Origin: Diadema setosum
Taxonomy: Eukaryota > Echinodermata > Echinoidea > Diadematoida > Diadematidae
Reading direction: 5' to 3'
Assembly (NCBI RefSeq): GCF_964275005.1
Contig: NC_092700.1
Location: forward strand, 20,217,015-20,281,014
Length of the DNA stretch: 64,000 bases
Numbering within the stretch: the stretch's first letter is position 1; each line of letters starts with the position of its first letter. A program made the translations under genes and the position numbers. Below, piece after piece: positions 1 through 64,000 of this stretch. The notes under the pieces are model-generated. The model was given only the letters and a program-made list of their open reading frames with translations, ran no database searches and was not told where the DNA came from.

Positions 1-756
1 TTCATCTCTCACCTCCCCCCCCCATCTCCCCCCGCCCTCGTGATGGAGCACCTTATTGGCCCCTATTTTATTCACTTCAGTTTAATCAATATCATTGTCA
101 TTACCGTTTTCACAATTGTTATCCATGCTATCGGTGTGATCCTGATAAGGATCATCTTTGTCAAGGGCCCCGGTGGATTAGGGGGGGGGGGGGGCGATTA
201 CCGGAGTTATCAACATCGTCATCCAGACCTGTGAGTTGCCTTATGATGTCAGTATCATCCTAAAATGAAGTCAGCACGTTTGACTGACTTCACAACAATA
301 CATTAATTGCTGGGCGGGGAAAATCCAGCATTGGTTCAAGTGAACTGGCCTAACTCGTCATGCTCTGTTTTGAATTTACCATAATGAATCATTTTGTGTG
401 TGTGTGTGTGTCGAAGTATAATCATCAGTAGGGCCTACACTTAAAACATTGTTGTTGTTGTTGTTGTTGTTTTTTTTTTGGGGGGGGGGGTTTCTTCTTC
501 TTCTTTTCTCTTGTCGTGGCAAAACCGATTACTTAATCTAAGATAAGAGAGGGCGCTACAACATATTGCATGCATTGGATACACAGGTGCTGCACTCTTT
601 CCAACATTCGAATTGCTGTCTGATAAGCAATATTGTCAAGCTTTGACCATAAATCCACTTGTCAACACGTGGGGAAAAGGATATGTCTCTTGATTTCATA
701 CGGAGGTTCCGAGTTCAAGGGTTATTCCTGCCGAGTACTCATTTAATCCTTCCTTG
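1..756. other. Non-coding, low-complexity sequence
   Basis: No credible gene. Contains a poly-G run (181-194), a TG run (about 396-411), a GTT run (about 450-470) followed by poly-T and poly-G, and otherwise unremarkable AT-rich sequence. Confidence 0.6.
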
Positions 757-1155
757 TACGGGATATTTTCAGGCGCAAGTCACGAGTTACACCACCCACA
801 AATCATACTAGCAGCCCATGAGTTCGACACTATAGGTAAACAAGGCCCACCAGTCCGACACTAGGCGCACACAAGGCCCACGAGTAACAAAAGATCCATG
901 AGACCGACACATAACCCCCATCACGATGTTATGTCGGTCTCGTGGGCCTTATTTGCCTAGTGTCAGATTCATGGCCCTTGTTTGCCGAGTGTCGGGGTTG
1001 TTGGTCTTGTTTGCCTTCTGTAGGATGCATGGACCCCATTTGCTTAGTAGCGAGCTCATGGGCTGTATGACTCGTGGGCTCTATGTTTCCAGGACTTTTT
1101 TTCTTCAATGTCGAATTCGTGACTCTTGGGTGTCGGTCTCTCGGGATGACCCCAT
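757..1155. repeat. TU-like foldback element, copy 1
   Basis: A long imperfect inverted repeat. Each arm is built of tandem units of about 30 bp around GCCCACGAGTCCGACACTA, and the reverse complement (TAGTGTCGGACTCGTGGGC type) fills the right half. The centre is near 920. It shares unit and outer sequences with 7433-7725 and 20805-21238. The structure matches the description of sea urchin TU foldback transposons: modular tandem repeats inside long inverted arms. Ends are approximate and no target duplication was identified. It carries no protein. Confidence 0.75.
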
Positions 1156-1309
1156 ATTTTCACCCATGATATCGATCCCTCCAGACAAAATGGGTACTTT
1201 CCAATGAGGTTTTGTAAACACTAAAGAGGCTTCGTGTGGTAAATAAGACCATAATAAAGAGATTTAATTGCAAAAACTGACTTATCCAAAAAAAAAAAAA
1301 AAAGAAAAT

Positions 1310-1900
1310 AATCCAAATTGAATTGAATTGAATTGAATTGAATTGAATTGAATTGAATAACTGAAACTGCACTGGTCTTACACTCGAGACACAGTGAACA
1401 GTTCCAGCACGTTTATTTTCATATTTCACCTGACATCGAGATACATAAAAAAGAAAGAATACAAACCCAGCAAGATACAAGATATGATATAAATCGGGTC
1501 ATGACTAGAAAGTTTGTCAGCATACATAATGTACATAAAACAATTCTCTATAACTTGTGAAATATGATGGAACCGCAAAAGCAAAGCTTGCAAACGCAGG
1601 TTCCATGAAAAAAAAAAACACACCAATAATTTGCTATGCAATCAATGGAGATAGGACACAAAGTAATAATGACGAAACTATATCAGTATATCATGAAAGC
1701 TAAAATATCAAAGTACAAAGGGAAGAAGAAATAGAAGAGAAGAAAAAGAAAAAGGAAAACCAAGAACACAAAGAATAAGAACTGAGTGAAGAAATATCAT
1801 ATAGATACACAAGTATACGAGCACATAATATCTAGAATCAAGTTCATATCAAGTTCAAAATGATGTAAATACAGGTACTGATGTAGTGATTATATAATGG
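1310..1900 (-). repeat. Possible LINE 3' end with (CAATT)n tail
   Basis: On the minus strand an AT-rich, ORF-free sequence ends in eight or so units of CAATT (1316-1357). A 5-bp repeat tail after an AT-rich 3' UTR is what several invertebrate non-LTR elements leave. No reverse transcriptase remains, so this is inference from the tail only. Confidence 0.3.
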
Positions 1901-3559
1901 GAGCAAAAACCAGAGGTAAATCGATCATACAATGCAGGTTAATCCGATTAAATGATTAAAATATGTAAATGATTTTAATACCCATAAAATATGTTTTGTT
2001 ATGTAAATAGTGCCGTATCATTGGAAAAAAACCCTCTTTGATGATGACATTACTTTGAAAAGAAAAGACAATAATGTTTATCCGTTGAAGTATTACACAA
2101 TGTTCACATTTGATTATTGTCTCTTTAATGACAATTTAATTTTTGTATGACTTCACTGGTGTGCTTACCTTTTTTTTTTAGCCTTCTTCCAATTATGACG
2201 TCTTTGTTTATTATAAGTTATTGACTTCTGACCCTCTCAGAATATCAAATAAAACATTCTTTACGCTATCGACATCAAATTATTCCAAAGTTTGAATAAT
2301 AGATCTATTACGGGCATTACAGAGATTTTATTCATGGTTAAACCGTGGAGCTAGTGTAGTTTAAGCTCCACGGTTGTACTGATTTACTGATCAGCTACAA
2401 CCAACCAGAGTTCGAATGACCGTGATGACGAGCAAGAAAAGATTCACTTTAGTCACTATTTTAGCATAACATTGTATATTTATAATAGTGTTTGATTTGT
2501 TTGTAATTCATTTTGGTTTGATTAGATGTCAGTATTGTCTGGGGCGAATTATCCTTGAATAGGGTGCAATTTCTATTTTCTGTAAACACAACAACAACTT
2601 AATTAAGGAGTATGGTGATCGAAGGAAAGGGATAAAAATTTGAAGCAGCGGCATGTAACGAGGGACTTCACCACACGCTTGAGATCGTGATAGTATTACC
2701 TCGAGTTCGTGGTCCTCAAAATCGCAAAATCGCAATAGAGCTATATCCTGACAATATCAAGGAAGCACTAATCCTTACTAGCATATTAACCTGAGCTCTT
2801 ATTGAACCTTATTTTCTTGCCTCGCCAGAAGACTATAGGTACGATGGGATATGACTGTGTTTATGAAAACCGATGTCAGGACCTTTAGGCATGATAGTAC
2901 ATGCTTGACCTTCGAATCATTTTGATTATCATCTCTATTCCAGATAATTTCGCGGTTATAAAACCGATAAATCATGTTGACCCTTTATGTATGATAATCA
3001 TTGGAAGAGGTGTGTGTGTGGAGGGGAGAGGGGGTCGTACTCCGTTTAGGAAGATAAACACTGCAGAGTCAAGACATATTGGAATTATTGCTTTTTGAAG
3101 AAGTCATTTCCGCTTTTGGTGGCAGAGAAAAGGATGTTTTTCGATATCATATCAGCGTTTTCTAGAGAATTGTTTTCCACTTAATTGAGAACATTATCAG
3201 AAAAATCTACAAGGATTTCAATCTGAACGGATTTGCGGACACATATCTCCTGATTTCCAGAATTCTGTTTCTTCAGTCTGTCTATGAAATTCGGAGCGTT
3301 CCAAATAGACTGCCATTTAACAATTAATCGTTTAATGAATACTTCAAGGCTTTAAAACTTGGACAAATATCTGAAGAAAATCACATGCCCCACCCCAATT
3401 AAAAGATGACTTTAGAAATCTTTTCTCATTGATTATTTGCCAGAATTTTTAATATTCTCAATAGGATCATTATACAGTCACATCAAGTCACATAAAACAG
3501 TCATTACACAGTCACACAAAGTCACATCTTCTCATGATAATGAAACATATGTTTTTGAT
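1901..3559. other. Intergenic stretch, nothing recognised
   Basis: AT-rich, only short open frames, no domain or RNA gene seen. Confidence 0.5.
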
Positions 3560-4180
3560 CATGATGTATGTCAACAGTACCAAGTTTTTAGGACTCCATA
3601 TTGATAGCGATCTATCCTGGAAAACTCACATCAACTTCTTCAGTAAAATTCTGTCCAGGAACACAGGAATCCTGGACAAGCTGAAAGACTATTCTCCACC
3701 CACATAATACAAATTATGTATTCAACTATATAATTTCCCATACTTCAACTATGGAATTTGATTATTATAGCATGGATCATAGCTCATCAAAAATTTGTCT
3801 TGATTCCATTTTCGTTCTTCATGAACGTGCTATAAGAATAATTAACAATGCAGGGTAGGCCTACTTATTCCACTCAAACGATTTTTTTCCACGAAGACAA
3901 AGTTAGATAGATTTGTTTAATTACAATTTGGGCATTTTTACCTACAAATTTTCCTCCAATAATGTTACTAATGTTTACCTACACATGTTCAAAAGAAACT
4001 ATGCTGTCTATGATTATACTATACCCGCAAACGTAAGGTACTTAAACTTATTTTATTTGCGAAAAGAAAACCCAATTGTTTATATAGGGCCGAAATACTG
4101 GAACGGTCTCCCTGTAGAATTTGTAGGTTGTCTGTCATCATCATCCTTTAATGTAAGTTAAAACAATATCTATTTAAATG
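3560..4180 (+). mobile_element. Non-LTR retrotransposon (LINE) fragment, end of the reverse transcriptase ORF
   Basis: Translation near 3574-3711 reads FLGLHIDSDLSWKTHI followed by a stop, a typical post-catalytic LINE reverse transcriptase segment. After a frame change and several stops, 3913-4161 reads YTIPANVRYLNLF and IGPKYWNGLP, the usual C-terminal block of Jockey/CR1-type elements (IGPRLWNSLP type). The fragment is 5'-truncated, with at least one internal stop and at least two frame changes, so it is old and inactive. Confidence 0.75.
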
Positions 4181-6150
4181 AATACACCATGCAAGCTAAT
4201 TGAAATTATGTTCTATCTTGTTGATGAATGTTATGCTGTCCTATTTGCTTGTTGTCATACGAACCAACCTTGAACCTATAGCTGTTCGCGTTCTCAAATT
4301 CCACTCCGCCATATTCTTCTTCCATGCAACTCCAAAGACTTCGGGGCGCGGCAACAGCTGGCACTGTAGTCTTACGTCATTGCAACTGGCTGGTTGATCA
4401 CTTTATTTCTTTGATTTATTGGCAGTCTATTTTTTTTTCTTTCCCCAATACTTTTACTATTTTGACTGATGACCCAAAAAATGTATACTTTTCTGAATGT
4501 CCTAATTTAACTAAATACACTATCCTGTCATCAGTGCTATAATAACAACAGTTAATCCGACAGAAGCGTGTGGTTTAGTTATTCTCCTTTGTATTTGAGA
4601 AGAATTTGCTATATTTCCTCGAGTATCACTGCGTTTTCTTCTCTTTTCTTTTGCTACCTAAGCTGGATTCTCACAAAATGGAAATAGACAACAATGTTGT
4701 TAGAGACTAGTAAAAACATACAAGAAACAATGCATGTACAGGATTTTGCAATATTATTACTATTAAACAATTACATTCGCAAAGGCTGTAAAATCTCGTG
4801 AGTATAAATGTCTCATATACTGCAGCATGGTATGTAAATTAAGCACCCAGTCACAGAAAACAACGAAATTTCTTGTTTTAAACATGTGTATTATTTTGTA
4901 CACAGATCATAATTATGCAAACACGGAAATTTAGTATACACAAGCTAGCAAAGAGATATGAATTGAAGTGATAGATTTGCGCCAGCCCTATCATATCATT
5001 TTTGTGAAATATGGCAAGCGATTTTACCGAGAGTAATTACACGATGGTGTCAAGTAATCGCCCCAGCTAGTACCCCTATCAAGATCGAGGACCTTCTTCT
5101 GGGACTGGTCCCGCCAAGCCGCCGCCAGTCACCGCTCACTGATCTAAAGGACGTCGATCAGACTGTTGTAAAGCGAAGGGTTTCAAAGTGCTGTTTAAAT
5201 CATGCTTAACTTGGCATTAAGTAAAAAAAAAAAAGATAAAAGTCAACTCAAACGACAAGAATAAATGAACCAATGTTTACATATTCTTACACATTTCCAT
5301 GGATAGATATAACAAACAAACAATTATTCAAAGCCTTTACAATATAAGAATACGAAAATAAAATGACACCGACATTATATCATGGGGATACGAAAATAAC
5401 GTGATATAGGATTATAGTACTTCAATAGAGATACTGTATAGTAGGTGTGATTTGTCAATTTCAATTAACGAAAGAAACATTTTGTTGCTTGTTCTTTTAA
5501 AGTATTAACAATTATTTCTCTAACGTAATAAAAATATTGTGTATACTACCTTCATAAACGATCCACAAGTTATTGAAGTCTGGAATGTCTGAATGTAACC
5601 CTTGTACCGACAACATACTACACTTTGTACGTTGTTTATTATCCAAGCTGAAAACAATGTTTGGTAAATACAGAATGTGAGCGTTCATGCGCGATGAACA
5701 TGATTGATGGTTTTTAATGGTTACATTATCAGCTCTTTCACACGTTAAAAGGTTTGACTGCTCAGGAAGCAACGTTGCTTATCTTAGACATTGAACACGG
5801 GGCGACAGTTCATGTGACTCGCATGTGATGATGGAATTTAAGAGCGGTGCTGCACTGTGGAGTAGTACCGTGCACCACGATATATCAACAATGGGCGTAA
5901 ATGAGGACGATTTAGGGGACTCTACCTTTAGTTGAGCGATAGCGTTTCCTTGGCAACCCTGATAAGAAAATGTCAGCGGTGATGATAAATATATGATTGA
6001 CGTTTGCTTCACAAACAACATTAATCACACACCTGTGCCTGTAATATTGGATCCCTCTTGGGGGGATAAGAGGAATATCTTGAAAATAAGGGATGTAAGA
6101 TGAAGAGTTCACTTTTTATTTTTATTTGTTTTTTGTTCTCAACAGTTCAT
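4181..6150. other. Intergenic stretch, nothing recognised
   Basis: AT-rich with short frames on both strands. A slightly GC-richer patch lies at about 5040-5180 without a recognisable product. The first part may include the 3' UTR of the LINE fragment at 3560-4180. Confidence 0.45.
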
Positions 6151-6385
6151 CGATAACCCGTAGCACAGTGGATAAGACTCTCGACTCCCAAACGGAGAAC
6201 CGAGTTCGATTCCCGCCAAGTGCTTACGTCCTTGGACAAGATATTTTTACCCACAATGTTCCTCTCGACCCAGGTGTATAAATGGGTACCTGGCAACGCT
6301 AGAGCGATATGATAATGGCAGGGACCTCTGGTAGAAGAGTGACAACACTGAAGAGGCTACTCTGGAAAAAGAAGACATTATCTTT
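6151..6385 (+). mobile_element. tRNA-derived SINE, + copy
   Basis: The head carries RNA polymerase III promoter boxes: A-box-like TAGCACAGTGGATAAGA and a B box GTTCGATTCC. The body matches, in inverse orientation, the copy at 17139-17430, including the blocks CCTCTCGACCCAGGTGTATA and CAACACTGAAGAGGCTAC. Divergence between the copies is visible by eye, so neither is recent. Confidence 0.82.
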
Positions 6386-7432
6386 ATATCCCAAATGCTG
6401 TTCATTTCCTGCATGTCAAATGCATAAAAAAAAAAACTCCAAAATGATGTTTATCTCCTTGTCAAAATTATGACACATCCATTTATCAGCAGTGGGTTAA
6501 GAGAAAAGGGGCGGGGCCGGGGTATATCGTCAAAATATAGTAATCGGAGTAACAATTTATTCTATTTTAACTTATAACCTGGTTTAAGCTCTTTTTTCGA
6601 TTTTATACTATTTCCGCATTTTCTTCGACTTTTATGGGAAAAATGATAATCATAGCATTTGATATCTGAATAAAAATGGTTTAGACAGCAGTTGAAGTGC
6701 GATTTTGCGGCCGTAAGGAGAAAAGGAATTTCACTTTGCTGAGACCGTCGTATATTGGGTGTTGTGATAATCCAAGTGTCATGCAAGCTTAATGAAAATG
6801 CAGCATTGGCTTAGTGTACGTGTTTTTTTTTTTTTTTCTAAAATATTCTGTTCCTGTGACTTGGAGTAGCGATGGAGATGAAAAGACATGGAAGGTTGAT
6901 ATGCTCTAGATCCTGACATAGATATTGTCCATCACATCATTAGGGATGAATAAAAAAAGAGCATTATACCAGCTACCTCAAAACAACCAAAATCATTTTA
7001 ATTCTATGGTATTATTGCAGTGATAATAACTATGTAGACCCTAGTTCAGATAAATCACGATATGTTTATAACTTCGATGCATTTCAAGATTTTGAGATTC
7101 CTTGCAGCTTCGTATCCAATGACTCATGAACAAACTATTTTAAAAGAATCATATCTATGTGATTATTTGTATGTCTGCACACAAGAAACAAGTCCTTTAT
7201 ATTGTTGGTTTCGTTGGTTTGTTTGATTTAAGGATCGGCTTTCTGCATTTTCTAGATGTAATACTATCATGTTGGAACAATGCATACACAAACTTAACAG
7301 GGGAGAAAAAAAATAGATCATACAACATTGTATATTCACTTCGGACCAGATATACATTATATGCACTCGATTCTGAAAGAAAATGAAGTCAGAATGATTA
7401 GTCCTGGGCTTGAAAGATTGCCCGGGATATGC
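6386..7432. other. Intergenic stretch, nothing recognised
   Basis: AT-rich sequence with poly-A and poly-T runs (about 6425 and 6823). No gene or repeat family identified. Confidence 0.5.
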
Positions 7433-7725
7433 CATAACGGGTGCACGTCACGAGACCGGCACCCACGAATCATACAGCCTACGAGTTTACAGCCCACGAT
7501 TCATATATACAGCCCATGAGTTCGACACTAAGCAAACAAGGCCCACAAGACTGACACAGTAAGCCCCGTGTTCTATCTGTCGAACTTGTGGGCTGTTTTT
7601 TATTTAGTGTCGAACTCATGGGCTGTATGACTCGTGGGCTGTACGACTCATGGACTTTTTTTTAATGCCGAACTCGTGGGATGTATGACTCGTGGGTGTC
7701 TGTTTCGTGGGATATCCCCGTTATA
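7433..7725. repeat. TU-like foldback element, copy 2
   Basis: Same family as 757-1155. The outer arms pair well: CATAACGG plus CACCCACGAATCATACAGCC on the left, and the inverse, with ATGACTCGTGGGTGTCTG and CCCCGTTATA, on the right. Between them are tandem units with CCATGAGTTCGACACTAAGC and their inverse. Shorter than copies 1 and 3, so unit number varies. Confidence 0.75.
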
Positions 7726-10459
7726 ACTTGGCTTTGGGTCTTTAGGATTATGTTTCCAATGTGTAATACAGGTATTCTAATAAAGCCGTTTGGATTTAGA
7801 TTATGATAATACAGTGTATAAACCCGGAATTCAAACTTAAAATGTGTACGTACTGAAGTATGGGAGTGATAATATCATAAAGCGGAATATGGGAGGTAAT
7901 TCTAGACAGGCGTTCGGCGTGGTAAAACAAGACATAAAACTTACATGTCATTGCCTTTTCATAATATTGTCATTGTTACTGTCATGATAGCTATCATTGA
8001 TGTTGTTAGTTACCATCACTTTTGCTGTATTATCTCTTTACCGTAGTATATATCCAATGTTATTTGACTTATACATGCTACCAAGCCTTGACATGGTCTA
8101 AGGTGATGAGTTGAACAGCGCATTATTTTGTTGGGTCCCGTGTCAAGGTTTCACCAGAGAAACCCGATGCATTTTCAAAACGTTCCCTTTAGATTTTTGT
8201 TTTATTTTATGTGGTTTGTAGGGTTCATTTCTTTTTGTTCTTTTTTTACTCTACGCACAGACGCAACTTATGGGATTAAGTGTCAGCCACTGCAGAAGAT
8301 CTCTCCGGGACAGGTCGGCGTATCATTCTTACCCAGAGCGATGTGATCCGAGCCGCTGCACGTCAATTAAGCCACATGAAGTCTGGAATATGACACTGTA
8401 TAAAGCTCCGAGTTGATTCGTTACTTTTTTGTAACTATGTTATAAAATGATCGCGTTAGTTAAAGCCTTTTGCTGCAGTTTAGATTGTTCAGTAAGCATT
8501 CTCTTTCCGATCTACATAATATTGTTTTCAACTGTATTTCCCGAAGAGAAGTAAGCACTATGAGGTTATACCTATTGCCGCACCTCTCGGAAAAAACAAC
8601 AACAACCCACTAACAACAACTGTGACCAATGCCTGAAATAATCCTATCGCTTCAGTCATTAAAAAATGCCTAAATATACAGAGGTAGCTCTCCTTAAGCT
8701 ATGTAATTTATGAAAGACGGGTATATCGACGGGAACAATTACAACCACTAATAGCGTGTTATAACTCGGCAATTATTTGAACGAAGGTCACTGAAATGGG
8801 GGCAGAGAACTAGGTTCTTTCAATGGTCAAATATAGAGACTTGATTCGAGACGAACTTATATCAGATGTAGTCTAGGTATGGATATCTTACACACATGTC
8901 TGTATATTTCATGCATTCAGGGCGTATAACATAACTACATTTGTGTCTAAAATTCATATGCTGCGTAGTGAGCCTACGTGTGTAATGTACGGTGTGACTC
9001 TTCATGTAAAATTATTCGGTTGTGTTTTCATCCTTTGGCCTCCTGCTGTCTATAGAGTATGCTCAAGTAAATGCTAAGCGAAATATTGGTAATGATAAAC
9101 TGAAGGTTTAGTGATTTTTACTTCAATTCAAAGTAAATTCTATATATTTTGTGATACTTGTTTAGGGTTCATTATTTCAAAAATTAAAATATCTTTTCAT
9201 GTTAAACAGTATTTTCTGATGACTCGGGTACGATGCAAGCCTAGCGAAGTGTGTGCTGGGTTTGAAGGCAAAGCTTATGTCTATATCATATTCAAATTTT
9301 CATGGTACAAAAACAATTAAAAGAGACATGTGCCAAACAGGAGAGGCCAGGTGTGTGATAATTACTGCTATTATAGGAAAGTAGCTACGTTCAAGATACT
9401 AATAACTAACGTTTCTACCAACCACATTTTACTCACAGCTCCTTGACGTGTAGGCCTACGATATGATATGTCGAAATTACTAATATTAAAGGTCATCCTC
9501 AAAAGAGGTTTTCTACACTCTCTTAATCAATGCAGAATGTAGAATGGATTTAACGTGAATATCATATGGAGAAAATGCCAGGCAGCAGAATGCACCATGA
9601 CCATGCCACGTGGTGAACATCTGGTCTGTTCCCTCCGCCAGTGAATAAAGGTAAGTGAACTGACTGTGGACTTTGCGCCCATTGTGCGACCAAACGCGTT
9701 TTACCGATAAATATAAAGCATAAAGTCCCAAAAATTTCTATACATAGACAGAGCTCTGCGTTCACACCCACTTTTTTGTTGAAGAATACAGGTGTCACTG
9801 AGTACTACGGTATTATAAGAGTTATTTACCCATTAGCAACTGAACCGCCCGAAACCGCAAAGTCCACTTTTTTTTTTAAATAGTTTTATGCTTTGCTATC
9901 TTCATTTTCATAAAGAATATATAATTACGTAATTTGAAAAAGGTCAGACGCACAATTCTCTTGGTAAAGTCTTAATAGGCTTTCAAATAAGCATAACTTA
10001 TAAAAAGACAAAAATAAACATGCAGTGATCTATTTTGCATAATTGAAAAGTTGTCGAAATGACAGTAATATTGCTGTGCCTTCCGGGAACAATAGGCCAT
10101 TATGTACGGAGTCTTCAACTGCTAAAGGGTTAAAGAGTCGAGAGCTTCTACAAATCCGTGGTAGTAAGGCACACATATACCACCTATTTTTTTTCTTGTC
10201 TTTGTTCTGTATTTACTTGTTGTACATAAAATCTGGTTTAAAAAATATATCACAGTATATGTAATGGTGTGTATACATTTCTGCTATTAAAATCTTGCCT
10301 ACTATAACAATTAGGCAGACTCAACTAGCGATATTTTGCTACGTACTGATTCCCTTCGATTGCAGTATAACATTTACCATTTATTTGTAAATTCATTGAT
10401 ATTCAATCATTGTTCATAATCATTCCTATATACATATACTGTATATATACATATATAGT
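7726..10459. other. Intergenic stretch, nothing recognised
   Basis: Short frames only. Contains one TAGGCCTA palindrome (9451-9458). No protein domain or RNA gene found. Confidence 0.5.
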
Positions 10460-10757
10460 TTTGTTTGAGACCTATGTTCCAGTTTCTAACATTTTTTTTT
10501 GTTGTTGTTGATAAGATGATGAGAAACCTCTTATGAAATAGGAAGAGCATGTAATTCCGAGAAGAATATTCAACGTTTGTTTGATGAAATTTGGTTTTGA
10601 AATGGTTGGGATACCCAAAACAGAGCAATCCTAATAAAATGTGGGACTCATCTTATAGAATGGTATGCTCTGCACTATTTTGCAAGTGGTTTCATGATGT
10701 CTCGCAAAAGTTCAAAGCCCAATCCTCATCTCCACCAATATTATACCATCCTTTTAA
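10460..10757. repeat. Palindromic MITE (TTAAAGGG family), diverged copy
   Basis: Shares ACCTCTTATGAAATA, TTTGGTTTTGAAATGG and CTCGCAAAAGTTCAAAGCCC-type blocks with the better copy at 24208-24606. The right end reads ACCATCCTTTTAA. The left terminus is disturbed by a poly-T/GTT run. Confidence 0.6.
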
Positions 10758-12599
10758 GAAACTACTTGGAAATCAATACTAACAAAAAGTAAAATCAATA
10801 GAAACAAATAAAAACATTTTTGGCAACTTTTATTACAGTTTGGTTGCTTTTTGACACAGCTAGATCAATAATTTCAATTTAAAAAAATCTACGAAGGTCA
10901 TGATGTAAAAAGAACACGATGTTATGTAAAGAACAAAAGGAGTTACTTCAGCTGATAACTCAATTCTGACAGATAAGAAAATACACGAGCTTTGGGTTCT
11001 GTCAAATGCAAAGGCAAGACATCTAATCACATGTCAACTAGATTTGTTCACATGTACCCAACCCCGACTGATCTTACACAATTCTGTTGTTTGTGTTTTT
11101 GCCTCGTTCTTTCTTATTCAGCCCAAGTGTATACACCATCATCAGACTGCTGACATATCGGTATATACGCAACTGTGTGTCTTTCTTATCGTCTGTGTAT
11201 ACAGCAAAAAATAAGTCCCGAACTGACCACGTGAACATATAACTCGCGCTTCTTTCTGTCGTTCTAGTTCTCTCACGCTTTTCCCGTCAAGCACTGACAA
11301 GGTTATCAATCAACCTAAGTCTAATGGTGTATGCGCAGTCAGGACTGTTCCATTGATAAGAAGGGGAAAGGTTTTGAGAAAAGTTAAAAGAGCATTGGCA
11401 ATTTCGCTCTATTGTTATATCTGGTGGAAAGAAAATGAGAAAGCAGATTTTCATGTATTCTTAATAATAGCTGAAAATGATAACTGCAGAGAGAGACAGC
11501 CTTTATCTGTGTTTAGTTTATAGTGAATTATATTGATGCTGAAGCCTCAACTCTAAATGAGTATAACATGTATAAGGGAGATCTTTTCGTGTGTAGTTAA
11601 ACATGCACAATGCGTTGTATAATAACATATTCACTCTATTATTTTCGAAACTTTGCACATCTAAAGATTGTTCATTCAGAGAAGCTTCCTGTAAAGAACA
11701 CTCTGGAACAATTGTGTTTTAGCAGATTAATGCTCGCCATGTACATTAGTTATGCATTAATCTAAAAAAGTCCTCATTCATGATTCTTTGTAACAACATC
11801 CTCAATATTGTTCGCTTCGAAATTATGCTTTCTTGGGCGTGTAATGTACACTTTTTTAGTCATGATTTTAATATCATCTTTACATAGCCATATATCCAGA
11901 GCGCTACGCTAATTTTTCCTTTTCTATGTTGACACTTTCGATCTCTTGAAATTTCTGAATCAAAAAGACACGTAGTGACCGAAAAAAAAAGAAGTCATAA
12001 AAATTAATTTTGTCTCTTTGTTCTGTATGTCGTCCTGTATTGCAAGTTTATTATACATTTTTTTTTTCTCTCCACATTATACTTCGAATCACAATTATAA
12101 GTGTCGGCCTAATAAAGTTAAATTTATCATTGTTAGTTTGATTATATATCTTGTTAAAAGTTCACTGTCATAGTTTTCCTGATTACTACTGTGTAATCGA
12201 TTAATAATTGATAGTAATTTCATAATAAATGAGGTTGATTTGATATATATGTATATATATAATTCATACTTACTGAGGATAATTATAAGCAACATGACGC
12301 TATGTGAACTCTACTTTATATGTTATATATAAGCACACAATAATCCTGCAACAATGACTAGAATTTCAAGAATGCACAAAATACCCTTTAGGATATGTTA
12401 ACAACAACAACAACAACAAAATCTTAGAGGTTCAATTAAAGATCTGCATTAAGAGTTTAAATTCATGTTATGTCCACCTCTAAAGATGTTTAAGATTATC
12501 AAATTATATTATCACAAATATGTTGAGGTAGTGCAGTGAATGCATGGTAATATTCTCTTAAGTTTAAAAAAAACCCTGATTTTTAAACTTCTTCAAAAT
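10758..12599. other. Intergenic stretch, nothing recognised
   Basis: AT-rich. Contains a short TATA-type dinucleotide run near 12243 and an AAC repeat near 12402. No gene seen. Confidence 0.5.
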
Positions 12600-12800
12600 C
12601 CGCGTTGTCGGAGGTAAGCCGGACGGTGAACGTGACACCATACCCGATAATTTTCATGCGCCTAACCCAGCGGCTCTTCTGCCTGCTCCGCAGACGTTTG
12701 CCTTCAGCTGCTGTTTGTTTTTGCCGATTTGTCACGTTCACAATGATGGGTCGGGATAAGGAACACTTTGATACAATATTTCTAACATCGCCCCGTTAAA
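12600..12800. other. GC-richer patch with inverted 12-mers
   Basis: The patch differs in composition from its flanks. GTGAACGTGACA at 12626-12637 is matched by its exact inverse at 12730-12741. A minus-strand frame through it reads WVRRMKIIGYGVTFTVRLTS with no stop for about 50 codons. No family was recognised. It could be an exon fragment or a small inverted-repeat element. Confidence 0.3.
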
Positions 12801-13544
12801 ATGTGTGAAATATTATCTATGATTTGGCAAAATACTGCAGCATATTAATACAGAGTTTCAAATCAAATCAAATCTCTTGCAGTCTCTCAACAGATATGAG
12901 AAAAATGTTTACTTTTTTTTTTCTGCAGCGTTCATGGAGTATATAGAGCTATAATTTTTAATCTTTTGAATTTTGGATAGTTTCGAGACCAGACCAGAAA
13001 ACTTTTGGTAACTTTATAAAAGACAAATTGCTGATATTTTGATAAAATTTAAGGACCACAAAGTGATCGCTATCTACCGTTTTTTTTTTCAATGGAATTT
13101 CAGTTCTCCGATATAAGGCCACCAAAATTTATCTTTTGTTGGAAGTGATAGGTGACACGAAATCAAATTTTAAATGGTCCCGTGCCACCAAGCCACCGAT
13201 AATGTCGAGCCCTACAACTGATGGCATTACCTTTCTATCATCTTAAAAAGAATAAGTCCGCAATGGTTCGGTTTTCTTGAATAGAATACTTTTTATAACT
13301 ATAATTTTGGTCAGAAAATGTTTATTCATCACACAAATGCGTCGGGCAAAATATGAGGTATCCATCCAAAGTTTTTTATTGATTCACGGTTTGCAATAGA
13401 AAGTTGTGAGAAAGACTGTCGAAATCTTTCTCAATGTCTGACTGTCATACCATATGATTGGTTGTTTTATCATATTTTTTTTATTTCTATCATTATTTAT
13501 TGTTTCATTTACTATCATTATCATGTTATTTATTTGGCATTTGG

Positions 13545-13775
13545 CAGAGTAAAACAAAGCGATCCTAATAAAAGATGGGTCTCACTTTTATAAGCATTAT
13601 TTGTTTTAGATATCTAAACCATTTCAAAACCAATTGTATCAAATAAACTTTGTATTCCTTAGAATTACATGCTCTTCTATATTTCATAAGATGTTTCTCA
13701 TTATAGAAAAAAAATCATCAAAAATATTGGAAACCTGAAGCCCTATCTCAACCGATTTAATCTTACTCATGGCGT
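13545..13775. repeat. Palindromic MITE (TTAAAGGG family), partial copy
   Basis: Contains CGATCCTAATAAAAGATG, CCATTTCAAAACCAATTG and TTACATGCTCTTC-like blocks that match one half of the element at 24208-24606 and the copy at 63491-63878. Both termini are eroded. Confidence 0.55.
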
Positions 13776-16689
13776 TCAAAAAAAAAAATCAAAAATCAAT
13801 TACCTCACATTGGCTTATCATGACTAAATAATGTTTGACACTTTGTGTTTGAAGAATAGAATGAAGTAAAATTTTGAACAAGTGAAATCGATACTGAGGT
13901 ATCTAAGTGCAAAATAATTCGAGTCTGAATAAACCCTTGAAAGATTTCTGATGACGTGAATATTGTAGGTTTGTGGTGAAATGTCTCCAAACATTTCACT
14001 ATTTTAGCAAATAAAATTTTGAAGTCTAGATCCTAGAAAAACTATTATTTGGTAATAGACCTTGGCATGACGGGGACCGGAAAACAGATTACAACATGGC
14101 CATGACGAACCTAGAAGCCTTATCATGTATCGCTCCTCTATAAGCTGAACGTTGAGTTCACCATCTCTGCTGAGAGACTTGAACAGAATTTTTATCAGAG
14201 TTTAACAATAAATTTTGCAAAATGTTCAAAAACATCGCACAAATTCAAAGAAAGGGATGTTAGAAATGTTGTATTTAACACCCTCTCATCCAGAATTCTG
14301 ACCATGAAAAGTCACGGGTGCAGGATAAACTGTCTGCTTCTAACATTGAGGTTACACAGGTTCATGTTACTTGTATTCCTCATACTCATTATTAAAAATC
14401 GATATCACATAATCATCAATGAATATCTTAGTCATCCTGGTGATTATGCTGGTAGAGTGGTATACAATATGTTGATGATCCACTGACTTCTTGAAGCGTA
14501 TATGAGGCCGGTACCTATATCCGTGATTAAAAATGAAATACAAAGAGACGAATCAGATTAAGAATATAGATGCAGGAGGATACAACATACATGTCTACTT
14601 GTAATATAGGCCTATACACACAAACTAGAGAAAGAAGATCCGTATTCTGTTTCTTTTTGTATTTTCAGGCAACCAATATTTCAAATAATAAGATGTTGGC
14701 GGCCAAAACAGGCCACAAGGAAAAAAAAAGCTAGTGCAGAGTTACGATACGTACTAAAATCTTAAAACTTGAAAATTTGGTAGACCAAGGGGAAATAAAC
14801 AAATATTGCCCATAAATCATGTAAACAGAAAGATCTTTTATAAACAATTTATTTTGAATATTAGTTGTCCAATCGGTCCCCCAAAAGATAATCTAAAAAA
14901 AAAATGATACCAGGCCACCGGGCAACCGAGCCATCGCTAGTGTCTACCCTGCAATGTGTATTCAGAACTTATTTTAATTGAAAGGAGACCTGGCCTTTCT
15001 CCAGAAATGCAGCTTTCGTTTTTACATATATCATACTTCTCGTCTTTGGGTTCATATGTCTTTTGACATCACGCTGCCCCCTTTGCTGCTCTCCGCCTCT
15101 CTTCTTTCCTAAGTCTGGAACAATGTTGTATGACGGCTGCAGGAATCTACTGAATGTCCATACTTCTCAACTTGCAGCGAACATCGCTTTCAAACTGAAT
15201 TTGCTGAAATGTGTTAACTATTAAATGAAAGACCTGAAATATTTAAGGAAATCTGCACCACATTAACCGCAAGTTCTCGCTAGAGTCAGAAATCATGAGG
15301 CGACTTCTAGTATTGTATTGGTATTCAGGCATAACATGCAGTTGAAGTCCCTTTCTGTGCCAAGCACTGGGTGTACAATGCTAAATATAGGGTTTACTTA
15401 GTCAATCGGCACTCCAAACACACAAAGGGGTAATAATTGGGTGTGGCAATATCTGATGCACTTTTCGGCCACACCCAGTGCATGGAATCCAGCGTCTCTC
15501 ATTAAAGTAAAGAGTATTCAAATCTAAGATTAGGACAATTTTGTTTGAAAGTTACATTGTTCAAAATATTCCATTTCATGCAGGCTTGTTTCTGCCATTT
15601 TCTATTTTTGCATGGGGGGGGGGGGGGGGGCTTGAAAAAGAGTATGATGAATGGTGTACATGAGTTGTCTTTGTCTTTAGCATTGAACATTACATCAAAT
15701 CTGTATTTAAAAGCTGGAAATAGCTGGAAATAGATAAACTTCAGTCTCCTTACATCAAACTATTCAATAAACATACTTAAGCTTTGTTATCTTGAAAAGA
15801 CACCTATATAGTACCGCTCATTCGCTTGCACCAGCACTCACCTCACTCATGTCATTCTCTGTACACATAGTGTCTATACAATTTTTGTTGTCGCAGTGTG
15901 ATGCCACAACGACTCTGTTTTTTTCTTTTCTTTTGTTTTCGATAAGTATAGATAATGTATGATTTGCCCATTTTCTGTTTTCCCTCTCTTTTAAGGCTCT
16001 CGTATCTTCAAGCTATATGCTTATTTGACGACAGTCTTCTACATTCACACTCCCAAATATACATGCGCCATAATTTAGTCAGATCATTTGATTCACTATA
16101 TCCCGAGTGGTTCCCAGTTGACGTGTTCTCTTATTCTTTTGTTCAATCTGTACACGCGCATATCTGAATTATGTTCGGATGTACAAGCTGTATGTTTTAT
16201 TGTCTTGAAAATAAAAAGAAATTACTGTATTTCATTTGTAATATATATTCAATGCAGAAAATTCCCAATGAATTAATTTGAATAGAGTTGAATGTCAATC
16301 AGCCAGATACAGACGCAATTTCATGAATTTTTACAATTGTCATGTGCATTATGTGTCGTGTTTATTTGGCAGATTTTATGTATATTTTGGAGCTTTATCT
16401 GAAAATAAGTATTAAAACCATTTCAATATGTTTTCTGTACGTCAGATATCATTAACAATGTCGGCATCACTCGACATCATGCATTAAAGTTTACAGAGTC
16501 CTACTGACTTAAATTCCAGTGTGAAGCTGGCTCACCCCATTATGACAATGGAACGTTCCAAATTGGCTCCCTTATGTGCATTCTCTAGTCCATGCAGGAC
16601 GGTATCTTAAGTTTGTCTAACAAGATAAGACGTATTTAAAGAACAAGACATCACGATTTGCCCACATTAGATTCTCATATTCTCCCCAC
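13776..16689. other. Intergenic stretch upstream of the SLC20 gene
   Basis: No gene recognised. Includes a poly-G run (15614-15630), an inverted 11-mer pair GCACTGGGTGT (15364-15374 and inverse 15471-15481), and one TAGGCCTA (14607-14614). Confidence 0.5.
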
Positions 16690-16799
16690 ACCGGAACATC
16701 CACCGCGAGCGGCGCCAAAAGCGCGAACCCTACGCGAACAATTCAAACGCGTGAAACCCTCCTGAGTTATCCTTTTCAGCTTGGAATACACTCCCAACG
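16690..16799 (+). promoter_or_regulatory. Candidate promoter-proximal CpG-rich segment and 5' UTR exon of the SLC20 gene
   Basis: A short stretch with many CpGs (CCGCGAGCGGCGCC, TACGCGAAC, AACGCGTG) stands out from AT-rich surroundings. It ends in a strong donor consensus, CAACG|GTGAGT, with the exon edge at 16799. The SLC20 start codon lies just behind an acceptor at 20184, so at least one non-coding exon must lie upstream, and this is the best candidate seen. The left limit (transcription start) is a guess. This is inference from composition and splice signals only; no TATA box was found. Confidence 0.35.
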
Positions 16800-17138
16800 G
16801 TGAGTTTCACACGTTCTTTCCTGCTCTTGTACTATTTTGTTCATGTATTGTGTTTTAGCGAATGCGATTATACCAATGTACTGCCACTATAAACTCATAC
16901 AGATCTCCAAACAGGAAAAAAAAAATGTAATCCCATCTGCAAGGTACATGGAGGCTGCAATCCCATTGAAAGTTATTCTTCTCGTTTTTGCTGCTGGTGG
17001 AGGTTGAATCTGGAAGACCCTGAAAGCAGCTCTCCAGGAACACATCAAGTCAAGATCAATTTATGTGTGATCATTCTCAAGATATTAGTCAGTCTCTATC
17101 CTAGTTACGAGAAAAAGTCATCTTGAAGCTAGGCTCAT

Positions 17139-17145
17139 AATAATG

Positions 17146-17197
<52 letters not shown>

Positions 17198-17430
17198 GGC
17201 CTTATCTACCCAGGGTAGCCTCTTCAGTGTTGCCACTTCTCTACCAGAGGACCCTGTTATTATTATTACCCTAGCATTGCCAGGTACCTATTTATACACC
17301 TGGGTCGAGAGGGACACAGTGTATGGGTAAAATCATCTTGTCCATGGACGTAAGCACTGGGCGGGATTCGAACTCGGGTCCTCCGATCGGGAGTCGGGAG
17401 TCTTATCCACTATGCCACAGCGCCCCCACT
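17139..17430 (-). mobile_element. tRNA-derived SINE, minus copy, with (ATT)n tail
   Basis: Read on the minus strand, it starts at about 17430 with GCGCTGTGGCATAGTGGATA (A box), then the B box GTTCGAATCC, continues through the same body as 6151-6385, and ends in a long (ATT)n tail (about 17139-17198 as AAT on the plus strand). The microsatellite at its 3' end is typical of LINE-mobilised SINEs. It lies in the presumed 5' UTR intron of the SLC20 gene. Confidence 0.85.
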
Positions 17431-17959
17431 ATTAGCGATCTATATTTGATATAAACTACACGTAACTGCTGTCAAGTATTTCGTCAGGATATCATTCTTT
17501 CATCGCATCGAGTAGAATACCTTCCAATGTGATAATGCCACCTTGTTTGTCTGTGTATGTGTGACAGAGCAACAGGCAGGCATGTTTTCGTCCATTGCAT
17601 TGTCGTCTTCAAGAGTAGTAAATTCGAGTGACGTTCACAATGGTCATTGCAGGTGACTACTTTGTGATTAAAATAACTACATAACTTTTAGTCTGCGCTT
17701 TAACCAGATGGAATCTATCATAATGATTGTGCAACCTCAATATTCTAATGAAAAGCTGCACTGTGTTTGCGGAAACATTCGAGTAAGACGAACATCAACT
17801 AATTTAAAGTAGACCAATGTTGTTCGTCAGTCATGCTGTTTTGTTGACTCACTTTTGAATCATTTTTTTTTTCTGTCGTCATATGGTCCTGTATCACACT
17901 GGGTGCATTCTTTGTAGGTTATACAGACACCGTCATGGTCTTTGTTCATTAAGTCTGAA

Positions 17960-19850
17960 AAGTATAATTGATTCGATTTGATTTGATTTATTTCTGCATT
18001 TTTCACAAAGTATATAAAACATTACAAACAATTTTCAAATACTATAACATATTATATCCAACACAGGATGAATAGAAATACAGTCATAATGTACCAATAA
18101 TGAAATATTGTATAGGTGAATTATAATCATACAAAAAAAAAAAAGGAAAATCGAGTTAATACATACAAAATGCAGGAGACCGACATCTTAAGCTAAAGCT
18201 TGAGTTTGATGGCGGCCTCAGGAAAAGCATATGGCTTACATTTCTTTACAAATCATTCAATACATATCAAATTGTGTAACCAAAAATAGGCCGGGTAGCT
18301 ACAAAATGTATCAATGCAATGGTGAGTTCGGGTGCAAGTGCATTATGTGCAGATTTGTTGTTTTGTCATTGTTAATGCTATTTGATAGAAAAAAAGAATC
18401 AGTGTAGATAACTTTTCATATAAAAAATGATATACTTTGATCTTTATGTGTGCGTATTGCGAATCATTGTGGTGGAAAGAATAAAGTATATCGTAACAAT
18501 TATAACTGTGTCCGCACAATGTGTTCTATTAGATATAAGACCCTTCAGAAGGTTGCGGATAACAATCCAGGACTAATTTATGAATAAATTTCAAATCAAT
18601 GTGATATAACGCGTCAAAAAAACAAAACAAAACAAAAAACAAACAAAAAAATCCAATAGAGAAAAATAGGAGACTGTCAAACTTGGTTAATCGTCATGGA
18701 GTAACAAAAAGAATCAACGATCACCTGCATTACACAACGATAATAAATGTCGTTTCATATTTGCCTCGACTGAGAATTGACTAGAAGATATTCGAATACA
18801 ATTAGGAAGACTATTCCACAAATCAGGCCCATGATGTCGTATTTATGTGCTACTAACAATTTTGGATCCGTAAGATTTCTGGCATTACGAGTTGGATATG
18901 AATGAATACTGTTATTAAAAGCAAGAAAAAATATCAAAAGATGAAGGAAGTTGTTTATTAATATACTTAAACATAAAAACTGCGACTTGAAGAGCATTAA
19001 TATCAGCCACTTTTAGTGTTTTCAACTTGTAACACAATGGGTCCGTATCGGCAAAATAAGATGATCCTGTACAAATGCTCTTTTTTGCTCTTTTTTGTAG
19101 TAATAAAATAGGATTAATTTTAGCTTTACTACAATCAGCCTAAAAAAATATTACAAAAGAAAATATATGGTAACACCATGGTATTATATATAAAAAATCA
19201 CAATGCTTAAAGGTAAAATAAATTTCAGTTTAGAGATAATTCCGACACTTCTAGATATGAACTTAAAATATAACGTATATGAGCATTACAGCTTAAATTT
19301 TCGTCAATAACTACACCAAGAAATTTGGAATGTTGTTTCCGTTGAATAAATAAATAAATCATCAGTCTTAATGTTTAAAGGAATAGTAACCGACCCAGCA
19401 TTACAACGTTTAAAGTGTACAAAGTGAGTTTTATCTACATTCACAGATAATTTATTACACCTGAACCATTCAGAAACTTTCAGTAATTCCAAACTAACTG
19501 TATTAACTAATGTTTCCAACTTATTGTGTGAATAAAATATATTCGTATCATCAGCAAATGAAATGAATGATAATAAAGGTGACGCATAAGATCCTTTGAG
19601 CCCTGTGGAACTCTGCTACTAATTGGGAGAAAGCACGATTCTTTGTCATTAAATGATACATATTGTGTCCTATTTGAAAGATAATTTGAAACTATGACAG
19701 CGCATTACCATGTATACCTTACCATCACGGAATTTAGAAATTAAAATCGCATGGTTTAGCGTATCAAACGCCTTGCTCAGATCCAAAAAGATACCAATCA
19801 TATGTTCCTTATTCGACATAACATTTTATCATAAATTTGCAATAAAGCTA
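17960..19850 (-). mobile_element. Non-LTR retrotransposon (LINE) fragment with reverse transcriptase core and 3' end
   Basis: Minus-strand reading gives, in order, FLDLSKAFDT (about 19770-19800), FADDTNIFYSHN (about 19525-19560; the catalytic FADD box), VSEWFRCNKLSVNVDKTHF, a C-terminal YPTRNARNLTDPK block (about 18860-18900), an AT-rich 3' UTR and a tail of AAATC units near 17965-17990. Frameshifts and stops separate these blocks, and the 5' part (endonuclease) is missing, so it is an old 5'-truncated copy of a Jockey/CR1-like element. Confidence 0.8.
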
Positions 19851-20191
19851 AATCAGCTCATCAACTCAATTTAGCAATTTCTATCATTTGAATCCCACGC
19901 CATTTTGAGTTTTTTCCCCCTGCATGTTTTCATTAACAAACTTATGTAATGAAACAGCATCCATGGTTGTGTGGTTCATACAGTTACCTTTAAATGATAA
20001 TGAAAACGAAATGTTAATTAATCTCAATGTACTGTTATCCTCATTTTATGAGTGGTTAGATGAACATGAATAAGTAGATGTTATCAAGCTTTAAGGGCGT
20101 CTCAAACATAATTTTCATGTATTGATGTATGCATAATACTCACTCTCCTAAATATATCCTTCTTTGAATTATGTCGATATACAGACCAACC

Positions 20192-23100
20192 ATGTCAAAC
20201 TACTACGCAGGCGACTCCACGGTCATGTGGATCGTGGTACTCGCTTTCATTATCTCCTTTATCTTGGCCATGGGCCTGGGAGCCAACGATGTCGCCAACT
20301 CGTTCGGTACGTCCGTTGGCGCCAAGGTGCTCACCTTGTACAAAGCCTGCATCGTTGCCGCCATTTTCGAGACCGGCGGCGCCATACTGCTTGGCTACCG
20401 GGTATCGGACACTATACGGAAAGGTCTGTTTAATCCCGATCTTTACTACGGACGAGAGGAACTGCTAATGGTGGGAAATCTCTGTGCCCTGGCAGGTAAA
20501 GAGTTCTTCCCCTAAACACACTCTTGATGTATTAATTGTGTATACCTTCCAAGTTGGCGCACACAAGCTTTGGAATAGAGTATCCGATGTTATGAACGAG
20601 GCAATGGCCAACGTAAAAAATCCTCTAAAAACCCATTTTCCACACTTAGAATGCGTAGTAAGGTATTTACACATGAAAATATTGGCATGTCGTGATTTGT
20701 TTAGACCTGCTTCCTTGCTGATATCCCGCTTTCTCGTCTTTCTTTATTACTCTTCAACTCTCACTGCTCTAATGAATGTGCATATCTTCGCACAGACTTT
20801 ATTTGGGGTGCACGTCACGAGTCATACAGCCTAAGATCTCGACACTATTAAAGTGAACGAGGCCCAGGAGCTCGATACCAAATAAAATAGGCTATACGGT
20901 CCACCAGCTCGACATGAGGCCAATGAGTCCGACACTAATCAAACAAGGCCCACGAGTCCGACACTGGAAAAGTAGCCCCAGAGACAGACATTACATCGCG
21001 GGGTTTGATGTACATATTGTACACAGTGTCGGTCTTGTGGGCCTATTTTGTCTCGTGTTGGATGCGTGGGTTGTGTTTGCCTATCAAATGTCGGAGCGTG
21101 AGCCTTATTTGCCTATCAAATGTCGGAGCGTGAGCCTTATTTGCGTACTGTCAAACTCATGGACCTTATTTGCCTAGTATTGAACTGGTGGACCTTTTTT
21201 TTTTGCGTAGTCTCGAGCTCACGTTGGTAGACTCCGTTATTTGCTTTGTGAGAGATGTTATCAGTGATATTAAAAAAAATCGTCAATATTATTTGAATAT
21301 TGACTGTAACTGTATTTTTCAAAAATTGAATTAATAGTAGCAATAATTATGGGTCATTGTTCAAAATTAATATATAATACCAATCCAGCAGCTCGAAGGC
21401 TGACACGGTTGTTTTTACCATCGCACTCACAGAGTTCACAACTAAAATCAATGTACTTAAAACTTTCAATATTATAATAAGTATGAAAATGAAAAACAGC
21501 CCAAATCTTAAAAGATACAAGCCGGACCTAAGCTTTCATCATGGAATAGGTAAGTATTGCACAACAGGAAATGAAATTTAGGATTGTATAATGTACAGTG
21601 CAAAGAATGTGGAGAAAATGGAATGGTAGAATAGGAGTAAAAGTGGGGGAAATAGGTACAATGAACAAAAGCATGAAAACTGAAAGCAAGACCTTTCTCC
21701 TACTATCCTATCTCTACGCAAGTCATCTCTCCCTCCTATTTTCTTTCCGAAGTGTATCATGTACGGGGGCTGCACGCAATACTATTCAAGCTACGCTTAT
21801 GCTGTAGCCCACTGTATTATTCATTGCTGTATTGCTGATACGTTTTGCTGTACATTGTGTAAAGGCAATGAAGAGAATATTTTTGTTAACAACTCATGTT
21901 TATGTAAAGGTATGGCACGAACAATGTATGTATGTACATATACAATGATAATACAGGAACCGATGAATAAAGTCAAATTGATATAGTATCGATCAAACAT
22001 TATAGGCAGGAATATAGATGATAAGCACAGTGTCTCTTCTGTCCATTTCTCTTCCTCATTTTTCTTGCTCTCCTTACAAAGCGTGTAAATAGGAACCGAT
22101 GTCTGTTGAGATGTGTGGTATAGAAATATAGTTTACTTTTTAATGCTGTTATCATTATCATCTGTATCATTACTACTTATACTAATTCGCATTATTATCA
22201 TTTCAATAAATATTCACATATCGCTTCTCTATATCCATCTCATATAACTGTTGAACATTTTTGTCACCTATCTCGGATCTCTTCTCATGGGACTTTTCTT
22301 TCTAAAAGATTCTTTGTTGCCATTTGCTGTGATTGTTATAGTTTGACCGTAGGTTTGTAAAAGTTCTTCTCTTTTCCAAATTGATGACGACTGTTAAAGA
22401 ACGAGTTTGGAAGAAATTGTTTGTTGGTCCCGACAGTCGAGTCACTGCACGCACCATCAGCGAATCTAAATAGAGCAACTTTCATTAACCCTTGTACCAC
22501 GTTTATTTCCTGTCCATGCACTCCCACACCTCTATATCATTTCTTTGTAGGGGGCCTATACCTCAGTAACGTCACGGCGAGATACCTGCTGGGAGCTGAC
22601 TACTGATTTCCTAAAGTCAGTGCCGTAGTGAGCACTACCGAAAGTGAGCGCGCAGCCCGCAAGGAAGCGCGTACACACGAGCAGTGTGCGCAGAGGCAGC
22701 GCTGAGCCGCAGCGTTGGCATGAACACAAGCAGAGCAGCATATCCGCTGTTAACTTTCTTTGGTGAGCTAGCTAAACCTAGCCTGGGCCGGCGCCGGCGG
22801 TGCTCGTACACGGCCAAGTACGCATCGTGTATTGTCATATCTCTCTCCCCCTTCTTGTCTTCATTTTTTTTTTTTTTTTTTTTTTGCCAGAGGCGTGAGA
22901 GAAAGTGAGGCGTGAGAAAACGAATGCTGGGATGGTGAGCGTGAGTTGGCTAGGGTTAGGGTTAGGGTTAGAGAAAGACTTGATATGTGTGCTGCCGCAA
23001 GAAAACCATACTAGTTGAATTAAAAAAAAGTTATTGTTTGTCAAAGTATAGGTATAAGTTGTACACCACAAATCTTTTCGTGTGTAAATCATGTTACGAA

Positions 23101-23612
23101 ATCATCAGTAGGCCATCTTCGCTGCAGTTATTTTTGAACTGTCTGTAACAATTGTCTTTAAGAAGTATCTTTGCGAATGTCACTCGCCCACCTTTCTTGT
23201 TGTTGTTGTTTCTCAAAGAGGGCAAAAAGGCTGATTGAAAGTAGGCCTATCACATTCCGATACATTCTTTGTTTCTGTTTCACGTTGGGCTGGCCAGGAT
23301 CCTGCATTTGGCTTTTTACCGCCACGGCCCTCTCCGTACCCGTGTCTGCTACACATAGCATTGTAGGCGCATCTCTTGGATTTCACATGGTCATTTTTGG
23401 CGGCGAAGGAGTGGCATGGGAGGTTGTCGTTACAATTGGTAAGTACTTTTTCTTTTCTTTATCATTCTTTTACTTATGTGATTGTGTGTGATTGTGTGTG
23501 TGTGTGTGTGTGTGTGAGTGCGCGTGTATGATGTAATGCCCTGCATTGCATATTCGGTAATATCAAAGATGCATACTATTATTTGGTATTAATGGTGTGC
23601 ACATTTGTGTGC

Positions 23613-23653
<41 letters not shown>

Positions 23654-26600
23654 TTTGTGTGTGCACGTGAGGTGGGGGAGGGTAGGAGAGATAGGACGAT
23701 ATGTATTCGCGTATATTTCTGTAAGAGTGGAAATTAAATATTATGTTCGTGCACGAGAATAGTTAAAAGGTGTTAAAGATGTTCCTGATCCATCACCACA
23801 TAATATCGCAAACGCGCGTTTTATGGTACGTTAGCGGATGAATGTGATGTGTGGTAAGTTAAATGCGGCGAGATTTAGTTGGAAGGACTGAGTCCGACAT
23901 TTACAATAGACCAAAGTCTGGTAATCCATAGTTTCAAAGATTAAAGATTCAAAATCGACCAGACCAAAATGCATTAAAGTTTTATAAGTATTTCAGTTGT
24001 CCATTGTGCTTTTTCTTTCTTTTTGATAATAATTATGTGTTTTGATATGTCATCGGTTCCATTTTCCATAAAAAGAATACTTTTTCACAGTTTTATGAAT
24101 TGCTGACAGTGTGAGGTTCACGTTTTCCATAAAAAGAATACTTTTTCACAGTTTTATGAATTGCTGACAGTGTGAGGTTCACATGAGATTAGAGACTACT
24201 TGAAACTTTAAAGGGACTGTACAGTACTGGTTGAGGTGGGGATTCATGTTTTGAACAATCCTAAGAGAGATAATGAAAAGCCTCTTATGAAATAAGAAAT
24301 ATGAAAGAGCATCTAATTTTAAGAAGGATTCAACGTTTATTTGATGAAAATTGGTTTTCAAATGGCTGAGATATCCAAAAAAAGTGCTAATAATAAAAGG
24401 CGGCATGCCACAACTTTATTAGGATCTCTTTGTTTCACCTTGCTTTTGGATATCTCAGCCATTTCAAAACCGATTTTCATCGATATAACTTTTGATACCC
24501 CTTAGAACTGCATGCTCTTTGATATCTCATAGAGTGGTTTCTGAATATCTCGCAAAACGTTAAAAGCTAAATCCTCACCTCGACCAGAACTGTACATACC
24601 CTTTAATACGGAAAAAAAAAAATCATACGAATGACGGAGAGACGGTGACTTTGTTTCCAGGCAGATTGAGAGTGACTATAAGTATCCGTCAACGATTGAA
24701 CTTGGCTAGTGTCCGAGAGCAATCTTTGAGCGATATAGATGAACTGAATACGACCCACTATACACTTATTTGTTCTAGATCTATCATTGTACATGGTGTA
24801 GTGGCTCTTCATCTCAAACGGCGTGTCTGTATACGAAGTCATTATCTCTATGATTGCGTTAGGCAAGAGCAAATACGCCTCGGACGATAGCTCTACAAGT
24901 CGTAGACACTTGACCTACAGGGAACTTTGGAGAACGGGCATTTCTAACTCGGTGATAGCTGATAAGAACACCCTCATGTCTGTCACATGCTGAACAAGGT
25001 TTGCCTCATGATGGTTGCTGCGAGCGTTGGGGCCAGTATCAGAGAACATAGTTGTCTTCTTCTTCCTTTTTTTTTTGTCATGAGATAATGAGCATTCTTA
25101 TCTGCTTCAGGTGATGAAATTCCCATATTTCCCTATGAACAACAACACACTGAATTCTGGATCTGAGACAAATTACGATTTACTGCTTGTGACTGTTCTA
25201 AATAAGTTTTGCAATGGGCTAATGAGACCTATGTGTGTTCATGTGTATGTGCGTGTGCGTGTGTGTGTGCGCGCGCGTGTGTGTGTATGTGTGTGTGTGT
25301 GTGTGTGTGTTTGCATCAGAATGAAAACTACAAAGAAAAAAGTGTCAGGATCTCAACTTATCGTTTAAAACAGTTTAATGTCTTACTCTCAAAGTGTCAT
25401 GTTGTAGTTTCCTATCTTTGGTGGTGTCTTAAAATTTCGGAAAGAGCGCGGAAATCACAGAAATCGGGCAAAGTTATCATTAATTTTTTCCGAAGCCCGC
25501 TGGCATGGATGTTTATATATGACATATGTAATACATAATTATATAATATATATATAAATAATTATATGATATAATATCATGGACCAAGTAGAATCTTCAA
25601 CGTGTGCATCATACATTAAACCGAAGCAAGTGATTTCAGATGAATGTATAATTTACTTGATAATAATTCCAGATAAAACATGTAATATAACTAAATAAAA
25701 GATACATTAATTACTCGTACATCACATTAACATGAGAATGCAAACTTGTGTCGGTTGTTTTGATATTGATACGATAATTTAAGCATATTTCATCAGGGAT
25801 TTGAATGCGTTAACCCCCCTCCCCCCCCCCAAAAAAAAAAGAAAAAGAAAGCGTCTTCAACACACATACAAAAGTTGTAATTGCAAAATTTTTCCCAGAC
25901 ATGAATTATTTCGTTAATTCGTCAAATTTTTCGTCATTTTTATGGATGGATGTCTTTTTCTCCTTACGTTTTCCTTCCAGTGATTTCCTGGTTTGGGTCC
26001 CCAATTTTATCTGGCTTAATCTCTTCGTGTATCTATGGTGTTTTGAACTACACTGTTTTGAAGCCGGTAAGTTTCTGTCGTCAAAATAAATAAACTAAAC
26101 TAAAGCTAAATGGCAGCAGTTTGGTGACTAATGTAAAAATGCTCATTGCTCGAAATAACATTCACCTGATGAAAAAAACAAACGCACATAAAGTAACTTA
26201 CAAAGGGAGACTAACATTTAAATATAGCCCTGGCGTTGATAGACTTTGTGTATTATCACCTTACATGTCCTGCGCCTCTTTTGTCACATCGGAAGAAAAA
26301 CATGATGGTTTCATTGACGAGGCGTAATGTCGAAATGGTCCCAGCTCATGGTGCCGCCAAAATGTCTTCATGTATAGTTTGAGCTTATTGTAACAAACTA
26401 CGCATGTTCTTTTGTAAGCGTTACACAATTTCAAGTTTTCAAATGATGTATGGTGACAAAATTGGTCAGCTTGACATTCAGTAAAACCACCTGATATAAA
26501 TTGATAAGGCAGTTTATGTGTTGTCACTGCCAAAACAGGAAGACCCGATGAAGATTGGAGTGTACACAACACCGTTTTGGTATTTCGCTGTCATCTTCGT

Positions 26601-29600
26601 CAACTTCTTCTCAATCTTCTTCGGATCATCGCTACGTAAGTTTCTGCCTGTCTATCAAATATTCATTTCTTCTCAAATTATTACCTGAAATTCAACTCAC
26701 AATGGTGCCACAGCATCTACCGAGACATCTTTAACCACAATGACGGCGGTGCAACATCTCATTGCCTTCAAAATCATATTTCACACACAAACACACGCAT
26801 ACATGCACACACGCGCGGACGGATTTTGCAGTGCAGCCTAATATAGATTGTCTCCATGACAACCAGCAGGCAGCACCTTGTGTAGGAATTGCACTGTTCT
26901 AAGGCTCACAAATACTGCAGCTACTAAAGCTTAGCGACGCACATGACGTGATGTTCTTATTATTTTGTCTCCCTAATTCCTCATTCTTTCTAGCCACTGA
27001 TATAATTATCATAAATCTCTTTAATGAATCCATGATCTGCGAAGACCAAAGGGATAAATGCTTGTACAAGACATGCTTTTGATTAATCTCCCTGTTTCCA
27101 TGTTAAATCATGATCTATGATGATGATCTTTATGATTATTCATCGGTATTTTCGTTATCTTTTTTGTGTTGCTGCTTTTATTCAAAATTTTCTTTCGTCA
27201 CGCTAATAAGCTAGTGGTAATAACTCAGTAATCAAATGGGACGGAATGCACTCACAAAGAGGCACATTTACAATCCGTTCCATATTAGACAACTTTGTTC
27301 TCACCACTACCGTACAATACCAACTTTCTTTTTAACCACAATATATTATCCAATATGAACTTACGCCATAACGTGCCTCGTAGAATGTAGAGTCTTTGCA
27401 TCTGTAAATGATCTAAACGTGGAAAGAGCACTCCGGTACTAATTGTGCTGTGGTCATAAGGCGCAACCGGCGCCATGTTTTCAAAAGTGTTGGGGCAGTT
27501 TATATTTCTAGTGCCACTTCCGGGTTTCATCAGCTAACAACTAAAAAAAAAAAAAAAAAGGTCTCCAGCGAAACTTCTGGTACCACTTCCGGGTTTCATC
27601 AGGTAACCCCCCCCCCAAAAAAAAAAAAAAAAAAAAAACAACAACAACAACAACAACCAAACCAAACCAAAACAAAACAAAAACAAAAAAGGCCTTACCG
27701 CGCCCCCACGTAAAAAAAAAGAAAAAAAAAGATTCGCTTTGCTATTACAACTTACAAATTGAAATCGGCTTTAATAACCACATGCTATTTCGCCGTCCCT
27801 GTAATGTAATGGGGCTCTTCTTTTCTTCACTCTTCTCAGTCTTTGGCTTCGACGAGCTGTGGATCGTCTTTGTGATCGCCATTGGTGGCGGGCTCGTCAT
27901 GGCTGGCTTCGGGTACTTCTTCGTGGTCCCATACACACAGAGGAAAGTCTACGGTTAGTACGCCTGGTTAACCTTTAACTGTAAAAGAGGTCACTACTAT
28001 GCAATTTTGGCACTCATCCAAATTAGCTGACTTGCTGATTAGGCCAGACCGTGCATTATAATCCCACTGTGAGTCTTTAACTTCAACACGCATTTCCCAT
28101 AGACACCTGCCCGAGTATACTCGGGACTCGTCCTCAACGGGTTAAAGGGCTTCCGTCACAATGTTATTTTGCTTTGAATAAAAACAGAAACTCAGAAAAG
28201 TCAATCGTTTGTTTGTTTGTTTGTTTGTTTGTTTTTTTTTTGGGGGGGGGGGCGGAGGGGGTAGCAGACAAACAAAACAGTTATGAACTGATGCAGTTCA
28301 GAGACAAAGGCAAATTGGCAACTCTGCGTGACGTAGATGCTGAGCAGCGCTCCATTATTTTTGTCTTGAACACAAAATTTCATTTGTTTGTTTGTTTGTT
28401 TGTTTGTTTGTTTACGAGAGAAATTGTTTTCAGATCTCTTCTTGGGAGTAAAATGCGTTTTCGCATGTCATCCTCAGCGGATAAGTTCTTTCTGTGCCAA
28501 AATATTTAAGAAAAAGGAAAACTGGTGAAATTTGGTATACAAAACCAATGGAGAACTGCTGAACATCTACGTCACACACGGTTTACAATGATATATAATA
28601 ATAATAATAATACATTTTACATTACATTTGTAATGTGCTTAATACAGTGTTTCTAAGCGGAAAGGGAAAAGTAGAAAGTAATTTGTCTTACTTTATCAGT
28701 TCATTTCATCAGTTCTATTACCCCCCCCCAAAAAAAAAAAATGATTGATCTACTTTTTTCTGATAGCAGACGAAACACACAAACGCACACGCACGCGCAC
28801 AAACAAATTAACACACACAGTGTCACACGCACAAATAATGCAAGCCTCTCTCATCTGTTTCTTTCATTTTCAGAAATTCGCAGGGATTTGAGGCTTAAGG
28901 CCGCAGAAGAAGGAAGAGGGGAAAAGCAACAAGAGGAAACAGAAATTGAGGAAAGTAAGTACACCCAGCTGTGGAAAGACATTCGCAAGTGATGACCATG
29001 ACTAACTTTGCCACACTATTTTTGCCCGCACGTGCAACAAGACTATATGGCGGGAAAATGTTTGAGAATCATTAAGAGTCAGAAACAACGGATCGTATAA
29101 TAGGCGAAGATAAACTTGCATGCCAGAGAAATAAAAGAATGAGAGAAAGAGAAATAGAGAGAGAGAGAGAGAGAGAGAGGCAGAGATAGAAAGAGAGAGA
29201 GAGAGAGAGAGAGTAGTGTCAGATAAGGGATAGCGAATACATCGGTGTCGTTGGTTTTGAAAAGTAGGCCTGATATTCCTCTCGGATTTTTTTTTTTTTT
29301 TTTTTTCGCAGAGGTTTTTTTTTTTTTTTTTTTTTTTTAGTGACATGAATGCCAAATTAGCCTTTAGATGACTGCATATAACAAAGAAAGGCACTATCAA
29401 ATTAATCCCAGAAGCAGTTGTCCTTGTAGAATATATATCTCTTTATCTTTATCTTCTCAGCGTCCCTCGACAAACCTAATGGTAACGCCAACGGAATAAC
29501 AGAGGGCGCCGCTAACGGTCATGTCAAGACAGAAAAAGTCGATCCCGACCATCCGGACGCCATCTTGGTTCCCGACACTCAAGTCAACGGTAAATGAGAG

Positions 29601-32600
29601 GACATAAGCAGCTTTTTTAAAGATACCAGGGCGCCGTTTTATCAAAAGATAAAATCGATTTTAAATTTCCTTACCACACAGGCTGCCATACAATAGACTT
29701 ACAGTTGAAATAACCTATAATAATCAATTTTAACTCTTCATATAAACAGGGCCCAGCACTTGGGTTGGTGAAATGAAGGGTGAAACACTTGAAGCCTGAA
29801 AAAAAAACAAAACCCAAACTTGTAAGCCTTATGATCACAAACATAAATATGCCACGTTTCTGTCCTTTCGAAGTTGAAGATTTTGAACATGTATTATTTC
29901 CGTCTGCTGTTTACATGTCTGTGACGTCACACCATCAGAAAACCGGTGGACTCAAGGAGACAGTGACGCTTTGTAGGTCATGTGAGTTCAGAAGCAAGTG
30001 TAAGTGACGAAAAGATCATTTTTTTTAAAGGTGATAACGAACAAAGTTCAACAGGTCAGTGTTAAATGGTTTGTAGGCATGATTTGCGGATTCATCTTGT
30101 ATAGGCCTTATATAACAATCTGTTACGTTGTTTTCATTGCAACAAACTGTAAGCCAGTATTACCTTCGATTCTTTTTTTTTTAAATTTGGTAATGGACAG
30201 GCAATCCTCCCGATTACGACAACATCGACCTGAACGAAACCGAAGGCGGCGATGACGACGGCTCTGGTAAGGCTTCCAAGTGGATGGTCAAAAAGGGGTC
30301 TAAGGAGTGGGAATCGGTCGAGGATACCCCCGAGGTTCGCGCCATCTGCGCTCCGTTACAGGTGGTCTCGGCCTGCTTCGCTGCTTTCTCTCACGGCGGC
30401 AACGACGTCAGGTGAGGTGGAGTGCTTTAACGTGTAACCTGTTACAAACCCATTCCACTACTTCCCCACTCAAGCTTCTGACTACGACCCTGTATTGAAG
30501 TTCGTCGAAATATAAAATGGACTCATCTTGGCTGAGTAAAGTGGAGAAGCAATTTTATATACGAAAGATATCATTGCAACATAGTACTATGTTCAGTATT
30601 CCTCAGAAAAGCTTTAAACGGAACCAATACCTTCATTTGAAGCTATTTCTGTTCCAATGCTATGATGTTCGAAGTAATCCCTGTAAGTTTGAGTCAAATG
30701 AGGCAAGGGGTAAGGAAATTCTTCTCTGAAATCCAAATATGGCACGTTGTAAAGCATTTTTGCAAGCGCATATTTCTTTTTAAAAAAAAATTGAACCATG
30801 TTTATATAAATCATGTGTACAGAGAAAACTTTAAGATACTGAAATTTTGTGTAGGAAATGAATGGAGAGTTTTCCACAAGTTCCGCCCTGAGTGAGCTTA
30901 TCACCCTCTACGGTTAATTTATTCAAGTTGTAGCTGTAGTTGTAGCTTCCTTATTCCTTGTGCGATTAGGCTCAAATTTGCAATAGATAATATGCCAAGC
31001 ATTTGAATAAGAGAAACTTCTGAAAATATTGGTTCCCTTTAACACATTCATCAAGAGGACAAGCTGAACTTTATGCAACGAATATGTCGGGAAAAATAAC
31101 TGTAGTGTAACGACAATTTTTATCTCATCAAGAAACACATGACGCACTTATCTCGCTTTCATATATAGACCGCAGATGGAATTTATCAACTCCACGTTAT
31201 CCAATAAGAAACCGAATTTCTACATTCTGAAGTAGAGATAGAACTAAATCAACGCCTTGGTCATGCTGGTTTGAACTTCAGTTTTAGTTGTAATTCATTG
31301 TGCGTTGATGTTTTACGTTGATGTCTATTTTTTTTCTTTAACTGTCTCTCTGTTTCTCTGTTCGGCTATCTGTCTGTCTGTTTGTCTGCTTTTCTGTCTG
31401 TCTGTCTGTCTTTTCCTCATTTACTCGCATGCAGTAATGCCATCGGACCGCTGATTAGCTTGTGGATCATATTCACCACGGGATCGGTATCTCAAGATGC
31501 CGTTACGCCAGTATGGATTCTCTTCTACGGTGGGGCAGGAATCTCGGTCGGACTCTTTCTCCTGGGCAGTCGCGTCATCAAAACCGTTGGCGAAGACCTC
31601 ACACCGATGACACCCTCTAAGTAAGTATACACCAGTCACGAGTGAAAGCAGGGCATCCAAGACATTCAATTGACATGATGTCATTTGCTTTCGAGCCCGA
31701 TGCAGAAGACACTTGTCCCGCTTTGGTAAAATACCTTGAAAACCATATCTATGTACTTTAAAAAGTTCACTCGCAATAATAATTATGAAGCACTTCATTG
31801 TTAGACATGATTTTAGCCCAGACCCAATCAAAGGGATTGTATGTGTTACTCTAATTGTCGTTGCCCTTGAGAAAGGACTGGTGGTAATAGGCCTCCGTGT
31901 GTCCCATAATAATTGTCTTGTGAGTGGAAACACAAAGTCAACGTTTGCTAGATCAGCATGACATAATTCTGGAATATCATGTGTCCTATCGGCTTCTTTC
32001 TGTCTCACGTAATCGCCTGATAATCAAAAGCATTATATTGCAGTATAATTATCGTTAGAATAAGAGTAACACAAAATCCTTGCATATTATGTGCAATGGC
32101 TTTTGTAATAAGAAAACAAATTTTCATCTGACACTTTAGGGAACTTTGACTTCGAGTTCGAAGCGCTGTAGATTCAATAATATCGTTGTTTCTTTGCAGG
32201 ACTGCTTGAAACTCCAAAGAAAATCAATGAATATTTTATTGTTTTTTTTTTTCATTCAAGAATAATAGAGAATTTCATGAGTTCGTCTTGCTTCTGTTCC
32301 TTTACAGTGGCTTCTGCATCGAGTTGGGTTCAGCCATCACCGTACTCCTAGCCTCGAACCTCGGCATCCCCATCTCAACCACTCACTGCCAAGTGGGCTC
32401 CGTCTGCAGCATTGGCTGGCTGCGGACTCGCAAGGCCGTGGACTGGCCGCTCTTCTCCGGTATCTTCCTGGCGTGGGTTGTCACCCTGCCGGCGACAATC
32501 ATGCTCAGTGCTGCCCTCATGGGTCTACTCCAACACACCGTACCCGGCGGCTGCGACATTCAGCCCCTCGTCCCCAACATTACCACCACTACTGTGTCGG

Positions 32601-32632
32601 CGGCCGCAGCTGCAATGGGCGTAGAACTTTAA
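20192..32632 (+). CDS. SLC20A: Sodium-dependent phosphate transporter, SLC20/PiT family (10 coding exons, complete)
   Basis: Na+-coupled inorganic phosphate importer of the plasma membrane. Coding exons: 20192-20495, 23298-23438, 25981-26066, 26539-26635, 27840-27953, 28874-28954, 29461-29589, 30201-30411, 31435-31620, 32308-32632. All introns are GT-AG and the joined frame is open for 557 aa. Both inverted PiT signatures are present: [11 protein letters not shown] at residues 30-40, and [15 protein letters not shown] at about 380-394, the latter split by the exon 8/9 junction. Other family matches are [14 protein letters not shown] in exon 2 and [16 protein letters not shown] in exon 10. The hydrophilic central loop (about residues 240-363, exons 6-8, rich in Glu, Lys, Asn and Gly) is roughly half the length of the vertebrate PiT loop, so the protein is shorter than the usual 650-680 aa. 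I chose the ATG at 20192 because a good acceptor (TACAG at 20184) lies 7 nt before it. An in-frame ATG at 20171 lies inside the presumed intron. Family identity is very sure; PiT1 versus PiT2 orthology is not resolved. Confidence 0.95.
20545..20640 (+). mobile_element. Small LINE C-terminal remnant
   Basis: Translation reads [13 protein letters not shown] followed by NPLKTHF, resembling the end of non-LTR reverse transcriptase ORFs (LWNSLP then LKTHLF). Very short and decayed. Confidence 0.4.
20805..21238. repeat. TU-like foldback element, copy 3 (in SLC20 intron 1)
   Basis: Same family as 757-1155 and 7433-7725. The left end GGGGTGCACGTCACGAGTCA equals the copy 2 left end. Left-arm units contain GGCCCACGAGTCCGACACT; right-arm units contain the inverse. 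A 32-bp unit is perfectly duplicated in tandem inside the right arm (repeat starts at 21079 and 21111), so unit number is still changing. Centre near 21010. Confidence 0.78.
22560..22830. promoter_or_regulatory. CpG-rich patch inside SLC20 intron 1
   Basis: Dense CpG sequence (AGCGCGCAGCCCGC, GGAAGCGCGTACACACG, GGCCGGCGCCGGCGG) with a CRE-like ACGTCA near 22569. It could be an alternative promoter, an unannotated exon or an inserted element. No protein family was recognised on either strand. Confidence 0.3.
22951..22971 (+). repeat. Short interstitial TTAGGG array
   Basis: About three and a half units of the animal telomere repeat inside an intron. Confidence 0.8.
23610..23652 (+). repeat. 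(TG)n microsatellite
   Basis: Long pure TG run, with a second TG run just upstream at about 23482-23518. Likely length-polymorphic. Confidence 0.85.
24062..24182 (+). repeat. Perfect tandem duplication, 61-bp period
   Basis: The block beginning TTTTCCATAAAAAGAATACT occurs at 24062 and again at 24123, identical for 60 bases. Identity inside an intron points to a recent event. Confidence 0.9.
24208..24606. repeat. Palindromic MITE (TTAAAGGG family), best copy, 399 bp
   Basis: Ends are TTAAAGGGACTGTACAGTAC and its imperfect inverse GTACATACCCTTTAA. The whole element folds back: GGTTTTCAAATGGCTGAGAT on the left matches the inverse ATCTCAGCCATTTCAAAACC on the right. No ORF. It is non-autonomous; the superfamily is not certain (a TTAA or TA target would fit). 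Confidence 0.78.
25233..25312 (+). repeat. (TG)n/(CG)n microsatellite
   Basis: Alternating purine-pyrimidine run with a CGCGCGCG core, a sequence type able to adopt Z-DNA. It creates artefactual Val/Cys-rich open frames. Confidence 0.8.
26067..27839 (+). other. SLC20 introns 3 and 4
   Basis: Intron 3 (26067-26538) has nothing recognised. Intron 4 (26636-27839) holds a CA-rich stretch near 26780, a direct duplication of CCACTTCCGGGTTTCATCAG (27514 and 27583) and long poly-C/poly-A/CAA runs (27608-27690). Confidence 0.6.
28087..28147. repeat. Dispersed repeat block, copy 1
   Basis: Shares GCATTTCCCAT and then an identical 27-base stretch ending CCTCAACGGGTTAA with 48383-48443. The family is unknown; the edge GGGTTAA may be a terminus. 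Confidence 0.6.
28322..28581. repeat. Inverted-repeat (foldback) element in SLC20 intron 5
   Basis: The left arm CGTGACGTAGATGCTGAGCA (from about 28327) pairs with a right arm containing TGCTGAACATCTACGTCAC (about 28557-28575). Pairing continues inward for about 55 bp with mismatches. No ORF; a decayed MITE is likely. Confidence 0.6.
28955..31434 (+). other. SLC20 introns 6, 7 and 8
   Basis: Intron 6 (28955-29460) has GA microsatellites (29157-29213) and poly-T runs. Introns 7 (29590-30200) and 8 (30412-31434) contain nothing recognised beyond a CTGT-rich stretch before the exon 9 acceptor. Confidence 0.55.
31621..32307 (+). other. SLC20 intron 9, nothing recognised
   Basis: Ordinary AT-rich intron. 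A long minus-strand frame overlaps it and exon 9, but it is antisense to conserved SLC20 codons. Confidence 0.6.
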
Positions 32633-33700
32633 CTGCGGTAACATAGCCGTCACAAATCATTGTCCTTTAATACAAACGCACGACCACACGTTGCCGGTGC
32701 TACAAATGAAAGGCAACTGTAGATCATCCTAAGGGAAAGGTAAAAAAAAATGGTTATAGGTAATCAGGTAACTTGTGGACTTGTTGGTCCTTTCCTAGTA
32801 CATCTTCGTCAGATGTCGCAATGCGTTTCAAACACGTGCAATGATGCTCATGAAACCTAAGCATTACGTTTTGTCACACTTGTCAGACACCGTGATATAC
32901 CAAGTGCTTTGGATGATCAAACTCTTTAGACGTAGAGAACAAACAAACGAAAGGGGCTCTACAAGTCAAAGCAAAGAAGTACCTTCTTGTTTAAAGTAAG
33001 ACGTCCACTATAAATTCGCCGCAATGAAACTATGTAAAGCTGTAAACAAAAGAGAAAACAGGGTATCAGTTTTAGTCGCATCAACAAAGTTATACAAAGG
33101 AGAATCATAGCAAAAGTTGATGAAGAAAGAGAGAGAGAGAAATGACGAGGGTGAGGGAGAGAGACAGAAGGAGAGAGGGACAGAGAAAAGATGGGATATA
33201 TTTTTGCGTGACGTGAATAATTCGTTTCTCTTACATGTCTTATACTGCATTGTTTATTGACCATTAGGCGATATTTTGTACGTGTCTTACGCTGCCTCTG
33301 TTTTTTTCAGTGCGTATCAAGCACCATCCCACCATTATTTCATAGTCATGTAATTTTTCAGTGTGTGATACCGGACTTTCAGACTTTGTAATGACTGGTA
33401 CACATTTCCGAAAGATCCATTTAATCATATGCAATGACATAGTAATAGCAGGTAAAAACTTTTGCAGAGACCAAACGTTGAACAAAGGTGAGCAATTTGT
33501 GTAGATAAATATATATATTTGTACAGATAAGATATTTTATATATTTACGTAAGCTGATTTTACTGCGAACGGCACAGAAGATATAAATTTTGACCTGCCT
33601 CTGAAAGAGAGTATGAATAATTTTCATGATGTCCACCGCAGTTGATAATGTACATGTGTATTATTTTGAATGACAATAAAGAGTCAAAAGAAGTAAGGAA
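32633..33700 (+). other. Probable 3' UTR of the SLC20 gene
   Basis: The stretch follows the SLC20 stop codon (32630-32632) without any credible ORF and ends just after the AATAAA at 33675-33680. It contains a GA-rich microsatellite (about 33124-33186). No other gene signal was seen in it. Confidence 0.6.
33675..33680 (+). terminator. AATAAA poly(A) signal, likely for the SLC20 gene
   Basis: AATAAA lies about 1.04 kb after the SLC20 stop. A T/GT-rich stretch (about 33700-33735, with TTTCTTTATTGCTTTTTG) follows about 30 nt downstream, as expected of a cleavage and polyadenylation site. Confidence 0.6.
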
Positions 33701-34499
33701 TGTTTCATGCGTCTATTTCTTTATTGCTTTTTGTACGGAAAATTTTTCTTCCACCTTGTTCACTGCGGATGTATCTCTTCAAGTGGACAACTTTTGATAG
33801 CGTTCCAAACTCCACGTGAATTATTTAATGAATTGGCATTTTAAGGATATCGGTTTGACTGTGATTTGGGCTGGTTTTATTTCTGATTCATTCCCTTCTG
33901 TTTTGTCCTTGTACAATAAGGAATTGAATGCGAAATAGGCATCAGATACAAAGGATATACATAAATCCATACAAACCTGGTTAATTTCCTAACTTTTTTT
34001 TTTGGAGGGGGGGGGGGGGGGGGCGGAGCTCGTCATCCTGACCAACATCCTCAAAAATAAGAGATAAAAATGATAATGTTCGTTTTTATATAAGTACTTT
34101 GTATGTACATATGTATAAATGTGAGTGCGTGCGAACGTATGTATGTATGTATATGTGTGTATGTATTTACAGTATGTATGTGAAACAATTTCTCTGACCT
34201 GGTGGAAAATCTTATTGTGCAATATACAAATGCAAAGTTCTGATTAACTGATTAACCTTAAGGAATTGAAGAATTTTCTAACACTATACACAACTCAATT
34301 CATTCTTCAGGATTTTCCCCTATGATACATCAAGGAGCCAACGAGTAATCGATTCGACTTAGAATAGTACAACAACCTACAAATATCAAAGTGTTGAATA
34401 ATCTCAACAATAGAGTATATAAATATATAAAGTTTTATTGAATTCTATACCCCATTCTGTGAATCATCTAGCATGAGCAAGTTTGACGCCCTGTTGAAA
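33701..34499. other. Intergenic stretch after the SLC20 gene
   Basis: Contains a poly-G run (34006-34023) and a GTAT microsatellite (about 34100-34190). No gene seen. Confidence 0.55.
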
Positions 34500-34860
34500 T
34501 TTCCGGCATAATGATATATACAATATACAATCGGATCATTTATATAGCGCCCTTACACAGTCAATGACAGATTCAATCACAGATTAGCATAAAAAAAGGA
34601 CAGTCTTAAGATTCTTCTTGAAGACATCAAGGGATGGGGACGAACCGAGGTAGATCGTTCCGCAATCGCGGTGCAGCCGTCACAAAAACATTGTCCCCCG
34701 CTCTACTGTTGGTTCTGGGTACATTGAGTAAAGTATTATCAGCACTTGAACGTAGTCCATGTCGAGCAGAACAGTATGGAATGATTAGAGATTTAAGATA
34801 AGTAGGAGCTTCCCTTGAGGACACTTGTAAACAATATACCATACACATCTGAAACATCGA
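34500..34860 (-). mobile_element. LINE C-terminal fragment
   Basis: Minus-strand translation reads CSARHGLRSSADNTLLNVPR then AAPRLRNDLPRFVPIPSLD and FKKNLKTVLF, the standard C-terminal block of CR1/Jockey-type non-LTR elements. The sequence just downstream contains ATATAGCGCCCTT in inverse, as in the 3' ends of such elements. The 5' part is missing. Confidence 0.7.
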
Positions 34861-35102
34861 TCATTGTTATGTCATGTGTTCTTCATGTGACTGCCTAATT
34901 TATTGTTGCTTCTTCTCAAAACAGACCATGGCCACATGATAAGGGTCGGGGTTACAAAGAGGGCATGAAGCTTTGTTGAAGATCCTGATAAATGCAAGGC
35001 TGTTATAGAAATGTAAAGCAAGACGCGGATGTCTCATGTAACGTGGGAATGTACCAGGGATGGCACATCACTGTCATTATGACAACCAATGTCATTGTGT
35101 GT

Positions 35103-35139
<37 letters not shown>

Positions 35140-36797
35140 TTGTGTTTGTGCGTGTGTCATTTCACATTGAATTTACGTCCTTTTGTACCTCAGGGTTCTG
35201 CAAGTAGATTCCGTTTGATTAAATAAACAGGAACTCATTAGATCAAACTTTGACCACACTGCATAGACAAAGGTCTTTAAGACATACAAAGCTAGGTCGA
35301 AAACGTTTTCGAACGTTGTTCGGACGATTTGATGATTTTAGTCTATAGTCCCCGCCATCGCGTATTATACATTCAATCTGTGATGTATGGAGGAACGATG
35401 ACCAAAACGCTCCATAACTCTGTTGGCATGCTCGCTGCCCGAATATTGTCATTGTACCGCGTACTATACTGCGCACGTCGAGGCCATTGTCCAAGTCAAG
35501 CGATTCGCTTATTGATAACATACAGTCCCCTCTACCTGTATTTAAAGATTTAAAGATTTGCTATGAAATATATTTCACATGATTACATATTTAAAAAATG
35601 TGAACCCTTGTTTATATTTCATGACTTGTGAATAATGTGTTTGATATTGTCATACTTATTATTTTTTTTTATGCAAGTGGAGAAATGAAACTTACTGAAA
35701 CTGAAACTAAAACTCACTGTCATCTTCGGTAGAGGTTGACTCCACATGCGTCAGCCAGTGAACCACTTCTTGAGATGATTAGTCCTTCTGTCATAATGTA
35801 ACAGGTCCCTTCTTTGTGATATCTTTGAAAAGTGAAACAATTCAGACCATTTTACAATGAATTGCAACGCATTGCATACTTTTGCAGTACATACACATAT
35901 TCTGAGCAATGATGCACACTTCTATAGATAAGTCTATTCTGCATAAAACGAACATTAAAACAATTACTATTTTGTTTTCTATTAACCATGCGTGTCTTAT
36001 AAATGAAACCACATCTGTTATCTATCTGGTCACAAATAATATCAAAGAAGCAAAAAGAGAAATTAAGAAGATGATTGTATTAGGATAGTTGCATAGTCAA
36101 AATCATGACAAGTTCATTCTTTTCCTTTATACTTAATAAGTAGGCCTATCTACCGCACCAGATCAAAATCAACGTGACCCAATGAACTTCAACTATCGTG
36201 TTTATCCAGTAAACCAACAGAGGACGTAATCGGCTCGTGTGCGGAATAAAATGACAGTCTATTGTTCCAGCCAACCTGTGTAAAAAAAAAAGAGAAGAAA
36301 ACAAAAGTGAGATTGTGATGTCACAAAGGAAAGTGTCATCTCTCTACACACACGGGGCATGTTTGGCTTTCGGCTCTATTAAAGTTCCACATTCCATAAC
36401 GATGAATGGAATCTTCTCGCTAAGTGTGACTAAAATGTATTGTCAATTGTGGACGCTTTGACGCACTCCGAGAGCAAAACCTTACTTTTCTCCGACATTG
36501 ATATTAACATTATGCCCTTTAAATGTGTTGATGTTCATTTAGCATGATACAGTTTTTATTTCTTTATGATAATTAACAAGGATCCGTTTTGTTGGGCTGT
36601 GAGGCACATCTCTGACCAGTGAGGGAAAAAAGTTTGCTGGCCCACAAACATGAACGCTGATTCCTTCCGTGTTTCATTTTCCGGGAGTCGCGCTGTACCA
36701 CAGGAGAGCAAGATAGACTGAGAGAGGAAAGACTAAATTCAACGCCATACATCAAGACATCAGAAGGTTCTCAAATCTTGTGAATCCAAGAATAGAT
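34861..36797. other. Intergenic stretch upstream of the receptor gene
   Basis: Contains a GT microsatellite (about 35103-35138), a possible LINE 3' tail (about 35600-35715, ending in GAAACTGAAACT units) and one TAGGCCTA (36141-36148). No clear TATA box was seen before the receptor start at 36798. Confidence 0.5.
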
Positions 36798-38906
36798 ATG
36801 GCGAGAACATGCTTTTTGGTTTCAGCGCTGTTTCTGCTAGTCGTGTCTGGTCATCTCGTCGCAAGTGCGCCACAGCTACCTTCTACGACATCATGTAGGT
36901 ATTTCTACCAGCAGTAGATACGTAAATATGTACATTACTGTTTGTGTGGACGTATGCATGTATGTACGGTATGCATGCATGTATGTTGGTATGTGTGTAC
37001 GTATAATTATGCATACATACATTTATACACTTTAAATGTTCTTACATCTATCGGTACGTTGGAAAATAAGCCTCTGAAGATTTACAGATTTAGATGTTGC
37101 ATTCCTCTCCGATAAAGAACTATGAACAGGACCAACCAAATGCACGGAGCAGGCAAGTGGAGAGGGGGGGGGGGGGTATGTATGAAATATGTCTCAATTT
37201 GGACACGTCATGCTAACAGAAGGAGGGTAAGAATCGATTTAGAAATATAACCCTTCCCCTTTAAAAAAAAGACAGAAAAACTTTGTTAAGTAATAATCAG
37301 ACTAGTTTAGTTCAGTTTATATAGTTTCAGTTAACACAAAAAAAAAAACCAAACAAAACAGACGTAACAATAATGACATAGCAATAAGAACTATGGTTGC
37401 TGGGGGGGGGGGGGGCTACTGAAAAGGACGAGACTTTGAACCGGTGGTCCGGTAAAGAGACGAACATCTTCCAATAGTCTACTCATACCAATAGCATGAG
37501 AGACAGTGCGATACGAAGAGATTATGTTCTTACTATATCTTGATAAAATACGATCATAGAGGTTACACGAATGTAACCCATGGATGTAATCCAATCTCAA
37601 GCGGGCGCACATTGTGTACACAAAGCTGATTACAAGAAAAATGGCGAGGTTATGTAACTTTGCAACGTGAGTAACATTTATTTTTCCAGGGGATAGATAA
37701 TTGTGATGCAGACAGTTTTGTAAGTGAAACTCGAAGCTGCAATATAACACCACACAACAGGTTGTTTCTTCCAAACCTTTGAGACGAAAATGGGAGGAAC
37801 TGACAATTGCATTTTGCAGGTCCTTTTCAAATGTCGACTTCTGGTTTATAAAGAACATGCCCAGGAGATCTGAAAATTCACCCATGCAGTGTGAGTGAGT
37901 TCATAATTATGGAGAGTTTGATCGTTAACGTTACTCCATTCCTATCAATATGAAATATTCACTATCAAACCTGCAAAGAATCAAAAAGAACAAGAAAATA
38001 TGTTCTATTTTGGACCACAACTTCACGAATATTTGTTGTCATGCAAGAAGTGAGGTATCATTGGGAAGATATTGTTTTGCTCTGTGAGACAATGGACTTA
38101 AAGGAGACCTCCCGATGATTTTCAGAATTTTACATTTGAACAACTATAAATTAGTTATACTGAATACAGAGTTTCAGAATGTTTTCAAAATTTATAACAA
38201 ATTGCACTGAACAAGGATGATGACATAGCAGCCATTTATAATGGAATTACACTGCTACATTTCTGAAATATGTGAGGCTCCTATGTCATCAACACTGTTC
38301 AGTGTAATTTGTTGTCAAAGATTTTCATAGTATTGGTTTCTCTGTTCAAGGACCACAATAAATTACACAAATCTATACACGGAGCTGTCGATTTATGCAC
38401 TACATGACGTGAAATGTTAAAAATCGTCTGGAATTTCCCTTTAATGTTGGAAAAAATGCGCTTAATCCGTTTCGCAATCAGATTCTTCGTATATAATAAC
38501 AAATAGACACTGCGGGCAGTGGTTTCGCAAGTTAAGGGGTTCGACTGAAAAAAAAAAGGAGTTAGTTGTTATCAATCCGGGCACGAGAAGTTTTGGTAGG
38601 TCTTAAAATGTTTACCCCCTATCATGTCTGTCTGAGTTCATTCCCCTATCAATTTGGACAGGGACCAAAACAAATAAAACTTACAATAGCATCACGTAAT
38701 TAAACTCATCTCTTCTTATCATCTGGTAGAAAGTTCAATGAGAAATCTCCCACACCTACTTCCTTGATATGATATATCACATATCCTCGTCACTTTGATT
38801 GTTTTGGTTAGATCTTCTTGTCATCGGAACTGTAAGATTAAGTTCTCGCATTTTCGTGTGGCGAGTCTATAGGCATGTGCACGTGCATCATTGTGTACGT
38901 GCATCA

Positions 38907-38939
<33 letters not shown>

Positions 38940-40315
38940 GGTGTGTATGTGTGCGTGATGTACACGATTTACAACGAAAATACAAAACAAAATGCGATAA
39001 AGACATTATAGTACACGAATGATTACAAATCTTTTCAATCACATTTCACAATCTAATTACTTCTAAAGGGTTCGTTTGTTCTAATACTACAGAAGTAAAG
39101 AGTAACGGTATGTTGGTCTGACACAATCATTTGAAGGGTTTGAGGAAAAAAATCACATTGACATTAATGTTTGTTCTCTGAAGTCAAGTTGCGCAGGCAC
39201 ATGTGTTATCAGCATGTTATCCACTGATCTATAATGGGCGTGATGCAGATAAGAATTCAATGCTGGTAAATCATCCAGTAAAAACGAAAAGGGAAGTGAT
39301 TTTAGGAACGTTTTCAGCTATTTTCCCACAAGTGTCTATGATTGTCCGTCAGTAATATAATTCGATTAAAGAAGAACAAGGAGAAAGAGTTTCATCACTA
39401 CATTACTTTTTTTTTCTCTTAGATATGTTTACAGTGATCTGTCCTAACAATCAGAACGTAGGGTTCATATCGCAAAGTCCGTCTTTTCTTGAATGCCCGT
39501 GTGTTGTTTTCATAGGTCTCCGTTGCTTTGATAGGCAGAAAGATCCTTAACATATCGAATAGTCGCAAGGGTGACAGGGCATTGCTTTCAAAGATCAATT
39601 TGATCAAACCGATTACACACTGGTAGTGGAGGAAGACTCACTGTACATGACTGTAATCGTTGTTTACACTCGGTCCTGAATCAGATGTAGCACCCTCAAA
39701 ACAACATTAGGTTCATGTGGCATGAACGCGATAGGGGTAGATTAGAGCCATTATTCATTATTTCCATACACATTATCTCTGCATTGATTAAAGATGATTG
39801 CTATGCGCATGCGTGTTACAGTAACCTGCCGTTTTCTTCCATCTACTACAGCTGTCTACGTGCATGTTTTGGATTAAGTGGATGTTTGTAAATCAATGTT
39901 TTGATCGGCTGGCCAGGCGCGCATAACAAAACCTAGAAAGGACTTTGATACTTTGACAGGGACCCAATATCTGTAATACATGTATGTACATATTTCAGTA
40001 ATACATCATTATGTATGTATACATCCTACTCATATGTATGAATGCGTGTATGTATACATTTACGTATGTATGTATGAATTACGTTCATGTAAATATTTAA
40101 TTTTATTTCATTTCATTTATTAGGTTTCCACACAAATCTTACAGTGTTGTATTTACAGCATCCATTAATGACAATGTAAAGTGACACATAAATAATAAGT
40201 TATAAGTTTAGTATAATTATTATGTAATAAAATTGTGTGTGGAAGGAACCTACATAGAAGCAGATGCTTGTAGGAGTACAATTGTAGGTTCCCGAAATCA
40301 ACACAGACTCTTACA

Positions 40316-40349
<34 letters not shown>

Positions 40350-43300
40350 ACACGCACGCAAGTATGTCGTAGAATAAAAACAATAATATGTCATAGAACA
40401 AAAGCAACAATATGTCATAGAATAAAAGCAATAACTTTCAAGCTCTTGTAACCTGGCGGTGTTTCTCGATCTGAGCAGTGATCTCGTGACTGTTTCCTAA
40501 AGATTATATTTTCGATGTGGAATGTATAATATGTAATTTTAAGCTTGATCACTTCAGAAGAAAAAGTTGGTGTTGTATACATTCAATGCATAACATTCTG
40601 AAATTATGCAAAATAACTGCACTGTTGTCGACAAAAGCACAATGGACAAAGGTCTCTATACGGGAACTTCCTGAAAAAAAAAAATATTCCATTTGCTCCG
40701 TGAAAACTATGCACATGTGCAAAAAAGGAGCAACATTTTATTAGAGGTTATTAATTTCTATCCACCCACACATAGATAGTTTGTAGATTCAACAGCATTA
40801 TTCTACAAAGAATGTGGGTATTAAATGAAAGATCTATCAGCATGATCAGATCGGAAAAAGTCAACAAACTATTTTTAATATAATATACTTTTGAAAGAAT
40901 GATTGGATAGATTTGCATTACAGCCAAACCTACGGCTGACCTAAATTGTGTGACCTCCATTGGCATTTCCATTGGTTTGGAACTGACATTGTAAAGTAAA
41001 CAAAGCAAAGGTCTATAACAGCGTACCCTTCCATTTACCAACGTTGTCATGGATAAAGAAGGAAGGTTTATCATTATCATTACCGCTCATCACTCTTTTC
41101 ATCTCCCCCTTCCCCTATCTGCCCTTAGCTGTTACAACAAACATAACGGAACAAGACTAAACAAAACCAATCACACAAACTAATGCATATCCGTGTCTGT
41201 AAATGGTTACACTGTAGGTGTCTATTTGGTAACTGAGAGTTACACCTAAACCCTTTCTCTCTATCGCCGCAGATGGCGTTCGACTATTTGGCTCTGAGTC
41301 GAATGACACCAAAAAAGGCTTGCTGCAAATCAGGACGGGAAAATCTGGCTCGTGGCTCTTTTTCGACGCCGACTCGCTCGGACTGACAGGGGCGAGGCTG
41401 GCTTGTCGACAGCTGGGCTTCCCGTACCTCTGCTCCAAATCGGCCGAGGTGGTGCCTGGGATTACAGAGGATGACATCTTCTCTCTGGACGTCCACTGCC
41501 TGGGCGAGGAGGCGTCTCTTGACAGCTGTCCTACCAGTGGCCGAGGCGTGCAGCCCTCTCGCATTCAGTCTGTTGCCAGTTTTAGCCTCCTCTCCATTAC
41601 TTGTGCCAACGAAGATGGTAAAATAGAAGTCAAGTCATCTTCCTGTCTCTCACGTCACTTTCCTTCCTTTCCTCCCCCTACCTCGTTTTGAAGAGTTTGA
41701 GAATGGAGGAGAACGGAGTACTTTTGTCACTACGCACTACAGTTTTTGTACTTCTAGAGATTTGCGCCCAATATTTTCAAATTGACCTCATGTTATTTGT
41801 ACACGTATCTAGTATATTCGCTGGAAATAAATGTCATTGAACCAGAGCCCGAACTTTTGGTTTTGAGGATTTTGACATCACAGATAGTCGAACATTATAC
41901 ATCGGGCCTACTCCATCTATCAAGGCCATGATGGTAGACTGTAAAAATACATGCAGTCTGGTGAAAGGGATGATTGGCGTAATCATCTACTTGAAGATGT
42001 AGAAAAAAAACCCGAGGCCGACTTAATATACGTACAACTCTGATGAGATAATTTCAATTCAAACCCCGCAACCATTCTGTTTCCTCATCTCTCCTTCCTT
42101 GGGGCCATGGTGTACAGTGTATAGGGCTCCTCATTGTCCTAAGGGTGGCTCGAGTTAAAACTTTGACAACCCTGAGTAAGCAAAACCACTGTCAGTAGTA
42201 GCAGTTATAGTTCAATCTTTAAAATCGTGTCGATTATTCTATCAATGATAATGTTCCCTTTATATCTATGGTACAAACTACAAGTTAGAATAATGTATTC
42301 ATGTTCTAAATTGTTTTTGTTGCTTTAGTTTAACAACATTGGAGAATGTGTAAACATTAAAATTAGCAACTGGACAGGGGTCTACTTTTTTGTCGCGGTG
42401 TGGTCTATAATCACGATAATAGCAGCTGAGCCAAATAATGTACTTTAATACAATCAATTTAATTGATATTACGTGTAATATAGGCTTACTATCACTATGA
42501 GATTCTCCTATATTTCGTTCTTTTCCATGTGCACGTGTCGGAAGCAGATATTACCTTGCGCCTTGTGAACGGCTCATCGCAGCATCAAGGTACGGTGGAA
42601 TATAAGTGTTCCTCCCATCCGGAATGGCTCAACGTTTGTTTCGATGACTGGTACCCGGCCGCAGCCGATACCCTCTGCGCCACTCTGGGATTTAGAGGGA
42701 CCGTGGACGACGTCGGCATCACCCTCCCCACCGCCCCCTTGTCCGACATCGGCTTCATCTGCTCGGCGCGCCAACACGAAGATCATCTTTTTGACTGTAT
42801 GATGACTGAGGCTGAATGTGTCTCAGGCCATGCAGCATCCGTTTCGTGTGGCTTAGGTAAAAGTGAAAAGCAAAATCTAGCATCGATATCATACTGGTGT
42901 TTTTCCTTTGTGGTACTTTCCATGTTTCATCGATGTGTTATGGCAAAAATATTTAAATTAAATCAGGAGAATAGTACTACACGCCTTAGAGACGAAACTC
43001 TGGCCTCCTTTAGTTACCAAGAGGTCACTGGTGCAAACTCCTCCCAAAGATGTTTTATCCGCTATGCATAAATTTTCGTAGAAGATGTGTAAAAATTCAA
43101 ACAAAGAAAGTGGAATAATTGATAAAGGATTGCTAAGTCTAAAAATTGATATGACTTGTAAATAAAAACTGAAAGTCAGTAGCAGTATCAAATGTGTATT
43201 TGTTCCGATTTCGCGTCAGGTCGCGCAGCTCGTAAACAACGAAATACCGATTAATGAAATCTAGATGGGCCCTACGTTTCATGGTAGCTACAAACCTTTG

Positions 43301-46300
43301 CTCATCTTCAACTGCTCACCCGTCCCCCAACTATCTCCTGGACCTACAATGTACTTTCACAAAATATGGTCATCTGTACCTTTGTACAATTCTAAGGAAC
43401 AAGTTACTAACCAAGATCCGAAACACCACAAATATAGGATGTTGTTCATGCTTGATTTGAATTATACTTGTTCAAGCAGCCCATGTATTTCAATCCTTTG
43501 AAAACTTTCGTACCACACGCTCTATACTCTATAATTTTACCGTTATAAGACTAATGATATTTATCATTATTATTGCAATTATTACTATTATTTTTTTATC
43601 ATTATCATCATTGTTATTGCAATCATCATCATCATCATTATTATTATTATTATCATTATTGATAGCAGTAGTAGTAGTAGATTTGGCAGAGCACTGTTTA
43701 ACGGAGTATCAATGAACATTTGCCAGTGTTTTATTTCTGATTCCAGCAATTGAAGTTTATGGAGAGGAGACTACCCTCTGTGATGCCTCTCACACTTGCC
43801 GAGGCAGCTGCGGCAACTCAACCCGAGCCGGATGCAGGTGCGACGAGGACTGTACATTCTTCAATGACTGCTGCTTTGACTTTGTCACTGAATGTGGTGC
43901 TGATGACATCCCCGAAGACCACTCCGTAAAACCCTCCGGTTCATCTCTTGATGTGTCCGTCTATTCCTGCGAAAAGCCCCTGGGAGGACTATCCCAGATC
44001 TATGCCGGTTCGGAGGGATATTATCTTATCAGACAATGTCCTCCAACGACTGAGTCGAGTCTTCGAGAACAGTGTATAGGGTCGGGTGGTAGTCTTGACG
44101 TGATAAGAAACTTGCCAGTATACGACAGCGATGGGAACTCGTATTTTAACGTGTTCTGCGCGGTGTGTCATGGGAAGTCTCTCAGTGACCTAACGCCATG
44201 GCGTATTGAAGCAGAACCTGCGGAAAATTTCATTTCAAGCGAAATGATAATATATTACGTAGTGCTTCCGCCATGGGACGACTCCAAGAGGACCAGGCCC
44301 TGTTTTAGGGATGGGTCCGTAGTAGATACCTGTCCCAGTTCCCTTGCAAACTCGTCACTTGCGGAAGCTTGCAGAGCGTACCAGGCACCACTGAGGGACT
44401 CGACAGGAACGTTCGCTTACCGGAACCCGCACTGCTTTCAGTGCCAGGACGACTGGAACGGTCAGCTTCCCATAGAGTACTGCACCGGGTGCGAGTGTCA
44501 GGGAGCTTCGTGCTTCCTCAGGTGCGCTGGAACCAGATCAGGTCGCCTCACCTCCGTCACTTTGCTCTTTGATTTCATGGAGTCCGACAGAACAGAGTGC
44601 ACAGGTATCGGTGAAGTCTATGATATGTTTTTGAAGAGATGCCGCGTTTTAGTATGTCCAGAGGGGATGACGTATGATCATGGAACGTGCGTGTATTCCT
44701 TGCAGAATACGACAGTCCATTCCACCGTAATGGATTGCTTGTCCTCTGCCATTGCATCAAGTTTGCCCCAAGTATTACAGATCATCATCGAGAAAAACGT
44801 GACGTCAGACACTCATTGGGCAAATATTTTCGCTGAAGACGTCCACAGAGCTGAATCTATAGACCTCACCCTTGCTTCAGTGTTTGCAACTTCTAACCAA
44901 CACGTACGCCCGTTTTGCAACCTCACTCGAGTATCGCTGATGGCACCACACATGCATACCAATGATACGCCTTCATCGTGTAGTGATATTGTGAGAATGC
45001 CTTTAGCTGATGAGAGTTTGCGAATCATTGACACGTGGTATGCTAATTCATCGGGATGGAACAGAACGCAACTAGTTTTTAACGATTACCGCTTTGTCAG
45101 AAACTCCACTGAATACTCAAGCAACCCACCATCCGAGGATTGCTGGTTTGAGTTATTCAACATCTTGCTATGTAACCTACAGATCTATTCAAATGAGCAG
45201 TTTGTCATCGACGAGGAGAACGTGGCGCATCATGTTCCCTCGGGTGTGTCACTCGCTCCTGAAGAGTACTTCTTGCTCCGTAACGGAAGCATTGTTACTT
45301 GTCCGGATTCCCTAAATATGGCTGCCAACATCCAGAGCATCATCTATATGACTGGAGCGAGTGCGTCTGTTATATTCCTGATGGCGACCTTGGTAACGTA
45401 TGCCACCTTCCCGAAGCTCAGGAACGTAGCGGGCAAGTGTTTGATGAATGTGACCGTTGCTCTCCTCGGAGCGAATCTGATCTTCGTGCTCAACCCGCTG
45501 TTCAGCCTCGAACGCACCCTGTGCACTGTCGTGGCGGCCCTCGCTCACTTCTTTTGGCTCAGCGTCTTCTGCTGGATGAACGTGGTCGGAATCAACATGG
45601 CGCGCACTTTCGGCTGGACAGGTTCCAGCTCTCTGAAATCAGACAGAGGTTGTTCCAAGGGAACGCTCATCTCCTACGCCCTCTACGGTTGGGGGATACC
45701 ATTTCTCATCGTTGCTGCCTGTACCGCCATCCACATCTGCCAGTGCGCCGGAATGCGGTTTCAATACGGGAGTTCCCTAGTCTGTTGGATCGACGGAGAG
45801 GAGAGGGCTTTATTGTACGGGGTCACCGTCCCCATCTATGTCGCCATTTTCTTGAACGTGCTACTACTTGCATACACTGCGATCTCGCTCATTAGACACA
45901 GGAGAGAGGGAAGATCGTTGAGGGCGCACCAGACACAAATATTTTCGGAGAATGTGGTAATAGTAGCAAAGGTGAGGCGAATAACCTGTTCCTCTTTTAT
46001 TTCCTCAGTTTCTATATCCAATCACAAGACTTATCCAGTGTTAGGAACTGCTTTTCATTTTCCAGATTTTGTCTGCCAAGGGCGATGCAGATAACTATTA
46101 ACTCATCATAATCGTATTCTGTTTATGTCTATGTAATGTATGCCACTGATTTTCTCTAACTACTTTTAGGCTTGTATGCATCTTCATGTTTTTGTTTTTG
46201 TTTTTGTTTTTTTTTTTTGGGGGGGGGGGCGTGTACTGTCGCTATATGCTCTTTGGAATGAAGTTTATATGTCTCTGCACCCTCGTTTTCTCATAATTCA

Positions 46301-47209
46301 ATACTTTCTGTTAATCTCCTTTGTTCTCTAGATTGTAAAATATAAATATGATAGTTGTAACATCATATAAGTATGGCAAGTGGCAAGTTTTGAGTGCCTC
46401 TGTCCTTGATGCCTATGATCTATTCATCTACCACACTGATTTTTTTTTCCGTTTCAAAGTCATCGTAAGTTCATTATGTTACTTATCAATAAGGTCAAAA
46501 TATTTTTTTTACATCAAAATCAATGTGTGACTATGTTGCATTATAAAGAAAATAGAGTTTGAATGTAAAACCACATTATATAGTCATCTTATCAACTTGA
46601 GATATTTGAGATTTATGTTCTTTAGAAAAGGATTTAAACAATACAGTAATGTATGTGATAGTTTTGATAAAATCTTCGATATCTCTTTGATATGCCACTA
46701 GTGTAGAGTGATTGAAGAGACTTAATTTTTGTTTCCTTGATGACGAACTTTCTTAAAAAAAAACCAACTTCCAAAATGGAGTTTATCTACTTTTCCATCC
46801 AAACTTGATTCCAATAGTGTAATTTGTTTCGTAAAGTCTTTTTGAGAGAGCATTATTCACACGATGTGCCATGCACATTATTTTGCTCGTTCGGCTACAT
46901 GTCCTTATTGTAAATCTTTGAACATTTCCCCGCCCTTTTTCTCCCAAGCTTTCCGTGGTTCTTGGAACGGCCTGGATTTTCGGGTTCGCCTACAGCTTCA
47001 CGGACGGCAATGTCGTCATGTACATCTTCGTCACCTTAACCTCCCTCCAGGGAACCTTCCTCTTTCTATTCTTTGGGGCCACGAAACGCATCCGGGACAT
47101 GTGGAGGTCAAAGTTCAAGAAGGAGAAAATCACATCGGTGTTCACGGTGAAAGTGAACTCGTCGCAACGTTCTACCGGCAGCTCGAATACCGGTTCGACG
47201 AGCATGTAG
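36798..47209 (+). CDS. SRCR-SRCR-somatomedin-B 7TM receptor (adhesion/Methuselah-like GPCR), 5 exons, complete
   Basis: Predicted cell-surface receptor of 1078 aa. Exons: 36798-36894, 41273-41617, 42548-42856, 43747-45971, 46949-47209; GT-AG throughout, frame open. Residues 1-24 form a signal peptide (MARTCFLVSALFLLVVSG, then ASA). Residues 34-145 are SRCR 1 (ARLACRQLGFP, DVHCLGEEASLDSC). Residues 150-249 are SRCR 2 (WLNVCFDDWYPAAADTLC). Residues 262-300 are a somatomedin-B domain with spacing Cx3Cx7CxCx3Cx5CCx6C. Residues 320-775 are a Cys-rich, heavily N-glycosylatable ectodomain. The 7TM domain starts near residue 780. TM1-TM5 lie in exon 4, and TM6/TM7 (VVLGTAWIFGFAYSF; VTLTSLQGTFLFLFFG) lie in exon 5. 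A 40-residue Ser/Thr-rich tail follows. No GPS cleavage motif was found before TM1, so it is closer to Methuselah-like than to classical adhesion GPCRs. Ligand and G-protein coupling are unknown. Confidence 0.9.
37391..37885 (-). CDS. Unrecognised 164-codon open frame in receptor intron 1 (doubtful)
   Basis: An uninterrupted reading frame on the strand opposite to the host gene, long for this AT-rich sequence. It reads MGEFSDLLGMFF at one end and finishes in a Pro-rich tail that comes from a poly-C/poly-G run, which argues against a real C-terminus. No domain, signal peptide or splice context was recognised. It may be chance, a relic of an unrecognised repeat, or one exon of an antisense gene. 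Confidence 0.12.
   Translation of the reverse strand: MGEFSDLLGMFFINQKSTFEKDLQNAIVSSSHFRLKGLEETTCCVVLYCSFEFHLQNCLHHNYLSPGKINVTHVAKLHNLAIFLVISFVYTMCARLRLDYIHGLHSCNLYDRILSRYSKNIISSYRTVSHAIGMSRLLEDVRLFTGPPVQSLVLFSSPPPPQQP
38098..38444. repeat. Foldback MITE, second family with TTAAAGG/CCCTTTAA ends
   Basis: Starts TTAAAGGAGACCTCCCGATG and ends in the imperfect inverse GTCTGGAATTTCCCTTTAA. The interior also folds: ACAAATTGCACTGAACA near 38199 pairs with TGTTCAGTGTAATTTGT near 38296. Interior sequence differs from the 24208 family, but the terminal 8 bases are nearly the same, so both may have used one transposase. Confidence 0.65.
40318..40347 (+). repeat. (CA)n microsatellite
   Basis: Pure CA run in receptor intron 1. 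Confidence 0.85.
41618..43746 (+). other. Receptor introns 2 and 3
   Basis: Intron 2 (41618-42547) and intron 3 (42857-43746) hold no recognised exon. ATT/ATC-type microsatellites occur at about 43560-43680. Confidence 0.6.
42541..42547 (+). other. Tandem (NAGNAG) splice acceptor before the second SRCR exon
   Basis: The intron ends GAAGCAG. Either AG keeps phase 1 and the frame open. Cutting after 42544 adds one Ala, and cutting after 42547 starts directly with Asp-Ile-Thr-Leu. The receptor coordinates above use 42548. Confidence 0.55.
45972..46948 (+). other. Receptor intron 4
   Basis: Phase 0 intron between TM5 and TM6, donor CAAAG|GTGAGG, acceptor CCCAAG|CTTTCC. Contains a TTTTTG/poly-T/poly-G run near 46190-46228. 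Nothing else recognised. Confidence 0.65.
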
Positions 47210-50200
47210 AGAGACCTTGATAGACTGTGGTTTTCCTTGAAGAGTATGTAGGCTAGCTGTTGGGATTGATAATATTGTTGTCAATGAAATCAGTCTTAGA
47301 GACTTTGGAATTTTCCAGGCTTTGTTTTTGCCTACAAGTAAAATATTGTGGACGACTCTAGCAAAATGCTGGACAATTTATGGAATTACTATCTTCAAAA
47401 CCTTTGATAAATTGGTCCTTGAATGAGTGACAAAAAGAATGAAACATACGCAAATTTGTTTTCGTTGTAACATATAATTTTGCAGTGATCGGAGTGTGAA
47501 GCTGAAAATGTTATCCACTAAACACCGTCAACTAGCGTTTCTTTCGTAAACGAATGAACTAGCTTTCATCCCAACTTATCACAATCAGAAAACATAGTCT
47601 GAATCTTCTGAAGGCTATGGGGAGTCAGCTGTTCTAAATCCCGATGGAATGGTTTCAACGTCAATATTGGGTTGTTTGTATTTTTAATGCAAAAGTTTGC
47701 ATATAACATTTCCGTCGATATTTATTACATGATTACGAAACTCAGATATGAGACTTACGTCAGCAGAATATCTCATGCAAGCAGCTTCTCTGATACCATG
47801 TCTCTACGATGTCGAAGAGTAATTTGAAATATCAATGAATGTGTCGTACTATGCTGCATTTCAATAGAAAGTTTATGATTTTCTTGTACCTCCAACAAGA
47901 ACATTGTATTGTTGAGAATAGTTATTTTGGGTATATATACCCATTCTTTATCAAAACTTTGCCACAAGCGATCGGCAGTACATAATTTGAAAACATTACA
48001 TTTTAGAAGACATTGAAATTTCAAAATGTCAAATACAAGGGTGACGTCTTCTAAAAGGGTGTTTTACTGTATAAGCTGACACTTGAGAGTATTTTCATTT
48101 CCATACTTTACAAACTTTTATACATACTCAGGTAATGCGTGCTGTCAATATGTAAATACATTTGTAAATTTTGCTCCTACTGTATATTTTATACCTTGAA
48201 TACTGAATCAATATTGAGAAACGTTTGTTCTGAAGCCCAATGTACTCAATTAACTTGCTGTAACAACCTCGTAGTTTACCTCCACTTCCCAGCCGAGGAT
48301 GACATCTCGAAGCTTTTAGTAATCAATGGAAAAAATATTCGGTTTCTTGACGCGTTGAAGACGGGCTGATTTTTGCTACCTCATGCATTTCCCATTATAG
48401 ACACCCCTGCATATATACTCGGGACTCGTCCTCAACGGGTTAAGGTTTCGACACGGTCGTGCAGCTGACGCTTCGAAACTATTCCAAATTCGACATTAGG
48501 GGGCGTTCTATCTGTGCCCTCAGGACTGTACCATTCACCCAATGAGGGTGGGACCTGCTGTAATACATAAATCAAAGACTATTTCTATAAAATACTAAAG
48601 AGTGCATGCATATTGATCTTTTTTACTTCCAGCTTTTCCTCCGTTACATATACAGTCAGTTTGTATTTATTGAAACATATTGTTTTGATTGCGATTTCTT
48701 TTCTCATTGTTCGTTGATGGTACTCAAGTATTGGATTGCCATGGAGCAAGTTTTGTACGAATATTTATGGCATCAAAATTTAGCATAAACCAAAAGAAAC
48801 ACTGTCAGAGCAAAGCTGAAGTCTATATGATCTACCTGCAAGCTTCTTTGAATGTGCAAAAGAGCTGACACTGCCAATCTACGAATGTTTCTTAACCCTT
48901 GTGGCTGAAATGATGCCGTGTGAGATTTGAAGTCTTGCTGACTTTATTTTATGGATGAAAACATTCTTAAAATCGATGCCTATTAAAGACTGACCATTTG
49001 CATTTTTCAACGAGGTTCGATGTACTTGAATACTGCTCTTGATAGCCTAAGACAACCACACCTTCAAAATAGCATGGTGAGCAGTGTCAACAAGCAAGCA
49101 ACGGATGAATAGACCCCTTTCTTTTAATAGTGTGTTTGTTCTTCGTTACACAATGACTTGGCATATTCTTTTAAGATCTCGTCCATCCTTACCACCGTAC
49201 TTCTCACACACTATCGCCAGTGACTGCGTCGTGTGACCTGTTGTGATAGTCAAAGGGATTATAGCAAACTAACGTGTTGAACGGAACAACAAACACGAAT
49301 AATCCCCATCTGACATTAAGAAACGAGTATAGATGTGATGACATTTAGAAATGACTTCTTAGTGGTATACAACGCCGCGACGTGTTCCTGCACTGCTGAA
49401 CACAATCTTTGGCAAATCGGAAAGTGTGATTATCTTTTCACTTTCAATTTCACTGATTTACCTCTTTTTTCAATTTACAACGACCAGCGTTCACCTTCAT
49501 CCCCTTCCAACCCCTTAAGTCCCTGTACATCGATATCTGAAATCTCTTTTCTTCTTCGCATTATCCTCCTCCTCCTTCTTCTTTTTAATAAACCGCAGAA
49601 TAGCATAAACTTCATAATATATTTTCACTTGGCATGTATTGTATTCTTCTCGTCAAACAACTTAATGACAGCCCCTAACTGTCACAAGTTTTAACTATTT
49701 TATATGACAAAAATGCAGTAATAGTCACTGTAGATGATGTAATGGTGAATTACGTTTTGTTGTTTTAAATGGCTTGCTCAGGAAAAAAGCATTAGCTTTT
49801 ACCACATGTAAAATATTTATGACTTTCTATTTAGTTTGTATGATATGCATTTACGTTGTGTATTTTACTCTTCATGTCAATTGCACTCATTTTCGATTTT
49901 TTTTTAATCATGAAAAAGTTGCAGAAATAAAATGAACTAAGCTGAAGTAAACTTTTGAAAGTGTCCAGTTTTATGTCCATTAAACAATCGTGACAACGGA
50001 AGACAATGGATGGCGCAGGATGCCAGCTGGGTATCATATTAGCAGGGGTTTCGACCTTAGTCTTATTCAACTTTATTATTTGTATACAAACATGGATGGA
50101 TATAATAATATATACAAATAGATATACATACATGATATGTAACAATGCGCTTATACGTATCGAAACGAAAACGGAAGGCACCAAGAGAATACGAGAATAG

Positions 50201-50600
50201 GGTCATAAACACTTAATTTCCTCTTCCCCGCCAATGGAATCCATGTCAGTTAGTATCATTGTGAATTCTATGCTTGATTGACCCAGGAAAAAGCAATCAG
50301 TTTGTGAATTTTTCTGAGCAAATATGATCAGAAAAGCAACAAATGACCGTAGCTCTTTTTGTTTGTCTAATGTAAAGGCGTTTCGCAAGCACGATGGTGC
50401 GGTGATTCACTTTTTGTTGGTGGAGTATAGCCGAACTAAAGCTGGATTCGCTTCGAACAGCACCGCGATTAAGCGCTCGCAGCTTTTCATGATGCGATCA
50501 ATAATACCGGAGAACATCACGAAGCTGTATTTGTGAAGCCATGGAATTAGCGTAGAGGAAAACGGGATTTCGTAGATTACTGGTATTGCTCCATTGAGCG
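47210..50600. other. Intergenic stretch between receptor and carboxypeptidase
   Basis: Presumably starts with the receptor 3' UTR, but no convincing AATAAA was found within 1.5 kb of the stop. Holds a dispersed repeat block (48383-48443). No other gene seen. Confidence 0.5.
48383..48443. repeat. Dispersed repeat block, copy 2
   Basis: Partner of 28087-28147: the same GCATTTCCCAT start and an identical 27-base stretch ending CCTCAACGGGTTAA. Confidence 0.6.
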
Positions 50601-50609
50601 TATATAAAG
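50601..50609 (+). promoter_or_regulatory. TATA box of the carboxypeptidase gene
   Basis: TATATAAAG stands 61 nt upstream of the first ATG of the carboxypeptidase. Transcription would start about 25-31 nt downstream, near 50626-50634, giving a 5' leader of roughly 40 nt. TATA promoters are common for tissue-restricted secreted enzymes. Confidence 0.65.
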
Positions 50610-50669
50610 GAAGTAAACACCTGGCCCCAGAGCAAGAAGGTCGATCTTTCAGACTACGGGAAAGAGCCG

Positions 50670-53498
50670 ATGGTGGCGTATCGACCTACAAGTCAAAGTA
50701 TGCTGTTGGTAGGCCTACTACTAGTGCCGGTGTGCGCTCTCGTCTGCCTGCCCTGCGGGCTCGCGCAGGCACATGGAGATGGTCCGGTGCGGTACGACGG
50801 GTAAGTATACAGCACCCAGCGTAATATCCTAACCACAACTATGTACTATTAAACCCTTATCTTATAACTTTCTCACCTTCCTCGTGCCATTAGATTGGTA
50901 GGCTCACTCAAATTCACGGACTCATTGGCGCAGAAAGAATTAAACTGTAATATGTAAACAAAACTTTTCATTGAACTGGTGCGCGTTATACTCGTTCAAA
51001 TTGCTTTACCACTGAAGAGTCTTGTTCAAAGAAAGTGAAGATTATACCTTGCACATGTAGTCTGTTGAAACCAGCAAGAAGTACATGTGTTAGTATACCT
51101 CCTTGTCTAGACCTATAGGTACATGCAGGTATACGAATACTCAGTAAAGTCTCACTTCGGAGTTCAGGGAGTCGGTAGAATATCGTTCCTTGAGATTTTG
51201 ATCCTAATTCACATCGACTACAAAGACTGTCACTCCGGGCGTGTTAACAGTCGGATGCAACATGTTCAAAGGGCTAGTTTAACAATCTGCATCTGCGCCA
51301 AACGACCCCGACCCTTGTTGCAATGCACTGTTTGATCCTTTTGAACTTCATCTGCGAAATATATATCCTGCCAGAGAGCCGCACTCTGTAAAGCAGTATG
51401 GCGTAGAAGTAATGAACTCGGTCGATCAAGTAATCATAATAGGACCTGCCCTTTATGTTATCGTTGCCTGTTCGGTGAACGATGCTATATGCCGTTCTAT
51501 GACATACCCTATCTTTTCCCAGGTATACATGTACGTGTATGTAACTACATGTACAGCCATAATGTCCGCTCTCTAATGACAAATAATGTATGTAACCCAA
51601 ACACCTAGATTCAACCAGGAGGGAGGTGATTCAAATAGCGTATACATTAGTGTAACTCTTCCATGGGTCGTAGGTACAAAATATTATAAACGTGATATGT
51701 TCGTGTGGTAAGATAATAAAGAGAGTGCAGGAACATTATTTCCGGTAATGTCTGCGCTGAATTCCTGCTGGGAACTCTTTACACTCTTGACTTAAAGGTC
51801 TATAGCTGTCAGAGGGTTATACAGTAGATAAATGAGGCTTGGGTGATTTATTATAGTAGAGACAAATACCGAGATCTTCAAAGAACGTTACTTTCAAAAA
51901 AAAAGGATGTTGAATTCAAATGGAACACTAGGACGGGAAAGAAAGAATAGAATTGAAGGCGAATACCTGATAGCAACCACTAGAAAGAGATTTGCAAATT
52001 ATCCTGAAACTTGCATGGCATTCTCAAAATGCAAATTCTGCAGCCAGTATGTCTATATGAATAAGTATTACTATATACGGACTGTTTTGTTGTCGTTGTT
52101 ATCGGTATCATTGCATTCTCCCGCACACTCCATGTACAACATGAGCAAAAAAATAAAATGGAGCAAAAGGTCAATAAAACAACACAAAAACATGTTTTTA
52201 CGAAATCTTATAAAACACCACTTTTGCTAACACCCTACCCATTGTTAACGTTACAGCACATGTCCTAAGATATAGAAAGATGAAGAGCCAGTCTTTAACA
52301 GCGGCAGATCCAGGAATTCCGTAAAGGGGAGGCGCCTTTACAAAATTAGAGGGGGCGCACGTGCCCCAGTTTTTCTTATTATTTCTTTAGTTTTAGTAAA
52401 ACATAAAAAGGGGGAGCGCGCACGGTGCGCCCCCCTCTGGATCGGCCACTGCTTAAGAAAGTGAAAATCCATAGCTGTTAAATGAAGTGACAATAGACTT
52501 TACAGACCCATTACAAATATTTCAGTCGTTTTGGAAAAATGACCTTAGCGTTTGTAAATGTTGTTTTGGGAGAGCTACAGTACATGACTTGAGTACGTTG
52601 CATTTAAATACGTTTCATACTATATTAGTAGTGGTTCTTTTTTCCTTTTGATTAGATAAACTTTCATGACCCTATTTAGGGTAAAATCAACAGAAATGCC
52701 CTTCTTTATTAATAAATGTACACTAGAAACACTTTAAACAAGGTCATTCTATCAGTAACATTTTCTGAGACTGAATAAAGTTGATGATTACCAGGCATTG
52801 TACAGCAGACTGACCTGAACAGTAATTTGACTCGACGTCAAACTGCCTACTGATATTGTTGGGGTTCCATTAATGTTTGTTTGTCCCTTTTTGTTAATGT
52901 GTATGGAATAATATTGTACAGCAAAAAAAAAAAAAAAAAAAAAAACTATTCTGAGAATCATAGACCTTATATTTAGTTAATTGTATTATGTACTTACAAT
53001 ACATACATTATGATGACGGTGATTCCAATTTCATTGTCTTTTTTTTTTTCTCATAGGATTATGATCTACATTCAACGACGAATTTCATTATACCATCTCC
53101 TCAAGGTTCTCAAGTTGAGATGGCGGCGCACTTATACAAATAACTGATATAAGTATTTAGGAGGATGCGTGCTCGATATAGGAAATGTTACTCCTATAGT
53201 TTATGAATAATCAATATGTGTGACTAGCAAAGCCAGGACCGAATGATATTGATATTTCTAGACGGGAAAGTTTTTGTTCTCCGACAAACAAGTTATATTA
53301 TTGCCATGTTGTCCAATTTCGAAAGCGTTCAACTTTTCAACTTCCGATGAATAAAATCCACTGTAGAATTAGTGTCGTCACTGTTGACGACTTTTCATTT
53401 GCATTTACATCTGTTCTGCTTCTAAAGCAATGTCAAAAATGTTTGATTATTTATGAAAATGAAAGTATGGTAATTTCATGATGAGTAGATTGACTGTT

Positions 53499-53540
<42 letters not shown>

Positions 53541-56500
53541 ATACGATTTTGCTAATGATATGTTATGACTGCTTGGTCGTATGAAAAGTATGTCTTGATT
53601 CTCTATTTGTTATTTTAATGGTAAAATTATCCCCCTCATACACACACGCAGAGACTCACAGAGCACGCACAACCATAATCACATGCCACATCATCGACAT
53701 CATCGCTGATTGATTTGATACGCGACTTTTTACACACCTAGCAACAAAAATAAAGTTCGCTGCGATGAAACATTTGATGATCTATGGATTCGAGTGACCA
53801 GCAGTAGAGGCCAGTGGGCTATTTTTAATAATTCACAGGCTTTTACCATTGTTCATTACCGCAGAAACCTTGTATCTCTCCTGTAATCCCTCAATACACC
53901 TTAGAGGTCAACGAGCTATATTGGATCACGGTTTCAGAAAATTAACCATGACTCCATGATTATAGCTCAATGTACTTCAAAGAGAACTCATGCACTTTGT
54001 GCAAAATCGCCCTTCATTAACAGATTTGAGGGTTCTGCGTACTTGTCTCGATTCGTTTGATCAGACCGTAGCTGATGTTTACTCTGGTCTTTCACGTGCA
54101 CGTCTGAAAGAAACCCATGTAAGCAGTCATGTAAACAAAGGTGTAAGATGTTAGGCTGGCCCAAAATAGGTTGTGAAATAATACCTTGTTATTGCTATAC
54201 ACGAAACTTGTGCTTGGTCAGTATAGAAAATTAATGTTCCCCCTTATCTACAGATATATCAAAACTGATTCTGAATGTCAGTATGTTAAATTATTATGTA
54301 TCTCTGAAAATACGCAATTAATGTTGTCAGTTTATGTGTGTGGTCGTTCAAATCTATTGTTCATGCTCCGCCTCGAGTCTCCGATCGAAACTTTATTTCT
54401 TGTACATTTTTGTATAATATACAAAGTATATAAACAATAAAGTATCATATCATGACACTTATCTTTCTCTTCTCAACGTAATTCACATTGATTGCAAGCT
54501 TCTCACGGGAAGCGATGAAGCAGATACTGCAATTGATAATCAGATAAAGTGGAAATCCTATGCGATCCTTAAAAATACGTCAGGGAGGTGGATACACTCC
54601 TCAGCACGTACACAGTCTGACTGGGGCATAGCCTTTCCGTTGATCGCGAAGGCATATTGCGGTGCATGAATCTATTCTTCGGTCTGATACCCATGATTAC
54701 TCTTTCATATTTTGTAAATGCTGTGGAGAACCACAATAAAAACAGTGGAAGAATGAAGAAAAAGGAGAGAATGCAATGTGAGTGACCTCTCGGGTCAAGC
54801 ATTGTGATGTAAATTCACCTTACAGTACAATGTACGGAGCACCAACGTTTCCAGAGCAGAGGCCCGTAAGATACCAGTGTGTCAGTGATTAGCAAAAGAT
54901 CAACACAGCGTCACTAGCAGCATCAGTGTCAAAACCGCAAGATGAACTATCGCAGTGCAGTGTATTAATATATTATAAACGACAGCCTGAAAGAAGTACT
55001 ATTTCGAAGTAATTTGTGAACTCATCATAATTGAGTGCAAATTTGATTAATATAATTGGTCTGGTCTTCTTCTCTCCCCCTTTTTTTTCTTTAATTTATC
55101 TCTCTCCTTCTCTCCTATAGACATCAGTTATGGCGGATAACTCCTCAATCGCAAGTGGAGTTAGAAGCAGTGGATTTTTTAGCCAACAAGCACAATGTAA
55201 GTTTACCCATGATATTCACTAAAGCTTAACCTTTTATGTGCTTTGAATGCCAACTGGCACAGAAAAAAACCCCATGACAGTACGAACACTATCCAACGTC
55301 TCTGACACAGAAAAGGAAAGGTTATACCTTCAGTAAGGGGGCAACTTGTTGAAGCTCACCCCTTCCTCTTTCCTACGAGGAGATAAGATAATAGAGGGTG
55401 ACTGCTAGAAGAAAAAAACAAATCGCCTAGGCGCTTTTTTTTTTTTTTAGAATGAGAAGGCGAGAAGATGGTCTGTTAAAATCTGGTTTAAATGAGTCTT
55501 GTTCAGGATGAAAAGACAAAGCGGCCACTTCTTTTAAAGCAAAAGGGTCGATATGATTATCATTTTCTCCTCTGCACGTTGTTTGAAACTAGAAGGGAGA
55601 AGCCGGACCCGTTTTGAAACTCGCCTTTAATTATTGACTTGTTGGGGAGTATTGGAAGAGGAAACCTAATGCTGGCCCCTAAAAACCGTGAATGCGAGCC
55701 TCAACATGGCGCTTTGTCGCCACACGATTCAGGAAGTACACATGCCTCGTGTTTGTTGTTGTTGTTTCTTGTTTTGTTTAGGTTGAGGACGTGCGATTTT
55801 CAGGGGCCTCAGGGAAATGCGAAACGTATTTTCATGCTTATGGTACATTTTTACATTTTATGGAATACTGACTTGCAGATATTGTTTCGATGCAAACAAG
55901 GAATCGTCCAATACAGATATAAACCAAAGCAATATTTTAGGGTAAAAAACGGAATGCCCAGAGGTGATGTTTGTTTTCTTGTGTTTAATCTCATCCTGCA
56001 GTTGTCATTTTGGCAGTATCCGTCAACGCTCGGCAGGCCCGTGGACGTCTTGGTCTCGCCCGACTCAGTCAATGAACTCATTTCATTTTTCAAGCGGTCC
56101 TTCCTAAAATTTGAGGTACCCGAGTCTATACCATACACTGAACATCCATAGCCGTAATCGTCTCGATTGTTTTCAGAATGTCATTATAGGTATTTCCTTT
56201 CTTCCCGAAAAGAATTATATTGCATGTTTCACCTGATGCTAGACAGGCAATCAATGTTTCTTCATATTCGTCGATTTGCTGAGTACATTACATGTGGTTG
56301 TTGCTACCAGGTGGACATGCGGTTAAGCTTTCTGGAAATCCCTTTGAGATCGACTAGATTATGCAATATTCAGGTATAGGGGATCGGGCCTATCATATGG
56401 TTGACGACCTCGTAAGTGCAAGTCTGTGGATAATGATGGTACTACTACTACTACTGATATGATACAATGATAATAATGATGATGATAATAATGATAATTA

Positions 56501-59500
56501 TAATGATAGTAATAATTATAATGATAATGATAATGATAATAATGATGATAAGAATGATGATTATAATGATAGTAATAATTATAATCATAATGATAATGAT
56601 AATGGTAATAATAATAACAACAATAATAATGATAACAATAATGATGATAATAATAATAATGATAATAATGATGATAATAATAATAGCAATAATAAGAATG
56701 AGAATAAGAATATAATGACGATTATGATGGTAATAACAAAAAGAGTAGGTATAGGAGAAAGGAGGAGGAGGGAAGAAGAAGAGGATAATGTATTGTCGTA
56801 GTCACCAATCTGTAGTCACATTGTTATTTCTGCTCCCACTCTCCTTCCGGAGGACACTGACACTATTTCACTGCATGATCTATGGTAGCTTGCAGCACAG
56901 GATTAAAAAGGGTAACTTAAATGCTACGTGTTTTCTTTAATCCCCAGATCTTGCAGACTGATATCCAAAGGCTCATCGATGAACAGTTTGCCGATCGACC
57001 TCTTCCTGGGGCTGAGTTCGCCTACCACAAGTACCACACCCTCGCAGAGGTGGGACTAGTGATTGCGTTGTCTCTATTGTAACGTGTATCATGAGATACT
57101 TGATAGTCAGTTTTGACCCATGGCATGATTAGCTGCTGTCGCTAAGTTGCTGAATGCAGGAGCGGATCCAGGAATTCTGTAAAGGGGAAGCGCCTTTACA
57201 AAATCAAAGGGGGAGTGGCGCACCTCTCCCATTTTTTTCTTTTTATTTCTTCTGTTTTAACAAAAAAATAAAGAGGGGGCGCGCGCCCGGTGCGCCCTCC
57301 CCCCCCCCCCCCTCTGGATCCGCCACTGGAATGCCTTCACGTCTGCTCAATCCATCCACTTTTAAAGTGCTGTATGGCGGCTTCTTACCCACCCCCAATT
57401 TCCGCCTTCTGGTGTCTTCACAGTGGGATAATAAAGAATTAGTAACATGATAACATAATTTTCATGCAAAGTTTTATTGCTAGCAGCACAATCAGATTGT
57501 TCTTTCTTTTTCACAGCTTGAACAAACACCTAGCATCTAAAATGCCCATACAGCGTGACAAAAGCAGTTGAAAAATGATTTGTTCATTATGGCAAAAGTC
57601 AGGTGGAAAGAACAATATTTTTGAAAAGTAACATGATTTGATATTGTTATTGATAACCATTTCTATTCAAAGGGCGTTCTCAGGGAACTTTGTCAAAACG
57701 TTCCAAGTATTCTGTTATGTCAATACTAATGTCCTTATCAGTATTCTAAAACATATCAAACCCTCTGTAATTCCTCAAGTGAGAAGCTGCGGGGTAAAAT
57801 CATGATATTCCGGAAGTTTTCATGTGTATTATATAGGTTGTGTCAAAATGTTCTGCAAAGTCCTAGAAAATTCAGTGGCCATACTAATTGGTTTAGACGT
57901 TATCAACCTGCTCTCAGTAACAAAGACGTTCCTCATGAGAATAATTTTTCGTCTGTGTCCTGGTTTTAGATCAATGAATGGATGGATCTGATGGTGAAAA
58001 ATCACGGAGATCTCGTCTCAAAACGAGAGATTGGCAAGTCGTACGAAGGACGCACGATATACATTTTGAAGGTACATCGGGAACATTTCCCCATGTTACA
58101 TGACGCAGACACTTTTGAGCTTTCATTGTACTTTTGTGTTAGTTCTTTTCCTTCTTCTGATGGTCCGTGTGTTTCACTGCAATCTGATTTTTATATTCTA
58201 TTATCATACGATATCTTTAGGACAGAATGATATTTTCCACTTTTTGTTTTCTCGTATCAACCACCGGAGTTATCATTAGATATGAATTATTCAAATGGAT
58301 TATTCTACTCGCCATAGTCAGGAGGCAACGTCTCTAAGATTGCAGAAAAAGTTTCAGCTTTCAAGGCAACATTTTTGTAATTTATTCTGAAATAGCAGCC
58401 AAATGACAAATTTGATTTTAACAGGCATCTAATTCGGACATTCAAGAACACAGTGTGTAAGCAGTAGAAAAGACATGAACGACGTGAAAGCGATAGTGCA
58501 TGCTAAATGACGATTTTTGTCTTTTATTAAAGTTTTAACATGAGCATGCAAGGTAGTCGTGGTAGAGGCCAGAAAGTTTATTCACCTTTGGCAAGAAAAA
58601 AAATGGTTATTATTTTTTGAATCCTCTCTTTACGCAGATTACCACAGGAGCAGATAAATACCACAACGGCTCTGCAAGCGGGAAACAGGCGATTTTCATC
58701 GAAGGAGGCATCCACGCCAGGGAATGGATATCGCCCGCTACGGTTGTTTACATGACAAATCAGGTAACATCTTAACCACCAAGACGTTCCCAACTCGCGA
58801 CAAATTCCCAAATTCTGAATTTACAACAAATGACAGCTGCTACTGCTGATGAAAAGCTCCGAGTCTGCAATAAAAACATGAATAGTAAACATACCTGGAA
58901 AGTACATGTAGATGCTGCAATGCATTCACTGTAACGTTGCAAAGTACAGAAGATTGCCTATAGAAAGCGGGCCATGGATAGTTCAGAAATGACTCACATG
59001 ATCACCATCTCCTCATCTAAAGCAGATGGCTTGATAATTAAGGAAGGATTAAAGACTAGATGTGAGACTACAAACGCCATAAGAAGCTAGATAGCCAGGA
59101 ACGATCAATAAGACTGGAGTTGGTGGTGTCACAATTTCAAAAAATTCAACTCATTCGGGTTGCATAAAGACTAAAATGAGCACCTTTCCTTTTTTTTTTT
59201 GGTTCCATTAATGGCTGTGAAACGTTCCCTCGTCGGATTCATGACATCATTCGCAGAAGTTATCTTTGTACAATATGTTGAGACAAGAGGTCAGACTAAA
59301 GACGCAGAATTCAGTGTTGATGTTGCATCATTAAAATGCGATTCATGTACAGTTTGATATTATCGATATGTAAGTGGCCATGCTGGTGGCGATGGAGGCA
59401 TCCGAACTAGTGCGAAATGTCCAGTCTGCCATCATAGCCAAAACAAAGAGTATGTACCTGATCACCTGACATTAATGCAATCCTCCATGAACATGTAGCA

Positions 59501-62500
59501 ATAAAATGATATTGATTGTTCCTTGATGCCCTTTGGAAAAGAAAAGAAAATCATAAGGAAATCTTCACATACATGAATCGCCCTGTTTTTTTGGAGCTCA
59601 ATGTTTTGTCCGACATTGCTATATCCCTCCGACACAGCTCCTGAAGCAGTACGATTCGAGCAGCGAGGTAAAGCAGATCGTAGATGGACTGGATTGGTAT
59701 ATCCTGCCTGTCTTTAATGTGGATGGTTACGAATATACTTGGACAACAGTGAGTATACCATAGAAGATATTAGTCGAGTAATATCCTTACCTTTTAAGTG
59801 TACTGCACAAAACTAAATTCTTTCAGGTTGAAAACTTATTCAGGATCAGTTGCAAGCTTTGAAAAGTATTTTTTTTTTTTTGGCACAAAGGCTCGTTCTT
59901 TTAGGTTAAAACTTATTCCTCATCAACTTTAAAAGTTAAACCACCTTTACTTTACCTAGCAACTGTACAATCCAAAAGAAATGTGATCACTCAAAACTTC
60001 CAACAATATCATAATCATGATTTTGGCAAATCATATCAAACTTGCAGTTACGCTGTTGTTAGACAGGCGATCGTGTTTCTCCTTTTATCTTTATTTCCCT
60101 TTCTCTTCCCCAAATAGCATGTTTTGACAATGATTACATCCATGGTCAAATCATTCAAGTTTATGGTAAGTAAAATTGACGTTATTCAAATCACATTCTG
60201 GATTCGTTTGGTTTTCTTTCACTGGTAGAATCGTATGTGGCGTAAAACACGATCTCGAACCCGAAATCCGCTGTGCCCCGGGGTAGATCCGAACAGGAAC
60301 TGGGACAACAATTGGTGTGGTGAGTTCCTGTTATAATACTTTAGAACATTTTACAATTCATGGTCTCTTCATGATCGATACAGCGCTTCATTGGAACCCA
60401 CTGGTTTTGTTTGTTTGACTGTTTTGTTTTGGCCACGCTATATTCTTGCTGTATTGTTGGAATTATTTCAACATGGCCATAATCCTTTGTGATATTTCCG
60501 GAAGCATGCGTCCGCAACATTATACATACTTTAATAGAACAAGGATGTATTAGGCCCTACAGCACCTCCTTGGTTAGAATTAGGAGTGCCACTAATTTTG
60601 CTCAAAGATTGAAAACACAAGTACAATATTCTGTTAAATCGTGGCTATTCATCATGTTCCATTCATTGTATAGTGGAATTCGTGTGCAAGTGATTATCAC
60701 TCTGCCCAGTCTCGCACTGACAAAATACAATAATATGAGGTTTGTGTGGAAATGAATGAATGAATAGGAGACAGACGATTGCAATGCAGAACACAACAAC
60801 AAAAACAACAACAACAAAACAAACAAAAACATCTATTTCAGTAAGCCTATATACTCTCGTCTGGTATAATGCTATCAAAAAATAGAATAAAAATGAAATG
60901 AATTTGAATGCTTTACAGGAGCTGGCTCAAGCAGGAATCCGTGTAGTGAACTATACTGTGGTCCAAAGCCCTTCTCAGAGGTCGAGGTTGAAGCCGTTGC
61001 TAACTTCCTGCAGTCTGGGATTAACTTCCGGGGCTTCATCGATTTCCACAGCTACTCGCAGCTTTGGATGACCCCTTACGGCTGGACCACTGACCTTCCA
61101 AAAGACTATCCAAAACAGGTACAGTAGTCAAGTTACAGAGGCATAACGCATAGAATGCCCCAAAGCGTCGTACACTTTATCACTGTGCAAATTCCCTGTC
61201 ACAGAAAATCGCGAAGACATGCAGGAAATTATGAAAGTGCCACGAACTATAGAACACCAAACTTCCCGTTTTTAGTGTATGATTGTGTGTTGAATCTATC
61301 TACGTGTTTCTTTTGTTGTTTGTTTTTGTCCTCTTTCTGTTTGTCTGTTTTAAATTTCTTGCTGGTTTATATACTGCGACTGAGTAAAGGCCGTACACGA
61401 CGTTCCATTTCCCGCTACTCCACTGCCTGTAGGCCTATGCACTTGGTGAAGTAGGCATGACATGGCTTTTCTTTTTAACTGTGTTGTATTAAATCGTTCT
61501 GTTTCATCAATAAGCTTCAACTGTGTATGTATTCGTTTCTATATTGGTCTTGTCTTCAATTTTCTTCGTTTTCTCCCCACTAATTTGGAGTCTTGGCCGT
61601 AGTTGCACACTAGTTTTGTTTAATTCCTTAATTCTGCCTTCTTTCATTTTCATGTGACAGTTACTGACGATGACCTTACCCTGTCCTTTAGTCTCTATAG
61701 AAATTATTTTTTTTTTTGAAAGTGATTTTGACAGTGAACTATAAAATTCACTTTACACAAAATGTGAGCAAATGATAGTACAGTTTGTAACGACAAACCG
61801 ATGTTGATAATCAATTTCCATAGGGATAAATTGAACGAATACTGAAGTACAATCATGATAATCGATATTAGTATCGACAAGAATGGATAACATAATGGGA
61901 TTGCAATAATGTTTGATATAAATAAGGCATAATGTGTGCTCTGATTAAAACAATGTGTCGCACGGCCTGTTTTTGTATTTCAGATCACCCAAGCCGAACA
62001 AAGTGTTAAGGCGCTGACAGCTGTGTTCGGAACGTCTTACGTCTATGGGACAATTGCAAATACTCTCTGTAAGTTGTCAATCAAATTATGAAAACCTAAC
62101 AAAAAAAGAAAAAAACCAACAAACAAACAAATAAACAAAGAAACAAACAGAAAAATCTGGGTGTGATTAAGTGAACGAAATTTGCTGAATAAAAGGGCAA
62201 AGTGGATCTAAGCTCAAAGTTGCATGTTTGTTGTGAATCAGTTGCGTTTCGGACAGCACAGAAAAATAGAAGACGAAAAGATTACGTGTAGTTGGAAATG
62301 ATTTTCTTTTATTTCTCAAAAGACATGGATCAAAATCTGTCACTTATGTTTGTGGTCTTCGTTTATCTGCATGTTTTGTGTTATCGCATTTTTACACTGC
62401 CATATTTGTAATTCTGGTGCGCTTAGAAACATCAGTATTAAGCGCTATATAAATGTTATTCATTATCGTTATCATTAAAGACACTACAAATGAATAGCAC

Positions 62501-63419
62501 ACGTAGTCACATAGGTGTATGAAGGGAATGAGCAATTATCTTTTTGATTCTTGCACAGCAAAAGACAATAATTTTGCACACCATGTTCACGTCGTTTTTC
62601 AAGTACAATTGTATTTACTTCCACCTAGGTGAATAGGATATTCTTTTTGGCTAAAAGCTCTTTTTGCCAGAGGGGTCCATTCCAGATTTAGCGACAATAA
62701 ACAGAACCATAAAATTCAATTACACCTATTTTTTATTAGAAACAAAAAGAATCACAAAAATTCATCCACCAATATACAATACTTCATTCTGAACGTATAT
62801 CTTGGATTCTAGTGGAACATTTCAAGTTCTAACAGATCATTGCCTATAGGTTTTTTTTTTTGTTGTTTTTTTTTGGGGGGGGGGTAGGAGCAAGGGCAGT
62901 TAATCTGCGTCTTATTTTATCCTGGGTTTTTTCCCACGTCAAGCATAATCTCTCTTCTTTTCTTTTCTTTTTTTTTGACCTCATATCACCTATTTGTACT
63001 CATTTCAAATCAATTTCAATCATTTCTAAAGGTGCGTTGGTTTAACTTAATCGTCCTCTAAAATGGCATACCCTAAAATCTCGCTCCATCCTAAATCATC
63101 CCTCCCCTGTCCCTTCCTCTTTCGGAACTGGAATTTCCAGGAGTTTGATTTATTGTTGTCTTCGTCCACTACTTCTACGGCTTCTTCCTCTTCTTATTTT
63201 CATTCCATCCTCCGTATCTATTTCTATCAAACAGATGTAGCTTCGGGGTCTTCGATAGACTATGTCTATGACAATCTGGGCGTGGTTTACTCCACCACCG
63301 TGGAGCTGCGAGACCAGGGCCAAAGGGGGTTTATCCTTCCCGACTCGGAGATCATACCGTCGGGTGAAGAGACTTTCGAGGGACTCAAGCAGTACGCCCT
63401 CTATATGCTGAATAACTGA
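50670..63419 (+). CDS. Secreted zinc metallocarboxypeptidase, M14A (carboxypeptidase A/B type), 11 exons, complete
   Basis: Removes C-terminal residues from peptides; a secreted zymogen. Exons: 50670-50800, 55121-55196, 56002-56115, 56948-57049, 57970-58071, 58638-58763, 59638-59748, 60229-60319, 60919-61118, 61984-62068, 63235-63419. Introns are GT-AG, frame open, 440 aa. An in-frame ATG at 50700, with A at -3, would give 430 aa and a tighter signal peptide. The signal peptide runs to about residue 34, followed by a propeptide to about 130 ([25 protein letters not shown]). In bovine CPA numbering, zinc ligands are H69 and E72 (HARE, residues 201-204) and H196 (HSYSQ, 328). R127 is 259, N144-R145 is 276-277, Y248 is 380 and catalytic E270 is 403. 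The S1' position 255 is Ile (387), as in CPA, so hydrophobic C-termini are the likely substrates. Extra Cys pairs (NWCG, YCGP) resemble CPB. No poly(A) signal was found before the repeat at 63491. Confidence 0.94.
52299..52451. repeat. Short MITE with hAT-like ends, copy 1 (153 bp)
   Basis: Ends CAGCGGCAGATCCAGGAATT and the inverse CTGGATCGGCCACTG. The interior is GC-rich near both ends and AT-rich in the centre. Matches 57157-57328. CAGTGGCGGATCC-type termini are common among hAT-derived MITEs. Confidence 0.7.
53500..53540 (+). repeat. (ATC)n microsatellite
   Basis: About thirteen units in carboxypeptidase intron 1. Confidence 0.85.
56463..56720 (+). repeat. Compound (GATAAT/AAT/GAT)n microsatellite
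   Basis: About 250 bp almost entirely of GAT, AAT and AAC triplets. It produces artefactual Met/Ile-only open frames. Confidence 0.9.
57157..57328. repeat. Short MITE with hAT-like ends, copy 2 (172 bp)
   Basis: Ends CAGGAGCGGATCCAGGAATT and the inverse CTGGATCCGCCACTG. The same GAATG stands on both outer sides (57152-57156 and 57329-57333), which may be part of a target duplication. A poly-C run near the right end lengthens it relative to copy 1. Confidence 0.75.
58072..60228 (+). other. Carboxypeptidase introns 5, 6 and 7
   Basis: Introns 58072-58637, 58764-59637 and 59749-60228. Nothing recognised apart from poly-T runs near 59190 and 59870. Confidence 0.6.
60320..60918 (+). other. Carboxypeptidase intron 8
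   Basis: Mostly filled by a probable LINE 3' remnant (60500-60770), followed by ACA/AAC-rich sequence to the acceptor CTTTACAG. Confidence 0.55.
60500..60770 (+). mobile_element. Probable LINE 3' remnant in carboxypeptidase intron 8
   Basis: An open frame ends with [19 protein letters not shown], resembling the last residues of non-LTR reverse transcriptase ORFs, and is followed by TTTGTGTGGAAATGAATGAA, a tail of GAAT units seen at 3' ends of such elements. Confidence 0.45.
61119..61983 (+). other. Carboxypeptidase intron 9, nothing recognised
   Basis: T-rich intron with one TAGGCCTA (61430-61437). No repeat family identified. Confidence 0.55.
62069..63234 (+). other. Carboxypeptidase intron 10
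   Basis: Contains a probable LINE 3' end near 62385-62475 (TTAAGCGCTATATAAATGTT followed by ATT/ATC-type tail). Poly-T/poly-G occurs at 62850-62885. Nothing else recognised. Confidence 0.5.
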
Positions 63420-63490
63420 TTTTAAAGTGACCGGCGTGTGCCGATTTGCAGGAATTATTACCTCGTATAGATCTTCTTTATGTGCCAAAG

Positions 63491-63878
63491 TTTAAAGTGC
63501 TTCCATTGCTTTTTTTGTGACTTTTTTTTTGAGATAATGAAAAAGTCTTATGATGTATGAAAGAACATATAATTCTATGAGGAATCTAGAATTATTTGAT
63601 GAAATTTTTTTTTTTTTTAATTTCCGAGATATCCAAAAAAAAAAAAATGATCCTTATAGAAGGTGGGACCCAATTTTATTAGGATCGCTTCGTTTTACCT
63701 GTACTTTGTGTTTGGATATCTCAGCCATTTTAAGGCCGATTTTCATCAATTAAACTTTGAATTCCTCTTAAAATTGTATATGCTCTTTAACATTTCATAA
63801 AGTGGTTTCTACGTACGTATCTCGCAAAAGGTTAAAAGCTGAATCCTTACCTCAACCAAAACTACATGTCTCCCTTTA
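63491..63878. repeat. Palindromic MITE (TTAAAGGG family), copy after the carboxypeptidase
   Basis: Shares TTTGGATATCTCAGCCATTT, TTATTAGGATCGCTTCG and ATCCTTACCTCAACCAAAAC-type blocks with 24208-24606. The right end reads CTCCCTTTA. The left end is eroded by poly-T. It begins about 70 bp after the carboxypeptidase stop, so it may lie in the 3' UTR. Confidence 0.7.
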
Positions 63879-63908
63879 GTATGTCTTCCAGAGGTCACGC
63901 CTCACACG

Positions 63909-64000
63909 TTAAAGGGATGGCATAGTATTGGCTGAGGTGAGAACTCAGCTTCTAAGTTTTTGTGAGATAATAAAAAACAACAACTATGTAATGTTTAAGA
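63909..64000. repeat. Palindromic MITE (TTAAAGGG family), left part, cut by the window end
   Basis: Starts TTAAAGGGATGGCATAGTAT, then GGCTGAGGTGAGAACTCAGC and GAGATAATAAAAAACAACAA, matching the left arm of 24208-24606. It continues beyond the window. Confidence 0.65.

Follow-up and report, generated by a model that had tools for sequence, protein, structure and literature searches.

The window, as we call the whole 64,000-nt stretch of Diadema setosum DNA analysed here (C16:20217015-20281014), holds what looks, as far as DNA can show, like a real five-exon receptor gene, and our verdict is that it appears to belong to a somatomedin-B (SMB)/Methuselah-like family of class-B seven-transmembrane (7TM) receptors in which SRCR exons would form symmetric, skippable cassettes. 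The five exons (Table 1) add up to 3237 nt and, when joined, give an open frame without internal stop, encoding 1078 aa followed by a stop codon. All four introns are GT–AG, with phases 1, 1, 1 and 0, and on these grounds the coordinates and splice chain of the preliminary description are right; the chain itself we infer from the frame, the splice signals and recurrence. The frame is kept if exon 2, exon 3 or both are skipped, the resulting forms having 964, 976 and 861 codons, respectively, including the stop, and exon 3 read on into its intron meets a stop at 43069-43071. The N-terminus encoded by exon 1 is strongly hydrophobic (hydropathy 2.19 over aa 4-22), and these residues are read, from hydropathy, as a putative signal peptide. 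The gene lies downstream of sodium-phosphate cotransporter exons, and the other features recognised in the window are a carboxypeptidase exon and a reverse-transcriptase fragment.

Table 1. Features of the receptor gene and its neighbours, in positions of the window
Feature	Position	Strand	Content
Exon 1	36798-36894	+	start codon, hydrophobic N-terminus, aa 1-32; donor CAT/GTAGGT
Exon 2	41273-41617	+	SRCR1, 345 nt, symmetric phase 1-1; C2 and C7 positions lost
Exon 3	42548-42856	+	SRCR2, 309 nt, symmetric phase 1-1; six group A cysteines and C168
Exon 4	43747-45971	+	SMB, duplicated Cys-rich modules, pre-TM region, TM1 to start of TM6; 741 whole codons
Somatomedin-B domain	43794-43901	+	aa 267-302; PF01033, 8 Cys, vitronectin match
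Cys-rich module copy 1	44022-44183	+	aa ~343-396, YFNVFCAVCHG; hhalign to copy 2; invariant Cys
Cys-rich module copy 2	44316-44471	+	aa ~441-492; hhalign to copy 1; invariant Cys
Pre-TM region	44586-45323	+	aa ~531-776; no GPS match, no PDB sequence match
7TM domain, first part	45336-45971	+	aa 781-992; PF00002
Exon 5	46949-47209	+	remaining 7TM (to aa 1029), short cytoplasmic tail, stop
Sodium-phosphate cotransporter exons (PHO4/SLC20-type)	20168-32629	+	four ORFs match PF01384; upstream of receptor gene
M14 zinc carboxypeptidase C-terminal exon	63051-63416	+	PF00246, 1.8e-11
Reverse-transcriptase fragment, perhaps LINE remnant	19307-19615	-	PF00078, 2.3e-4, below curated cut-off

The Pfam SRCR model (PF00530) matches two stretches of the joined protein (1.9e-15) and also matches exon 2 (2.6e-9) and exon 3 (7.6e-10) when each is taken alone, always above the curated cut-off. 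Exon 3 additionally matches PF15494 (5.1e-9), and comparison with PDB sequences gives CD163/PIT54 for the SRCR part (~5e-13). SRCR domains of group A follow a pattern of six numbered cysteines, and CDDxW is the acidic motif of SRCR. Set against this pattern, SRCR1 is without C2 and C7 by both cysteine list and alignment, a pair that we take to be one canonical disulfide, and is also without the acidic motif; SRCR2 keeps all six cysteines, and its acidic pair before the tryptophan is retained, shifted by one place (CFDDW). Each of the two domains has in addition one cysteine outside the group A pattern, at aa 86 and aa 168, and these two could pair between SRCR1 and SRCR2.

The Somatomedin_B match reaches 8.9e-6 in the whole protein and 9.9e-8 for an 84-aa piece alone, above the curated cut-off, with eight cysteines spaced C-3-C-7-C-1-C-3-C-5-CC-6-C, and the PDB comparison of this part gives vitronectin (0.0043). 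Thus, two domains of the SRCR type and a clear eight-cysteine SMB domain, both claimed in the preliminary description, are borne out by the profile matches, while its long Cys-rich region stands in part: a tandem-duplicated module, CP..C..PV..YxNxxCAxCHG, was identified (hhalign of copy against copy, 97.3%, E 1.7e-11), but for a stretch of 246 aa before TM1 (aa ~531-776) the PDB sequence comparison gave no match. The region before TM1 is predicted to be beta-rich and has near-invariant cysteines. Family fold models of this region, of low to moderate confidence, gave weak fold matches only, and the GAIN domain was absent among the fold matches listed.

The membrane domain matches Pfam 7tm_2 (PF00002) over aa 781-1029 (6.8e-27, above the curated cut-off) and, in the PDB comparison, ADGRG6 (4.8e-25). 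By profile comparison and Foldseek, it is nearest to the adhesion receptors ADGRG6, ADGRG2, ADGRL3 and CD97, and the ectodomain of ~750 aa carries the adhesion-type modules SRCR, SRCR and SMB. In a Pfam scan of the 1078-aa protein, GPS, HormR/HRM (the hallmark ectodomain of class B1 secretin receptors) and Methuselah_N (PF06652) were all without match at E<=1, a threshold at which the HMMER filters drop most matches above 0.1, and the cleavage-type motif H-[LMIVFT]-[ST] was not found in the protein. The earlier reading of a 7TM domain lacking a GPS agrees with this result; the adhesion/Methuselah-like assignment made at the same time is supported by the nearness to adhesion GPCRs, a support that stops short of membership in the Methuselah clade itself. 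Methuselah_N is described as occurring in arthropods only (PMC4768249), so that its absence does not exclude the wider Methuselah clade.

The extent of the finding is larger than the preliminary description said, since the genomic sequence points to a receptor family and not a single fusion. A translated search of the animal's own genome (912.7 Mb, 102 contigs) returned 73 matches, comprising 4 of this gene, 39 other 7TM-matching places and 30 second ectodomain matches; the paralogous exons therefore number at least 39, taken from the best 43 of 612 candidates scored. When 14 of these exons were scanned with Pfam, 7tm_2 was found in 13, the exception being the nearest paralogue, L006, which gave no 7tm_2 match at E<=0.1. 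SMB was present in 10 of the 14 at E<=0.1 and above the curated cut-off in one, again L006, and GPS in none (E<=0.1; 0.01 for L017). A simple SMB-type cysteine pattern was seen in 15 of 18 receptor ORFs, several of which lose their 5' end at the locus border, and the instance at residue 179 of L017 may be due to chance. Two paralogues have an in-frame stop inside the match (G000:C9:32573866-32574750, TAG, and G000:C17:35952385-35953194, TGA) and are possible pseudogenes, unless the match overruns the exon end. At the paralogue at 37.48 Mb on C5, the SMB-end match (query 278-351; L057:3295-3729, + strand) lies in an ORF apart from the L023 receptor ORF, and this gene may therefore have one more intron.

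Upstream stretches of ~3-7.6 kb were read for 24 of the 39 paralogues with an SRCR model built from five seeds. Ten carry SRCR exons there, on the receptor's own strand; the C9 cluster accounts for six of them (1 to 4 exons each), C5 for three and C16 for one (L032/L006). In the corresponding stretches of the other 14, this model found no SRCR exon. The accepted exons scored 18.4 to 157 bits, against a best of 8.8 bits on reversed sequence, a control that covered 16 of the 24 stretches. Because L037 supplied three of the five seeds, its own scores are high by construction; with Pfam, whose model is independent, every one of the ten genes has at least one confirmed SRCR. A phase 1-1 pair of splice sites is offered by 10 of the 13 upstream SRCR exons examined; for the remaining three, two in L037 and one in L043, no such pair was found under a simple rule. 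Acceptors of fitting phase precede the SMB motif in the paralogues, the choice among them not being unique, and the SRCR upstream of the C16 paralogue is divided between an exon of 207 nt and one of 138 nt. The SRCR exons L038:957-1340 and L050:1268-1672 of the C9 cluster are identical over 103 codons, for which very recent duplication, gene conversion and an assembly duplicate are alternative explanations.

Among nine SRCR exons of the C9 paralogues, dN/dS could be read from five close pairs, the other pairs being saturated at synonymous sites. Four of the five gave values of 0.12 to 0.25 (L038b/L039a, 0.12; L037b/c, 0.25; L051a against L051b and L051c, 0.24 and 0.20) and the fifth, L051b/c, gave 0.69 from few changes. 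The four low values indicate purifying selection, and there is therefore no general sign of an arms race; these values describe the C9 paralogues, as the window's own SRCR exons are without a close relative. A tree built from 29 receptor exons pairs the window receptor with L006 (99/97), both of them SRCR carriers, and places the remaining carriers in another clade (90/91), whose 10 rows come mostly from C5 and C9; seven of these have SRCR, two do not and one was untested. A simple single clade of SRCR carriers was rejected. In a 21-row tree of the SRCR domains, SRCR1 of the window is joined to those of the C5 genes L043 and L052 (95/90); the placement of SRCR2, near L032 and L057, is loose (83/84, open fork). 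By eye, L043 and L052 are also without C2 and C7, and because of this the degenerate state of SRCR1 looks shared and old, and not like decay of the window gene alone; the SRCRs of those C9 genes that are shown whole in the alignment keep the six group A cysteines. These trees, with their long branches, hint that an ancestral receptor had SRCRs of two kinds and that loss and copying came later. Elsewhere in the C9 cluster, L029 and L049 differ more at synonymous sites in the ectodomain (divergence 0.35) than in the 7TM part (0.061), a pattern that homogenisation of the 7TM half through gene conversion might leave.

The components of this architecture have precedents in other animals. SMB has been described on Mth/Mthl homologs of Nematostella vectensis (XP_001628572), Branchiostoma floridae (XP_002608881) and Saccoglossus kowalevskii (XP_006821924), in a paper that also describes an Mthl expansion in S. 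purpuratus (PMC4768249). Like the window receptor, these proteins combine a Somatomedin_B ectodomain with a 7tm_2 domain and lack Methuselah_N; unlike it, with its two SRCR domains, they are presented with no mention of SRCR in the text concerned, a comparison made by description only. Amphioxus adhesion GPCRs carry SMB, Kringle or SRCR, with SMB and Kringle falling within an expansion of ten genes (PMC2246102). Here, both SMB and SRCR occur on class-B receptors of one animal, as in the present case, but the text leaves unsaid if the two share one protein. SRCR joined to a class-B 7TM domain is likewise on record, as SRCR repeats on two adhesion GPCRs of the sponge Amphimedon (PMC4302439) and, in an echinoderm, among the SRCR proteins of Acanthaster planci, where 7tm_2 is one of the top five partner domains (PMC10855680, Table 1); the word somatomedin, however, is not in either main text, the full architectures being given in supplements. 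The legend of Figure 1 in a survey of sponge receptors has symbols for SRCR, somatomedin-B-like and 7TM, and leaves unsaid if they occur in one protein (PMC8242945). Methuselah-like receptors have been counted in two sea cucumbers (PMC7042368), and the adhesion GPCRs G6, G2, D1, L3 and E5 in PDB are counted among the closest known systems. In the texts available, PMC13197933 has no mention of somatomedin, SRCR or methuselah and PMC11959729 has nothing on an SRCR–SMB–7TM architecture. The suggestion that the architecture had not been described holds, then, for the full triple, which was not found in the main text of open-licence papers, but not for its parts, since the literature already has SMB with 7tm_2, SRCR with 7tm_2, and the two domain types among the adhesion GPCRs of amphioxus.

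We consider it probable that the five exons are one gene, and that the class-B 7TM receptor it encodes is a member of an expanded adhesion/Methuselah-like family with SMB and would link a ligand to a G protein. The SRCR/SMB array would bind a matrix, cell-surface or microbial ligand, and the ligand binding, or force, would reach the 7TM bundle by way of the disulfide-rich stalk; the bundle would in turn activate a heterotrimeric G protein, probably without a GAIN-cleaved tethered (Stachel) agonist, because no GPS was found. Since both SRCR exons are phase 1-1, skipping or copying of these cassettes should be tolerated and could change ligand binding with the receptor left intact. It is very unlikely, in our estimation, that the locus instead holds two neighbouring genes, with exons 1-3 coding for a small, secreted SRCR protein and exons 4-5 for a separate receptor of the SMB-7TM type, the two having been joined through phases that are compatible by chance. 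SRCR genes are indeed numerous in sea urchin, with 357 given for S. purpuratus (PMC10855680), and 14 of the 24 paralogues read were without upstream SRCR exons; however, a chance neighbourhood fits poorly with SRCR on the receptor's strand in ten out of ten positive paralogues, with phases that fit in the window and in 10 of 13 exons elsewhere, and with fitting acceptors at the SMB exon. The lack of a GPS could also be deceptive, if this were an adhesion GPCR of the ordinary kind, with a GAIN domain too diverged to be recognised that nevertheless folds and supplies the 7TM bundle with a tethered agonist. The resemblance of the 7TM domain to ADGRG6, ADGRG2, ADGRL3 and CD97 and the cysteine-bearing, predicted beta-rich region before TM1 are what such a receptor would offer, but with no GPS in the window protein (E<=1) or in the 14 paralogue exons scanned, no cleavage-type motif and no GAIN among the fold matches listed for the low-to-moderate-confidence model, we regard a hidden GAIN domain as unlikely.

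For the one-gene receptor that we favour, immune recognition is one plausible option, and adhesion or peptide sensing would fit as well. The ligand could be an endogenous peptide or matrix protein, met in development, tissue adhesion or chemosensation, with the SRCRs as structural spacers that have no immune part. We hold this to be a possibility of some substance, if a tentative one: SRCR1 departs from the reference pattern in having neither the acidic CDDxW motif nor one of the disulfide pairs, four of the five close SRCR pairs are under purifying selection, and vitronectin SMB is described as having endogenous partners (PMC2246102), but in its expansion, its tandem clusters and its varying number of SRCRs the family is like recognition families, and window SRCR2 and the C9 SRCRs shown whole keep the six group A cysteines. 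A bolder proposal, which we put forward as rather improbable, is a G-protein-coupled pattern-recognition family, in which 1-4 phase-1 SRCR cassettes, copied, shed or skipped, stand before an SMB–7TM core, such that recognition of microbes or damaged matrix would directly drive G-protein signalling without a tethered agonist.

Scavenger-type recognition proteins are usually single-pass receptors or secreted proteins. With SRCR arrays placed on a G-protein-coupled core, the capture of a ligand would lead directly to G-protein signalling; apart from the window gene, at least ten related genes in this one genome have SRCR exons upstream. Such a family would be a clean system for asking how GPS-less class-B receptors are switched on, and the skippable SRCR exons would make tests of ligand specificity simple.
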